A DNA stretch of 64,000 nucleotides from Diplolepis rosae. Taxonomy: Eukaryota > Arthropoda > Insecta > Hymenoptera > Diplolepididae. Both the position numbers and the translations under genes were made by a program. Each line of letters starts with the position of its first letter. The first letter of the stretch is position 1. The notes under the pieces were generated by a model. That model worked only from the letters and a program-made list of their open reading frames with translations, did no database searches and was not told the origin of the DNA. The stretch covers positions 4,716,501 to 4,780,500 of the forward strand of contig JAPYXD010000391.1 in assembly GCA_030998225.1 (NCBI GenBank), read 5' to 3'. Below are positions 1 through 64,000 of this stretch, one piece after another.

Positions 1-749
1 TTTTTTAATAATGTGTTCTTTTTAAGAATAATGGAGGAAAAAGAAGGGAAAGAAAAGAGTATGATGGTCGTCAAACCATATCAAAGTACCACTGTAAAAA
101 TGCACTGGAATTATTTTAATAGAAAAACAGATTATTAAATGCAGTTTAGTGTGAAAAAATACTTGAGATTCAAAAACTAAACAGTTTAGAATTAAAAAAA
201 AAAATAGAAATCGGTTGCGACTTTTGGACTGTAATGTATGATGAATTATAATGAATAGTATATTTGAGATGGAGGTTACTGTGCGTTTTTGAACGTTCAT
301 TTATTATTAAGTTCATAATTTTGCAGTATTTCACAGTACAGCTATAAACGGTTCTTCATTTTTAGCTGTGGTAGATTTATTATCATATATATGTATATAT
401 ATTTAAATAGTATTTTCATAGGAAATTCTACTTAAAACAAAGGTTACAACGGCTATGGATCGAACATAACATCGTAACTCGGCACGTTAAGAAACTTTTT
501 GAATCAAAGTTTTGTTTGAAACTTTAAAAATAAACCAATTCTGAATTATAAAATTATATGAATCATGCGAATATTGAATATAAGAATATCCTCTTTCCTG
601 AATATCTTAGATTTTGTTTGAATTCAATATCTCTCAAAGGAGTCTAGTGACCTTCCATGGAAGGAGCCCCATGTCCAAGTTGAGACTGAATTATGAAATT
701 ATATTGATATGATTTTCTTTGAAACAACGGAAAGTATTTTTCTTCCTAC
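1..749. other. No recognisable gene (intron side of the ORP gene)
   Basis: AT-rich sequence downstream, in gene sense, of the ORP exon at 750-1098. I see no conserved protein, RNA or clear repeat ends. It is most simply the next intron of that gene. Confidence 0.5.
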
Positions 750-1098
750 TAATATAAAATATTTAAACACTGAGTTAAAGTATACAATGTAGCATGGGTA
801 GTAGCTTTTAAAACCAATAAGTCTGGGTCTAAGTCAAGGCTGGAACTTTCTATTGCTTCTGATAAGCCAAAAGTATGTTTTTCGACTTTGTTGAGTTGCT
901 CGCGACAGTTGGCAAATGCATCCAGAACCTCTATTTTAGCAACTGGGTTTCGAACGGAACTGTTACTATGCTCTCGCGGAGGTAACGGTGGATGACTGCT
1001 AGCAATTGCTCTTGTATATATTTCTGTGACTGCGCGAAGTTTATCCACCCATTCTTGTCTGGCACGGGCATCGGCAGCTCGCAACTTAATCATATCAC
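750..1098 (-). CDS. OSBPL11: ORP10/11-like oxysterol-binding protein, exon 2 (end of PH domain and linker)
   Basis: This exon continues the PH domain begun at 33221-33455. It opens with GDMIKLRAADARARQEWVDK, which matches the last strand and C-terminal helix (with its conserved Trp) of ORP10/11 PH domains. A Ser/Pro linker follows, then a predicted helix ending LKATTHATLYTLTQCLNIL, which corresponds to the helical segment between PH domain and sterol-binding domain in ORP11. The acceptor AG (1100-1099) follows a pyrimidine-rich tract. The exon starts in phase 1 and completes the Gly codon left open by exon 1. The donor is probably GT at 749-748 and is less certain. The lipid-transfer (ORD) domain must lie beyond the left edge. 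Family role: lipid transfer and sensing at membrane contacts. ORP10 against ORP11 cannot be settled from this part. Confidence 0.82.
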
Positions 1099-2195
1099 CT
1101 GAAAATATAAGCATTATTCATTATTTTAATTAACTGCATTAAGGATATTTTAGTCAGGTATAGTGTGAAAAGAGACAGTCAAGTATTTACCACAAAATTA
1201 TTCGTAAAATTGGACCAACGCATCTGCGTTTCCAAGGCCTGCCAAAACAGCAAATGAATACATAAAATTGGGATTATTTTTTCAATGAGTCCTCTCGCCT
1301 ATCATGAATAAATGTATACAAAAACTACTATTTTTCTTAAAAAAGTGGTTTTTATTAACAGGAATTTTACATTAGATAAGCCGTTTAAAGCAATAAAAGT
1401 ATACGGATTTCAATTGTAAAGAGTTATACTACTATTTATATCGTGGGGAAAACTGATTTTTTCCAATTAAGTTGGTGAAAAATGATTGTGGACATGGCGG
1501 AAACATGGCAGTAAACTTTACAAGTAAACAAATTAACCAATTTTAACGTTTGACACATTAAATTTTAGATCTTTTGAATATCTATAATTTACAATGAAAC
1601 TTATATTCTTTCTATATAATAGTTTGGTTGCAAATTCTAAAAAAATGATTTCTTTAACTTCGAGAAACACCCAATTCAAAACGTAGGCAAATCTCGAGTG
1701 CAAAACATGTTGCCCTTCATTCCAGCCATCAACACTGAAAGAATATCCGGGTCACTTTCACTTTATATGATAATTTTGTCGCGAAAAAACCCTTTTTCAT
1801 CATTTGTTTTAATAGACACCCTTAAGTTTCATAATGTTAGACCTTCACTGTCTTATATGTACGAAAAGTACGAACAGCACTCGAAAAGTTGCAATCCCAC
1901 ATAAAGAGGACTTATTCTGTACTTAAGCGATTGAAGCATTTTTTGATGCTTTTGACGTAATTATTTTCATTATTTGAAAACAACATTTGAATCATTTGAG
2001 CATTTGAATATACATGTCTGATTTTACAGCCAGAAAAAGCAACTTTATTATTTACAAATTAATTAAAGTCATTGAGAAAAATAAAAACATAAGCATAAAA
2101 GAAAAAAATTCATCAAAAGACCTATGTATATATTAATCTTCGTAAATTGTATTAATGCTTTCAACATTATTGAACAAAAAGGAGTGAAAATGTTC
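1099..2195. other. Intron sequence, nothing recognised
   Basis: AT-rich. Short open frames here (for example 1698-1904) resemble nothing I know and are at chance level. I found no repeat ends. Confidence 0.4.
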
Positions 2196-2690
2196 AAAAT
2201 GGCAACAGGGAGTGGTGTCTTCTACGGTGTCTCCAGGAAACCAGGTCGCCTCCTGGATTATTCAGACTTTACCCCTGGATGCGGGGCTCTTCAGGCGTGA
2301 AGCGTATACTTCCCTAGCTGATTGTGAGAATAATATGGAGAGAAATGATTTAAATAAAAATATATGCGAGAAATTGTTCCGAGGAAAGTTGAAAGTAACA
2401 GTCTTTTTCCCACATTATCCCCAGGGCCGAGGTGGAGATTACGGACATAGATCCCAGTATCGCTTCCGAAAATGTTAAAGAGGCTGTAAGAGGCTTCTTC
2501 GATCATAAATCGGAGCTAGAACTGAAGGTGTCTCTAACCAAAAGACCCTTCAGAGATAACAAAAAGGCGTATGTCAATCTGGAGGAGACGTGGGTCCTAA
2601 AATTACTCAAGGCGACCCACATTAAGATCGGGTGGGTCTCCTGCAGGGTCCGCAAGAAAAAGGTGCGGGGTCCTGTTTAAAGAAACAGCA
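2196..2690 (+). pseudogene. R1-clade LINE ORF1 fragment
   Basis: Frames at 2385-2460 and 2432-2680 give EITDIDPSIASENVKEAV, then KVSLTKRPFRDNKKAYVNLE, then ATHIKIGWVSCRVRKKK. This is the conserved gag-like region of R1-clade non-LTR ORF1 proteins, just upstream of where their zinc knuckles begin. ORF1 normally coats element RNA. The copy is broken by frameshifts and stops soon after the Arg/Lys cluster. The next 200 bases (2691-2905) may be decayed continuation, but I cannot align them confidently. Confidence 0.7.
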
Positions 2691-2905
2691 GTACTATCTT
2701 TGCGCCGCAAGAGAAGATAAACCTCGGGATGATCATATTCCGAGGACAATGCGTTGCGCGACTTTTCTGAAGGCAGCTCCGAAGAGGAAGTATCCGAGAG
2801 GCCGCGTATAAAGTCTACAGAACATGACTCTGAAGTTTAAAGCTAACGCGGTTCCCGGGTCATGGGCTGGTGAGAAAGCAGAGGAGTTTTGAGTTTATTG
2901 GGTAT

Positions 2906-4062
2906 TGCTTCGGCCGAGTCCCATACAACGTGCGGAAATGCGTTCTTTATCTTACCTGACCAAAAAAAAAATTACAAGATCTCGTAAAACTAGTAGCGAG
3001 CTACCCATCCTTTCTACTTAGGTCGTTCTGTCACTCCATTCACTTGGCATTGTCACACGCCAAGGATTAATCATAGATTTTACTACAGCATAAAGTCGAT
3101 AAGATAGGTAGCTGCATTTTGATGACGTAGATTATATAAGGCAATTTTCGCGCGAAATGAAAATTAATAGAGCAAATAATTGAATTTTTTTTAAAACTTA
3201 TGAATTCTTATTATTTTAGCTTATGCAATATGATTTGGAAAGAACAGGGATATTTTGAAGAAACAATAGTTATGATTCGTAGAAAATTTACAAGTTGTAA
3301 CAGTTATGGTTAATCATTAAGTGGTTAATTATGGTTCTCTGTGAAAAGAAAAAAAAACTCAGCATGCATCAAACGAATAAGTACTGCTGCACAGTCAATA
3401 CGCGAGACAGGCAAGAGGCGAATTGGGTTGCACGGTGAATTCGTAAAACAATAATGTAAAATCTGTAGATTTCCAAAGTACCGTAACAAAGATAATTACG
3501 CACAGTGGTGGAAAGAAGGATATGAAAAATCAAAAAGGTAAACACTTAAAGTATTAATAAATTACTGAAAAAAGGGAACTACACTTCTTAAAAGCAATGT
3601 CACCTTATGTGGTTTCAATATTCGAGCTACAGTCTTGAGTTTATGCCCCAGGGGTCATGTCTAAATGATGTTAACATTTATACTGATGGCACGCGGGGTT
3701 TTATAAATGTCAGTAGATAAGTAGATTGTACATTAAATATAACAAATGAGTTTATTTTACCTTTAAAACCAAATTAAAACTTATTTGGACCTTCTTTAAC
3801 TAACAGTATGCACTAATTTGATATGTATTATAAAATGAATTTTTATATAGAACCAATTATGTCATAAAATATAAATCCTAAATAATCGAAGTCCTAAAGT
3901 ATTTACAATAATAACTTGCACAATCTCATTATTTCGAAACAGAGCAAAAGAGTTACTGAGAATATTACTAAGAATACTTAACTGTGGTAAATATTTGATC
4001 ATCCTATAAATATCTTAGAAAAAATTCGGATTCTGAAATGAATTAATGTGAATTATACACAG
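2906..4062. other. Intron sequence, nothing recognised
   Basis: AT-rich non-coding sequence. No open frame with family resemblance, no convincing terminal repeats. Confidence 0.4.
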
Positions 4063-5050
4063 AGGTAGAATTACCGGTCCCTCTCAGCAGGAGGCGGTTC
4101 TGGTGGCAGTCGGCTTTCTAAGTCGTTTGTACTTATATTTTTCGGTTGGGAATATACATTGTCTTCAGTTTCCTTGATATTTGTTAATAGTACTTAGTTG
4201 TAAAATTATAAACGATCGAAAATACCTAGATTAAAAATCCGAAAAAGATACTCGAAGAGACATCTCTTGAGGGGAGCCTCGTACTGTTGAATTGATGAGA
4301 CACTCATCCGCACTTAAGCACTTATGGGACTTACCAATCACGCTAGTGCGTGTGCGATTCATTTCCACAAGGAGTTTTCCGAAATATCAAATGAAAAAAC
4401 TTTAAAAATTTCTAATCCTATTATGAGAAAACTATCCACCCCTCGAAGGGTTGGATCGAACCAAAAGTAGGGAAATTAGGGAGTGGACTAGTTTTTTGAA
4501 AGACGCGGTCCAGTTCCTAGCAAGGCAGTTCAGTCTAGTGCTGAGTCCATTTAAGGAATTCAGCAGGTTCAACCAAGTTCGGTTTCGGTCTCGTGTTCTC
4601 CTATATAAAAGTAAAGTTTTCTCTTTTTTACGATTTCGATTATAGTCCCATCGAGGATACCGGGCCCAGGTTCCAGTCTCAGCCTCATCAAATTCGGTTT
4701 TTTCAGCACTATTCTCAATCGTCTCTTCTGAATTAAACGACGTTGTAAGCCGAAAACGAAATAAAAGTAAGTTTACTAATTTAATTTGCTATTTTCACTA
4801 TTTTTCTTCTCTTTTGAATTTATATAATTACTTTTTTTTAACGAACGATAATTTTTATTCCTCCAAGGAGAGTCCATGGTCCTGTGCAAGGACCAGATTA
4901 CTCCTTCTTTCCTTCCTAAAGCCTTCCTGGTTTTTCTTTTAAGCTTTTAAGCTGGCCTACAATTTCAATTCAACACACTGGCACCTGAGATTCTAATGGA
5001 CTTTGAAGAGGCTATTGAAACCATGGAACTACAATTCCTATGCTTTCGTT
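4063..5050 (-). pseudogene. Decayed Ty3/Gypsy scrap, same family as Gypsy-1
   Basis: Two stretches align by eye with Gypsy-1. 4066-4170 matches the Pro-rich segment of pol (PPPEPPP, about 16180-16300). 4965-5050 matches the reverse complement of the LTR interior near 22100-22200 (shared TCTAATGGACTT and TGAAACCATGGAACT). Both are in minus orientation. Sequence between them is too diverged to assign. Probably a solo or deleted copy that predates the intact-looking elements. Confidence 0.55.
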
Positions 5051-5199
5051 ATACGCATTGATTTTTATAGATTTCGCAGTCAAATAAGAATAGTTTTGAA
5101 ACATTTAATTGATAATGGCAGAAATAAGAATTCAACTATATATGTAATTTATGAAAACACGTGTATTTTTTATTCTAGCAATTTTCACAGAGCATGTAA

Positions 5200-5955
5200 T
5201 ACACAATTTTCCAATTAAAGGTTTCATTTTAAATAGCCCGCTATTTTGGCAGCTGTCATAATAAGAGGTGTCATATTTTGACAGATGACAACTAAAATCT
5301 TGGCGGCTACGTTAATAAGCAGATTTGTTGCATTTGGGGCTCGGAAAACCCAAAAATGATTATTGAAAAGCCTCTCTATCATTGGGCCTTATTTTTTTGA
5401 AAATGAAGCTGGAGCAAATGTTTCGGTAAATGGATTGCGCTATCGAACCATGATTAATGAATTTTTATGGCCAGAATCAGAAGATATGGATGTGGACGAT
5501 TTTTATTTCCAACAAGACGGCGCTACGTTCCACACAAGTGGCGAAATCTTCAGTCTTTTGCGTGAAAAGTTTCCAGGCCGAGTGATTTTTCGAAACGGCG
5601 ATTACAATTGGCCACCGAGATCATACGATTAACACCTCTAGACTTTTTTCTTTAGGGTTACGTGAAAGATAAGGTTTATGCTGGTGCTTCTCAGTCAATT
5701 CAAGAACTCAAAGAGAAGATTCGTGCCGTTATCGTCGAAATAGAGCCGCAAATGTGCGAAAATGTAATGGAAAATTTCATCAAAAGAGCATGGTCCTGCA
5801 AAAGTAGCCATGGAGACCATATGAATGATATTGTTTTTCATTATTAATGATAAACCTCCAGCTATTGAATGGAATAAAAATCAAATGATTTTTCACAAAA
5901 AACACGCGTTTTTATTATAAATCAAAATGAAACCTCTAATTGGAAAACCCTGTAG
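5200..5955 (+). mobile_element. Mariner-like element, internally deleted, with 31-bp TIRs
   Basis: The left end TACACAATTTTCCAATTA and the reverse complement of the right end TACAGGGTTTTCCAATTA begin imperfect terminal inverted repeats of about 31 bp, at 5200-5230 and 5924-5954. Each is preceded or followed by TA, the usual target site. The 0.75-kb body is too short for a full mariner (about 1.3 kb). It keeps only the C-terminal half of the transposase. Confidence 0.75.
5314..5847 (+). pseudogene. Mariner-family transposase, C-terminal fragment
   Basis: The fragment starts in NKQICCIWGSENP, jumps across a deletion to IGPYFFENEAGANVSVNG, and keeps the catalytic-domain block FYFQQDGATFHTSGE, including the second Asp region. 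Then comes RNGDYNWPPRSYD, LTPLDFFLW and the C-terminal helix region ending MNDIVFHY. A stop and frame change separate the two open stretches near 5632-5662. The N-terminal DNA-binding domain and the first catalytic Asp are missing, so it cannot transpose itself. Confidence 0.8.
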
Positions 5956-6166
5956 TAATCAATACAGTATTCTGTAAAATCATTATAATAGCAATCAATA
6001 ACTATTATTTTATGAGTAAAGTTGAATACAATTAATTATTTACGACGACAACGAAACATGAAGAACGGAAAAATTGCTTTTCTTAAGCACTTGGTGTAGT
6101 CGGTGTATCTCTCTAATGCCCGAATACTTCCGGACTTTGATTGCCTCACAGATACGGTGAGAAGCG

Positions 6167-6168
<2 letters not shown>

Positions 6169-6196
<28 letters not shown>
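6169..6196. repeat. (GT)14 microsatellite
   Basis: A perfect dinucleotide run of about 14 units. The short open frame across it on the minus strand is an artefact of the repeat. Confidence 0.95.
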
Positions 6197-6199
<3 letters not shown>

Positions 6200-6950
6200 A
6201 AGAGCGAGAATCAATTGGTAGCACAAACGGAAAATCTTAAACGCAATGTTACTTGCGAAATATACAAGGAAAATTATTTCTGACTACAGATAATTAAAGA
6301 GCAGACTTTAATTAATCTATAACGATCAAAATCCAGAAATCAATTTTCGGACGCATAGGGTCGTTTTCTCGGAGCGCGTCACATGATTGAAGTTTCAAAC
6401 GACCACCAACCTGACTAATGGTCCTTCCCTTGGACTGGTACCATGACGAAGTCCTTCTCTTGGCTATACTAAAAAAGGACGGGTAAGGAGGCTTAGCAGA
6501 CGGTCCTCGGGCCATGGAGGTTGTAGTGTCCTGATGAATCGGTGAACAAATGCAGGGGGCTCTATAGACGGGCATATTCCCAGTGCGTAAAGGGTGCCCT
6601 ATAAACGGGTCTAACCCAGATCAAAAGCGGGGGACGCTATAGAGGCGTCTATCCCTATGCATGCAGAAGGATGTATGCCCCAGGCAGCGGTGCTGAAAAT
6701 GGGTCTGTGAGTGTCTGCGAGGAATGAGTGAATTGAATGAATGACAGTACCGCATGACTGTGATATATATGCCTAGCTCTGCTGAAGTGGTGTGTCATGC
6801 GGGATCAGGAGCCAGCCCCTTCGGGACCTTGATCAGGTAGTGCGTATTGAACACAGGTGTCGGAGCCTGTGTTACTTCGAGCGAGTCCGGTCCGTCCGTG
6901 TATTCCGGGACCGGATAAGCAAAGGTTGGGCCTCAGGAAACTGGGGTAGG
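6197..6950. other. GC-richer stretch upstream of the LINE fragment; possible LINE 5' UTR
   Basis: From about 6540 the base composition becomes noticeably richer in G and C than the surrounding intron and stays so into the R1 ORF1 fragment. This suggests it is the element's 5' untranslated region or decayed ORF1. I recognise no protein in it. Confidence 0.35.
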
Positions 6951-7677
6951 ATTGCGGTCCGACGGTACACAGAAGGATGGGGAATGGCAGCTAGTGGAAA
7001 AAAAGAAAAAAAAGAAGAAAAGAGATGTTTCTGTGCCTTCTGCGCAGGATCCTAAAGCCATGAAGGCCAAAGTGAACCTCCAAAATACGCGTCGCACGTG
7101 GCCAAGGAGTGCAAGCCCCCCCTCCCCCTCCAGGTGCCTGACTTGTGCTGATAGGGGTGAAAAAGGTGTCGCCCATGCTTCGGAGAGCGGTTCTTGTCCA
7201 GTATTTAGAGCGCAGCTCCGGAGGCTCAGGGGTGGAAAGTGAAGTTTCTACAGCTCAACCTGAGAGGGGGCCGAAAACTCTGATTGGTACCAGGATGCAT
7301 CACGGAGGGCTGGGATCCTTGTTTGTAGCCCTGTTTTGAGCATCGGGGATTTTCTCGAGACCAACGCGGAGTACGTTTGGGTGGAGGTGGCGGGTGTGCG
7401 TGTCTATTGCTGCTACTTCTCTCCCAACGATCCTTTCGAGATTTTCGAGACCCAGATCCTCCTCCTTGAGGAAAGCTTCAGAGAGGCTAGTGGGCGGTCC
7501 CTTATTGCGGGTGAATGGAATAGTAAATCGGCCGAGTGGGGAGAAGTCCGTCTGCACAGGAGGGGAATCTTGGTCGGTGAGATGGTCACTAGGAATGACC
7601 TGATTGAGGGAACGTCGCTCTGTTGTTCGCTATCGTCCGTCGAAGGAATAGCTACTCCTGTACTGACTTTCAAATGA
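6951..7677 (+). pseudogene. R1-clade LINE: 3' end of ORF1 and endonuclease part of ORF2
   Basis: ORF1 ends at 7242 after a Lys-rich run and a decayed zinc-knuckle region (CLTCADRG...H...C). Its stop overlaps the ORF2 start at 7239, where GTG replaces ATG and the next residues are KFLQLNLRGGR, the standard R1 ORF2 N-terminus. A frameshift follows. Then 7336-7677 gives YVWVEVAGVRVYCCYFSP and IAGEWNSKSAEWGE, the APE-type endonuclease (the family has GDFN where this copy reads GEWN), followed by RRGILVGEMVTRNDLI. Reverse transcriptase is absent. The fragment is dead. Confidence 0.78.
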
Positions 7678-9331
7678 AACTGAGCGTATCTGCAGGAGAG
7701 CCAACTTTACACTGGAAGCGAAAAACCACTATTACATACCACACTCATATTTTAACCAGTTTTTTTAAACTAAAAGTGGCTGCTTACATAAAAAACACTG
7801 CCTTCTTAGATTTTGCAAAAACAAAAACGTATTTTTATAATTTTCAGTGAGAATTTGCAATTACGCTAACCTACAATTTCAACTACTTGGACTCGAAATA
7901 CCGTATCTGTTACCAAAACTTTTAAACAATTGTAAATAACTCAGTATCATCAGAAAAGGCAAATAAAATATCCAATTTTCTATATATGTAGATAAATCTG
8001 TTAAATGATATATAAAAATATCATAATTTGCATTTATCGAACTGTAGAGAAATTCTAATATTATGTCACACATTCTAACTAATAGTTTGTACGAATTCTT
8101 TTCAAAAACAAATTTCCTAATTTCTTAATTAGTAAATTTATTATTATTTACATAATTCATGACTTTGTTACATAAATGATCGACGTTTTATTACTCTATT
8201 ACGTAAATTAATGTTAATAATTGATATTACACAATTTCTTACTCACCGTATTTACAAAACACTAGTTTATGTAAAAGCGTAACTGAGCGGCGCGCATTCG
8301 TAGCATGACGCGGACTCCCATCTTCAACTTACGCTTCTTTCTACTTGCATAGTCTATTCTTCTAGCAGATACAGTAAACTATTTTCCAAAAATTCAGTAC
8401 TTTGCGCTATCAATTTTTATTTTTCTCATACATATTTAAGAAAAGGGAAGTATCATAAACATACTAACGACTTTATGTCAATTTTGACAAAAATTACAGA
8501 TACGCTCATTTCCATTTGCACGGCAGTCTAGTCGCCGGTTTCGGAGAGTCTCTGTGTGTGCTGCTTCGTTTGGACTTGAGAAGTTTTTGTGTCAAAGCTA
8601 GTCCTGTTTCGAATTGTCTAGTTTAAATTTTGGCCCGATATACAGGGTAAGTGTTCGAGAAGTCCGTCATACTGGACACCCTATTTTCTTCTCCACTCCA
8701 CTTTTTTAAATGGAACCATGTATTTTTTTCGATGACATTATTACCGATTTTAAGACTGTAACGTCCTGCGTCTATTTAATAATTTTCATTATTTTATTAT
8801 TTTCTATAAGCAATAACTTGGCAATATTTCATTTTATATTTTCTTCGAAATTTTAATCTTAAAGATGTAAATATTTTAAGCTCAATATCTTTTCCAAATA
8901 CAATATAGATTCAAAAACCTTTTAAGAAAATGTTCAGCTGCGTCAATATAAAGATTTGAATTTTTCTGAGCAATCGGCTAAAGTAATAAACTTGCACTTT
9001 GAAACTTTGACCAAAATATACAGCTCACAATCGTATTCCTTTTTAGATACTTCTATCTACTATCCTCGTGTGAATAAATGCATAAAAATGCATAGAGCTA
9101 TAGCAGTATATAGCTTAGCGATTAGCCATTTCCGGATATATCGTAAATAGCTTAGGCTAATGGTCAAAAGGGCCCGCGCTTGTACCACGCCCAAGTAAAT
9201 ACATTAGTAGATTGTGTACCAAGGGCGGCATGGTGGCGATTGTGACGAGTGCGAAGTGTACCCGCGCGAGCGTAGCGAGGGCGGTATTCACACGAGTCAC
9301 ATCGCTACCATGTCGCTCGAGGTACACACGA
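7678..9331. other. Intron sequence, nothing recognised
   Basis: Mostly AT-rich. 9200-9300 is more GC-rich and leads into the small inverted-repeat element. I see no gene. Confidence 0.4.
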
Positions 9332-9545
9332 CGTTTTGTGTCCAAATTGGTGGAAAAAGTCGCGTTGCGTGCGAGTGCGTAGTTAGCCGCGGGCAGTCAA
9401 GTTTCGTGCGGTATGAACATTTTGCCCGTTGAAGCGGGCGGTATGAACATTTCGCCCGATTTTGACGCCAAGGCACAATTGACTGCATGCCGCTCTACGC
9501 ACAAGCATGCAATGCGATTTTTTCCGCCCGTTTGGACACAAAGTA
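9332..9545. repeat. GC-rich MITE-like element with inverted arms of about 48 bp
   Basis: 9332-9380 and 9498-9545 are imperfect reverse complements (both arms contain TTTGTGTCCAAA and a TGGAAAAA/TTTTTCC core). Between them lies a partly duplicated motif, GGGCGGTATGAACATTT, which appears twice around 9410-9460. There is no coding capacity. The base composition stands out from the surrounding DNA. Confidence 0.6.
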
Positions 9546-10775
9546 TATTGTATTCACTCCGCTTAGAAAATAGAATAGGCTATATATAATAGAAATTCTT
9601 AATAAGAATGTTAAAATAGTAAGAATCTAGTTTTAAATTAATATTATTTATTTTTATATTATTCAGCATGCTATGAATAAACAATAAAAATAAACTATTA
9701 TATTAGCTACTAAAGGAATAGTAGTTTGAATCTAATTTTTATGTGAAATAATGTTTCAAACCTATTTGAATGCAACAAAAAAACCAATAGCAATGTGACG
9801 TCCTAAGTTTTAAATTATAATATATATATTTCCTATCTAAAGTCTAGAGCCAATTACCCTAACTATGTTCTTCTGTTTATTGTTAAAATTAATAATTAAC
9901 CGGGTAGAGGACAAGCCAAATGAATCAAATTACAATTATTGTTAATAATAATTTATTATAAAAATACAAATTTTATTTTAACCCAAGCGACTTTTTAGTT
10001 GTTGGTTGCAGGTTGTTTTCCTTTGGTTGGTCGAGTATGATTGGTCCAACCTTAAAGAAAAACACACCGTGAGGCTAAAGGGCTCAAAAGAAGAGAGAAC
10101 TTTAATAAAAACAAGTTATGTGAGTTGAGACTATGGGCAAGTTTGCTGGTGTGCTGCGTTGGTGAGCTTAGGGACTCACACCGATTTTCCAAGTCCGTGT
10201 GGGTCATGCTTTCGTGGTGTGGGTGTACTCACATCTTCTCAAGGGCTGTGTAAACCCGTACCATCAGGTTTTTAGGTAGATTTAGTCGCAAGGGTCAATG
10301 ACATTATTTGTATACATAGGTAAGTAATAGAGTAACTATAATACAATTGTTGTACATAAATGGTGATTATGATGTGTTTATAATTCTATTAATCTTTATA
10401 TTTAAACATTGCTTTTGTTTATAAAATGTTGCTTAATATCAAAATAAGAATATTAACAATAATGATAATTATTATAAACATTATTATTATAAAATTTGAA
10501 GTAACATTATTATAATATTTGTAGCAAATTTTAATAACAATATGAAATAATTATAATGAAAGTGATTGATAATTATTGCAAATCAAGAAATTAAAGTAAC
10601 ATTGTTATTATTTAATATTTGTTGCATTTTGACAATTATTGTTAATAACAATATTAAATATTAATAATAATAGTGATTAATAATAATTTTAAAAATAAAG
10701 GTTGAAGTAATATTGTTGTTATATAACATTTGTTGCATTTCGTTAATTGTTATTATTACCAATAGTAATAATAAT

Positions 10776-12736
10776 TTCAAATTAATTAGTTGAGTTTGAA
10801 ATTTTTGTCACTGCCTACATTATCGGAGGATCACTAGTCGCGTATCAGATAGGATACGTTGTCGACAGGTGTCCTCGTAGACAATTTCAAACTCTTATAT
10901 CGCAAATAATGCAAATAAATTTAATATTTTAAAGAATTTGAAAATCTTTCTGTGGAAAAAATGACGCTTTCGACTGCGCTGGGATTCGAGCCCAGGTCTT
11001 TCGATTGCCGGTCGACTGCTCTAACCACTGAGCTACACAGGCGTCCGACATCTCTTTCTCCACAGGAAGATCTCCTTATATCGCCTAGTGGCTCAGCCTT
11101 GCGGCTGTAAATGATTTCAAATTAATTAGTTGAGTTTGAAATTTTTGTCACTGCCTACATTATCGGAGGATCACTAGTCGCGTATCAGATAGGATACGTT
11201 GTCGACAGGTGTCCTCGTAGACAATTTCAAACTCTTATATCGCAAATAATGCAAATAAATTTAATATTTTAAAGAATTTGAAAATCTTTCTGTGGAAAAA
11301 ATGACGCTTTCGACTGCGCTGGGATTCGAGCCCAGGTCTTTCGATTGCCGGTCGACTGCTCTAACCACTGAGCTACACAGGCGTCCGACATCTCTTTCTC
11401 CACAGGAAGATCTCCTTATATCGCCTAGTGGCTCAGCCTTGCGGCTGTAAATGATTTCAAATTAATTAGTTGAGTTTGAAATTTTTGTCACTGCCTACAT
11501 TATCGGAGGATCACTAGTCGCGTATCAGATAGGATACGTTGTCGACAGGTGTCCTCTTAGACAATTTCAAACTCTTATATCGCAAATAAAGCAATTGAAT
11601 TCAAATATTTAAAGAATTTAAAAATCTTTCTGTGGAAAAAATGACGCTTTCGACTGCGCTGGGATTCGAGCCCAGGTCTTTCGATTGCCGGTCGACTGCT
11701 CTAACCACTGAGCTACACAGGCGTCCGACATCTCTTTCTCCACAGGAAGATCTCCTTATATCGCCTAGTGGCTCAGCCTTGCGGCTGTAAATGATTTCAA
11801 ATTAATTAGTTGAGTTTGAAATTTTTGTCACTGCCTACATTATCGGAGGATCACTAGTCGCGTATCAGATAGGATACGTTGTCGACAGGTGTCCTCGTAG
11901 ACAATTTCAAACTCTTATATCGCAAATAATGCAAATAAATTTAATATTTTAAAGAATTTGAAAATCTGTCGACCGGCAATCGAAAGACCTGGGCTCGAAT
12001 CCCAGCGCAGTCGAAAGCGTCATTTTTTCCACAGAAAGATTTTCAAATTCTTTAAAATATTAAATTTATTTGCATTATTTGCGATATAAGAGTTTGAAAT
12101 TGTCTACGAGGACACCTGTCGACAACGTATCCTATCTGATACGCGACTAGTGATCCTCCGATAATGTAGGCAGTGACAAAAATTTCAAACTCAACTAATT
12201 AATTTGAAATCATTTACAGCCGCAAGGCTGAGCCACTAGGCGATATAAGGAGATCTTCTTGTGGAGAAAGAGATGTCGGACGCCTGTGTAGCTCAGTGGT
12301 TAGAGCAGTCGACCGGCAATCGAAAGACCTGGGCTCGAATCCCAGCGCAGTCGAAAGCGTCATTTTTTCCACAGAAAGATTTTCAAATTCTTTAAAATAT
12401 TAAATTTATTTGCATTATTTGCGATATAAGAGTTTGAAATTGTCTACGAGGACACCTGTCGACAACGTATCCTATCTGATACGCGACTAGTGATCCTCCG
12501 ATAATGTAGGCAGTGACAAAAATTTCAAACTCAACTAATTAATTTGAAATCATTTACAGCCGCAAGGCTGAGCCACTAGGCGATATAAGGAGATCTTCCT
12601 GTGGAGAAAGAGATGTCGGACGCCTGTGTAGCTCAGTGGTTAGAGCAGTCGACCGGCAATCGAAAGACCTGGGCTCGAATCCCAGCGCAGTCGAAAGCGT
12701 CATTTTTTCCACAGAAAGATTTTCAAATTCTTTAAA
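10776..12736. repeat. Tandem and inverted array of a 340-bp tRNA-derived SINE
   Basis: Direct units start at 10775, 11115, 11455 and 11795, exactly 340 bp apart. The fourth breaks off at 11967 and the array turns round. Inverted units then run 11968-12208 (partial), 12209-12548 (full) and 12549-12736 (partial). Each unit has a tRNA-like head with a pol III A box (TAGCTCAGTGG) and B box (GGCTCGAATCC). The whole block is flanked by GTAATAATAAT at 10765-10775 and 12737-12747, an 11-bp target duplication of the size SINEs make. A single related copy lies at 57143-57373. Confidence 0.85.
12282..12352 (+). repeat. tRNA-like SINE head (anticodon position GGC, Ala-like)
   Basis: Best-preserved example of the cloverleaf. 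The acceptor stem GCCTGTG pairs with CGCAGTC apart from one mismatch. The D arm is GCTC/GAGC and the T arm CTGGG/CCCAG. The anticodon loop is CCGGCAA. Position 33 is C instead of the near-universal U, position 27-43 is mismatched and no CCA discriminator context stands out. It is more likely a SINE promoter than a working tRNA gene. Confidence 0.65.
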
Positions 12737-12973
12737 GTAATAATAATAGTTAATAATAATAGAAGGTAATATTTGTTTCAATTAGTATTTTATCAATAAA
12801 ATCAATTGTTTATTGATATTTTATTCAATAGTAATAGTGAAATTATTTATAAAAACAATTACATGTATCTAGCAACAATATTTATAGCAACAATAAAACG
12901 TGTTATATGATATAATAGTATAATATTTTTATATGATTATAATATATAATATAATTGTCATGGATACGTGACA

Positions 12974-12984
12974 CCTCCCCCCCC
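12974..12984 (-). promoter_or_regulatory. Gypsy-1 polypurine tract
   Basis: In element sense a run of G with two A residues lies directly before the 3' LTR. It is the plus-strand primer site for reverse transcription. Gypsy-2 has the same arrangement at 62617-62626. Confidence 0.8.
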
Positions 12985-13242
12985 TAAATTCGATCGTGGA
13001 GGTGATAGAATAGAACTGTAACGATCGAATCCTCGGTAGAGGAAAAATTAAAATGAGTTCATTAGTTTCCTGAAAAAATATTGTTATAGGTTAAGAGGTG
13101 TCTCGCATATGATTCCTATCGAAATATTATTTGTGAAAAGTTCATATGTATGCAGTCGTAATTTATATTTAATAATGGATATATATAATATTTTATTTAA
13201 GTCGCAGGTTTTTATTTCTCGTGGGTCCTTTACATGTATAAA

Positions 13243-13752
13243 TCAAGTGACCTCTTTGATAGCACTTTTCGCAAGCCCCAGTCCATTTATATAAGATTTT
13301 ACGATTTTCAAAGTTTTTTGGCCTCTTCCTAACCCGTTTTGATTGCTAAAAACATAGTTTTTATTTAAGAAATCTAATAGTTTACGTGCTGCGTCATGCT
13401 TGGCTTGTTTTTTATTAGTAGATCGTTCGCTAGTGCATGTGCAGTTTATACAATCTTTAATTACCGTACAATTAGCAACGAATGTAGGAATATTATTGAA
13501 ATATGTAGACGTAATTTCGTAGTTTGGACCTATAAAATCATATTCTATGCTTAACTCGTTAATTAGTTGCATAGGGCATTGAGTGCATCGAAAGGCTGTG
13601 CGACAAATAGACAATATTCTTTTATCGCAAAAGAAACATACTGTATTGAATGGTTGTATTTGTCCAATTGAGTGCCAAGCGTTTCGATGTGGATATCTTT
13701 GTTTTTCGTGATCAGATAATTTGATCAGATAACAAATTTCGCAAACACGCAT
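13243..13752 (-). CDS. Zinc-finger plus dsRNA-binding-domain protein of Gypsy-1 (open, 169 aa)
   Basis: Open frame after env and before the polypurine tract. Residues 4-59 are Cys/His-rich: CEIC at 4-7, WHSI at 26-29, CFFC at 39-42 and more Cys at 50, 56 and 59. Residues 62-131 form a dsRNA-binding domain: helix 1 LINELSIEYDF, then GPNYEIT, PTFVANCTV, and helix 2 STNKKQAKHDAARKLLDFL with the RNA-phosphate-contacting KKxAK motif (114-118). The ATG lies just after a splice-acceptor-like CTCTCAG. A homologous module is in Gypsy-2 (56542-57610). Role inferred: binding dsRNA, possibly shielding element RNA from Dicer-2. I know of no standard Gypsy ORF of this kind. No host homologue can be ruled out without a search. 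Confidence 0.82.
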   Translation of the reverse strand: MRVCEICYLIKLSDHEKQRYPHRNAWHSIGQIQPFNTVCFFCDKRILSICRTAFRCTQCPMQLINELSIEYDFIGPNYEITSTYFNNIPTFVANCTVIKDCINCTCTSERSTNKKQAKHDAARKLLDFLNKNYVFSNQNGLGRGQKTLKIVKSYINGLGLAKSAIKEVT

Positions 13753-14073
13753 CTCTGAGAGAGTCTTATTGATATAAATAATTGAAATATGTGGTGCTAA
13801 TCAAAAACATTTGGTGATAAATAATACATTATATATTTCTGGGAAAATTTCTAGGCAAACACCATCAAAAGGTTTGTCATTTTCTGCTATTTCTTGTGGT
13901 GGCTTCATGGTCCTAAAAGGTTAAAGAAAAAAGAAAATAACAAAAATGATATAAAATTCAATTTTGGTTTGAATTTAATCTTTACTTGATTTTTAATTGA
14001 TGAAAGTAAGCTTTCATTATCATGATTCAATTATGAAAACAAGAAAATCAACTATGTAAAAGAAATGATTGGC

Positions 14074-14364
14074 TCAAATATGATTGAAATTGAATTCATT
14101 TAAGTAAAGCTGACAGGTGGTATTCGATTTTATCATTTTTATAGTTCTTTGAAAGTATTGAGTATTTCTGATCCGGAAATTTAAAACTTCTAATACATTA
14201 ACATAAGAGAGAATATGCCATCTGCCAGTAGTAAAATTCAAAGTCTCTAAAGGTTTGAAGTAAATGTTAGGATTTTTAGATAAAGAATTTTGAATTAATT
14301 GATTGGCTTCATTAATTTGAATAAGAAATAGACCAATGGTGATGAGTAAATAAATCCTCGACAT
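14074..14364 (-). pseudogene. Gypsy-1 Env-like N-terminal fragment
   Basis: 96 aa. It begins with a hydrophobic signal peptide and continues with NIYFKPLETLNFTTGRWHIL SYVNV-type sequence (the 'Y(F) . P/L ... W/Y H . . S/L Y' pattern). This matches the Gypsy-2 env N-terminus and the start of errantivirus Env, which is related to baculovirus F protein. It stops at 14074; the ectodomain and membrane anchor are missing, apparently deleted up to the next ORF. An acceptor-like CTTCTTTTAG lies 17 bases before the ATG. Confidence 0.65.
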
Positions 14365-14437
14365 GGTGCTTCTCGAGTTCCTAAAAGAAGTATATTATTT
14401 GTGATCAATGACTAGTGCTTCGCTTCATGCAAAATGT

Positions 14438-14646
14438 TTAAGGGTTGGCTAAAACAGACAAGAGATAGATTAGTGGTTGTACAGATTCAGAATATGCTAA
14501 AAGATTGTGCGTAAGAGATTTATGTCCATGATCATCTCGGTTAAAGATTTTATTTCTTATTAAAAATGGCCAAATTGTCACTATATTTATGTTGTTGACA
14601 AGAAATCGCAATATTTATTAATTCTTTTTCGGTGGATGGGATTCAT
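14438..14646 (-). pseudogene. Gypsy-1 CARD-like ORF remnant
   Basis: Directly after integrase, in the same place as the CARD ORF of Gypsy-2. The start reads MNPIHRKRI (Gypsy-2: MEQIHRKRI). After a frameshift it continues FLVNNINIVTIWPFLIRNKI then FNRDDHG, matching Gypsy-2 FIDMVALWPHLIQTGIFKQD. Helices 1-3 are therefore recognisable and helices 4-6 are lost or unalignable. The ATG is 13 bases after an acceptor-like CTACTTTCAG. Two diverged copies sharing this frame argue that the CARD gene belongs to the element family and is not a one-off capture. Confidence 0.65.
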
Positions 14647-14677
14647 TGAGTAACGATATCTGAAAGTAGTTTTCAAT

Positions 14678-15817
14678 TTAGTCTTCTTTATTTAATCGAG
14701 CACGTTTTAATCGATTAATATGTACTACTTTTGGCTTATTTTTAATTTGAATTTTAACATTGCCTTTTCCTAAAACTTCTAAAATTCTATAAGGACCAGA
14801 ATATTGATATTCGAGTTTTTTAGGTTTCGGACCACTTAGTAAAAATACTTCTTCATCAACGTTGAAATTTTGTGGGCTTATATTTCTATCGTAGTACTTT
14901 TTTGATTTTTCTTTTCCTGCAATAAGATTATCTCTGGCAATTGCTCTTATTTCATGAAGTCGGGTTACTAATTTAATCAAGTAATCATCATATGTTTCTA
15001 GTTTTTCATGTTCTGGAAGGGGTTCGCTTGAAGGTTGTCTAGCTAATTTACCAAAAACTAATTCGTATGGACTGCAACGAGTTCCTTCATGAATGCTTGT
15101 ATTGTAAGAAAATGTAGCTAGTTCTATCCAGTCATCCCATTCAGAATTATTACTAACAAATTGTTTTAAATATTCAGCAAGTACATGATGAGATCTTTCC
15201 AAAGATCCATTTCATTGTGGATGAAAAGCTGTTGTTTTGAATTGACGAATTCTAAATATTTTGGCTAATCTTCGAATAAGATTACTTAAGAAATTTTTTC
15301 CTTGATCAGTAAGAACTGCTCTAGGTGATCCAATAATACATATAAATTTCTTCACAAGAGCATCTGCTATAGTACTTGCGAGAGAATTAGGAAGTGGTAT
15401 TGCTAATGAGTACTTAGTGAAGTTATCTTGAATTGTTAATATATACTCATTTAATGTTTGTGTCACAGGCAATGGACCTACAATGTCCATAGAAACTTTT
15501 TCGAAGTCAGTTCCAGGAGTATCAGTTATTATCATAGGTTCTTTTGTTTTTACGCGTACAAGTTTCTTTAATTGACATTTTAAAGAAGTTTGAATATATT
15601 TTTGAATATCTAGTTTCATATTTTGCCAATAATAATTTTGACGTATTCTATGGAAAGCTTTAGTAACTCCTTTATGTCCACCTAAGGCCGATGAGTGAGC
15701 TTCTTCGATTAATTGAGATTGTTGTTCTTTAGTTGCATATTGTGTGATTCCATTACATATTATGATTTTTATTGGTGAGTCAGAAAAAGCTAATTTTATG
15801 GCACTTAAAATCTCTTC
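14678..15817 (-). pseudogene. Gypsy-1 integrase, with stops
   Basis: The zinc-binding HHCC region lies at about 15560-15750 (EEAHSSALGGHKG, then C..C as LKCQLKKL). The catalytic core is in 15212-15619, with MDIVGPLP (first Asp) and LTDQGKNFLSN (second Asp). The catalytic Glu follows in ERSHHVLAEYL, after an in-frame TGA at 15212-15214. The C-terminal domain ends VHINRLKRARL. There are also breaks near 15620 and 15818. Inactive. Confidence 0.88.
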
Positions 15818-17940
15818 TCATAGAATATTATTAATTTCAGGTGTTTTTGCGATACTAATTGTGCGTAATTTAAGGCTTTTTGCTTTTGAATGGAGTGAAT
15901 AAATTGGTAATTTAATATTCTTTAATGTATCACTTAAATTTTCTTTTAATTCAGATTCTATTGGTAATGCTAAATGGTACTTTAATCCTCTACGAAATGC
16001 TTGTGCATGACCTACGCAAAGGTTTTTAAATTGGGGTAACTCGTTACGTTTTAGTAGAATTTTAGAACCATTATCTCGTGGTTCGTTTTTGGTTGAAATA
16101 AAATAAGCATAATTGTCCTTACGCATTGTAAGTTGATCTCGACATTCGATTATATTGCGGTTTGTCGTTAATTTTATGGCCGGCAGGTCCTTTTCAGCGG
16201 GGGGTGGTTCTGGTGGAGGTCGATTTTCTAAGTCTTCAGATGCTATATTTTCGTTTTGTGAATATAAATCATCATTAAAGTTTTCGTGAATTCTTTCTTC
16301 AGTATTTTCTAAAAGTTGATTTTTATATTGTAGAAAATTGTCTTCCGTTAAAATATCGGAATCATTAGAAAAAGAATCCGAATCTGTGTTTTCTTTGATC
16401 AAAGGATTTTTATTAAATTCATAATCTGAATCAATTGCATTTACATCTTCTTCAAGATTATCATTTTCTTTTCCTTTCTGTTTCCTTTTCGGAGGTTTGT
16501 TCTTATTTTTTATTACAATTTTTGGTGTATCCTTTCTTGGTCTGCCTCTTTTTCTTCCAGATATAGGCACTGATATAGTTTTATTTTTGATAACTTTTCG
16601 TTTTTCTTTTCTTTCAGGAGGTTCGTCGTCGCTTTCTTCGTCTTTTTCTTCATTTGAGTCTGAATAATCTTTATATGTTGGCTGGTTATATATTTTCACA
16701 TTTTGTTTCCTTGCTTGATTTCGAGTCAATATTGTATGTATTTTTGACTCGAGTTTTGCATATTGTTTTTGCTTCAATTTTGATAATATATATGTGATTA
16801 CCAAATTTTCGGTTTCGTCATCAGAACTTGAATTTTTATTGGAGGATTGTTTTTCCTCGAATTTTGAAGAATTTGTGGCTACCGGAGGTTCGGGCTCGCC
16901 ATCAGAATCGTTAATATACGTTTGTATTAAATAGAAAGGATTTGTATGTTTCGTAGAATTTGTAGATTTTTTAGATTTTGTTTTCGTCTTATAATTCTCT
17001 TCTTTATCATTTTCTTTGATGAAATATTTTGAATCATTATTGTTTTTAGATTCAAAGGTATTTGTTTTATTTTCATTTTCTTTAATATTTTCGACAGGAT
17101 TTCGAGATAATGCATCAGCATTAACATTCGTTTTTCCTGCTTTATATACAACATCGAAATCATATTCGGCTAATTTAAATCTCCATCTTGTTACTCGAGA
17201 ACAGGGATCTTTAGAATTTTGGAACCATACTAATGGTTTATGGTCGGTTACTAGAGTAAAACGTCTGCCGTAAAGGTAAGGTCGAAAGTGTGGAACTGAG
17301 TAAACTATTGCTAATGCCTCCTTTTCATAAGTGTCAAATTTTCTTTCACTATAGTTAAGTGTACGAGAAGTATAAGCTATCGGTTTATCTTGTCCTATCT
17401 TTCCTTGAGAAAGTATGCCTCCTATCGCATATCCGGATGCGTCTGTAGTTAATATAAAAGGTTTGGAAAAATCGGGTCGCTGCAGTAATGGTTCTTCGCA
17501 TAATTTTTGTTTTAAAGTATCAAAAGCTACTTGTTGTTTTTCAGTCAAAACAAAAGGTGTATCCTTTTTTAAAAGTTGTGTCAAGGGACTCGCAATTTTA
17601 GAGAAATTTTCAATAAATCTTCTGTAATAACCGGCTAAACCTAAAAATTGTTTAATATTCTTTTCATTTTTTGGTCTTGGAAATTCTTATACAGATTTTA
17701 TTTTTTTAGGGTCGGGTCTAACTCCGTTTTTGTCTATAATGTGTCCTAAATAAGCTACCTGAGGTCTGAGAAATTCACATTAATCAGGTTGTAAATGTAA
17801 GTTACTTTTTCTAAGTCGATTCATAAGTTCATCGAATTTTGTTTCATGTTCTTCTAATGTATCGGCATACAGAACAATATCAAAAATATCTAAAGGTTCA
17901 TCTGGTATTTGGAATCTATCTGAATGTGTCACTAGAATTT
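15818..17940 (-). pseudogene. Gypsy-1 pol: RT end, RNase H, AT-hook/acidic spacer
   Basis: The sequence resumes in the RT thumb after a deletion: a stretch like DRFQIP runs directly into YADTLEEHETKF at about 17870, so the fingers, palm and the YLDD site are gone. RNase H begins FILTTDASGYAIG and ends DALSRNP. A spacer of more than 300 residues follows, rich in Lys, Asp and Glu, with an AT-hook (KRGRPRK, about 16540), then PPPEPPP and CRDQLTMRKDNYA before integrase. Several stops lie between 17585 and 17915. Confidence 0.85.
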
Positions 17941-18614
17941 ATAAATTTGTCTATTAATTCTTCAGGGGATTTGTTATTATTCTTGTTCGTAAAAGTGTTA
18001 ATTTGATTCGTAGTTGGTTTAATTAAAGTACTAGTCATTGTGATTTCTTCAAAATCTTCTAGCATAACTATAGGAGTTTCTATTTCTATAGGTATAGAAA
18101 GTATGTTTGCTCCTTTAATATAGGCTTTTCCACCATGATTTTTGACAATAGCATTTCCTGCATATATTCCTTTTTTCAAATTAAGTAAAGGTATAAATCC
18201 TTCTTTTTGATTTGTATTTGAAATTCGGATACAAAGAGTTGAAATTGATCTTGCTGGCAAAATTATGGTCTCCGGATTTCAAAATGGATATTTATTATTT
18301 TGTATTTCTAAGCATTTTGATATATAATTTATATTGACGTCATTATCAGTGAAAAATTCCGATCCTAATACTCCATCTTCTTCTACTGGTACACTATTTG
18401 GAATTAAGTTAAAAATTGTGGGATATCCAAAAATATTGAGAGTTATCTGACCCAATGTATAAACTGGTACACTATTTATACCTGTAAGGCGTAAAATTTC
18501 ATCTTGATTTATTTCCACGTTGTGATCAATTATATTTAGTTTTATTAAATTTTGGCCTGCTCCTGTGTCTATCATCATACGTGCTGGGTTTTTTAGACCA
18601 TCAGCAGATACCAT
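17916..18614 (-). pseudogene. Gypsy-1 aspartic protease and following linker
   Basis: MIDTGAGQNLIK is the retropepsin active site (DTGA). VPVEEDGVLGSEFF is the flap and C-terminal ILG-type motif. A break at about 18261-18279 separates it from the downstream stretch that leads into RT. The Gypsy-2 homologue is at 42046-42137 plus 47450-47700. Confidence 0.82.
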
Positions 18615-18779
18615 AATAGAAGGAATTGGGTTGTCTGAGTGTACATTTATTTTTGTATTTATAATATTCTGATTTGAAGTGGGTGCTGTAAAATGTTTTA
18701 AATGGCCTCCCTCATTGCACCCTGAGCGGGGAGGGGTCTGGAGTATCCCTGGTTCTGTTTCTCAGCTCTTTTATGTTGT

Positions 18780-20429
18780 TGTTGCTGTTTAAGCGATTCG
18801 TTGTATGCTCGACGCCGACATTCATCATCTGTATGACCTAATTTTTTACAGTAATTACAATTTTTATTATTATTTACTTTTGGATAATTCGCTGAAGCAT
18901 TTTCAAATTCTCTATTTCTATTAAAATTGCTAGTTGTTTGCTGTTGCCATGAACTTTGGTTTGATAAAGACGACTGAGGTCGCCATTGACCTGGATTCTC
19001 CTGACGGGGGGGGGGGGGGGGTCCATTGACTCACGTTCGGTTGTGGACCTCTGTTAAAAGGTTGCCGTTGGTTATTTCTGTTGTAAAAATTTTCATTATA
19101 TGGAGGATTTCTTATAGGCTGCAATTTTCTTCCATAATTGTTTGAATATCCTTGTCTGTTTGAGGTTATTTGGTTCCATTGTCTACAGGTGGGAGCTGTA
19201 TGTCCTCTTCTTCCACAAATTTGACAAAAAATTTCTTCCTGAGTTATATTTATCCTATTTCTGTCTCGTTTTTCTGATGGTCCTATTAAATTATCTTCTT
19301 TTTGCCTATATGGTGTACGTGCGGATCGTAGTGCTGCAGTTGCTGAGATTTTTCTTTCTATTTCTAGAGCGTTGTTTACCGTATCTTTAAAATTATGTAC
19401 ACCTTGTAATCTGGATTCAATTTCGGTTTCTAATCCTCGTAAAAAGCAATCCCGAATGTCGCTGTCAAGGGCTGCTTGAAAGTTTGCGTCTATTCTATCA
19501 TTATTATTTGCTTTATGGGCATCTAATATTTTTTCTCCGAGTTCCCTAACACGAGTTGCGTAGGAAATTACTTTCTCACTATCCCATTGATAAATGTTAC
19601 CTAATTCACCTTGTAATTGATATACTGATTTATTTAAGGAATAAACGCGTTTAAGACTATCTATAATATCTTCTACACTTCTGTATTGTCCTCCACTGAC
19701 ACATTTTCTTGCTTCTCCTTTGACCTTTGTTTTGATTAATTTAGTTAAGTTTGATTCTGACCCTGCAGGAAGCATATCTTTTGCTTCTCTACATCCTTCT
19801 ATGAATTGATTCAAAGATATATTATCTCCTGTAAATATTGGTACAACTTCTAGTGCATCTCGCAATGATACTACTTGATTGTGAGCAACAGTTATAATTT
19901 GTGGGTTATTGGTAGTCATTTTATTTGAAATAGGCGAATATTCTTCTTTATATTGTTTAATTAGAGGTTCTAATAATTGTGGATCGCTAGAAATTGATTT
20001 TTCGGGATCTTCTGCTAATTTGTTTGGAAATTTGTAATTTAATTCACGGTTTGTTGGGATCAAAGTGCGGTCAAATTTATCGATTATAGTAGAATTTCCG
20101 GTTAAATTTGATGTATCAAAAATACTTTTATCGAATAATATTGAATCTGTTAAAGTTAATCGGTCGTTTGGAGGTATACTAGAACTAATTATTATACTAG
20201 TATCTTGATTAGGATTTCCTGATAACTCTAATTTTTGGGGCGTAGAGGCACTAGTATTTGAAGGAGTATTTGGGTTTTTCGAATCTTGGTTTTCAGCTGT
20301 TTTTTTCTTAATTTCAAAAGCTTTTTTCCTATTGTCTTCTATAATTTCAGCAAGTTTTGGATTGTTTTTAGCCTGACTACGAGTAATACTTTTTGTTGTT
20401 AAATTATCTTTCTTATTTTCCACAGACAT
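18780..20429 (-). pseudogene. Gypsy-1 gag with two zinc knuckles, split by a G16 run
   Basis: The long open frame 18930-20429 (499 aa) has a capsid-like middle (DALEVVPIFTGDNISLNQFI) and a CCHC knuckle CQICGRRGHTAPTC. A 16-base G run at 19006-19021 falls after the knuckle. The true frame continues elsewhere, because a second CCHC (CNYCKKLGHTDDEC) lies downstream at about 18805-18865. Gag packages element RNA. The ATG at 20429 is the first in frame and starts MSVENKKDNL. Confidence 0.85.
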
Positions 20430-21390
20430 TTGGATTCAAGATCATGACGATGAAAAATATAATTTTTGTGTGATTCAATCGATTTAGGTTTAACGATTTT
20501 TCATTAAAAATTCTTAAATAAAAAACATATAATATTTTTTGTATATTTGACGAATTTTAATTAAATAATTCAATAAATAAGAATAAACATTTAAAGAAGA
20601 AACAAATAAATTTAATTTTTATAAAATTTATAAAATTGGTGTAAAATTGTATAAAAATTTATGATATATGTATCCAGAGCATCAAATTTGTGCAAAAGAA
20701 TGTTTTAACCTGCCTTAAACAATCCAAATCTTATATTTTATACGGTGAAAAATTGTTTATATTTTATTATTATTATATTTTATATCATAATAAAAATATT
20801 TTAGCTGCGCAATATTTTGAAATTATAAAATATGAAATTTGTTTTTAAAATTTTTCGAAAATGAAGAAAAATCAATTGAAATATAATTTTAGGCACAGTT
20901 TAAATAAAACAGAATAGCTTATAATTCTCAAAGGCGGAGGCAAAATATTTCTCAATATTAAATTAAATCTCGTACGCACTGTTTAAAAAAAATATATTTT
21001 ATAGAGGCACCTATTAAAATTATATTCAGATAGTAAAAACTAGAATACAGGAAATTCGAATTTGAATAATTATTATTAGACTATATAATAATTTTTGATA
21101 ATATTTTTATGTATAATTTATTTATTGAAAGTTGTAAAATAAAATATATTTGATTTTCTTGTATTCAATTTTAAAGAAAATTAAAACTGCTACCAACTTG
21201 TCGATTTGTTCAATGGTTATTGAGAAAAAATAATTTTAATTATTAGAAAAATTTAACTTAAACTGAAATTATTTTAAAGAAATTTCAGGAGATTTTTGTA
21301 AAAAATATGAAAATTATTCAAGAAAAAATTTGCATAAAATTCATAAGGCTTGATGTTTGCCAACGGCCGATGCACCAGAATAATTAGCTC
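20430..21390 (-). other. Gypsy-1 5' leader
   Basis: Very AT-rich non-coding sequence between PBS and gag, where packaging signals and a splice donor would be expected. I cannot point to a specific donor. Confidence 0.5.
21364..21377 (-). promoter_or_regulatory. Gypsy-1 primer-binding site, tRNA-Gly(GCC)
   Basis: Element-sense TGGTGCATCGGCCG matches the complement of the 3' end of insect tRNA-Gly (GCC), including CCA, over 14 nt. It starts 13 bases inside the 5' LTR boundary. Confidence 0.7.
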
Positions 21391-23045
21391 TGTGACGTCC
21401 TAAGTTTTAAATTATAATATATATATTTCCTATCTAAAGTCTAGAGCCAATTACCCTAACTATGTTCTTCTGTTTATTGTTAAAATTAACAATTAACCGG
21501 GTAGAGGACAAGCCAAATGAATCAAATTACAATTATTGTTAATAATAATTTATTATGAAAATACAAATTTTATTTTAACCCAAGCGACTTTTTAGTTGTT
21601 GGTTGCAGGTTATTTTCCTTTGGTTGGTCGAGTCTGATTGGTCCAACCTTAAAGAAAAACACACCGTGAGTCTAAAGGGCTCAAAAGAAGAGAGAACTTT
21701 AATAAAAACAAGTTATTTGACTTACCGGTTGTTCTTGATGAGGTGGCCTCTTGAAAGCGATAATCCTTTAAGCTCTGTGTATCCTCTGCTAATCGGGTAC
21801 CTCCCCTAATTATCCTTGTTCACCAACAGTGGCAGGTCAATCCTTTGTTTAACCGGTATCCTTATTTTGATACCTCGATTACAATGACACTAAATCCAGT
21901 TTTATTGAAATTCACTCCGTTGTTATTATATTGGTTTTCCCGAACACGTGGAAATTACGGCCACTTAGATTTATTGCGGTACGGCGACGGAAACCGGTTC
22001 TAACGATGCTGCTTGATCGTACGCTCCCTTAGACTCCCTTAGACTCAGACTCCGACTCAGACTCGTGTTTAGGCCTTGCAGCCTGGTTTATATTGTCGTC
22101 TGTAGTTTCAACTCGTAGGTAGAAAGTATGGGAATTTGAGTTCCATGGTTTCAATAGCTTTTTCGAAGTCCATTAGAATCTTAGGTGTCAGTGTGGTGAG
22201 TTGAGACTATGGGCCAGTTTGCTGGTGTGCTGCGTTGGTGAGCTTAGGGACTCACACCGATTTTCCAAGTACGTGTGGGTCATTTAGTCGCAAGGGTCAA
22301 TGACATTATTTGTATACATAGGTAAGTAATAGAGTAACTATAATACAATTGTTGTAAATAAATGGTGATTATGATGTGTTTATAATTCTATTAATCTTTA
22401 TATTTAAACATTTCTTTTGTTTATAAAATAACATAATTGTAATAGTTATTAAAAGAACGTATTAACTGCTGATTGTTGATTAACATCAAAATAAGAATAT
22501 TAACAATAATGATAATTATTATAAACATTATTATTATAAAATTTGAAGTAACATTATAATATTTGTAGCAAATTTTAATAACAATATGAAATAATTATAA
22601 TGAAAGTGATTGATAATTATTGCAAATCAAGAAATTGAAGTAACATTGTTATTATTTAATATTTGTTGCATTTTGACAATTATTGTTAATAACAATATTA
22701 AATATTAATAATAATAGTGATTAATAATAATTTTAAATATAAAGGTTGAAGTAATATTGTTGTTATATAACATTTGTTGCATTTCGTTAATTGTTATTAT
22801 TACCAATAGTAATAATAATAGTTAATAATAATAGAAGGTAATATTTGTTTCAATTAGTATTTTATCAATAAAATCAATTGTTTATTGATATTTTATTTAA
22901 TAGTAATAGTGAAATTATTTATAAAAACAATTACATGTATCTAGCAACAATATTTATAGCAACAATAAAACGTGTTATATGATATAATAGTATAATATTT
23001 TTATATGATTATAATATATAATATAATTGTCATGGATACGTGACA
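21391..23045 (-). repeat. Gypsy-1 5' LTR
   Basis: 1655 bp on the plus strand, from TGTGACGTCC to ATACGTGACA, then GCAA. It contains about 480 bp (21718-22196) that the other LTR has lost, and lacks the SINE array. An internal run of ATT/AATA-rich sequence fills its last third. Confidence 0.9.
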
Positions 23046-26000
23046 GCAATATATTTAGAAGATTTTAATAATTAGAAATCTACTTTACCAATGTTATAAT
23101 TTATTTGATAATTGAATATATTTAATATTTATTTTCAATAGTAATGTAACAAACCTAATTATTTTATCTTCACAAAAATATACAATTATTCTTTATAAAC
23201 ATATTTCAACTTCGTAAACTTTAAATTAATCTGAGTCACAAAAACTCTAAACTAACTTGTAATTAATATTCAGAAATATAATTGTATTAGATAATTAATA
23301 ATTCAATTAAACCAATGTTATTCAGGATTTGAAATAATAGAAATGTTCTGTTTTACCGACAAAATTTCATATTCGGATATGTATTTTATAAATAACTTTG
23401 CGTATATTTTATAAATGAACAAACTCACCTTCGAGTATGTAAATCTTTACACTCATTTTTATAAATAAGAAGTTTATATCAAAATGAAAAAACAAAAAAT
23501 TTCAGAACTACTTTTTATATTTTATCAAATAAATTCACAAGACAAAACTTATATTAAATTTACATGTAGTTCTCTTCTCTTACAAAATATTACAAAATCG
23601 GCCACAAATTTTTTTTAAATTACAAAAGTTTATGTTTACGTGTTGAGTTAAAAGTTGAACGAATTTTTACGAAGTATTATTTACGAAATTTAACGGAATT
23701 AAACGGAATTTTCACGGAGTTTTCAAGGAGTTTTCAAGTCATCCAACGTTCGAGTTCCCAGGATTTTGGCCAAGGAATTTTTACAATAGAAATAAAAAGT
23801 GAGTAAAATTATAAAAATTGCTGTGTCTTTCTAAAATCTTTTTCTCATCTATCTATTTACTATAATTTTATTAATATTTTTACTGCAAATGTTTGGGTGC
23901 TGGTAACCATACCAGTACTAACATTTGCACATTTCGTTACCTTCCAATCCAATTCCTTAGAATCAAGGACAAAGTGGCGTGCTCCCTTTTAATGGGAATA
24001 GTACGACTTTGTCCGAAATTCGCCTTGTTCTTTCCCATTTTTACATTTCGTATGATGTTTTTATTTTCTATTTTTGTTGAGAATAATTTAAGAAGAGATT
24101 TCCCGGATTCTTGGAATTAATTTTCCAGACCCGAAACAAACATAATAATTATATTCTCTTCAAGAATATAATTATTAATTACTTAAAACAAACTTTTAAC
24201 TTGTGTGTCTTCAGACGTCACAAGACAAAGTCAGCGACCTACAACACAAGGTCATTCTAGTCATGCAAAGTATGAAAATAATCGAAAAATCATTTTCCTT
24301 TCTTTTCATTTCTTACTTATTTTTATCACATCAGTCATACCAGTAGTGGAATGTTGAAGCGTGAAACTTCTGAATGAGATTGAATTCCTTAAGTAGATCA
24401 AATAATCACTTTTGACCATTACGTTATGAAAACTAAGCCAAGTAGAAGTCGAATAACTTCATTTAGCCTCATACATCAAGCGTTGGAGAATGTGCAGATC
24501 GTGAAATATAAATTCAGAAATTTACGAATTTTTTCCGCTCTATTAGCGATCTCAATCAAAAAATGTCTACAGACATTTTTGATCACATATTCTACATAAA
24601 ATACAAAAATATTTTTTTCGTTAGCATATTATTAAATCTTCAATATTCGGACCGCTATATTGGATCCGCCATTTTGAATTTTCTAACACTGTCACCGGAT
24701 TTTCATATAACGTGCCAAGAAACATAGGAAAATTGAATTTAATGAAGGTTCAGGAATTTTCATCAACGATAATCTTGAAAAAACTCGGTATTTCCGACGT
24801 TCTCCAAGCGCCATATTGAATCTGCCATTAATCAGGTTATTACATATACTAGAAGAGGTCTGTACATTATTAGTCAATCAAACTTTGACAGTTTGATCAA
24901 TAAAATCCCGTGTATTATCCAATTATATTAGAAATGTCATGAAAAAACGCGTATTTATCCAAATTTCCGTAGTTTTCCGACATTTTGGAAAAGATAAAAC
25001 GTAAGGAGCTGGACTAAAAAATATTTTTCATAAACTACAACTATTTTGTCCACCTTTGTCCATGGTTTGAAATAGATCAATATGCTTTATCCACTTCAAG
25101 AAAAAAGAATAAAAAAATGAATTTCAAATTTTCGGTACTTTTTTTAATAAAATCTACTAAATTAGTTTTCCAGTGCATAGTAATGTAATTCTGACTTCAT
25201 AAATCGAAAGAGGAGACCCAAAAACATTATGTATATAAGGTTTGGTCATGATATATTCCCTATTTCGCTTTGGCAACAAGGGCCAAAAATGAGTTAAAAA
25301 GTCTGTGATTTTGGGCGTTAATGGGTTAAAAAAAAATTTTTTTTTTGTTTATCCCATAACTTTTTAAATAAAGCATGAAAAAATCTAAAATTTTGGGTTT
25401 CTTCATTATTTTAGTCTATAGTCCAGTCGAATTAGCATGAAAAGTTGGGAAACATGGATGTGAGAGCAAGATCCGAGATTTTTATTGGAATCGCTCAAAA
25501 ATATCACAGTAATTGACGTACCATGTTTTGCGCCTCGAATTTCCTTGTGCGTTTTGTAAAACAAATGTTGAAAGCCAAAATGTGCGAAAATAGGCCATTT
25601 TTTAAATACATTTTCTCATTTTACTCTTAAAATATCAGTTATATGATGAAAATGCATGAGAGCAAAGTTGTAGAGCATAAAATTTCCTACAAAATGCTGT
25701 GGTTTGAAGTTAAAAGATTTGATTTTCCTCCGCCACAACGGCCGAACAATAAATAAAAAATAGTCGAAAAACAGCTATTTTTTGCACGCGCATTTCAAAT
25801 TGAAAATATTAATACATCTAAATAGTTGTTTTGCCTTTGAAATATTTAATTCTTTAGCTTTCGAATGCCTAAAATTCGAGTTCAATATCTCTTTTAGTTA
25901 CCGAGTAATGTAATTGTTTATTAAGAATTTTCAAAATAACATAACTTTTAAGGATTAACATATACACCGGGAAAATTTTTGCACACATAGCATCATTTTT

Positions 26001-26678
26001 TTACACATACTGCAAGTATAAAACTATCATATGCAATGATTAGATGAGTGGTTTTTATTTTTCAACACATCCAAACGATTATTTAAAAGGGGGTTGTAGT
26101 TTTTACATTAATTTCAAAATGAATAACCGCGGTTTTTTGACAAATTCCAAATCTGAAAAGACGCTGTGAAAGTGCTTGCAAAAAGGAATCTTTTAGCGCT
26201 TTGAACGCTTCAATTCGACCTTCCAATCTGAAGTTATTGAATCCCAAAGTCTGATGCATGTGAGTGAGATTTGAGCAACAATTAAACGAAAAAAAAACTT
26301 CCGACGTATAGCTTTATCAATTTACTTTCGATATATTGTTAAAGAAACCCGATTACTTTGACGATCTATGTGCAATTAATTCTAACAGCGAGGTAAACGC
26401 GCGCGAGAATGGCGAAAATCGGAGTAGAGGGGATCAGTCAGCGTGACGCAAAAACTTGATTCGGCGCCTTCAAAATCGTCGCGCGCTCTTCACTGCCACT
26501 TATCCCGGCTTCTAATCGACCAAATTTGACGTTTATTTTTTTAAATCGATACAGAAAATCACGAGAAATCTAATGGTGCACATACTTCTAGTCTGTTTTT
26601 AAAAGTTTATGAATGGTTAACGTCATTTGAGATTTTTCTAATTTTGACATTGCACAATCATACAATTTTCGAAGATAA
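23046..26678. other. AT-rich intron, nothing firmly recognised
   Basis: No protein family, tRNA or terminal repeats that I can support. A GACGTCACA at about 24213 resembles the end of Gypsy-family LTRs, but I could not find a matching start. A motif like GGATCCGCCATTTTGAA recurs in weaker form near 24810, which suggests old repeats. Confidence 0.4.
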
Positions 26679-28650
26679 TTCTTAAATACGCGAATACTTT
26701 TGCAATTTCGAGGTGGTATTTATTTTCAGTTATATAAACATTTGATCAAAATAATTCTAGTTGCTATTAATTTCATTTTTATAAAGTTTACCCGAAAAGT
26801 TACAGCTAGTGAGGTACAATGAATTTTTTTTCCAAGTAGACGGTACCCTTTTTACATTCTCATCATGGATGAGAAGGTATTGGTTTTATGTGAAAAATGA
26901 CTTTCGAAATTTTCATCAAATCTTTACGTTTTGAGACCCCCTGAGTCAGAAAAAATGGTTCTTACGAAAGTGTCTGCCTGTCTGTCTGTCTGTCTGTAGG
27001 TCGTGTGCGGCATAACTCTCGATAGAATTATCAGATTGAATTGAGCTTTGGTATACTTTATCGGAGCCGAAAAAGTAAGAACAAGTTCGTTAACCAGCCA
27101 CATCCAATCAAAATTGAGGGGTTGAGCACTACTTTTGTGTTTTTGAAAATAATTTTTTGAAAAAATCAAAAATTTCAATACTGGTTTTAGATAGTGCTCA
27201 TAAATGTCTAAAAATTATCCTGATAACATTTTTTGATTAAATCAAAATTAGAAATGTTACAGCATATTCAAATTCGAAAAAAGTCAATATCAAAATTCCA
27301 TTTTCCAGTTAAATTATACGAGATACGAAAAAACGTAATGATACAATATTATTGAATAAATAAAGACCTACAAATTTGAATTGTAACATTTTTTCATAAG
27401 ATGCATATTTTTCTTTTTAATTAAAAAAAACACTATTGAAAATCCAAAATTCAATTTTTTAACAATAATATGTAAAATAAGAAAAAAACGTGAGAATACA
27501 ATGTTGTTAGTTTCTAAAAGATCTACAAGTTTTGTCTCACACAGTTTCTGATAAAAGATATATTTTTCGTTTCAATTCCAAAAAATACGATTAAAATTCA
27601 AAAATTCCATTTTTTAGACAAAATATGTGAGATACAAAAAAAACTTTGAGATGAAAAATTGTTTGGCTAAATAAGGTCTACACATTCTTATCGATAAATT
27701 TCTCGACAGGATGTATATTTTAATTTTTTGATTTTTAATATTGAAAAAATTCGATTTGTTTCACCAAATTATGTGAGATACGAAATAAGCGTTGTTCTGC
27801 AAAATCGTTTTCTTAAATAAAGTCTACGATTGTTTTTCCTTTTTGAGATATTTGGAAGAAAATAAATTTATCAATAACCATGTAATTTATTAAAAAGTTA
27901 CAAAAATGCATACAGAAAATCGAGCGCGAAGCGCGAGTGTCATGATGAGAATGTGTTCCTTAAGGCTGATAGAGCCTTAAGTAAATTGAATTTCCTGTTT
28001 CACTTAAATTCAAAAAGAAATAGAGTGACTTTGAGAAAATGACTAATTTACATCATCTTTAATATCATTAAATTGGTTTGAGCTTTAGTATTAAATTATA
28101 AGAAATAAACTTAAACGTATGCCAAGAGCACAAGACCGAGCGCGATGCGCGAGGTCCAGAAAGAACGGAGCGCGAAGCGCGACGATCGAAACGCGCGCCC
28201 TAGGCGCGCTCAAACTTGCGAGCGAAGCGCGCAATGAGAATGTGCCCGCGAAGCGGGCAGATTTTTTTATTCATAATAATAGTCATACAATTGTTAAAAA
28301 ATCAATCCTTTTTGTTAAAAATGGAATGCATTTATTTTTGCTAAATAAAAAGTACACATTCTGAATAGATTAACAAACATAAATTTATTATACATAACTG
28401 CAGATCGATATTATTTACAATGTATAAATTTCTACATAGATATTATATGACTGTCATCATGAATAAAAAAAAGGTACCGTCTACTTGGAAAAAAAATTCA
28501 TTGTACCTCACTAGCTGTAACTTATCGAGTAAACTTTATAAAAATGAAATAAATAACCAATAAAATTATTCTGATCAAACGTTTATATAATTGAAATTAA
28601 ATTCCGCCTTGAAATTGCAGAAGTATTTGCGTATGTGGGACATTCTTTTG
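26679..28650. mobile_element. Inverted-repeat element of about 2 kb with GCGCGAAGCGCG-type motifs
   Basis: Arms of about 190 bp at 26679-26872 and 28455-28650 are reverse complements (both carry CCAAGTAGACGGTACC beside a T8/A8 run). Inside, after the left arm, is a TCTG tetranucleotide run (about 26972-26998) and a segment starting ACTCTCGATAGAATTAT. Near the right arm is a cluster of GAGCGCGAAGCGCGA-like palindromic words (27918-28255). No transposase is visible, so it is probably non-autonomous. Confidence 0.6.
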
Positions 28651-28834
28651 CAAATCGTACGGATCTGAAAAAAAAAATTGTTCACATTTTTAAGTCTTAC
28701 ATTTTTTTTGTGGCATCTTCTCAATAATGTTATCGACACGTATAACGGCATTTAAAAAAAAAAATTTTTTTGAGAGATATATTAATTTAAACTTTTGATA
28801 AAATTGGATAAAATGCTAAATTCTCTTGTCCTTT

Positions 28835-29395
28835 AAATTCATTATCTCTGGTTGAAATAATCAAATCGATTTCGGGTCTGTTTCATTTTTTAGCTTATTA
28901 CGTTAGGTTTTCAGATAAATATTTTCATAATTCTTATTTTGTTAATTAACTACATATATAAGCAATTTAATTGTTTAAACAATTTTTGCATGTTTGCCTT
29001 CTCAGTAGAAAAATTTGGAAAAAAATAGTATCATATGCGCTATGTCTCAATATAACTAGCGCATATTTAATAAAAGTGGAGACTTAATTAGATCGGAAGA
29101 TATTAAATATTTTTGAGCGCGTGACGTGTTTAACCATGTCCGAGTCGACCAAAAGCACATTATGTCTCGAGGAAGGCTAGTTGCGACTCTACTCAGAAAT
29201 GGTTAAACACGTCGCGCGCTCAAAATTATTTAATATCTTCCGATCTAATTAAGTCTCCACTTATATCTGTAGTTAATTAACAAAATAAAAATTATAAAAA
29301 TATTTATCCGAAAACCGAACGTAATAAGCTAGAAAATTAAATAAACCCGAAATCGATTAGATTATTTCAACCGGAGATAATGAATTTTGATAATT
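28835..29395. repeat. Nested palindromic MITE-like element
   Basis: The outer arms 28835-28965 and 29265-29395 are inverted copies (GATAATGAATTT against its complement). Inner arms of about 64 bp, around 29078-29141 and 29200-29264, are also inverted copies (GGAGACTTAATTAGATCGG). The left side has a 110-bp extra segment at 28966-29077. No coding capacity. On single strands it would fold into a long hairpin. Confidence 0.65.
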
Positions 29396-30332
29396 TAATA
29401 ATAACTTCAAATGTGATAATTAATATCACGAATATTCAAGTTGCATTTTTATTAATTTTTAAAGATAAATTTATTATCATTTTTCCAAAACATCTCAGAA
29501 TAAATCTGAATGTGAAAATAAACAACTTTCAATTTTTTTAAATATGGAGTAAAATTACATATATGGATATTATAATATTTTATCTTTATGTAACGCCTTG
29601 CTTGCAAATTCAGTGTAAAATGGATTGTCCGTGAAGCCTATATACAAAATTGTTTTCTTGAAAAATAAACGCCTTCGTCCACTCGTGAAAATCATCATAA
29701 ACGTCTCGAATTTCTTAACTAAGTACAGGACAATAGTCTTCTTCAAGGAGGAAAAGAACCTCTCAGGATTGCTTATAGGAAAAAAAATTTCGGTCAGCAA
29801 AGCCACATGTCTCGAGTCGGTTTTTAAAACAGTTCAGATCATTCTGTGAGAGACGCCGGTATTAAAGTCTTCACGAGAAGTTTTCATGGATGTAAAACTT
29901 GTTCGCGTTTTGCCATTGTGAACCAATTTGGCATCATTCATTAATAATAAACATTTTTTGAAAAAATTCCGGTCGGTTCGTGTGCAAAATCTTTTATATT
30001 TTTTCATTTTATCCGGTTTTTTATTCATAGTGAACTACAAGTAATTTTTCAATTCGTGATGCTGCATACTGGACTACTTCATTTTGAATTGCAAGCTATG
30101 TGATAAGTTTTTAATTTTTATGATAATTCTTTTATAATTATCTTCTATATTGTAATTCTTTACAGAAATTTTGAATTAATCTTTGAATTTATGGCACTGA
30201 AGAGGGCCCCCATATGTGGCCGAAACGTTTGCCTTTCTTTCTTTTTGCGCATTTTTAAATGTAATAATAATTTTAATCAAAGAAAATAAGAAGAAACTGA
30301 CGCTATGCCAAAGAAATGAACAAACATTATAT
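29394..30332 (+). repeat. Direct repeat copy 1 (939 bp) with hammerhead-like motif
   Basis: Near-identical to 30455-31394, offset by exactly 1061 bp, with only a few substitutions. It ends shortly after the ribozyme-like motif at 30197. Short open frames inside are duplicated in both copies but resemble nothing I know. Direct repeats with hammerheads are typical of the pseudo-LTRs of Penelope-like elements or of retrozymes. Confidence 0.75.
30197..30226 (+). ncRNA. Hammerhead-ribozyme-like motif, copy 1
   Basis: CTGAAGAG (30197-30204), stem GGCC, loop CCCATATGT, stem GGCC, GAAAC (30222-30226). This is the conserved core of hammerheads carried by Penelope-like elements. There is one more base before stem II than in the canonical CUGANGA core. 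A second form at 62040 has the same layout with a different, compensated stem. Confidence 0.55.
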
Positions 30333-30454
30333 GAATTTGGGACAATACAATAATAGACATGTTACCAAACATGTCAATTTGAAATTTAAAAATGGCACAT
30401 TCACTATAAAGTTAGAATATCTAACAGTTCTGACCATTTTCAGAACTAGTTGAA

Positions 30455-31394
30455 TTTAATAATAACTTCAAATGTGATAATTAATATCACGAATATTCAA
30501 GTTGCATTTTTATTAATTTTTAAAGATAAATTTATTATCATTTTTCCAAAACATCTCAGAATAAATCTGAATGTGAAAATAAACAACTTTCAATTTTTTT
30601 AAATATGGAGTAAAATTACATATATGGATATTATAATATTTTATCTTTATGTAACGCCTTGCTTGCAAATTCAGTGTAAAATGGATTGTCCGTGAAGCCT
30701 ATATACAAAATTGTTTTCTTGAAAAATAAACGCCTTCGTCCACTCGTGAAAATCATCATAAACGTCTCGAATTTCTTAACTAAGTACAGGACAATAGTCT
30801 TCTTCAAGGAGGAAAAGAACCTCTCAGGATTGCTTATAGGAAAAAAAATTTCGGTCAGCAAAGCCACATGTCTCGAGTCGGTTTTTAAAACAGTTCAGAT
30901 CATTCTGTGAGAGACTCCGGTATTAAAGTCTTCACGAGAAGTTTTCATGAATGTAAAACTTGTTCGCGTTTTGCCATTGTGAACCAATTTGGCATCATTC
31001 ATTAATAATAAACATTTTTTGAAAAAATTCCGGTCGGTTCGTGTGCAAAATCTTTTATATTTTTTCATTTTATCCGGTTTTTTATTCATAGTGAACTACA
31101 AGTAATTTTTCAATTCGTGATGCTGCATACTGGACTACTTCATTTTGAATTGCAAGCTATGTGATAAGTTTTTAATTTTTATGATAATTCTTTTATAATT
31201 ATCTTCTATATTGTAATTCTTTACAGAAATTTTGAATTAATCTTTGAATTTATGGCACTGAAGAGGGCCCCCATATGTGGCCGAAACGTTTGCCTTTCTT
31301 TCTTTTTGCGCATTTTTAAATGTAATAATAATTTTAATCAAAGAAAATAAGAAGAAACTGACCCTATGCCAAAGAAATGAACAAACATTATACT
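30455..31394 (+). repeat. Direct repeat copy 2 (940 bp)
   Basis: Second copy of 29394-30332, separated by a 122-bp spacer. Differences seen are single bases (for example GACTCCGG against GACGCCGG). This points to a recent event or to homogenisation. An assembly duplication is also possible. Confidence 0.75.
31258..31287 (+). ncRNA. Hammerhead-ribozyme-like motif, copy 2
   Basis: Identical to the motif at 30197-30226, carried in the second direct repeat. Confidence 0.55.
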
Positions 31395-33220
31395 ACTATT
31401 AATCCTTAAAATTTCAAGTAAATCGGAAACATGGAGTCCTGAACCCGCCCGATTTGGCATGGAACACACCATATACTTTTACTATCTCATAAGAGCTATG
31501 TATAAGACAAAAGGAGAAAAATAAATATATTAGAAATCATACAGAGTAAGGAACGAAAGGACCTTTTTCTATACCCAGCGGAGAGGAAGCGTTCTTTTTT
31601 TCACAGAAAATTGCTTCAAAAATTATATTGAAAATTTCCATCTAGTTTTACGAGATGTTAGAATTAATTCTAAATCACAAGTTGATAAGCTCGATATAGT
31701 AGAGTTCCGTTATCACGCAGAGTGATACACTCTTCTAGTGATCGACATAATCGACTGAAATGATTTGGAAAAATTAGTAAATAGTTAATGATATATCCGT
31801 AGCCGAATAGGCGTTAATAGATTCTGTGAGAAAAGTTGTGGAACCTCCGTAGCTCAGATGACAGATCATTCGACCGGCAATCGAAAATTTCTTCAAAAAT
31901 CATACAGAGTGTTCTCGCAGCATTTTCTTAGTTCTTTGAAACGATGGCTATTTAATTCTTACATTTGTTATTTTCTTGCAAGACCTTATTTATCTGATCC
32001 CAATAATATGGATTTTTAGTAAAACTCTACACTGTTTTAAAAAGATGTACTTACAGATTTCAATGTTCATTGAATGATAACTAACTTTTTTTTCTAGAAG
32101 AAAATTAATTATCTTTATATTCAGGGCGCTTTGAATATACAATTCTTCATGAACAATACACTATGTTTTTCATTTTCTGGGACAATAACTAATCATTCAG
32201 TTAAAAAAAATATATATTTTCCATCGTTCAATGAACGTTCAGAACTGTACGTACATTTTAAAAAGAAAAAATTCTTGTAAATTAATATATAAAGTCTTCT
32301 TAAATTTATTTTGCCTTGTTTGAAATATCCGTATTATAAATATGAAATGTAAAAATTGTATATATTTTGTATATTTATATATTGAGAGAAGTTATATGAA
32401 ATCTTAAAACAATTATCTTGAGTTTAAAACACATTCATATCAAGTCATATCTATTTTTGATATTAACATTATAAGGTTTAAACCACAACCTAAATATATG
32501 AAATTTCACTACACTACTTATTTTTTCTTTCACATTAATATTACTATAATCCAAGTTTCACTTTTCGAAAGAGATTACTTCTAAATCTACCGGTCGGTGA
32601 AATTTCTTACCAATTACTCTTATTCGTTATTTGATATATTATATTCCATAAAAGTATTCCAAACTTATGTGGGATGTAACAATTTATATACACACTTTAT
32701 TGGAAGCATTGAAATATATTAATGTGAATAAAAATGATTACTTGCATCAAAATGAACGAATCTCTTACATACAGCAATTTGAATTGATTTGCACTAAATC
32801 TTTTTATCTTATATTCCTATTAAATCATTAAAAGGAAAATATTTTATAACTATCCAAAAGCCATTGGAATGTATGAATGTGTCTAACATTCTATAACCAT
32901 TTATGTTAATAAAATGGTACGCTTGTTACCAGGTCCCACATACCAAATTCTACAAAAACCCGTTCAAAACAAAAACATACGCATCAAAGGGTCAAATAGA
33001 ATTAACTTGTCTGGCATTCTATTACACTTCGGGTCGGTTAATCCAACCTTCTTATAGGTTCCAAATGAATTTATCGTATGTTAAATTTATAATAAGAAAT
33101 TTGCAACGCTTTTGATCTAGATTTGGATCGACAGCGTTGAAAATTTGTTTGTTTTGTTTAAACAATCCCGTAATATACCATCGCCCGACAGCCTAACTTG
33201 TAATACTAAATTATAATTAC
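31395..33220. other. Proximal intron, nothing recognised except a SINE scrap
   Basis: AT-rich. Only 31843-31889 is recognisable. The short open frame at 32903-33115 has no family resemblance. Confidence 0.4.
31843..31889 (+). repeat. tRNA-like SINE fragment
   Basis: Contains TAGCTCAGATGACAGATCAT (A-box and D-arm region) and TCGACCGGCAATCGA, the same anticodon arm as the SINE array at 10.8-12.7 kb. It is cut off before the T arm. Confidence 0.55.
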
Positions 33221-33455
33221 CTGTTGCGGAGTTAACAGTGAAGGTGTTAGAATCCTCATCACTAGGTGCAATCACAGCACCAGCTAAGTAAATAGAACAT
33301 CTTGGTTTTTGGTTTTTTTCAGCTTCACTCAGGAAATAATGCAATTCTCCGGATTCTGGACTCAAAATAAACCAACGAAACTGCCATCCTTTCATAGCAT
33401 TCGTATACTTGTGCAGCAAACCCTCGTAAGGGTACCGTGTCTGCACACTCACCAT
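33221..33455 (-). CDS. OSBPL11: ORP10/11-like oxysterol-binding protein, first coding exon (PH domain)
   Basis: 78 codons plus one base. The protein runs from MVSVQTRYPYEGLLHKYTNA through KGWQFRWFILSPESGELHYF to LAGAVIAPSDEDSNTFTVNS. This is the N-terminal PH domain of ORP10/11, with the family's SPSDEDS-type loop (here APSDEDS), ending in ACAG|GTAATT. PH domains of this family bind phosphoinositides at Golgi and endosome membranes. An in-frame TAA sits directly before the ATG and +4 is G, so 33455 is a credible start. ORP11 of vertebrates has a longer N-terminus that is absent here. The exon joins 750-1098 in phase. Confidence 0.85.
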
Positions 33456-33825
33456 TTATCTAATTCATTAAAAACACAAACTTTTTAAAATTCGAATTGA
33501 ATTCGAAAGCAACTTTTAAAAACTTTCTACTCTCACAACCTTGTACTAAATGTGGTATGAACCTTCATATTTTGTGTCAAATCAGCTTAAAAATACCGAA
33601 TTATTGATTGCAAAGTATTAATGTTTTAATAGGAATTCATTATATTTGAACTAATCATGATCAAATAAAAAATGCATTTTTATTTATAAACGTAATAGGC
33701 ACAAAAATATCTTTTTCACTCGCTGTCATCAATTTCGAGGTTAGGGCAGAGCATTCAATAGGTCTGCGGCAGTCTGGGTCAGTGCCAGCCACTGATCTCT
33801 ATAATACACAGAATACACTGGATTC
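33456..33825. other. Upstream region of the ORP start; possible 5' UTR or promoter
   Basis: 370 bases between the ATG and the first foldback element. No TATA box or initiator that I would defend. Whatever upstream exon or promoter exists would have to be here or beyond the foldbacks. Confidence 0.35.
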
Positions 33826-36800
33826 CAGTGATCCCAGATCTGAAACCGACGCAGTGTCTCACACTCTCAGGCTGCCTGTCGGTGTGAAGTGGCGAGGGAG
33901 TGAAGACGGGGCACGTTGCCATTTTTCTTTCCTCGTCACTCCTGCATGCAAGAACGACTCGTCCCATTTCCCCTTATTCTCCTCGCTTCCTCGTTACAAT
34001 GCATGCGTTTTCAACTGTTCCAAGTTTTAGATTTCAGGCTGTCGTTTATCGAGTCGAAATTGAGAAATGTGTTTTTCTCGACTCCGTGCAAAAGAGGCGC
34101 GAAGCAGACGACAATTTCAAATTTACAGAATATGTAGTTATGGAAATAATACTTCTTTTTTCGATATTTTAATCAATTTTTCCCTAAAATAAACATCTAT
34201 AAGATTTAAAAAAATTGTGGAATCATTTTGAAAGTCTAAACATTATTTTAAAGTGGAAATTTGAAATTAATAAATATTTACAATTTGAATCTATATATAA
34301 AATATATATACGTACATATATATATATACATAAAATTTAAGATTAAAAATTACATTCTCAATTTTATGTTAGACTTATTTTCATCTCACTTTTTGCAACC
34401 TAATCACAGACTTTTCATTCAAAAAATGAATTGCTTTACGGAAAGGAAAAATTTTCTAATAGGAGGAGATAAATTAAAAAGCTAAAAAATGTGTTCAGTG
34501 ATATTTGCATATGATCACATAAGTATTTATTGATTTCAAATTTTACATGAAAATTTTTTTTTCAAGTTCGTGTTTAAATCTTGTCACGATTTTACAAGAT
34601 CTTATGGGCAGCTGCAATCTGTTAAATGAAATATTTTTTAATTCTTAATTTGCCTGTTCTTCTGGAATCGTAGGAAAAATTCAAAGTCGATAAATGCTTA
34701 AAATTTTATATCAAGATTTCAATTGCAAAATTTTAATGCTTTGTGAATAAACTGATTCATATTTAGAAAATACTTCAACTCTGTGAAGCATTTTTATATT
34801 TTAAGTGTAAAATCTGTGCTTAGGTCACAAAAAATTAAGATAAAAATACTTTCATTATAAAATTTAGAATGTAGATTTAGCACTCATTAGGTCAAATGTT
34901 TATTACTTCTTCATGTAAAATACTCTGCACATAATTCTCTGATTACATGTTTTTTAAATGTTGGAACATTTAAGAAATTCATGAATATTTAACCTATTTA
35001 TAAAAACTAAAAATGTACAAATAAAGCTTCGACTGACAAATCCAAGAATTTGTCAATTATTGATCTATTTTCTTGTAAGTTTGAACATAGGAGAACTTAA
35101 AATTAAATTAAACCTTTCTTTAATCTTGAGAATTCTTCCAGAACTTCATTTCAGGTGAGTGACTTTTTTTAAATGAAAGATTTCGTAATTCTAAATTAGG
35201 CTCATCGTGTAAAATTGTAAAAAAATTCTAAAGCTTCAAAGTAAATTTTTCTGTTTAATTCAAAGCTAATAAGTATTCAATGTTTCAAATCAAAATATTA
35301 AATGAAAGATATTCAATCTCTGGGAATTAACTGCTTTAAGAATACAATTTTTTCCTCTTTATAAAAAATCTCAATTTTCAAATTGAAAGTCTTCGGATAG
35401 GTCACTAAAACTTGGGATGAAAATACTTGTATTATACAAGTTACTTTAAATTTTTAAATCTTTTTACAATGTTGCAAGATAAGCCTAATTTAGAATTACA
35501 AAATCTTTCATTAAAAAAAAAAGTCACTCACCTGAAATGAACTTCCGGAAGAATCCTTATAAGAATAAAGAAAGGTTTAAGCATCACTTGAAAAATAATA
35601 TCAGTTTGGAATTTTAATTCCTTTTACTCTCTAAATCTGAATCAGTCAAATTTTTCACTTAATCTTTCATTTAATATTTTGATTTGAAACATTGAATACT
35701 TATTAGCTTTGAATTAAACAGAAAAATTTACTTTGAAGCTTTAGAATTTTTTTACAATTTTACACGATGAGCCTAATTTAGAATTACGAAATCTTTCATT
35801 TAAAAAAAGTCACTCACCTGAAATGAAGTTCTGGAAGAATTCTCAAGATTAAAGAAAGGTTTAATTTAATTTTAAGTTCTCCTATGTTCAAACTTACAAG
35901 AAAATAGATCAATAATTGACAAATTCTTGGATTTGTCAGTCGAAGCTTTATTTGTACATTTTTAGTTTTTATAAATAGGTTAAATATTCATGAATTTCTT
36001 AAATGTTCCAACATTTAAAAAACATGTAATCAGAGAATTATGTGCAGAGTATTTTACATGAAGAAGTAATAAACATTTGACCTAATGAGTGCTAAATCTA
36101 CATTCTAAATTTTATAATGAAAGTATTTTTATCTTAATTTTTTGTGACCTAAGCACAGATTTTACACTTAAAATATAAAAATGCTTCACAGAGTTGAAGT
36201 ATTTTCTAAATATGAATCAGTTTATTCACAAAGCATTAAAATTTTGCAATTGAAATCTTGATATAAAATTTTAAGCATTTATCGACTTTGAATTTTTCCT
36301 ACGATTCCAGAAGAACAGGCAAATTAAGAATTAAAAAATATTTCATTTAACAGATTGCAGCTGCCCATAAGATCTTGTAAAATCGTGACAAGATTTAAAC
36401 ACGAACTTGAAAAAAAAATTTTCATGTAAAATTTGAAATCAATAAATACTTATGTGATCATATGCAAATATCACTGAACACATTTTTTAGCTTTTTAATT
36501 TATCTCCTCCTATTAGAAAATTTTTCCTTTCCGTAAAGCAATTCATTTTTTGAATGAAAAGTCTGTGATTAGGTTGCAAAAAGTGAGATGAAAATAAGTC
36601 TAACATAAAATTGAGAATGTAATTTTTAATCTTAAATTTTATGTATATATATATATATGTACGTATATATATTTTATATATAGATTCAAATTGTAAATAT
36701 TTATTAATTTCAAATTTCCACTTTAAAATAATGTTTAGACTTTCAAAATGATTCCACAATTTTTTTAAATCTTATAGATGTTTATTTTAGGGAAAAATTG

Positions 36801-37148
36801 ATTAAAATATCGAAAAAAGAAGTATTATTTCCATAACTACATATTCTGTAAATTTGAAATTGTCGTCTGCTTCGCGCCTCTTTTGCACGGAGTCGAGAAA
36901 AACACATTTCTCAATTTCGACTCGATAAACGACAGCCTGAAATCTAAAACTTGGAACAGTTGAAAACGCATGCATTGTAACGAGGAAGCGAGGAGAATAA
37001 GGGGAAATGGGACGAGTCGTTCTTGCATGCAGGAGTGACGAGGAAAGAAAAATGGCAACGTGCCCCGTCTTCACTCCCTCGCCACTTCACACCGACAGGC
37101 AGCCTGAGAGTGTGAGACACTGCGTCGGTTTCAGATCTGGGATCACTG
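33826..37148. mobile_element. Foldback element A: 1.49-kb inverted arms
   Basis: 33826-35310 and 35660-37148 are near-perfect reverse complements around a spacer of about 350 bp that has its own shorter inverted copies. The ends read CAGTGATCCC, reminiscent of hAT-type termini. CACTGGAT occurs just outside both ends (33816-33823 and 37149-37156), offset by two bases on the left: a likely 8-bp target duplication. Open frames inside mirror each other and are not genes. Confidence 0.8.
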
Positions 37149-37197
37149 CACTGGATGCACAACAGCCGTATGCATCAGAAAAGAAAATGGCGCCCCG

Positions 37198-38920
37198 TTA
37201 GTGTCGTAAGTTGAATTCCTAAGTTAGTTTGCCGAACCGTCACACACGGCGCTAACTGTACCATCACTCCCTGAAAATTCACAGTGACATACGAAGAATT
37301 TAATAAAAAATTTTTTAAATATATTATTCAATGCCATAAACAAATAAAAGAGATCAGACTTTAAATAATAATATTATTTGAATATTTTAAATTAAATTTT
37401 CCCCTTTTTATTCAGATTTATCTCGTACAAAAACTATTTTGAAACATTCAGCTGATATTAGAATTTAAATATTAATATCTCTTTTATTCCTTTTTGGCAT
37501 TGAATAATAACTTTTTTTAAATTTTTATATTTAATTGTCTACATATCACTGCATTTATATTATTTTTTTAAGGTAAAATTAAGTTGAAAAATAGAAAAAA
37601 ATGAAAAATTCTGAACAAGGAACGAAGTTGATGAGAGTTGTAATTAGTTGGAAATCATTATGAATAATTAAAGAAAATAGAATATAAAAAAAGGAGAATA
37701 TTAATTTATATTTTTAAAATAGTTAATTAACATTAATGAAAAGAGTATAATAAGAACAATTACATTTTTTTTTCATTTTCAAAACCAAAAGTAGTCTATC
37801 TACGTCCGTTTTCATCGTCTCTAACATTCACGAAATGTGAAAGTTGAAATTTAGGGAAACAAAAAGTTGTAAAAATTCAAAGTATTTTCATACCTAAAAA
37901 GCGGATCCTACAAAATGTGAAAATTAATTATTAGAAACAAAATAGAAAATATTTAACTTAGAAATACATTAAAAGTATTTTTATATTATTTTTTATGAAT
38001 GATTTCACGAATTTGAACTTTTACACCTTTGTTTCACTAAATTTAAACTTTCACAGCATCCAGGTAAAAATGATTACAGTTTCTTTCATATACATCGGAT
38101 ATTTTCCGTAAATCTGCCTTTGTGATAGATGAACAAAAATTTTGAAAAGTTCATTGCTTTAAGTGTTATTAAAAATGGTTTTAATTAATGTAATATTTGA
38201 GAAGAGTAGCAAGTTTATATGAATAATTTGGTCCAGTTTCTACTTGTTTGTCTCCAAAGTACATAAAATGTTGTTTCCAAAAATTCGTGAATGTTAGAGA
38301 GGATGAAAACGTACGTAGATAGACTACTTTTGGATTTGAAAATGGAAAAAAAATTTAATTGTTCTTATTATACTGTTTTTATTAATGTTAGTTAACTATT
38401 TAATAAAAAAAAATTATATTCACCTTATTTTATATTCTATTTTCTTTAATTATTCATAATGATTTCCAACTAATTACAACTCTCATCAACTTCGTTCCTT
38501 GTTCAGAATTTTTCATTTTTTTCTATTTTTCAACTTAATTTTACCTTAAAAAAATAATATAAATGCAGTGATATGTAGACAATTAAATATAAAAATTAAA
38601 AAAAAGTTATTATTCAATGCCAAAAAGGAATAAAAGAGATATTAATATTTAAATTCTAATATCAGCTGAATGTTTCAAAATAGTTTTTGTACGAGATAAA
38701 TCTGAATAAAAAGGGGAAAATTTAATTTAAAATATTCAAATAATATTATTATTTAAAGTCTAATCTCTTTTATTTGTTTATGGCATTGAATAATACATTT
38801 AAAAAAATTTTTTTATTAAATTCTTCGTATGTTACTGTGTATTTTCAAGAAGTGATGGTAAGTTAGCGCCGCGTGTGACGATTCGGCAAACTAACTTAGG
38901 AATTCAACTTAGGACACTAA
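37198..38920. mobile_element. Foldback element B, copy 1
   Basis: The arms start TTAGTGTC(C/G)TAAGTTGAATT and cover about 37198-37860 and 38270-38920. A shared inner segment (TAGTCTATCTACGT and its complement) marks the ends of the arms. The spacer is about 400 bp. Two further partial copies of the same family are split by Gypsy-2 (39345-39582 and 63389-63660). No coding capacity. Confidence 0.8.
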
Positions 38921-38923
38921 GGG

Positions 38924-39349
38924 GGTCAAGTTAGAATCGTGATATACGGGCTGATGCATACGGCTAGAGTGAGACGAATTTGTCAAATTATCAAATTGAT
39001 CTACCCAGAGTGGTTCTGTTGATTAATTTTTTGATAAAGAAGTGCATTATAAAAGTGGTAAGTATCTATCGAATATAATAAGATTGTAAATCTTGAAATT
39101 AAAATTATGGTATTTGTTATTACTTCGTAAATCGTGCGTTGAAACAATGTTAAATAGTTTTTTGCCTTAAAGGTGAGAAAATTTAATCCGAGAAATGTTC
39201 AAGATTTTGAAGATCGCATATAATATAATTTAATGAATTTAATATAATACATTTTTTTCTTAGCAATGTCGTGTGGCGTACCGGGTTGCTGTTCAAAGCA
39301 GGTGTATGCATCAGCCCGTATTTCACGATTCTAACTTGACCTCGTTAGT
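38924..39349. repeat. Short inverted repeat around a spliced-looking segment
   Basis: 38924-38965 and 39309-39349 are reverse complements (GGCTGATGCATAC and its complement, with GGTCAAGTTAGAATCGTG). They lie between the outer end of foldback B copy 1 and the start of copy 2, and enclose about 340 bp with a donor and acceptor (next entry). Confidence 0.6.
39264..39301 (+). CDS. Possible first coding exon of a THAP-type zinc-finger protein
   Basis: A strong donor AAAAGTG|GTAAGTAT at 39058 is followed about 205 bases later by an acceptor TTTTTTTCTTAG|CA at 39263. The ATG comes at once: MSCGVPGCCSKQ, the C-x4-C start that THAP domains show. CAG|GTGTAT at 39301 could be the next donor. Nothing further of a THAP domain is found nearby, so this may be the captured or truncated 5' end of a transposase or host gene. 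Confidence 0.3.
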
Positions 39350-39582
39350 GTCCTAAGTTGAATTCCTAAGTTAGTTTGCCGAATCGTCACACGCGGCGCT
39401 AACTTACCATCACTTCCTGAAAATACACAGTAACATACGAAGAATTTAATAAAAAAAATTTTTTAAATGTATTATTCAATGCCATAAACAAATAAAAGAG
39501 ATTAGACTTTAAATAATAATATTATTTGAATATTTTAAATTAAATTTTCCCCTTTTTATTCATATTAATCTCGTACAAAAAG
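39345..39582. repeat. Foldback element B, copy 2, left part
   Basis: Matches 37198-37440 (same TTAGTGTCCTAAG end). It stops at CTCGTACAAAAA, where Gypsy-2 sequence begins. The continuation of the same family is found 23.8 kb away at 63389. About 100 bp of the foldback and the Gypsy-2 5' LTR are missing at this junction. Confidence 0.7.
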
Positions 39583-39606
39583 ACAAGACTAATTAATAAT
39601 CAAAGT

Positions 39607-40658
39607 ATGTCAAGTGAAAATTCAGAAAAAACTAGCGGGTTTCATTCAAGTTTTTATACAGATTTAAGCATTGTAACCGGATCTAGTAATCAAGATCAAA
39701 CTCTAACGAACGAATTATCTTATTTTGACGAATTCAATTTGCTAAGCTCAACAGTAATAACAATAGATAATAAAACTTTGAAAGAAAGATTGGAAACCTC
39801 ATTGGCACGCGAATCTATAATTAGTAACAACGACAGCGACGACGACAAAAGCGACACGGAAGTCATAGATCAAGATAATCCAGTAATAGTAAATAACGAA
39901 GAAATGTCCGTAGTCATACCCAACAGCCAGCAGGTATCCTTACGCGACGCGCTAGAGGTGGTCCCATTGTTCGACGGAAGCAACCTCCCATTGTCACATT
40001 TTATTGAGGGTTGCATGGAGGCAAAGGCAATGCTACCGACACCTGCAGCTCAAGAAAAGAAAGAGAAAATGTACTTTCCTATGCTGCTAGGATAAAAGAA
40101 ATTGTCGACAAAAGAGCTCACAGGCTCAATAATAATGGTCAGGTAGATAATAATTTTAAAGTAAACGTTGAAAAAGACGTATTTCAATGTTTTATACGCG
40201 GTTTGCGTCCTGAGTTAGAAATTCGTGTTGAAGAAAAGGATACTTTTAAAGAAGTTATTAGCGACAGTATTGATATAGAATGAAGATTGGCTGCAAATTC
40301 CGCACTACGAAGAAATAAAAACATGGATTATTCAAAAAGTGACGAATCAACTAATAATAAAAATAATAAAACAACCCGATTTAACGTAGCACTTGAAAAC
40401 AAAACTATTTGTTTAATTTGTAAAAAACCAGGTCACACAATTGAAAAATGTTTTCATTTAAGTAAAGCTCAAGATGCAGTTCTTGATAATAAACAAAAAA
40501 AATTTTTGCGTCCTAACCAACAAGGATATAGTAATTTCAATGGTCAAAGAAGTAATAATAATAATAATTTTGCAAGAAACAATTACAATAATTATCCGAA
40601 TAACAATTTTTTAAGAAATAAAAATTATAATTTTAATAATGTTACGTCAGAAACGTAA
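39607..40658 (+). pseudogene. Gypsy-2 gag, first part
   Basis: Begins MSSENSEKTSGF. It shares SLRDALEVVPLFDGSNLPLS with Gypsy-1 gag, then loses about 55 capsid residues and shifts frame near 40050, where a second frame continues with VLSYAARIKEIVDKRA. An in-frame TGA lies at 40281-40283. A CCHC knuckle CLICKKPGHTIEKC is at about 40420-40450. An Asn-rich tail runs into the solo LTR at 40640. Confidence 0.85.
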
Positions 40659-41579
40659 CATTTCTCTTTTTAAAAGATCTCCTCGTTTTATGTCAGGATC
40701 AGAAGGATCCTCTCTAAGGGATGAGGAATAGTCAGTGATTGAGAAGGGTTAGGTATATAAAATATATTTATTGACAATTGAAATTATATCAGGTAAGCAC
40801 CATGGAAATGTAAAATAGAATCAAAATTAGAAATACCCTTTTAGTTATCCTGAGTTGAATTGATTGATGATCAATTGAGTCCAGTAAGCGAATGTGGTCA
40901 GTTGAGTGTAACTTGTAATCTTCAGGTAGTTGCAGTTGTATAGTAGATTCGTAATCTAGACGGTTGATCTAGTTGATTCTTCGATCCCAGTTTCGAGAGA
41001 ATTTGGAAGGCGATTCCCCTTCACTTTCTAATGTCGTTGAACTCAGCGCCGAGTTAGAATTCGGGTTGAGTAGCGGTAGAAATCTGGAGAAGCTGGACTG
41101 ACTGGATTGCACTCGCGGTATAGATTCGATGGCACTAGACTGGACTCGCGTTGGTCACATTGTAAAAATCGGACGTGGACTAACTAACTGAACTCGCGGT
41201 GTAAAGATGATGGTACTGGATTGACTTCTCTTGGAACTTTCGCTTTTTCTAGAACTTTGAAAGGTCAAGTATGACGAGTAACATGCTATGACCAGTCGCA
41301 TGTTATTACAAGTCACATGCTATTACAAGTCGCATGTTATGACGGTAGTGTGTTGGTATTGTAGGGCTTCATTCACTTTCTCTCTAGGTCAGTCAATTTG
41401 TTATCATGTGTGGGTATTATAACGACACATGGTAATTTCATATTGATCATCCTATTGATCTGTAGATTTGTCTATAACTTGCGTCGATAAAATCACACTC
41501 GCTGTAATGCTGTCTTGATCCCTTTATTGGTTTCTTAATCTGCTTGTTACTTGTGGCGGTAGAGTCGCGGGACGTCACA
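40640..41579 (-). repeat. Solo LTR (940 bp) of the Gypsy-2 family, inserted in gag
   Basis: Starts TGTTACGTC and ends GACGTCACA on the plus strand, with ATAA duplicated at 40636-39 and 41580-83. Its reverse complement shares both ends with the Gypsy-2 3' LTR (TGTnACGTCCCGCGAC and CATCCCTnAGnGAGGATC). An insertion followed by LTR-LTR recombination explains it. Confidence 0.85.
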
Positions 41580-41581
41580 AT

Positions 41582-41985
41582 AACAACAACAATAATAATT
41601 TGCAAAATAGAAATAATAATTGTAGAAACAATAATAATAATTTTTTACAACAAAGATACAACAATAATAATAATTTTCCTAGAAATTTTTACAATAATAA
41701 CAATAGTGTTAATAATAATAATAGACAATGGAATCCAGGACAGTATAAAAAATTTAACTCAGGACAGTTCCAAAATAGAAATAAATCATATGAAAATAGA
41801 TTTTTACAGAATAATAACACAACAAAATTTAAATTATACAGAAATAATTTGCAATTACTGTAAAAAACCCGGTCATTTAGTACGAGAGTGCAAGATACGA
41901 CCAAATAACCAATCACAAACAGCTCATCAGGAAAACTCCAAAGCTCTCCCCAGCTCGGGTGCACTGAGGAAGGTATAAATCGAGA
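41582..41985 (+). pseudogene. Gypsy-2 gag, second part with second zinc knuckle
   Basis: Resumes the Asn-rich stretch directly after the solo LTR. After a frame change it reaches the CCHC knuckle CNYCKKPGHLVREC at about 41850-41890, the counterpart of Gypsy-1's second knuckle. Confidence 0.8.
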
Positions 41986-42045
41986 ACCACTGGCATCCAC
42001 TTCTAACGATCATACAACAACGACAATAAATATTTGAAATTCCAC

Positions 42046-42137
42046 TTCGATTCCATCAATTATAATATCAACGGAAGGTTTAAAAAATCCAACACACATG
42101 ATGATCGATACTGGTGCTGCTCGAAATTTAATTAAAC
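42046..42137 (+). pseudogene. Gypsy-2 protease, N-terminal part
   Basis: HMMIDTGAARNLIK is the retropepsin active site (DTGA). The reading is cut exactly at TAAAC (42133-42137) by the copia insertion and resumes at 47450. Confidence 0.85.
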
Positions 42138-42533
42138 TATTGGAAATGGGTGAATTAAATAAAACAAAAACTCAGAATATTTCAATTTAACTTTATAATT
42201 TATTCTGAGTAGCACAAGGAAAGACGCACGTCTGATCTCTAGGAGAACCAGTCAAAGGACTAAGGGCTAGAGCTAGAGCGATTTGCTAGCTATCGGGAAC
42301 GCAGTCTGCATTCTATCAGAAAAACAATGGTTCCTTTTACTATAAGTACATGCAGACTCCAGACGGCTAAGCTCTCCATAAAATTCTAGACGAGTGACAT
42401 GTCACAGCGTCAAGCGTTGTAACCCGAGCTAGTCATAAAACTATGAACCTAAAAAGGGCCTTTCTTTCCTAGCCTTAACTTTCTATATTTGTTCAATAAA
42501 TTGCTTTTGAGTTAAAAGCTAGTATTTCCAACA
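42138..42533 (-). repeat. Copia 3' LTR
   Basis: 396 bp. Plus-strand ends are TATTGGAAATGGG and TATTTCCAACA. Confidence 0.92.
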
Positions 42534-42606
42534 CGCCCCCTCAAAAACAAATCTATTGAACATTAATTTATTACTATATTAATTTTGATAAAGAGAATAC
42601 AATTTA

Positions 42607-42873
42607 ATGCTAAATACTAACTCTTATTTATTACTATGTCGATTTTACTTAAAAGAATACATACTCGTATATATATCAACTATGTTCAAACAAAGAATAA
42701 AATTTAATACTAAATACCTATGTGCTTCCTTCCCTGTGCTCGCTCAGTTTCTGCGAAACTACATATGGTCCAACATTCATTGCAAGGATTAGGAAAACCC
42801 AGAAAACCCAATGATACCATTTCATATATTCTTTACATGATAAAACTTATACGCCTATACATTTCTTATAATT
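42607..42873. other. Copia 3' untranslated segment
   Basis: Between the end of RNase H and the 3' LTR. Non-coding AT-rich sequence; nothing else seen. Confidence 0.5.
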
Positions 42874-45800
42874 TTACTCCAAGCCCATCTCTTTTCTGAA
42901 CTCCAGAAATTTAACTGCAGGCAACGGCTTGGTCAGTGCATCTGCCAATTGATTTCCTGTAGGAATATATATCAATTTTACTATATTTTTCTCAACTTGC
43001 TCTCTTGAGAAATGATATTTTATATCTATATGCTTAGATCTCTTGTGATTGGTAGGATTGCTTGCTATACTAATACAACCATTATTATCTTCATAAATTA
43101 CTATAGGTTCTAAAATTTTTATCTTTATACTAATTGCTAATGACCTTAACCAAAGAGCTTCTCGCACAGCTTCAAAAAGAGCCATATATTCAGCTTCTGT
43201 AGATGAAGCTGCTACTGAGGCTTGTTTTCTAGTATTCCAACTAATCGTACAATTCTCAAATAATTTAAATAAATTTCCAGTTGTGCTTTTTCTGTCAAGT
43301 TCATCATTACCGCCCCAGTCAGAGTCTACAAAACCACTTATAAAATCATTATAATTCTGTTTTACGTAATTTAATTTGATATTTATTGAACCTTTAAGAT
43401 ATCTTAAAACTCTTTTTAAATTTTGCCAGAGCTCTTTATTATATTTATTTGTATATCTACTTAAAATATTAATTGCAACACATAAATCAGGTCGTGTGCA
43501 AATCATAATATACATTATGTATCCAATTTAATTACGACAAGGAGCATCATATATTTCATCAGAATTTAACTCAAAATAGTTTAATTTACTAGGAAGTGGT
43601 GTACTAACAGCTTTACAATCTGACATTTTAAATTTTTCTAAAACCTTTTTTATATAAGCGCTTTGATCTAAAAATATTTTATTTACTGTTCTCTCTACCT
43701 TAATACCAAGAAAAAGCTTAATATCTTTCAAATCAGTCATTGAAAATTTATTCATAAGATAATTTTTAAAGTTATTCATTACTTCAATATTAGCAGTAGC
43801 AATCACAAGATCATCTACATATAATACAACATATATATTTTCATGTATATTTCCTCTATACAATATATATATACATCTATCAACTGATGAATTTTGAAAG
43901 CCTTTTTCTATAAGAGCTTTTTCAAACATCTCAAACCAACATCTTGCTGCCTGTTTTAATCCATACAAAGCTTTATTTAATTTACATACTTGATTTGCAT
44001 TACATTTAACTCCTTGAGGAACTCTCATATAAATTTCTTCTTTTAATATACCATTTAAAAATGCAGTTTTAACATCCATATGATGTATTAATAAATTAAA
44101 CTGATTAGCAAATGCAACGATAAATCTAAAACTAGAAATTCTTGCTACTGGAGCAAACGTTTCATTATAATCAATCAAGTATTCTTGACTAAAACCACGA
44201 GCAACAAGACGAGCTTTGTACCTCAATGGATTTCCAAATTCATCATATTTTATAGTAAATATCCATTTGCAATCTACAATATTTCTGTCATTTGGTCTTG
44301 ACACTAATGTCCAAGTTTTATTAATCATTAGAGAATTTATTTCGTCATTAATGGCTTCTTCCCATTTTACTCTATCATCTCTAATTTTAATTTCATTATA
44401 TGATACAGGTATGTCTTTAACTAGAGTTTCAGCTATCATAATATAATCGTACTCTATATTATATTCATTATAAGAAATAGGTGGCCGTTGTTTTATCCTC
44501 TCACTCTTTCTAGTCTTATTATTTATTTTGGCATTTTTATCAACTATCCCTTTTTCTATTGACTTTGAAACATTTAGTTTTTGAATCTCATTATCAGATT
44601 CATAATTATCACATTTACTTGAAATATCGGAATTTCCTTTTTCAGATTTATGTGACTTTGTATCTTATTTATCAATATCAGATTTCTCAAACATATCTGA
44701 TTTATCTTTATCAGATTTTTGCAATTGTACTACTGATTTTGACCTTATGTCAGATTCATCAGTTTCTTTACCCTCATTTACTCCACTTTTCTTTAGTGGT
44801 CTAGTAACTAAGTAGTTTGTTTCGTCAATAATCACATCTCTAACTAAAACAAATTTTTCGTTTTCCACGTCCCATACTTTATACCAATTAGGAACATATC
44901 CGACTAATATACCTTTCAATGATTTTTCATCAAATTTTAGTTTTACGAATCTTATTATGTGTAAATACAGTTGAGCCAAATACTCTTAAATATTTTATTT
45001 GAGGCTTTTTATTATGCCACATTTCATATGGTGTTTTATTACATTTCAGAGCTTTGGTTGGCGTTAAATTAATTAAGTAAGTAGCAGTGAGCACTGCCTC
45101 GCCCCAAAATACTTTTTGCAAACTTGCACCGCATATTATTGCGCGTGCTTTTTCCGTTATTGTTCTAACCATACGCTCTGATACACCATTTAATTGAGGA
45201 GTTCGCGGAACTGTTAAATGATAACTAATGCCTTTTTGAACACAATAATTTTTCATTTCAGTTGACAAATATTCTCGACCGTTATCAATATATAAATTAA
45301 CTAATTTTGAATTAAAATGCGCTGTACTTTTCGCAACAAAATCTTGAAAAACGGAAAATACATCTGACTTGTATGTTATTAAATACGTTACACAATAATG
45401 TGTAAATTCGTCAACAAATAAAACAAAATAATTTTTATTATCAACTGTTGAAGGAGTGATCGGACCAAAAACGTCAGAATGAACAATAAACAATGGACGC
45501 TGTATATAATCTTTATTTTTGAACTTTTGAAATGGTAATCGTGCTTGTTTACCGTTAATTTTCCTATATGACCCAAACGCTGATGCCATAATTTATAATT
45601 ACAATTTCCAACATTATTTACTTGAAAATCATTACATTTTAATCTTGTTTTATCTATTTTAAAATCGATTGCCACTAAATTATTTAATTGTATACCAGTC
45701 ATAACAATTTTACCATTTCTACTTATCTTAATTCCTTTATTGTCAAAGATGATAGTTAATCCAGCCTTTTGCATCTTTGATACTGACAGTAGATTATGTG

Positions 45801-46845
45801 GAATCTCCGGGCTGTAGAGAACGTCTTCCAAAACGCATTTGATTCCTATGTTTGTGACTACGTCGATTTTTCCTTTCTTGGTTGCCGTTATAAAAACTCC
45901 ATTCTTGGCGACAGAGATGTTTATTGGTGGATTTAATTCAGTGTAACTCGAGAAAACTTTGTCTTGATTGATCAAATGATTCGATGCTCCTGAATCCAGT
46001 AGAAAAGTTAAATTTATGTCATCATTAATTTTTAAATTACCAGCCATAAATGCAAAACTATTTGTAGTGTCATTTATGGGATTTTCAGATAACTGCACTG
46101 TTAGGTCGGTTCTCTGGTTCTGTTGATTACGTTGCTGACTTTTCTTATAATAAAAACAATTTATTATTTTGTGACCTTTTCTTCCGCAGTGATGACACTT
46201 AATATTGTTTTTATTTTTAGGTTTGAAGTTTGAGTGTTTCTTTTTATTATATTTCTTGAAATTATTTCTTTCAAAATTAAAATTTTGTGTGTCAGACCGA
46301 CGATTCACATTTAAAACTTTTGCACTCGTGTCCCTACTTTCGGTTTTTAATTTAACTTCATGGTCTAAAAGTCTAGTTTTAACAAACGCCACAGTTAAAC
46401 TATCTTCTGATAGTGTTTCAATCGCAGTTATTATGCCATCATACGATTCAGGGAGAGTTAGTAGTAAATGAGACACTTCATCTGTTTCCTTCATTTCAGC
46501 ACCGGCGGCGAATAACTCCGTAATTAAATCATCAAATGTCATAAAATGGCGCACTAGTGGTGTATCTCCTTGTAGTTTCAGTTCAAGAAGCCTTTTTCTT
46601 AATGCTAACTGCGTGGCTATACTTTCACGTTCATAAATTGCATCTAAACTTAGTATTATTTGCTTTGCAGTAGTTTCAGATTTTACAACATTCAGTAAAG
46701 AATCTGATAAGTACTCGACAACCACATTTTTAGCGATTCGCTCTGCTTTAATCCAATCATCACCGGCTTTTTCAGGAACTGCATTATCAATTACTTTAAG
46801 CACATCAAGTTCACTTAATAAATTTCTTATTCGTAACTTCCACAC
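42874..46845 (-). pseudogene. Copia gag-pol polyprotein, broken
   Basis: Domains in order: UBN2-type gag from 46845; knuckle CHHCGRKGHKIINC; protease DSGASNHLI; GAG-pre-integrase start LWHQRLGHIG; integrase core with HSDVFGP (D), YIDNGREY (D) and NGVSERMVRT (E); RT with MDVKTAFLNG and YVDDLVIA; RNase H with DSDWGG and STEAEYMAL, ending TGNQLADALTKPL. Breaks: a frameshift or small deletion near 45590 (the CxxC of the integrase zinc region is missing), stops near 44665 and 44440, and a single TAA near 43526 between RT and RNase H. All catalytic residues I looked for are present but not in one frame. Confidence 0.93.
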
Positions 46846-47040
46846 ACTATATCGATCTCCATCGAAGGGTTTTATATTTCTTCTTAATTTAGAATGTTAC
46901 ATTATCACTATTATATATATATATCTATATCACTAGTTGATATGATAAGTTTAAATGTTCAAAAAGCTTATGCACACAAAACTACACATAAAATAAATTG
47001 AATTTACACTTATAATACACAGTTTTTAATTGACGTTATC

Positions 47041-47053
47041 TGGGCCCATAACC
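47041..47053 (-). promoter_or_regulatory. Copia primer-binding site, internal iMet tRNA
   Basis: Element-sense GGTTATGGGCCCA directly follows the 5' LTR. Insect copia elements use this internal fragment of initiator tRNA-Met as primer. Confidence 0.75.
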
Positions 47054-47449
47054 TATTGGAAATGGGTGAATTAAATGAAACAAAAACTCAGAATATTTGA
47101 ATTTAACTTTATAATTTATTCTGAGTAGCACAAGGAAAGACGCACGTCTGATCTCTAGGAGAACCAGTCAAAGGACTAAGGATTAGAGCTAGAGCGATTT
47201 GCTAGCTATCGGGAACGCAGTCTGCATTCTATCAGAAAAACAATGGTTCCTTTTACTATAAGTACATGCAGACTCCAGACGGCTAAGCTCTCCATAAAAT
47301 TCTAGACGAGTGACATGTCACAGCGTCAAGCGTTGTAACCCGAGCTAGTCATAAAACTATGAACCTAAAAAGGGCCTTTCTTTCCTAGCCTTAACTTTCT
47401 ATATTTGTTCAATAAATTGCTTTTGAGTTAAAAGCTAGTATTTCCAACA
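47054..47449 (-). repeat. Copia 5' LTR
   Basis: 396 bp, about 99 % identical by eye to the other LTR. Confidence 0.92.
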
Positions 47450-50400
47450 TAAACAAAAGGTTCTCAACCCTGAAGTACCAATAAGTAGCCAAATGTATTA
47501 AAACTTACAGGAATTAATGATTTACCACTTTACACATTAGGACAGGTAAAAATAAACATTTTTCGTTATCCAACGATATTTAACATTATTCCGAATGAAG
47601 TCCCAGTAGAAGAAGATGGAGTATTAGGATCAGAATTTTTTCAAGATAATAGTGTGAATATAAACTATACTTCAAAATGCTTAGAAATTGAGAACCACTG
47701 TTACCCTTTTAAATCTACCAATACAATTACTATTCCAGCTCGTACAGTTACAACATTTTATGTTAATATAAAAAATACAGAAAAGAGTCAAGGGTATGTA
47801 CCTCGATTGCATATCGCAGATGGCGTCTACGTAGGTGACGCAATTGTAAAAAATCACAAGGGAAAAGCTTATTTAAAATTTGCAAATACAAATGAAATAC
47901 CAATAACATTATCCGTCCCAATAGTTAATTTAGAAGATTTTGAAGAACAAGAATGTTATAAACAAATTGAAAAATTGCATAATTTTAAACAATCAAATAA
48001 CGAAGATTTATCAAGTAAAATATTAAATAACTTTTTAAGAACTGACAATTCTGTAATTAAGTCGTGCAACATTTATAATGTAACAGACGAAGACAGAATA
48101 GAATGTATTAAAAAACTTCTTCGATTAGACCATTTAAATCAAGATGAATATGAACATGTAGAAAAATTAATTAAAAATAATGCAGACAGATTTCAAATCC
48201 CAGGAGAACCACTTGAAGCTACTAATGTATTGCAACATTCAATTCAAACTGTAGATGACGCTCCAATTTTTTCAAGACAGTATAGATTTCCCCCAATTCA
48301 CAAGGAAGAAATTACAAGACAAGTCGATGAATTACTAGAAAATAAAATAATCAAGCCCTCACAATCACCATATAACACTCCAGTGTGGATAGTTCCTAAA
48401 AAACCTGATTCTCAAGGAAAAATAAAATGGAGAATGGTTCTTGATTTTCGTAAATTAAATGAAAAAACAATTGGCGATTCGTATCCTCTACCTAATATAA
48501 ACGATATACTTGATTCTCTAGGATCAGCAAAATATTTTTCAGTGTTTGATTTAGCTACCGGTTTTCACCATATAAAAATGGACCCAAAAGACTCACATAA
48601 AACCGCGTTTTCTACAGGTCACGGTCATTACGAATTCGATAGAATGCCTTTCGGTTTAAAAACTGCACCAGCCACATTTCAGAGATTAATAGATTTAACA
48701 TTAACTGGATTAATCGGAACGGAACTTTTTGTATATCTCGATGACATAGATATATATGCAAATACTCTAGAAGAGCACGAAATTAAATTTAACAATTTAG
48801 CAGAAAGACTTAGAAAAGCAAATCTTCACTTACAATCAGACAAATGCGAATTTTTACGACCTGAAGTAGGATATTTAGGTCATGTAATTGATAAAAATGG
48901 AGTACGTCCAGATCCAAAAAAAATAATAGCTGTAAAATACTTTCCAGTCCCAAAAACACAGAAAAATGTTGAAAATTTTTTAGTTTTAGCAGGATATTAT
49001 AGACGATTTATTGATGGATTTTCAAAAAAAGATATACCTTTTAATTGGACAGAAAAACAACAAGCAGCTTTCGAAATTTTAAAAGCAAAATTATGTGAAG
49101 AACCACTTTTACAACGACCTGATTTTTCTCAACCTTTTATACTCACAACAGATGCCTCAGGATTTGCAATAGGAGCTATTTTATCACAAGGTAAAATAGG
49201 TAAAGATAAGCCAATAGCATATGCTTCACGTAGTCTAAGTGATACTGAGAAAAAATATGATACATATGAAAAAGAAGCTCTTGCTATAATATTTTGTATA
49301 ACTCATTTTCGTCCTTATTTGTATGGAAGAAAATTTACTTTAGTGACTAATCACAAACCTCTAGTTTGGTATCAAAATTCTAAAGACCCTTGTTCACGAG
49401 TTTCTCGTTGGAGATTGAAACTCGCAGAATATGATTTTGATGTAATTTACAAAGCAGGAAAAATGAATGTAAATGCAGACGCTCTCTCAAGAAACCCTAT
49501 TGACGATAACAAAGAGAAATCAAGATATTTACAAGTTGATGACAATGATACTTTTATGACTTCTCAAGATAAAATGTTTCCCAAGAAAACCTTTACAAGA
49601 AATAAACAAGAAAACTCTGAAAATGAGTTAAAACCTTCAAAACGAAGAAAATTGAATCCAGAAATCGTACCAGACGACGTAGATCATTTTGGCGAAATTT
49701 CAGATTCCCAAATATTAAATATTGACTCAAAAATTCCAGAATTTTTACAAGAATTTCTTAGTGAAGAATTATTTATTGAGATTGGTAAAAATATTTCAAA
49801 ATACACAAATTTATTCAAAAATATGGCTTCAAGACTTATTTTTATGACAATATTTTTATTAAGTCCAATGTTTTCCAAAAAATACGAAAATTTATCATGG
49901 AAAACTATTACAACAAGAGCTCAAAAGAGAATAGAGCAAGAAAAAGCAAAAAATTGGAATCGAAATGAAACTCAAGAAAAATTAGACGAAAATTTTTCTT
50001 CTAAACCTCTTGTGAAAAAATCACGAGGTAGGCCAAGAAAAAATCTACTAACAAATGTAAAAAATATTCCCTCTCAAATAAAAAGAAAGAGAGGCAGACC
50101 AAGAAAACAAATATATGAAAATGAATTACCAGAAATAAGTATGCAAAAAGGAAACCAAACAAAAGTAGAATCAGATTCCGAATCTGATCCTGATTATTTA
50201 GATTATTTGAAACAAACTCAAGCAAAAAACAGAAAGAAGAAGAATGCCAAGAAGCCAAAAAATATTAATGAATTTGAAAGCGAAGAAAGTGAGAATTATT
50301 TTTCAACCTCAGAAGATGAATTCAATGGAATTGAAACCTTACACGAAGAAAATGATGGAGAAAATTATGAAGAAAATTTGAAAGTGAATTTTGAAGATGA

Positions 50401-50830
50401 TCTTGAAGACAATTTCGAAAAGAATTTCGAACAGAATTTTGAAGAAAAATTTGATGACAATCTTGAGGAAAATTTTGAAGAGAAGTTTGAAGAAAACCAA
50501 GAAGATATTTTAGAAGAAGAATTTGAAGAGCCTTATTTTAATGAAAATTTGAAACTAAACCGAAGATCTCAAATAAACTCTGAAAAAATCGATAATGAGC
50601 ATGATAATTATAATCGTCCTCCCCCAGAACCTCCTCCTATAAACTCTCAAACAGAAAAAATTATAACAAGGAAAAGTTTAGTTGAATGTCGCGATCAATT
50701 AACTATGCGAAAAGATAATTACGCATATTTTGATACAACAAATGGATCTCCTCGCGACAACGGATCAAAAACATTAGAAAAACGTGAAACATTACCAAAA
50801 TTTACAAAAGGGAATAGCAAAAGAGATTAA
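47450..50830 (+). CDS. Gypsy-2 pol: protease end, RT, RNase H, AT-hook/acidic spacer
   Basis: The protease resumes at 47450, is frameshifted until about 47650, then the frame is open for 1058 residues from 47654. RT spans about residues 205-400, with RMVLDFRKLNEKT, FSVFDLATGFHHIKM, FGLKTAPATFQRL and the catalytic YLDD (about 360-363; YLDDIDIY where the family usually has YLDDIVIY). RNase H starts FILTTDASGFAIG (about 493) and ends DALSRNP. The spacer has two AT-hooks (RGRPRK, about 791 and 812), an acidic repeat of EENFEE-like units (about 895-965), PPPEPPP and CRDQLTMRKDNYA. The frame is lost at 50830 and integrase continues in another. Confidence 0.9.
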
Positions 50831-52140
50831 AAAAGGAAACTACTACCATTTTGCACTTCCCATTGAAGAAGAAACTAAGGACAATTTATCAGAAACTTTA
50901 AATAATATAAAATTATCAATTCACTCATTACATGAATTATCTCAAAAATTTAAATTACGATCAATTAGTATTTCAAAAACTTCCAGAATTAATCATATAC
51001 CTTGGGAAGAAGTGAAATCAATTTTCGATTCAATTTTTTCAAATTCAACTACAAAAATTATTGTTTGCAATGGAATAACGCAATATCCAACAAAGGAACA
51101 ACGAACTCATTTAATTGAAGAAGCTCATTCTTCAGCACTAGGAGGCCACAAAGGCGTCACAAAAACTTATAGCCGAATTCGCCAAAAATTTTTTTGGGAA
51201 AATATGAAAGTAGACGTTCAAAAATATATCCAAGGCTGTTTACAATGTCAACTGAAAAAATTAATCAGAGTCAAAACAAAAAATCCTATGGTAATCACTG
51301 ACACACCCACTTCTGCTTGTGAAAAAATATCAATGGACATTGTTGGTCCACTACCTGAAACAAAATCTGGTAACTTATATATTCTAACGATACAAGACAA
51401 TTTTACAAAATATTCTTTAGCAATACCTCTTCCTAATCACCAAGCTAGTACGATAGCATATGCTTTCGTGAAAAAATTTATTTGCATATTTGGATCACCA
51501 AAAGGAGTACTTACTGACCAAGGTAGAGATTTTTTAAGTAACCTATTGAAAAGATTGGCAAAACGTTTTAGAATTAAACAATTTCGTACCATACAGCTTT
51601 TCACCATCAATCAAACGGATCATTAGAACGTTCACATCATGTTTTAGGAGAATATCTCAAACAATTTGTTGCAAAAAATTCAGAATGGGATGATTGGCTT
51701 GAACTAGCAATGTTCTCGTATAATCGAATCTCGTACATGAAGGCACAAAATGCACACCCTATGAATTGGTTTTTGGTAAACTAGCTTGTGAACCTTCCAG
51801 TGAACCTTTATCACAACAAGAAAAAGTACAAACATATGACGATTATTTAATTAATTTCGTAACACAACTACATGAAATGCGAACACAAGCAAGAGAGAAT
51901 CTTATTTTAGCAAATGAAAAATCGAAATTATATTATGATAAAAAAATAAATCCTTTAGAAGTAAAAATTGGAGATAACGTATTTTTATTAAAAGGAGGTA
52001 AAATTAAAAAACTTGACAGCCACTATACAGGGCCTTATGAAATATTGGAAGTGTTAGGAAAAGGGAATGTATAAACATAAGCTTTAAAGGCAAACCTACT
52101 CTAGTTCACATTAATAGACTAAAACGCTCACATTTGCGAG
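50784..52140 (+). pseudogene. Gypsy-2 integrase, frameshifted
   Basis: 50784-51626 carries the HHCC zinc region (EEAHSSALGGHKG and CLQCQLKKL), first Asp in SMDIVGPLP and second in LTDQGRDFLSN. A frameshift near 51595 moves the catalytic-Glu segment (LERSHHVLGEYL) to another frame. A further shift near 51735 leads to 51766-52074. A last stop falls before the C-terminal VHINRLKR. Inactive. Confidence 0.88.
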
Positions 52141-52204
52141 TACAAAAGTAAATAAATAAAAATAAAAATAAAACATCTGTACTTTAATTATAAAAAGAAA
52201 ATTT

Positions 52205-52209
52205 ATATT

Positions 52210-52264
<55 letters not shown>
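52205..52264. repeat. (AT)n microsatellite
   Basis: Two runs of TA dinucleotides with a TGTA interruption, between integrase and the CARD ORF. Confidence 0.9.
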
Positions 52265-52265
<1 letters not shown>

Positions 52266-52384
52266 CAATTTAAATAAAGATATAGAAATTTTATTTTGTC
52301 GATAAATAGTAAAAATATAAAAAATAAAATTTGTTTTTAAAATAAAATATGAAATTTCAGACATAACACATTATTCCAGATGTA

Positions 52385-52666
52385 ATGGAACAAATTCATC
52401 GCAAACGCATAGATGATCTCATTGAAATAGTTACCTGTTTTATCGACATGGTAGCTCTCTGGCCACACTTAATTCAAACTGGAATTTTTAAGCAAGATGG
52501 CTGTAATATTCCCACATGGAGCAGAAACCTAAACAATCCAGACATAATAAAAGACATTTTTTCAACAATCAAAACAAGAGGACTGAACGCATACAAAAAT
52601 TTTATTCTCAGTTTACGGCTATCAAATCACATTGTCATAGCCGACATGTTGGATATAATGAACTAG
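52385..52666 (+). CDS. CARD (death-fold) protein of Gypsy-2, 93 aa
   Basis: The whole open frame is one caspase-recruitment-type domain. Helix 1 is HRKRIDDLIEIVT (5-17), helix 2 DMVALWPHLIQTG (21-33), helix 3 starts IFKQDG (34-39), helix 4 PDIIKDIFSTIKTRG (52-66), helix 5 LNAYKNFILSLR (67-78) and helix 6 IVIADMLDIM (83-92). The TRG-x2-AY-x2-F pattern at the helix 4-5 turn and the spacing throughout are those of Dronc and caspase-9 CARDs. CARDs pair with other CARDs, for example Dronc with Dark. A solo CARD without protease could act as a dominant inhibitor of apoptosome assembly (inference). It follows an acceptor-like TTATTCCAG at 52379. A remnant occurs at the same place in Gypsy-1. Confidence 0.78.
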   Translation: MEQIHRKRIDDLIEIVTCFIDMVALWPHLIQTGIFKQDGCNIPTWSRNLNNPDIIKDIFSTIKTRGLNAYKNFILSLRLSNHIVIADMLDIMN

Positions 52667-52809
52667 GAACGCAAAATACAAAAAGTAAATCAGTAACTCC
52701 AAAAATATACATATGTAACGATAAAATATTTTCCTATTCTTATATTACAAGCAAGCTGCTAATTGAGCACTTGGATCATAAAAGGTCCTCTCCGCGCGAA
52801 ACCCGGTAA

Positions 52810-52995
52810 AAGTATTGTCCAATGTGAAAATCGAAGGATGAAAATTAATTTTCGTGAAATCGTAAAAAAAATAATACGCAAATACTACTTCAGGTAAAGA
52901 CCACAATAATACAAACACAACTCTTTATCCTTACTCTGAACTAAAAGAAGAACTTAGTAGAACCCACTACTCTATCCAAATCTAACATCTTCAGA
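52810..52995. other. Short spacer before the tandem-dsRBD ORF
   Basis: No ORF. It ends in the acceptor-like ACATCTTCAG (52994) one base before the next ATG. Confidence 0.5.
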
Positions 52996-53733
52996 ATGTC
53001 GCATGTTCCTTTTACAACCTTACTAAACAAAATTATTCAACAAAGAGGAGATCCACCCCTCATTTATGAGATACTCATTGAACAAACCAATAATAATGAA
53101 TGTCTATTTCACGTTAATTTACAATATTAAAATTATATAATAATGAATAGAGGCAAAGATAAAGAAAATGTAAAGCAAAAGGTAGCACAAAATTTATATA
53201 ATGCCTTAATTAATGAATCAAAGGAAACAAATCAAAACATCCAACCAAATTCTATTAGTAAAAATTGCAAAAAATTAAACGAAATTTGCACTCAAAATAA
53301 ATTTGAGTAACCAAAATATACAGTATTACGAATCAAAACCTCATCAAAAGACTCAACATACATAGAAATTTGTTTCATTAACAACATAAAACAAATAGGA
53401 ATAGCAAACTCGATAAAAACAGCTAAGGATTTTGCTGCCATAAAAGTTATTAATTCTCTTTCACAGAAAGACGAGAAATGTGATCTAAGTTTGATAAACT
53501 CACTAGAACTTTTGCATGTAACAATTCAAGAATCATCTATAAACGATCCAAAACCTTCAACGAGTAGCCAAATAACAAAACCTATTACTTCAAATAACAA
53601 TCGTGATAAAAATACAAATTCATATAAAATGAAAACAAATAATAATCATACTGCATCATCTTTCTCTACGAAAAGCTTTAAAAAATGTTTTAAATGCGGA
53701 TATAGACCTCCCAACCAATACAATAAATTCTAA
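52996..53733 (+). pseudogene. Tandem dsRBD protein of Gypsy-2, two in-frame stops
   Basis: One frame of about 246 codons with TAA at 53128-53130 and 53308-53310. The first dsRBD starts TTLLNKIIQQRGDPPLIYEI (helix 1, strand 1) and continues through FHVNLQY; after the first stop comes helix 2, ENVKQKVAQNLYNALI. The second starts KKLNEICTQNKF; after the second stop come PKYTVLRI, YIEICFINN and helix 2 NSIKTAKDFAAIKVINSL. A linker and a half-knuckle CFKCG end the frame. Two dsRBDs in a row recall R2D2, Loquacious and TRBP. Family function: dsRNA binding, often beside Dicer. Both stops fall inside domains, so they look like decay. Confidence 0.7.
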
Positions 53734-53770
53734 TATAAACATTCCATATCGATTCAGGAAATCAACTGCA

Positions 53771-54355
53771 ATGGAGCATTACTACGACGAGCCTACACAC
53801 GTACCAAGTTACCCAAAAAAGAAATACAGAACAGACTCCATGGGATTTTTAAATCATGGAGAAAATTTAAGAAACTTCACGATAAAATATGGATTGCCGT
53901 TACCGCAATATACAGTCTATCCTGACCCAAATTCGAAAACAAAGTCATTTTTTCTTGCACAAATTAATATAAATGAACATTTTGTTATACGAGCCGGCTC
54001 TACTAGAGAATTAGCAGAAAATAGAGCAGCATTAAAATTATTGTTACTACTAATGAGGTCATACGATCTCTGCGACGAAAAATTCTATAATAATGATAAT
54101 AAAAAAATGCAAAAAACCAAAAATCAAAGTATTCAAACCGATCCAAGACCAAAATTAATACCTTGGGAAAATTCCTGTAGATTTTGTAACACTCAAATGC
54201 ATGCTACAAAAAAGTGCCGTAGACGAAATATTTTCAAAGTAGACAAATCAACCCAATTTCCCCCTCCAGTTCCACCAAGAAACTCTTCAAAATTTAGTAG
54301 ACTTTTTTCCCCTTTTCTCCAAAAAACTTCTAGACCTAATTCCAACCTTATGTAA
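53771..54355 (+). CDS. dsRBD plus CCHC protein of Gypsy-2, 194 aa
   Basis: Residues 31-95 form a dsRNA-binding domain: helix 1 NLRNFTIKYGL, then PLPQYTVYPD, FFLAQINI, FVIRAGSTRE and helix 2 AENRAALKLLLLLM. The usual KKxAK is replaced by TRELAE, so RNA affinity may be weak or changed. Residues 136-149 are a perfect C-x2-C-x4-H-x4-C zinc knuckle (CRFCNTQMHATKKC), followed by an Arg/Lys cluster and a Pro-rich tail. The ATG is 13 bases after an acceptor-like CGATTCAG (53757). Likely nucleic-acid binding. The frame is open and ends 59 bases before env. I know no named homologue. Confidence 0.75.
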   Translation: MEHYYDEPTHVPSYPKKKYRTDSMGFLNHGENLRNFTIKYGLPLPQYTVYPDPNSKTKSFFLAQININEHFVIRAGSTRELAENRAALKLLLLLMRSYDLCDEKFYNNDNKKMQKTKNQSIQTDPRPKLIPWENSCRFCNTQMHATKKCRRRNIFKVDKSTQFPPPVPPRNSSKFSRLFSPFLQKTSRPNSNLM

Positions 54356-54414
54356 ACATCCTATTTTATCCAATATTAATCCTACTTTTCTTTTTCAGCC
54401 TTCCGAGAAGCCTA

Positions 54415-56256
54415 ATGAATTTCTTTAATCAACTAGCATCCAGACTGTATTTAATTTTAATTCCACTCCTTTTCTCCAAAGCAGAAAAGCACTTCATAGA
54501 CTCACAATTTTCTCATTCTTCAGGGATTTATTTTGAACCAATTTCAAAAGTTCGTCTTTTTTCTGAAAAATATCATTTTATATCTTATATCGATATCTTT
54601 CAGCCAGACGTACTTAAATACAAAATAATAGATTTCTCACATAAATTATATGAATATTGCATACTTTCAAATATTGCCAATAATTGTAAGTTATGCGATC
54701 ATCAGACACAACTTGATTTTATAGAACAACGAATCAACTATTTTCTTGAAGAAATATCATTTATATCTAGACAAGCTCGCAATATCACGAATATTTCTAA
54801 AACTAATGATCCATTCTTGCAACAGATACAAAAAGTACTTTAAGAATTGAGAATGAGACAGGAAACCTCCCTTTACTGGCCCAAAGAAAATTTATTTCTA
54901 CTTCCAAACCCATTTTTCCAAAAAGTTACAAATCTTTCTTCAAAACTTGACAACATTATGACCTACAAAAAATGGCATAATTCTCAAAAAGATCCAAATA
55001 TTCACCCATATCGAATATTAGCAGCAAATTGGCTTAAAGACCTGCATGAAATTTCTCAATCATTCCTTTTACTCCTTGACCAACTGACAGAAGCTATTAC
55101 CCATGCCGCAACTAATTTATGGCACCCTATGCTACTTCCTGATACCTTCTTAGACTTCAAATCCAACAAAGAAGACCCACACCTTTCAACATCCCTTTTG
55201 TCTATGGTCCTTCCATTTTCTAAAATACAATACTTCTTATTCGATAAGTACTTGATTTTTATTATGACTATTCCAATCCCATCTGCTGAAGAATTTCAAT
55301 TATTTAAGCCACATCCAATTCCAATACATCTCGATTTTAATACTGACGTAATTTCCTCTATTTACATAAAACCTCAAAATTCTTATCTCGCTATTTTTTC
55401 AAATAACCAATCATACTTTACAACAAATCAAAATATCCTCAATGCATGTTATCAAAATGGATTCCAAACATTTTGTCATCCACCAAGATCTATATCTAAT
55501 ATCGATAACAATCCAATTTGCGAAACATTAATGTTTATAAATTCTCAACCATACAAGTGTGAAATATTCATCAGTTTTAGTGAATATCCCTTTCTAACAC
55601 CATTGCAACTTCATCATGGATGGCTATACTCAACTATTTCCCCCCGACAAATTTTCTTATCATGTCGAAAAAACTCTACGACCTTAATCACACTCCAAGG
55701 AATAGCAATTTTGCAAACAAAGTCAGGTTGCAATCTCGATTCATCAACTCCATATTACCATCTTCAAAACCATTTGAATATAATGGATAATTCAATTCCA
55801 TTTAGCAAATCAACCACTTCTCTTGCTATAATTTCACCATTTTTATATAATATCTGTATTCAAGAGTCTCACTTACTAAAAAAGGTATTACTTCTTCTTA
55901 AACAAAAAGAAGACATGCCATTATCAATCTTCGAAAACCATGTCTTTATCCTTACAAAATATGCTAACATTCAAAAAATCATTCCATCTATTTTTATGTC
56001 TAGTGCACATAAATTAACATTAGCACTAATTATTATCACTTTACTTATGATTACAATTTTAGGATTAATACTATTGAATATTCAAAAAATATCTAAAAAA
56101 AATAAACAAGACGCCAACACGTATAGAACTTATACAAAAAACTCCTTTAAGCTCAGTGACAAAACCTTTACTGACCGACTTGACATTCAACTTTTGACCT
56201 TTCCTTTATACTATCTTCCTTTTACCCTTTTTTATATAGACTCAAAGTCACCTTAG
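54415..56256 (+). pseudogene. Gypsy-2 envelope (errantivirus/baculovirus-F type), one stop
   Basis: 613 codons in one frame, broken by a TAA at 54841-54843. The N-terminus is a hydrophobic signal peptide. GIYFEPISKVRLF and YHFISYIDIF match the start of errantivirus Env. The middle has scattered Cys (CHPP, C.ISF, LSCRK, GCNL) as in F-type ectodomains. A single hydrophobic anchor LTLALIIITLLMITILGLIL lies near codon 540, followed by a Lys-rich tail. I could not see a clear furin site. Env of this type gives insect endogenous retroviruses their route between cells. An acceptor-like CTTTTTCAG sits at 54398. The stop and the lost 5' LTR make it non-functional here. Confidence 0.75.
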
Positions 56257-56541
56257 AAACTTTTTCAGATACAGGCACATTCCGTCCTTACCTTCCTCAA
56301 AACCACGTGCATGAACGTTGTAAATCCTATACCGTCAGAAGGACAGTTTTTGTAACCACGCCTTTAATATTTCTTACAAAAAAAAAAAAAACTGTAATAT
56401 AAAAGTTGTTTTTCTGACGGAAAGTAAAATATTTTTAGCAAAATCTTTTACCTTGCATGATTAGAAAATGTATACAAAGTTATTATTCAACCTCCTTATC
56501 AGACCTTGATAAAATAAATCTATTCTAACAATTTGTAGAAA
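56257..56541. other. Spacer between env and zinc-finger ORF
   Basis: Non-coding, with an A-run near 56380. A short inverted motif (TCAGAAGGACAG and CTGTAA...TTTTTCTGACGG) lies around it. It ends in the acceptor-like AACAATTTGTAG (56538). Confidence 0.4.
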
Positions 56542-56856
56542 ATGATACCAACTCCAAGTGAACCTATTGTTAACCATCTTGAACTAGTAGACGGTGTATG
56601 TCCGCAAGACTATCCGATAGCATACGCGCACTTATTACAGAGTTATTGTTTCGAATTAGAGCCCTCAACATTGTTTTTATATTATAATCACCAAACCACA
56701 AAAAGATATTGTCAATTCTGTTTCGAGAAATTAGATCAGGAAACTCAAAATAACTGTGAATTTTCTACTTCATGGCATTCCATTTGTAAATTGGAATGCA
56801 TATATATGAATTGTTACGGTTGTCAAGAACTAGTAACATTAAGTAACATTAAGTAA
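56542..56856 (+). CDS. Zinc-finger module of the Gypsy-2 zf-dsRBD gene, 104 aa
   Basis: Cys/His-rich C-terminal half: YCQFC, then WHSICKLEC, then CYGC. This is the same CxxC ... WHSI ... CxxC layout as residues 4-42 of the Gypsy-1 protein at 13243-13752, with an extra N-terminal extension of about 55 residues. The dsRBD that follows directly in Gypsy-1 is here 0.6 kb downstream (57446-57610), beyond a SINE. GTAACA after CQEL and an acceptor at 57436 could make the interval an intron, or the gene may simply be split by insertion. Confidence 0.65.
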   Translation: MIPTPSEPIVNHLELVDGVCPQDYPIAYAHLLQSYCFELEPSTLFLYYNHQTTKRYCQFCFEKLDQETQNNCEFSTSWHSICKLECIYMNCYGCQELVTLSNIK

Positions 56857-57142
56857 CATTACCCGTCCGAATAGATCACATAGTTACTAAAGACTTATAT
56901 TGTACGTTAAAACTTTTATACCTATTAGTAACTTTTGTTAAAAAAAATTTTTTCCTTTTTTATTTTTATTCGTTATTTAAAATCATATTGCATCACAACT
57001 ATTTTAACCGCCATAATGTAACGACAAACTTTAATAAATTAAAATTTTCTTAAAAACAGACCACTGTTTTCTTTGCATGAAATATCTCTTTGAGTTAGGA
57101 AACGCGGAAAGTGAATATATCAAAAAACACAAAATTATTAAC
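56857..57142. other. Interval between zinc-finger module and SINE
   Basis: Starts with three copies of AGTAACATTA. AT-rich, non-coding. Possibly intronic to the zf-dsRBD gene. Confidence 0.4.
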
Positions 57143-57373
57143 GTAGGCAGTGACAAAAATTTCAAACTCAACTAATTAATTTAAAATCATTTACAGCCGC
57201 AAGGCTGAGCCACTAGGCGATATAAGGAGATCTTCCTGTGGAGAAGGAGATGTCGGACGCCTGTGTAGCTCAGTGGTTAGAGCAGTCGACCGGCAATCGA
57301 AAGACCTGGGCTCGAATCCCAGCGCAGTCGAAAGCGTCATTTTTTCCACGGAAAGATTTTCAAATTCTTTAAA
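57143..57373 (+). repeat. Single copy of the tRNA-derived SINE
   Basis: From GTAGGCAGTGAC to TTTCAAATTCTTTAAA. It contains the A box, B box and tRNA-like head at about 57260-57330. It ends at the same point as the array at 12736, which helps to define the true 3' end of the SINE. Confidence 0.8.
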
Positions 57374-57430
57374 AAAAACTAACTTTAGAATTTCAATCAA
57401 TTCAATCATCAACTCAAACAGGTAATTCTT

Positions 57431-57631
57431 TTGCAGATCAAAACAATGGCCTTGCAGACAAGAGACCTATCGGAAGGCACTGCTATACAAGTTTTAAACG
57501 AGATAAGCATTGAGTATGATTTCTCCGAACCCTCATATATTGTAAAATCGCTTGGAAAACACCAAGAACTGCCACCGTTCCAAGCAACTTGCGAAATCTT
57601 TAAAAATTACAGATTTTATCTTTGTCGTTAA
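57431..57631 (+). pseudogene. dsRBD of the Gypsy-2 zf-dsRBD gene, cut off by the Penelope insertion
   Basis: AIQVLNEISIEYDFSEPSY and PPFQATCEIFK correspond to Gypsy-1 MQLINELSIEYDFIGPNY and PTFVANCTVIK (helix 1 and strands 1-2). Homology stops at about 57610, where the Penelope-like arm starts, so helix 2 with KKxAK is lost. An acceptor-like ATTCTTTTGCAG ends at 57436 and the first ATG is at 57446. Confidence 0.75.
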
Positions 57632-58222
57632 AATTCTATAATATTTAAAAAAGGAAAATTATAAGAATAACCAACCTAAACATTCTATAAAAATAAGTAT
57701 AAAAGTAAAACTAAATGCCAGTAATTTTTGTCAAATTGTCTTATAACTTCAAAGTACATGTCACGATTGTTATTTTTAGATACAGAAGTCACAAATAATT
57801 CATAACGAACAGTTGTCGAAATCCTTTTTACAACACAAAGAAGTCAAAATTATTGATTACATATTTTTATCACTTTTTATCACAAAGGAAATGTAATTAC
57901 AAAATTATTGTTACTATAGATGTACCTTAACTTCATATTTCTTAATTTATAACTTATGTAATCAGACTGTGGCTTCACTGAAGCTAATATCAGTATACTG
58001 AGAAATACTAAGCTGAAATCTATATGTGACAAATTTGACAGTGCCGTTATAATGGAAAACCACTTTATAATAATAAATTAAACCTATTTTAAATTTAACA
58101 TTTTTTTAAGAATGTAGAATCAAAAATATAAGTTTGTAATTAAATTGATGTAAAAATAAAATTCTACGTGAGCTGATCTAAAACAATGTCATAAGAAGTG
58201 TTATAATCTTTCAAGTCAGACA

Positions 58223-58531
58223 TCACATGAATACTATTTTTCCTTCTTTTTTTATGTAAAACATTTCTGCAATTATTCTTTTAAAATAATTTGTTTCTTT
58301 GTGTAAAATTGTTATGTTATCCCAATCAAAATTGTGTTGAGATCCTGTGTCATTTTTATTATTTATCCTATGTTTTGTAACAACATTATGGTATTTTTCA
58401 TTTAAATTAATGTTTTTTTTATGTTCATCACATCTGACAAAAATCATTCTTCCCGTTTGGCCTACACACGTTTTTGAACAATCCAAGCATGGAATCCTAT
58501 AAACAACATTTGAAATTTCAAATTTTTCCAA
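58223..58531 (-). pseudogene. Penelope GIY-YIG endonuclease fragment, inverted copy
   Basis: VYRIPCLDCSKTCVGQTGRM is the GIY-YIG core of Penelope-like elements, with the preceding CxxC. It differs from the plus-strand copy at several residues and has a one-residue insertion near its end. It may be a separate older copy. Confidence 0.8.
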
Positions 58532-58627
58532 TGGGTTTTTTCCTAATTTTATATATTTATCTAATTTTGAAGTGTTTCTGAAAACTGTGGTTATGTTATA
58601 GATTATAATTCAGATTATAATGAGAAA

Positions 58628-60009
58628 ATGTTGCAACTCTTGAATGATAATTCTACTTATAAAAAAATAAATTATAATCCCCTTAAATTAATGAAGAAAG
58701 ATACTTATAAACTGTTAGAGAGTTGGAGGGTAAGGGATTTTTTAGGTAAAAATGTAACAAAAAAAGATATCTCTATAAACAATACAATCTTACCAAGAAT
58801 ATATGGTTTACCAAAAATTCATAAGCAAAAGTTCCCTTTACGTCCAGTGGTTTCACTTATAAATACTCCCACTTATTATATGTCAAAGATTTTTGCAAAA
58901 ATTCTAAAGTTGTCTTTACCAGTTCCAAATTCACAAGTAAAAAATTCGTTTATTTTCAAGGATATCATTTCAAAAACAAAAATTGCAACAGATGACATAA
59001 TGTTTTCACTAGATGTTGTGTCCTTATTTACAAACGTGCCATTTAATTTAGTATTAAACAGTATTAAAAAAAGATGGTGTCTTATAGAAAGTGCTACAAA
59101 TTTCAATATGTTGATGACACATTTTTAATTATTCCTAAGAATAAGATTATAGAAATTCTAAAAATATTTAATTCCTATCATTCACGTTTGAATTTTACAT
59201 ATGAATCAGAATTTGATAACTCTCTTTCTTTTCTAAATCTTTTGATGATCAAAAATGATGATGATGGTACCATTGATACGAATTGGCATAGAAAAAACAC
59301 GTTCTCAGGTAGATACTTGAACTATTTCTCAAATCATCCTCTTAATCAAAAAATTGGAATTATTAAAAATTTAGTAGATACTGCAATACTTTTGTCACAT
59401 GAAAAATTCCATGAAGAAAATATAGAAACAATAAAAAATCTTTTGATGCTTAATAATTATCCCAAAAATTTTATTAATAAACATATCAAAAATAGAATTT
59501 TCCAACTAAAAAATAAAGACAAAAAGTCTTCTTTGATGCTGAACAATTATGAAAGAGAAATAGATTACAAACGTGTAGTTTCTATTCCTTATTATGGAGA
59601 CTTATCTTGTAAGATTAAAAGACAGCTAAAAGATTATAACATAACCACAGTTTTCAGAAACACTTCAAAATTAGATAAATATATAAAATTAGGAAAAGAC
59701 CCATTGGAAAAATTTGAAATTTCAAATGTTGTTTATAGGATTCCATGCTTGGATTGTTCAAAAACGTATGTAGGCCAAACGGGAAGAATGCTTTTTGTCA
59801 GATGTGATGAACATAAAAAAAAAATTAATTTAAATGAAAAATACCATAATGTTGTTACAAAACATAGGATAAATAATAAAAATGACATAGGTTCTCAACA
59901 CAATTTTGATTGGGATAACATTACAATTTTACACAAAGAAACAAATTATTTTAAAAGAATTGCAGAAATGTTTTACATAAAAAAAGAAGGAAAAATAGTA
60001 TTAATGTGA
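58628..60009 (+). pseudogene. Penelope-like RT plus GIY-YIG, deleted and frameshifted
   Basis: 58628-59128 has RIYGLPKIHKQKFPLRPVVS and LDVVSLFTNVP, the fingers and first catalytic Asp motif of Penelope RT. A deletion then brings in YVDDTFLII (59110, catalytic Asp pair) in another frame. 59074-60009 continues with thumb and connector, then VYRIPCLDCSKTYVGQTGRM and a C-terminal region to IVLM. The missing stretch between motif A and YVDD makes it inactive. Confidence 0.88.
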
Positions 60010-60211
60010 TGTCTGACTTGAAACATTATAACACTTCTTATGACATTGTTTTAGATCAGCTCACATAGAATTTTATTTTTACATCAATTTAATTACAAAC
60101 TTATTATTTTGATTCTATATTCATAAAAAAATGTTAAATTTAAAATAGGTTTAATTTATTATTATAAAGTGGTTTTCCATTACTACGGCACTGTCAAATT
60201 TGTCACATATA

Positions 60212-61623
60212 CACGGAGAAAAATAGTTGAAGTAATTTTACTCAACTCTGTCGATTAAACTTGGGACATAAGGACATTTGAACATCTATTAAATCCTAGT
60301 CGGGTAAAATGAATTTGATATATACCTAATTCACCCAAATCGAATAACAATAAGCGTTACATAGGGAATAGTAAGGAGTTGAGTAAAACGTTATCGACGA
60401 CAGGGCACCAACATGCGTCAGTGGGTTAACATGAGTTTGGTAAAATGAGCATCGGGTGTATTATTTCAACTGGCAATGGTATGGTTCTCTCAAATAAAAA
60501 AAAATTCTTACCTCGAGCCTGCCAATAGTCATCCGGTATATACATAAACAACTTACAAATACATTCACACCATTACGGACGTAGCCAATCATATTTCAAA
60601 TTACAAATTCACTTAAACATATAACCTTACATATATAAACCTACTAACAACACTCATATATAGTACGATACGCTTTCGTCGAATCACGCACACGCTCGCT
60701 TACAATGCTGAGATAGAAAATTTGGAACTTTGTTATATAATGACTGCATGAGTTATTCAGAGCTTGTGAGAGTAAGTGCCGTCAATAAAATTTTTTAGCC
60801 TTACTCAACTAAAAATAAATCGACTTTTTTCATAAATGATTGATAAAATATTTTTAAAAATTAATATAATTAATCAATTATTATAACTATAATTATTGAT
60901 ATATATAATATAATTATTAAATTACATTTAGTATACATTTTTATTATAACGACGTATGAAGTTTAGTGAAACTAAATTTTCAAATATACATTAAAAAATT
61001 GCATTATTATTAAGAAGTATCTTGTATAAAAACATTTAAAAGAAGGTTCTTTTATTTTCTGTGTTTTATATTTTCAAAATATGGATTTTACATTTGCGAA
61101 TTCCAAATTATTATTCTGCCTGAGTAATTTATGTGATATTTCATATTTTATGTAATACACTTATCGACTTTTTTTTGTTTAAATTTTCATAATATCAATT
61201 TAATTTTAAGAATTTAAGTTTTTGAAATTAAAAATTTGTTATGTGTGCCCAAGGCGCAGATTACTTTCATTCGTTCCTGCGTGAATAAATGTAGCTGTTG
61301 GAATAAATCTTGCGATTCACGGTTTACTCAACTCTCGATTGAAGCGTAGAGTAGAATGAACGGAAAGCTCTACTATTTATGATTTAATAAAAGATTGGTT
61401 TTTTATAATTATACTACGAGTAATAATATATATATTTAAAAAATTTTAATGCACGCTTTCATACTTCACCCCACACTTCTGAATTTTACTCAACTTTGAT
61501 TCATTTTCGAACATTTAATATATTACAAATAAATACAGTGATACTAAATAACTTCTAACTTGTCCTTATGTCCCAAATTTGATCGGAAGTTGAGTAAAAG
61601 TACTTCAACTATTTTTCTCCGTG
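60212..61623. mobile_element. Non-autonomous TIR element (1.41 kb) with TA duplication
   Basis: The ends CACGGAGAAAAATAGTTGAA are inverted copies over at least 36 bp, and TCCTTATGTCCCAA lies just inside both. TA is duplicated at 60210-60211 and 61624-61625. Removing one TA and the element restores CACATATAGATTT, as in the inverted Penelope copy near 58018. No transposase. Confidence 0.85.
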
Positions 61624-62039
61624 TAGATTTCAGCTTAGTATTTCTCAGTATACTGATATTAGCTTCAGTGAAGCCACAGTCTGATTACATAAGTTATAAA
61701 TTAAGAAATATGAAGTTAAGGTACATCTATAGTAACAATAATTTTGTAATTACATTTCCTTTGTGATAAAAAGTGATAAAAATATGTAATCAATAATTTT
61801 GACTTCTTTGTGTTGTAAAAAGGATTTCGAAAACTGTTCGTTATGAATTATTTGTGACTTCTGTATCTAAAAATAACAATCGTGACATGTACTTTGAAGT
61901 TATAAGACAATTTGACATAAATTACAGGTATTTAATTTTACTTTTATTCTTATTTTTATAGAATGTTTAGGTTGGTTATTCTTATAATTTTCCTTTTTTA
62001 AATATTATAGAATTTTAACAACAAAGACAAAATCTGTAT

Positions 62040-62070
62040 CTGAAGAGGATGACATATGGTTCATCGAAAC
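62040..62070 (+). ncRNA. Hammerhead-ribozyme-like motif of the Penelope-like element
   Basis: CTGAAGAG (62040-62047), stem GATGA, loop CATATGGT, stem TCATC, GAAAC (62066-62070). Same order as at 30197 but with a different five-pair stem that is fully compensated. Confidence 0.55.
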
Positions 62071-62180
62071 GTCATTAAAGAATTTTTAACATCTGATTGT
62101 CCGAGGTTGGTCATTTTCCTGCTTTTAAAATGAAGAAAATTAATCGGACGTAAAATATCATATAAGTTAATAGAAGTAAT

Positions 62181-62185
<5 letters not shown>

Positions 62186-62214
<29 letters not shown>
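62186..62214 (+). repeat. A29 run
   Basis: Uninterrupted adenines, near where Penelope sequence should give way to Gypsy-2. It may be a retroposition tail or a homopolymer expansion. Confidence 0.8.
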
Positions 62215-62218
<4 letters not shown>

Positions 62219-62626
62219 TCTTCTAATCTACGACAGTATAAAATTACGTTTTATATTACAGCATTTTATTTATAATTTACGAATATAAAATAAAAAATCA
62301 TTGATGTATTCAGTTATATAACAAAAATCATATGTAACCTTATGTTAAGTCCTTAATATTTCAAAAAAAAACTATGTAATTAATTATAACAAAAAAAATA
62401 TGATATCAAGATTATACAAATTTTTATGACATAAAAAAAAATGGTCGATATTGAAATGTATCAAATAGTAGAATACAAATTGTAAAACAGACGCCGAAAT
62501 GAATGTTATATTCATCATTCACATTTTGAATTTGAATGTATCTCTTCAAAAACATTAACGAATGTATTCTTCTTCCGAAGATTCGATCGCGGATGCTTCA
62601 CCCCCGCGCTTGAACTAGGGGGGAGG
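62215..62626 (+). other. Gypsy-2 3' untranslated end with polypurine tract
   Basis: The last bases 62617-62626 are a G-rich purine tract directly before the LTR. ATTCGATCG at 62581 is shared with the same region of Gypsy-1 (12990). Confidence 0.7.
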
Positions 62627-63388
62627 TGTCACGTCCCGCGACGCATTAGAATGTACTATAGGCACAGGCTAGGTCTAGAGAGAAATCTGGGGAAATTACT
62701 AAAAGAGAGAGAAAATCATCTATTGAAAAGAGAGGTATAACTTCGTCACACGCAGCGGGAGACTGCGCAACGCGTGACGTCACCAAAAAATATAATATAA
62801 AAAGGACACGCCGCCAAGGGAAAACTAGTCTTGTGAGCAAAATTAAGTGCGGCAAATTTCTAAAATCTTAAAAGGATTCAAAGCGTGAGATACGTGTTTA
62901 GTTCAATTTTCCGAAGAAACGTGTCGTAAATTCTCCGATTGTACTTTCAATCTTTGAAAGGATCTTAGAGTCAGTGTAGAGTGAGATAACTATTCTTGTC
63001 CTCCTCACACCAGTGGGATATTTGTTTCTGTCTTCCTCATACCAGTGGGATACCTATTGCTGTCTTCGTCGCACCAGTGAAAGAATCATTCTCTCTCCCT
63101 CACACCTGTGAGGATCATTCATAAAAAAGGGACTATTCACAATTCAACAAAGGTACCGAAAATTCTCTCTACTTTTTACCTATTCCCTGTGCCATTGTTT
63201 GAATCTTTGTAAAATTTTAACCTTGTTTGTATCTGTGTTAATTCAAATAAATTCAATTTGTATTACTTTACTAATCGTTGTGTTCTTTTCATTGACTTAT
63301 CCTCATCCCTGAGCGAGGATCATTCGATCCTAACTTAAAACGAGGAATCTTCGATCAAAGTAAGTATTTACGTACTTGTGACGTAACA
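62627..63388 (+). repeat. Gypsy-2 3' LTR (762 bp)
   Basis: Starts TGTCACGTCCCGCGAC and ends CTTGTGACGTAACA. It contains three imperfect repeats of a CCTCACACCAGTGGGAT-like unit (about 62999-63115). Both ends match the solo LTR at 40640-41579. A TATAAAA-like AATATAAAAAGG at about 62792 may be its TATA box. Confidence 0.82.
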
Positions 63389-63660
63389 TATAATTTTCTA
63401 CATATGACTGCATTTATATTATTTTTTTGAGGTAAAATTAAGTTGAAAAATGGAACAAAATTGGAAAATTCAGAACAAGAAACGAAGTCCATGAGAGTTG
63501 TAATTGGTTTGAAATCATTATGAATAATTAAAGAAAATAGAATATAAAATAAGGTGAATATTAATTTATATTACAAAAATAGTTAACTAACATTGATAAA
63601 AACAGTATAATAAGAACAATTAAAATTGTGAAAATTAATTATTAGAAACAAAATAGAAAG
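63389..63660. repeat. Foldback element B, copy 2, right part
   Basis: Resumes the foldback arm (matching about 37535-37760, then 37915-37945 after an internal deletion). Shared words include ACTGCATTTATATTATTTTT and AATAATTAAAGAAAATAG. Confidence 0.7.
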
Positions 63661-64000
63661 TAAAGGGTTTCCCAATAAGGGTGATATGTTTTGAAATTGA
63701 AAAAAAACACTGAATATTTATTCGGAATTGATCGAAATCTTTTTTATTATATTGGATATTCTATGCCATTTATGATTTAAACAATATATCGGCCAAATGT
63801 CCCCCGAGACTTGAGCCAAAAATGCGCCTCATCAGAAAAGATGATTTTTTGATGAAAATTGGGATCATTTTCAATTGATTCCAGAGCCCAATCCGCGAAC
63901 TCCCGACGCAAACGATGGTCATTAGGCTTCAGTTCTTGGGCCAGAATCATCTTATAGGGATGCAGGCCAAGATCCAATCGCAAAATATGCCAGGTAGTCA
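63661..64000 (-). pseudogene. Mariner-family relic at the right edge
   Basis: On the minus strand 63777-63983 gives LGLHPYKMILAQELKPNDHR, FADWALESIENDPNFHQ and IIFSDEAHFWL (first catalytic Asp in FSDEAHF). The frame then jumps into unrelated residues, so the middle of the catalytic domain is deleted. An inverted-repeat-like end (GGGTTTCCCAATAAGGGTG) starts at 63664. The element continues beyond the window. Confidence 0.75.

What the first reader, a model, noticed from the sequence alone, without database searches (positions are those of the whole stretch)
52385..57610. A retroelement cassette of CARD and dsRBD genes beside env
Between integrase and the 3' LTR, Gypsy-2 carries a CARD ORF, a tandem-dsRBD ORF, a dsRBD-CCHC ORF, env, and a zinc-finger/dsRBD gene. 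Seen: the domain signatures and their order. Established: dsRBDs bind dsRNA and viral dsRBD proteins can block RNAi; CARDs assemble the apoptosome. Inferred: the cassette counters siRNA/piRNA defence and cell death, as accessory genes do in complex retroviruses. I know of no Ty3/Gypsy element described with this set.
Basis: partly seen in the sequence, partly recalled or inferred. Interest (0 to 1): 0.96.

Follow-up and report, generated by a model that had tools for sequence, protein, structure and literature searches.

The report
Insect retrovirus-like element with death-domain genes
An abundant insect retrovirus-like element carries, besides two unrelated envelope genes, a small gene resembling the switch of cell-suicide enzymes and three genes for double-stranded-RNA-binding proteins, so it looks equipped to resist the cell's death and RNA defences, though no function has been tested.

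Summary
The window copy is a damaged member of a young, high-copy Ty3/Gypsy family. Two copies measured are 17.6 kb long, with 762-bp LTRs identical within each copy. In more complete copies the genes after integrase are: CARD, a viral glycoprotein (Monjiviricetes_fusion), tandem dsRBD, dsRBD-zinc knuckle, a second unrelated envelope (Baculo_F), two Cys-rich ORFs, and dsRBD-CCHC. The window copy has lost nearly all of the first envelope. CARD and dsRBD pass Pfam cut-offs in sister subfamilies. A CARD profile's best solved matches are Dronc and CED-3. The gene order persists in subfamilies with 26-81% protein identity, and CARD is under purifying selection. A more distant element has the glycoprotein but no CARD (2 copies) and no detectable cassette (1 copy). 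Best explanation: the CARD protein is a decoy for the initiator caspase/apoptosome, and the dsRBD proteins shield element RNA from RNAi. The conserved cassette is shown; the functions are inferred. The main rival is genomic RNA export or packaging by the dsRBD proteins. Listings from an open-access library showed no such element; a key 2025 paper was not readable.

The parts
39581..42137 (+). gag remnants of the element, in three stretches (39581-40058, 40059-40639, 41579-42137); no 5' LTR match found in the window
   Evidence: blastn of upstream locus L056 against the window, 93-96% identity
42133..47348 (-). nested Copia element (its two LTR copies begin at 42133 and 47049; the repeat tool shows 300 bases of each, so the true end may be up to about 47450); not part of the cassette
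   Evidence: direct repeat D5; RVT_2 and Retrotran_gag_2
47450..52145 (+). pol: protease end, RT, RNase H, integrase (frames 47654-50830, 50778-51626, 51724-52074)
   Evidence: Pfam RVT_1, RT_RNaseH, Integrase_H2C2, rve; 94% to L056
52385..52666 (+). CARD ORF, 93 aa, open
   Evidence: PF00619 16.3 bits here, 29.5-30.9 bits in sister subfamilies
52875..52979 (+). remnant of glycoprotein 1 (Monjiviricetes_fusion): its last 35 codons. The rest is deleted; the window matches L040 to its base 636 (window 52765), and the glycoprotein ATG is at L040:656
   Evidence: tblastn 97% over 35 aa; blastn break points in L040-L043; ATG position
52996..53733 (+). dsRBD-A, tandem dsRBD ORF; two in-frame stops (53128-53130, 53308-53310)
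   Evidence: open in L040 with dsrm 7.8e-11
53771..54355 (+). dsRBD-B, dsRBD followed by a CCHC-spaced zinc knuckle
   Evidence: dsrm 22.5 bits, just under the cut-off of 23; knuckle spacing read from the sequence, no Pfam match to it
54415..56256 (+). envelope 2, Baculo_F type; in-frame stop at 54841-54843 and a frame shift between 56010 and 56114
   Evidence: PF12259 8.3e-5 (below cut-off) and 4.1e-17 on the two pieces searched apart
56542..56856 (+). [not shown]
56853..56924 (+). [not shown]
   Evidence: tblastn 92% over 24 aa
57139..57374 (+). inserted tRNA-containing repeat, shared with the array at 10770-12743
   Evidence: the repeat finder D2, I13-I15; absent from this site in 5 of 5 copies compared
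57446..57625 (+). dsRBD-C (dsRBD + CCHC), truncated; the zinc knuckle is lost
   Evidence: tblastn 87% over 60 aa; full ORF in L040: dsrm 6.4e-7, above cut-off; zf-CCHC_3 5.5e-5, below its cut-off
57608..62038 (.). later insertion bounded by 415-bp inverted repeats
   Evidence: the repeat finder I6
62237..63390 (+). 3' non-coding end and 3' LTR (62627-63390, 96.7% to the LTR of copy A)
   Evidence: blastn
13202..18628 (-). [not shown]

Best explanation
This is the accessory-gene block of a large, env-carrying Ty3/Gypsy retroelement (about 17.6 kb) that looks like a complex endogenous retrovirus of insects. It has two unrelated envelope genes, one of the Monjiviricetes_fusion family and one of Baculo_F type. 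It also has a CARD-only protein, a tandem-dsRBD protein, two dsRBD-zinc-knuckle proteins and one or two Cys-rich proteins. Inferred mechanism: the CARD-only protein binds the CARD of the initiator caspase Dronc or its adaptor Dark (Apaf-1-like) and prevents apoptosome assembly, keeping infected cells alive. The dsRBD proteins cover structured or double-stranded element RNA, or occupy Dicer-partner interfaces, and blunt small-RNA silencing. At least the two env ORFs are probably expressed from spliced mRNAs. Shown: gene order, domain identity by sequence, selection on CARD and glycoprotein, recent insertion of two copies. Inferred: the anti-apoptotic and anti-RNAi functions (each about 0.5).
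For: Domains: CARD above Pfam cut-off in 3 of 3 sister-subfamily proteins scanned. A profile of 14 element CARDs retrieves 14 solved sequences at E<=10, 12 of them CARD proteins, best Dronc (0.0036) and CED-3 (0.016), then caspase-9, NLRC4 and RAIDD. dsrm reaches 42.8 and 30.3 bits in L040 and 34.9 in L054. Single-sequence PDB hits of dsRBD-A and dsRBD-C include Loqs, R2D2, Dicer-like 1 and TARBP2, weak at E 0.0012-0.06. dsRBD-C keeps the dsRNA-contacting KKxAK-type motif (recalled) as KKSAK, KKESK and KKEAK in 3 of 3 subfamilies. Cassette: same order in L040, L053, L054, partial in L055, L070 and the window's minus-strand copy. Of 39 CARD loci, 37 have the glycoprotein next to CARD; the other two are the window copy itself and L049, which looks like a host gene. 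Of 12 loci picked from the 68 scored in the glycoprotein search, 11 have CARD just upstream. Selection: CARD omega 0.10-0.26 over 6 pairs, pN<pS in 200 of 200 bootstraps each. Activity: 58 of 150 scored CARD places share one score; 18 of 30 fetched loci encode an identical CARD; LTR pairs 100% identical in 2 of 2 copies measured. Precedent: grouper iridovirus encodes a 91-aa CARD-only protein that inhibits apoptosis (PMC4457926, abstract).
Against: No function was tested and no structure could be predicted. The CARD is below the Pfam cut-off in the window's own subfamily. Alone, the L040 CARD matched only a designed repeat protein in the PDB, the L053 CARD reached caspase-9 only at E=0.14, and the L055 CARD found no CARD. 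A profile of the window's subfamily put Dronc at E=0.99. The single-family dsRBD-A profile found no dsRBD in the PDB at E<=1. dS is near or at saturation in many pairs, and selection on dsRBD-A is weak (omega 0.23-0.74; pN>=pS in up to 24 of 200 bootstraps). dsRBD-A and dsRBD-B lack a full KKxAK motif, so they may not bind dsRNA. Splice-acceptor enrichment is clear only for the two env ORFs, and no leader donor was found.
Confidence: 0.5

Rival explanations
1. The dsRBD-zinc-knuckle proteins serve the element's own RNA: nuclear export of unspliced genomic RNA or its packaging, in the manner of Rev or of CERV of the C. elegans element Cer1, rather than suppression of RNAi. The CARD may still act on cell death or self-assemble as a scaffold.
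For: Two of the three dsRBD proteins also carry nucleocapsid-like CCHC-spaced knuckles (sequence; only weak Pfam support). dsRBD-A, -B and -C match one another by BLAST, suggesting in-element duplication. The env ORFs sit behind strong splice-acceptor-like sites, so export of unspliced RNA would be a problem to solve. Cer1 CERV precedent (PMC10309623, abstract).
Against: A plain export or packaging protein would not obviously need three divergent dsRBD paralogues. The nearest solved dsRBDs are mostly RNAi proteins, though only weakly. One more distant element appears to lack them.
Confidence: 0.3
2. The CARD protein promotes rather than blocks death or inflammation-like signalling, or is a structural polymerising module (for example in particle assembly), with no decoy role.
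For: CARDs are general filament-forming modules (recalled); the nearest matches include NLRC4 and RAIDD as well as caspases.
Against: A free-standing 93-aa CARD without an effector domain could activate caspases only as a nucleator. The tested viral CARD-only protein is anti-apoptotic (PMC4457926, abstract). A retroelement gains little from killing its cell (inference).
Confidence: 0.2
3. The ORFs are chance captures or unrelated insertions of host sequence in one copy.
For: The window copy is broken, nested and contains unrelated insertions. 8 of 8 other rve loci checked within 1.5 kb flanks have none of these genes, but those belong to other families.
Against: The same genes in the same order occur in 5 of 5 other copies (one with a glycoprotein remnant only) and in sister subfamilies, with purifying selection.
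Confidence: 0.01

Closest known systems
Env-carrying Ty3/Gypsy elements (errantiviruses; gypsy, ZAM)
   Same: LTR-gag-pol-env layout, Baculo_F-type envelope, pol order RT-RH-IN, insect host
   Different: 17.6 kb instead of about 7-9 kb (recalled), a second unrelated envelope, and CARD, dsRBD and Cys-rich genes. RT phylogeny not tested
Anakin, BEL/Pao element with chuvirus glycoprotein (PMC7642597, abstract)
   Same: mononega/chu-type viral glycoprotein captured by an LTR retroelement of insects
   Different: Anakin is BEL/Pao; the abstract mentions one glycoprotein and no CARD or dsRBD. PMC10084718 (passages) found no clear capture of such glycoproteins by Gypsy, while PMC13172572 (passages) mentions gypsy elements with type III fusion glycoproteins
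Ant-specific Mono-Chu glycoprotein EVEs (PMC6540820, passages)
   Same: very common mononega/chu-type glycoproteins in insect genomes, unlike known exogenous viruses
   Different: described as EVEs; the present data suggest (inference) that some may be env genes of elements like this one
Iridovirus (ranavirus) CARD protein (PMC4457926, abstract)
   Same: virus-encoded CARD-only protein of about 91 aa
   Different: DNA virus of fish, ICEBERG-like; no sequence comparison with the present CARD was made
CERV of Cer1 (PMC10309623, abstract)
   Same: accessory protein of an LTR retrotransposon made from a spliced mRNA
   Different: acts in genomic RNA export; the abstract names no dsRBD or CARD
Complex retroviruses (lentiviruses, spumaviruses; recalled)
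   Same: accessory genes around env, multiple splicing
   Different: unrelated accessory proteins; here a Ty3/Gypsy pol and two envelopes

Membership tests
Ty3/Gypsy LTR retroelement | gag-pol with order RT-RNase H-integrase between LTRs | tested here: met
   RVT_1, RT_RNaseH, Integrase_H2C2, rve in order; gag frame upstream; 762-bp LTRs
Ty3/Gypsy LTR retroelement | target-site duplication of 4-6 bp and TG...CA termini | tested here: met
   TGTCAC...AACA; CAAA flanks copy A, CTATG flanks copy B (read from the flanks, two copies only)
Errantivirus / env-carrying gypsy | Baculo_F-type envelope after integrase | tested here: met
   PF12259 7.5e-23 in L040, 1.2e-22 in L054, 4.7e-17 in L053
Errantivirus / env-carrying gypsy | RT falls in the errantivirus clade | not tested
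   no reference RT set was at hand
CARD (PF00619) | profile match above the curated cut-off (23.9 bits) | tested here: met
   30.9, 30.3 and 29.5 bits in L053, L054, L055; not met by the window's own subfamily (16.3 and 15.2 bits)
CARD (PF00619) | six-helix death-fold structure | not testable with these tools
   structure prediction switched off
dsRBD (PF00035) | profile match above the curated cut-off (23 bits) | tested here: met
   dsRBD-A 42.8 and dsRBD-C 30.3 bits in L040, dsRBD-B 20.2 not met; 34.3, 31.1, 27.8, 34.9 and 26.6 bits in five sister proteins; dsRBD-B and dsRBD-C of L053 below (14.0, 16.2)
Viral suppressor of RNAi | binds dsRNA or small RNA, or blocks Dicer/Argonaute | not testable with these tools
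   only the KKxAK-type motif in dsRBD-C is consistent with dsRNA binding
Viral CARD-only apoptosis inhibitor | inhibits caspase activation | not testable with these tools
   nearest solved CARDs are initiator caspases
Complex retrovirus-like expression | accessory ORFs reached by splicing | tested here: inconclusive
   strong acceptor-like sites before both env ORFs in 3 of 3 subfamilies (background rank 0.008-0.038); of 16 tests on other ORFs 5 ranked 0.48 or worse; no leader donor found

The most novel reading that the evidence does not exclude
A lineage of complex insect retroviruses of Ty3/Gypsy descent that captured two envelopes from different sources, a Dronc-type CARD from an initiator caspase, and a dsRBD gene that then duplicated into a three-member set. 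Together these disable apoptosis and small-RNA defence and underlie a recent burst in the host genome. It arose from a simpler glycoprotein-only Gypsy ancestor of which a relative survives in the same genome.
Probability: 0.4. Interest if true: 0.95.

Novelty: new variant of a known kind. Interest (0 to 1): 0.88.

Why it matters
Complex retroviruses with immune-countering accessory genes are known from vertebrates. Insect gypsy elements are thought of as gag-pol-env, held down by piRNAs. A young, multiplying insect element with a caspase-type CARD, three dsRBD genes and two envelopes would show that accessory-gene arms races evolved independently in Ty3/Gypsy elements. It would make testable whether retroelements actively block apoptosis and small-RNA silencing in insect germline or ovarian soma. 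It may also help explain why chu/mononega-type glycoproteins are so frequent in insect genomes (inference).
Full report
WHAT IS IN THE WINDOW. The window lies in a 757.7-Mb, 428-contig genome. That genome gives 124 matches to 7tm_6, the insect odorant-receptor family (family-host link recalled), of 127 scored and 353 first-look candidates. The 14 control genomes gave none, but those named are prokaryotes, so they say little. The host is therefore taken as an insect. The finding sits in a damaged Ty3/Gypsy copy. Gag remnants lie at 39581-42137, a Copia element is nested from 42133 to about 47348-47450, and pol-integrase occupies 47450-52145. The cassette then runs from 52385 to 57625, an insertion bounded by 415-bp inverted repeats lies at 57608-62038, and the 3' LTR is at 62627-63390. 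No 5' LTR match was found in the window.

THE DOMAINS. In the window copy the Pfam signals are weak: CARD 16.3 bits against a cut-off of 23.9; dsrm 12.6, 14.3 and 22.5 bits against 23; Baculo_F 62.4 bits on the larger piece, 21.8 (below cut-off) on the smaller. In a more complete copy (L040) dsRBD-A gives 42.8 bits and dsRBD-C 30.3 bits; dsRBD-B stays at 20.2 and the zinc knuckle of dsRBD-C at 23.4 against 27. In sister subfamilies CARD gives 30.9, 30.3 and 29.5 bits. Of 35 aligned CARD proteins scanned (the window's and 34 of the 53 relatives), 24 match CARD at E<=0.1, best 1.3e-5. A profile of 14 element CARDs from several subfamilies matched 14 distinct solved sequences at E<=10, 12 of them CARD proteins. 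The best two are Drosophila Dronc (0.0036) and C. elegans CED-3 (0.016), followed by Caspase Nc, NLRC4, caspase-9 and RAIDD entries; the other two are a xylanase (third, 0.022) and T4 lysozyme. Weaker tests: a profile from the window's subfamily gave Dronc only at E=0.99, behind a designed repeat protein. Alone, L040 gave only that designed protein, L053 gave caspase-9 at 0.14 and L055 no CARD.

AN OUTGROUP. The glycoprotein search gave 2273 first-look candidates; 68 were scored, all 68 above the cut-off. I fetched the upstream side of 12 of these 68 (one cut short by a contig end). CARD is present in 11 of 12, three of them broken or truncated. The 12 are not independent: several belong to subfamilies already seen, and L058/L059/L062 and L063 are further groups. 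The twelfth, L065, has an integrase 60% identical to that of L056. Its integrase frame ends at base 2444 of the oriented locus and the glycoprotein ATG is at 2489, leaving no room for a CARD. A second place of this group (L072) is identical over the 601 bases fetched. L070, downstream of the L058 group, has dsRBD-A, a piece of Baculo_F and dsRBD-C. This suggests (inference) that a Gypsy element with one captured glycoprotein came first and the rest was added later; loss in L065 is not excluded. A control of eight other integrase loci shows no cassette gene within 1.5 kb.

RELATIVES OUTSIDE. The protein collection gave 53 CARD relatives at E<=10 (52 of them below 0.01), 36 dsRBD-A relatives and 118 dsRBD-C relatives at E<=1, all from ENA contigs except one dsRBD-C relative. 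Their hosts are not stated, so the species range is unknown. Two IMG/VR scans found none.

HOW IT PROBABLY WORKS. Shown: the genes exist, are conserved as a block, CARD and glycoprotein are selected as proteins, and two copies are recent. Inferred from family knowledge: a stand-alone CARD nearest to initiator-caspase CARDs would act as a decoy in the Dronc-Dark apoptosome, by analogy with the iridovirus CARD-only protein that inhibits apoptosis (PMC4457926, abstract). dsRBD-C keeps the KKxAK-type dsRNA-contact motif (motif recalled) in 3 of 3 subfamilies and is expected to bind dsRNA; dsRBD-A and dsRBD-B lack it in full and may bind proteins instead. The dsRBD ORFs are related to one another by BLAST, which points to duplication inside the element. 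CCHC-spaced, nucleocapsid-like knuckles follow the dsRBD in dsRBD-C of L040, L053 and L054 and in dsRBD-B of L040, so RNA export or packaging, as for CERV of Cer1 (PMC10309623, abstract), is a serious rival. Splice-acceptor-like sites precede both env ORFs in 3 of 3 subfamilies with background rank 0.008-0.038. Of 16 tests on other ORFs, 5 ranked 0.48 or worse. No donor was found in the leader with the pattern used. A PBS-like stretch lies shortly after the 5' LTR; its match to tRNA-Gly is recalled, not tested.

COMPARISON WITH THE LITERATURE. Abstract of PMC7642597 (chuvirus glycoprotein in BEL/Pao 'Anakin'). Passages of PMC10084718 (Gypsy fragments near such glycoproteins in Hymenoptera, but 'no clear evidence' of capture by Gypsy or Copia), PMC13172572 (type III glycoproteins in gypsy mentioned), PMC6540820 (224 EVEs in an ant-specific Mono-Chu glycoprotein lineage) and PMC12859917. 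Abstract and passages of PMC12440569. What I saw of these describes no CARD, dsRBD genes or two envelopes in one element. The listings of ten searches of the open-access library show none. The eLife 2025 survey of env-carrying gypsy elements was not held and could contain related elements.

VERDICT. It is a new variant of a known kind: a Ty3/Gypsy endogenous retrovirus-like element with a conserved accessory cassette and two envelope genes.

Noticed in passing
[not shown]
   Followed up: partly
L065, L071 and L072 (G000:C154:6470700-6481100; C222:25700-26300): Related Gypsy element with the glycoprotein directly after integrase and no CARD; no dsRBD detectable downstream in the one copy read: a possible simpler ancestor type
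   Followed up: partly
window 57608-62038: Insertion bounded by 415-bp inverted repeats; its ORFs read like a Penelope-type RT with GIY-YIG-like end (recalled resemblance; Pfam found nothing at E<=0.01)
   Followed up: no
window 10770-12743 and 57139-57374: Head-to-tail arrays of a 340-bp unit in two opposite orientations, containing a tRNA-like stretch; a related repeat is inserted in the cassette
   Followed up: no
L049 (G000:C284:24095373-24095615, minus): Non-retroelement CARD frame above the Pfam cut-off, probably a host gene
   Followed up: no
G000 genome-wide: 2273 first-look candidates for the Monjiviricetes glycoprotein (68 scored); abundant 'chu/mononega EVEs' of insects may partly be env genes of such elements
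   Followed up: partly
L040:237-533 and 362-655: The glycoprotein frame is open far upstream of its own ATG and overlaps the CARD ORF in another frame
   Followed up: no
L040/L056 and L043/L057 flanks: Apparent target-site duplications differ in length (4 and 5 bp) between two copies
   Followed up: no
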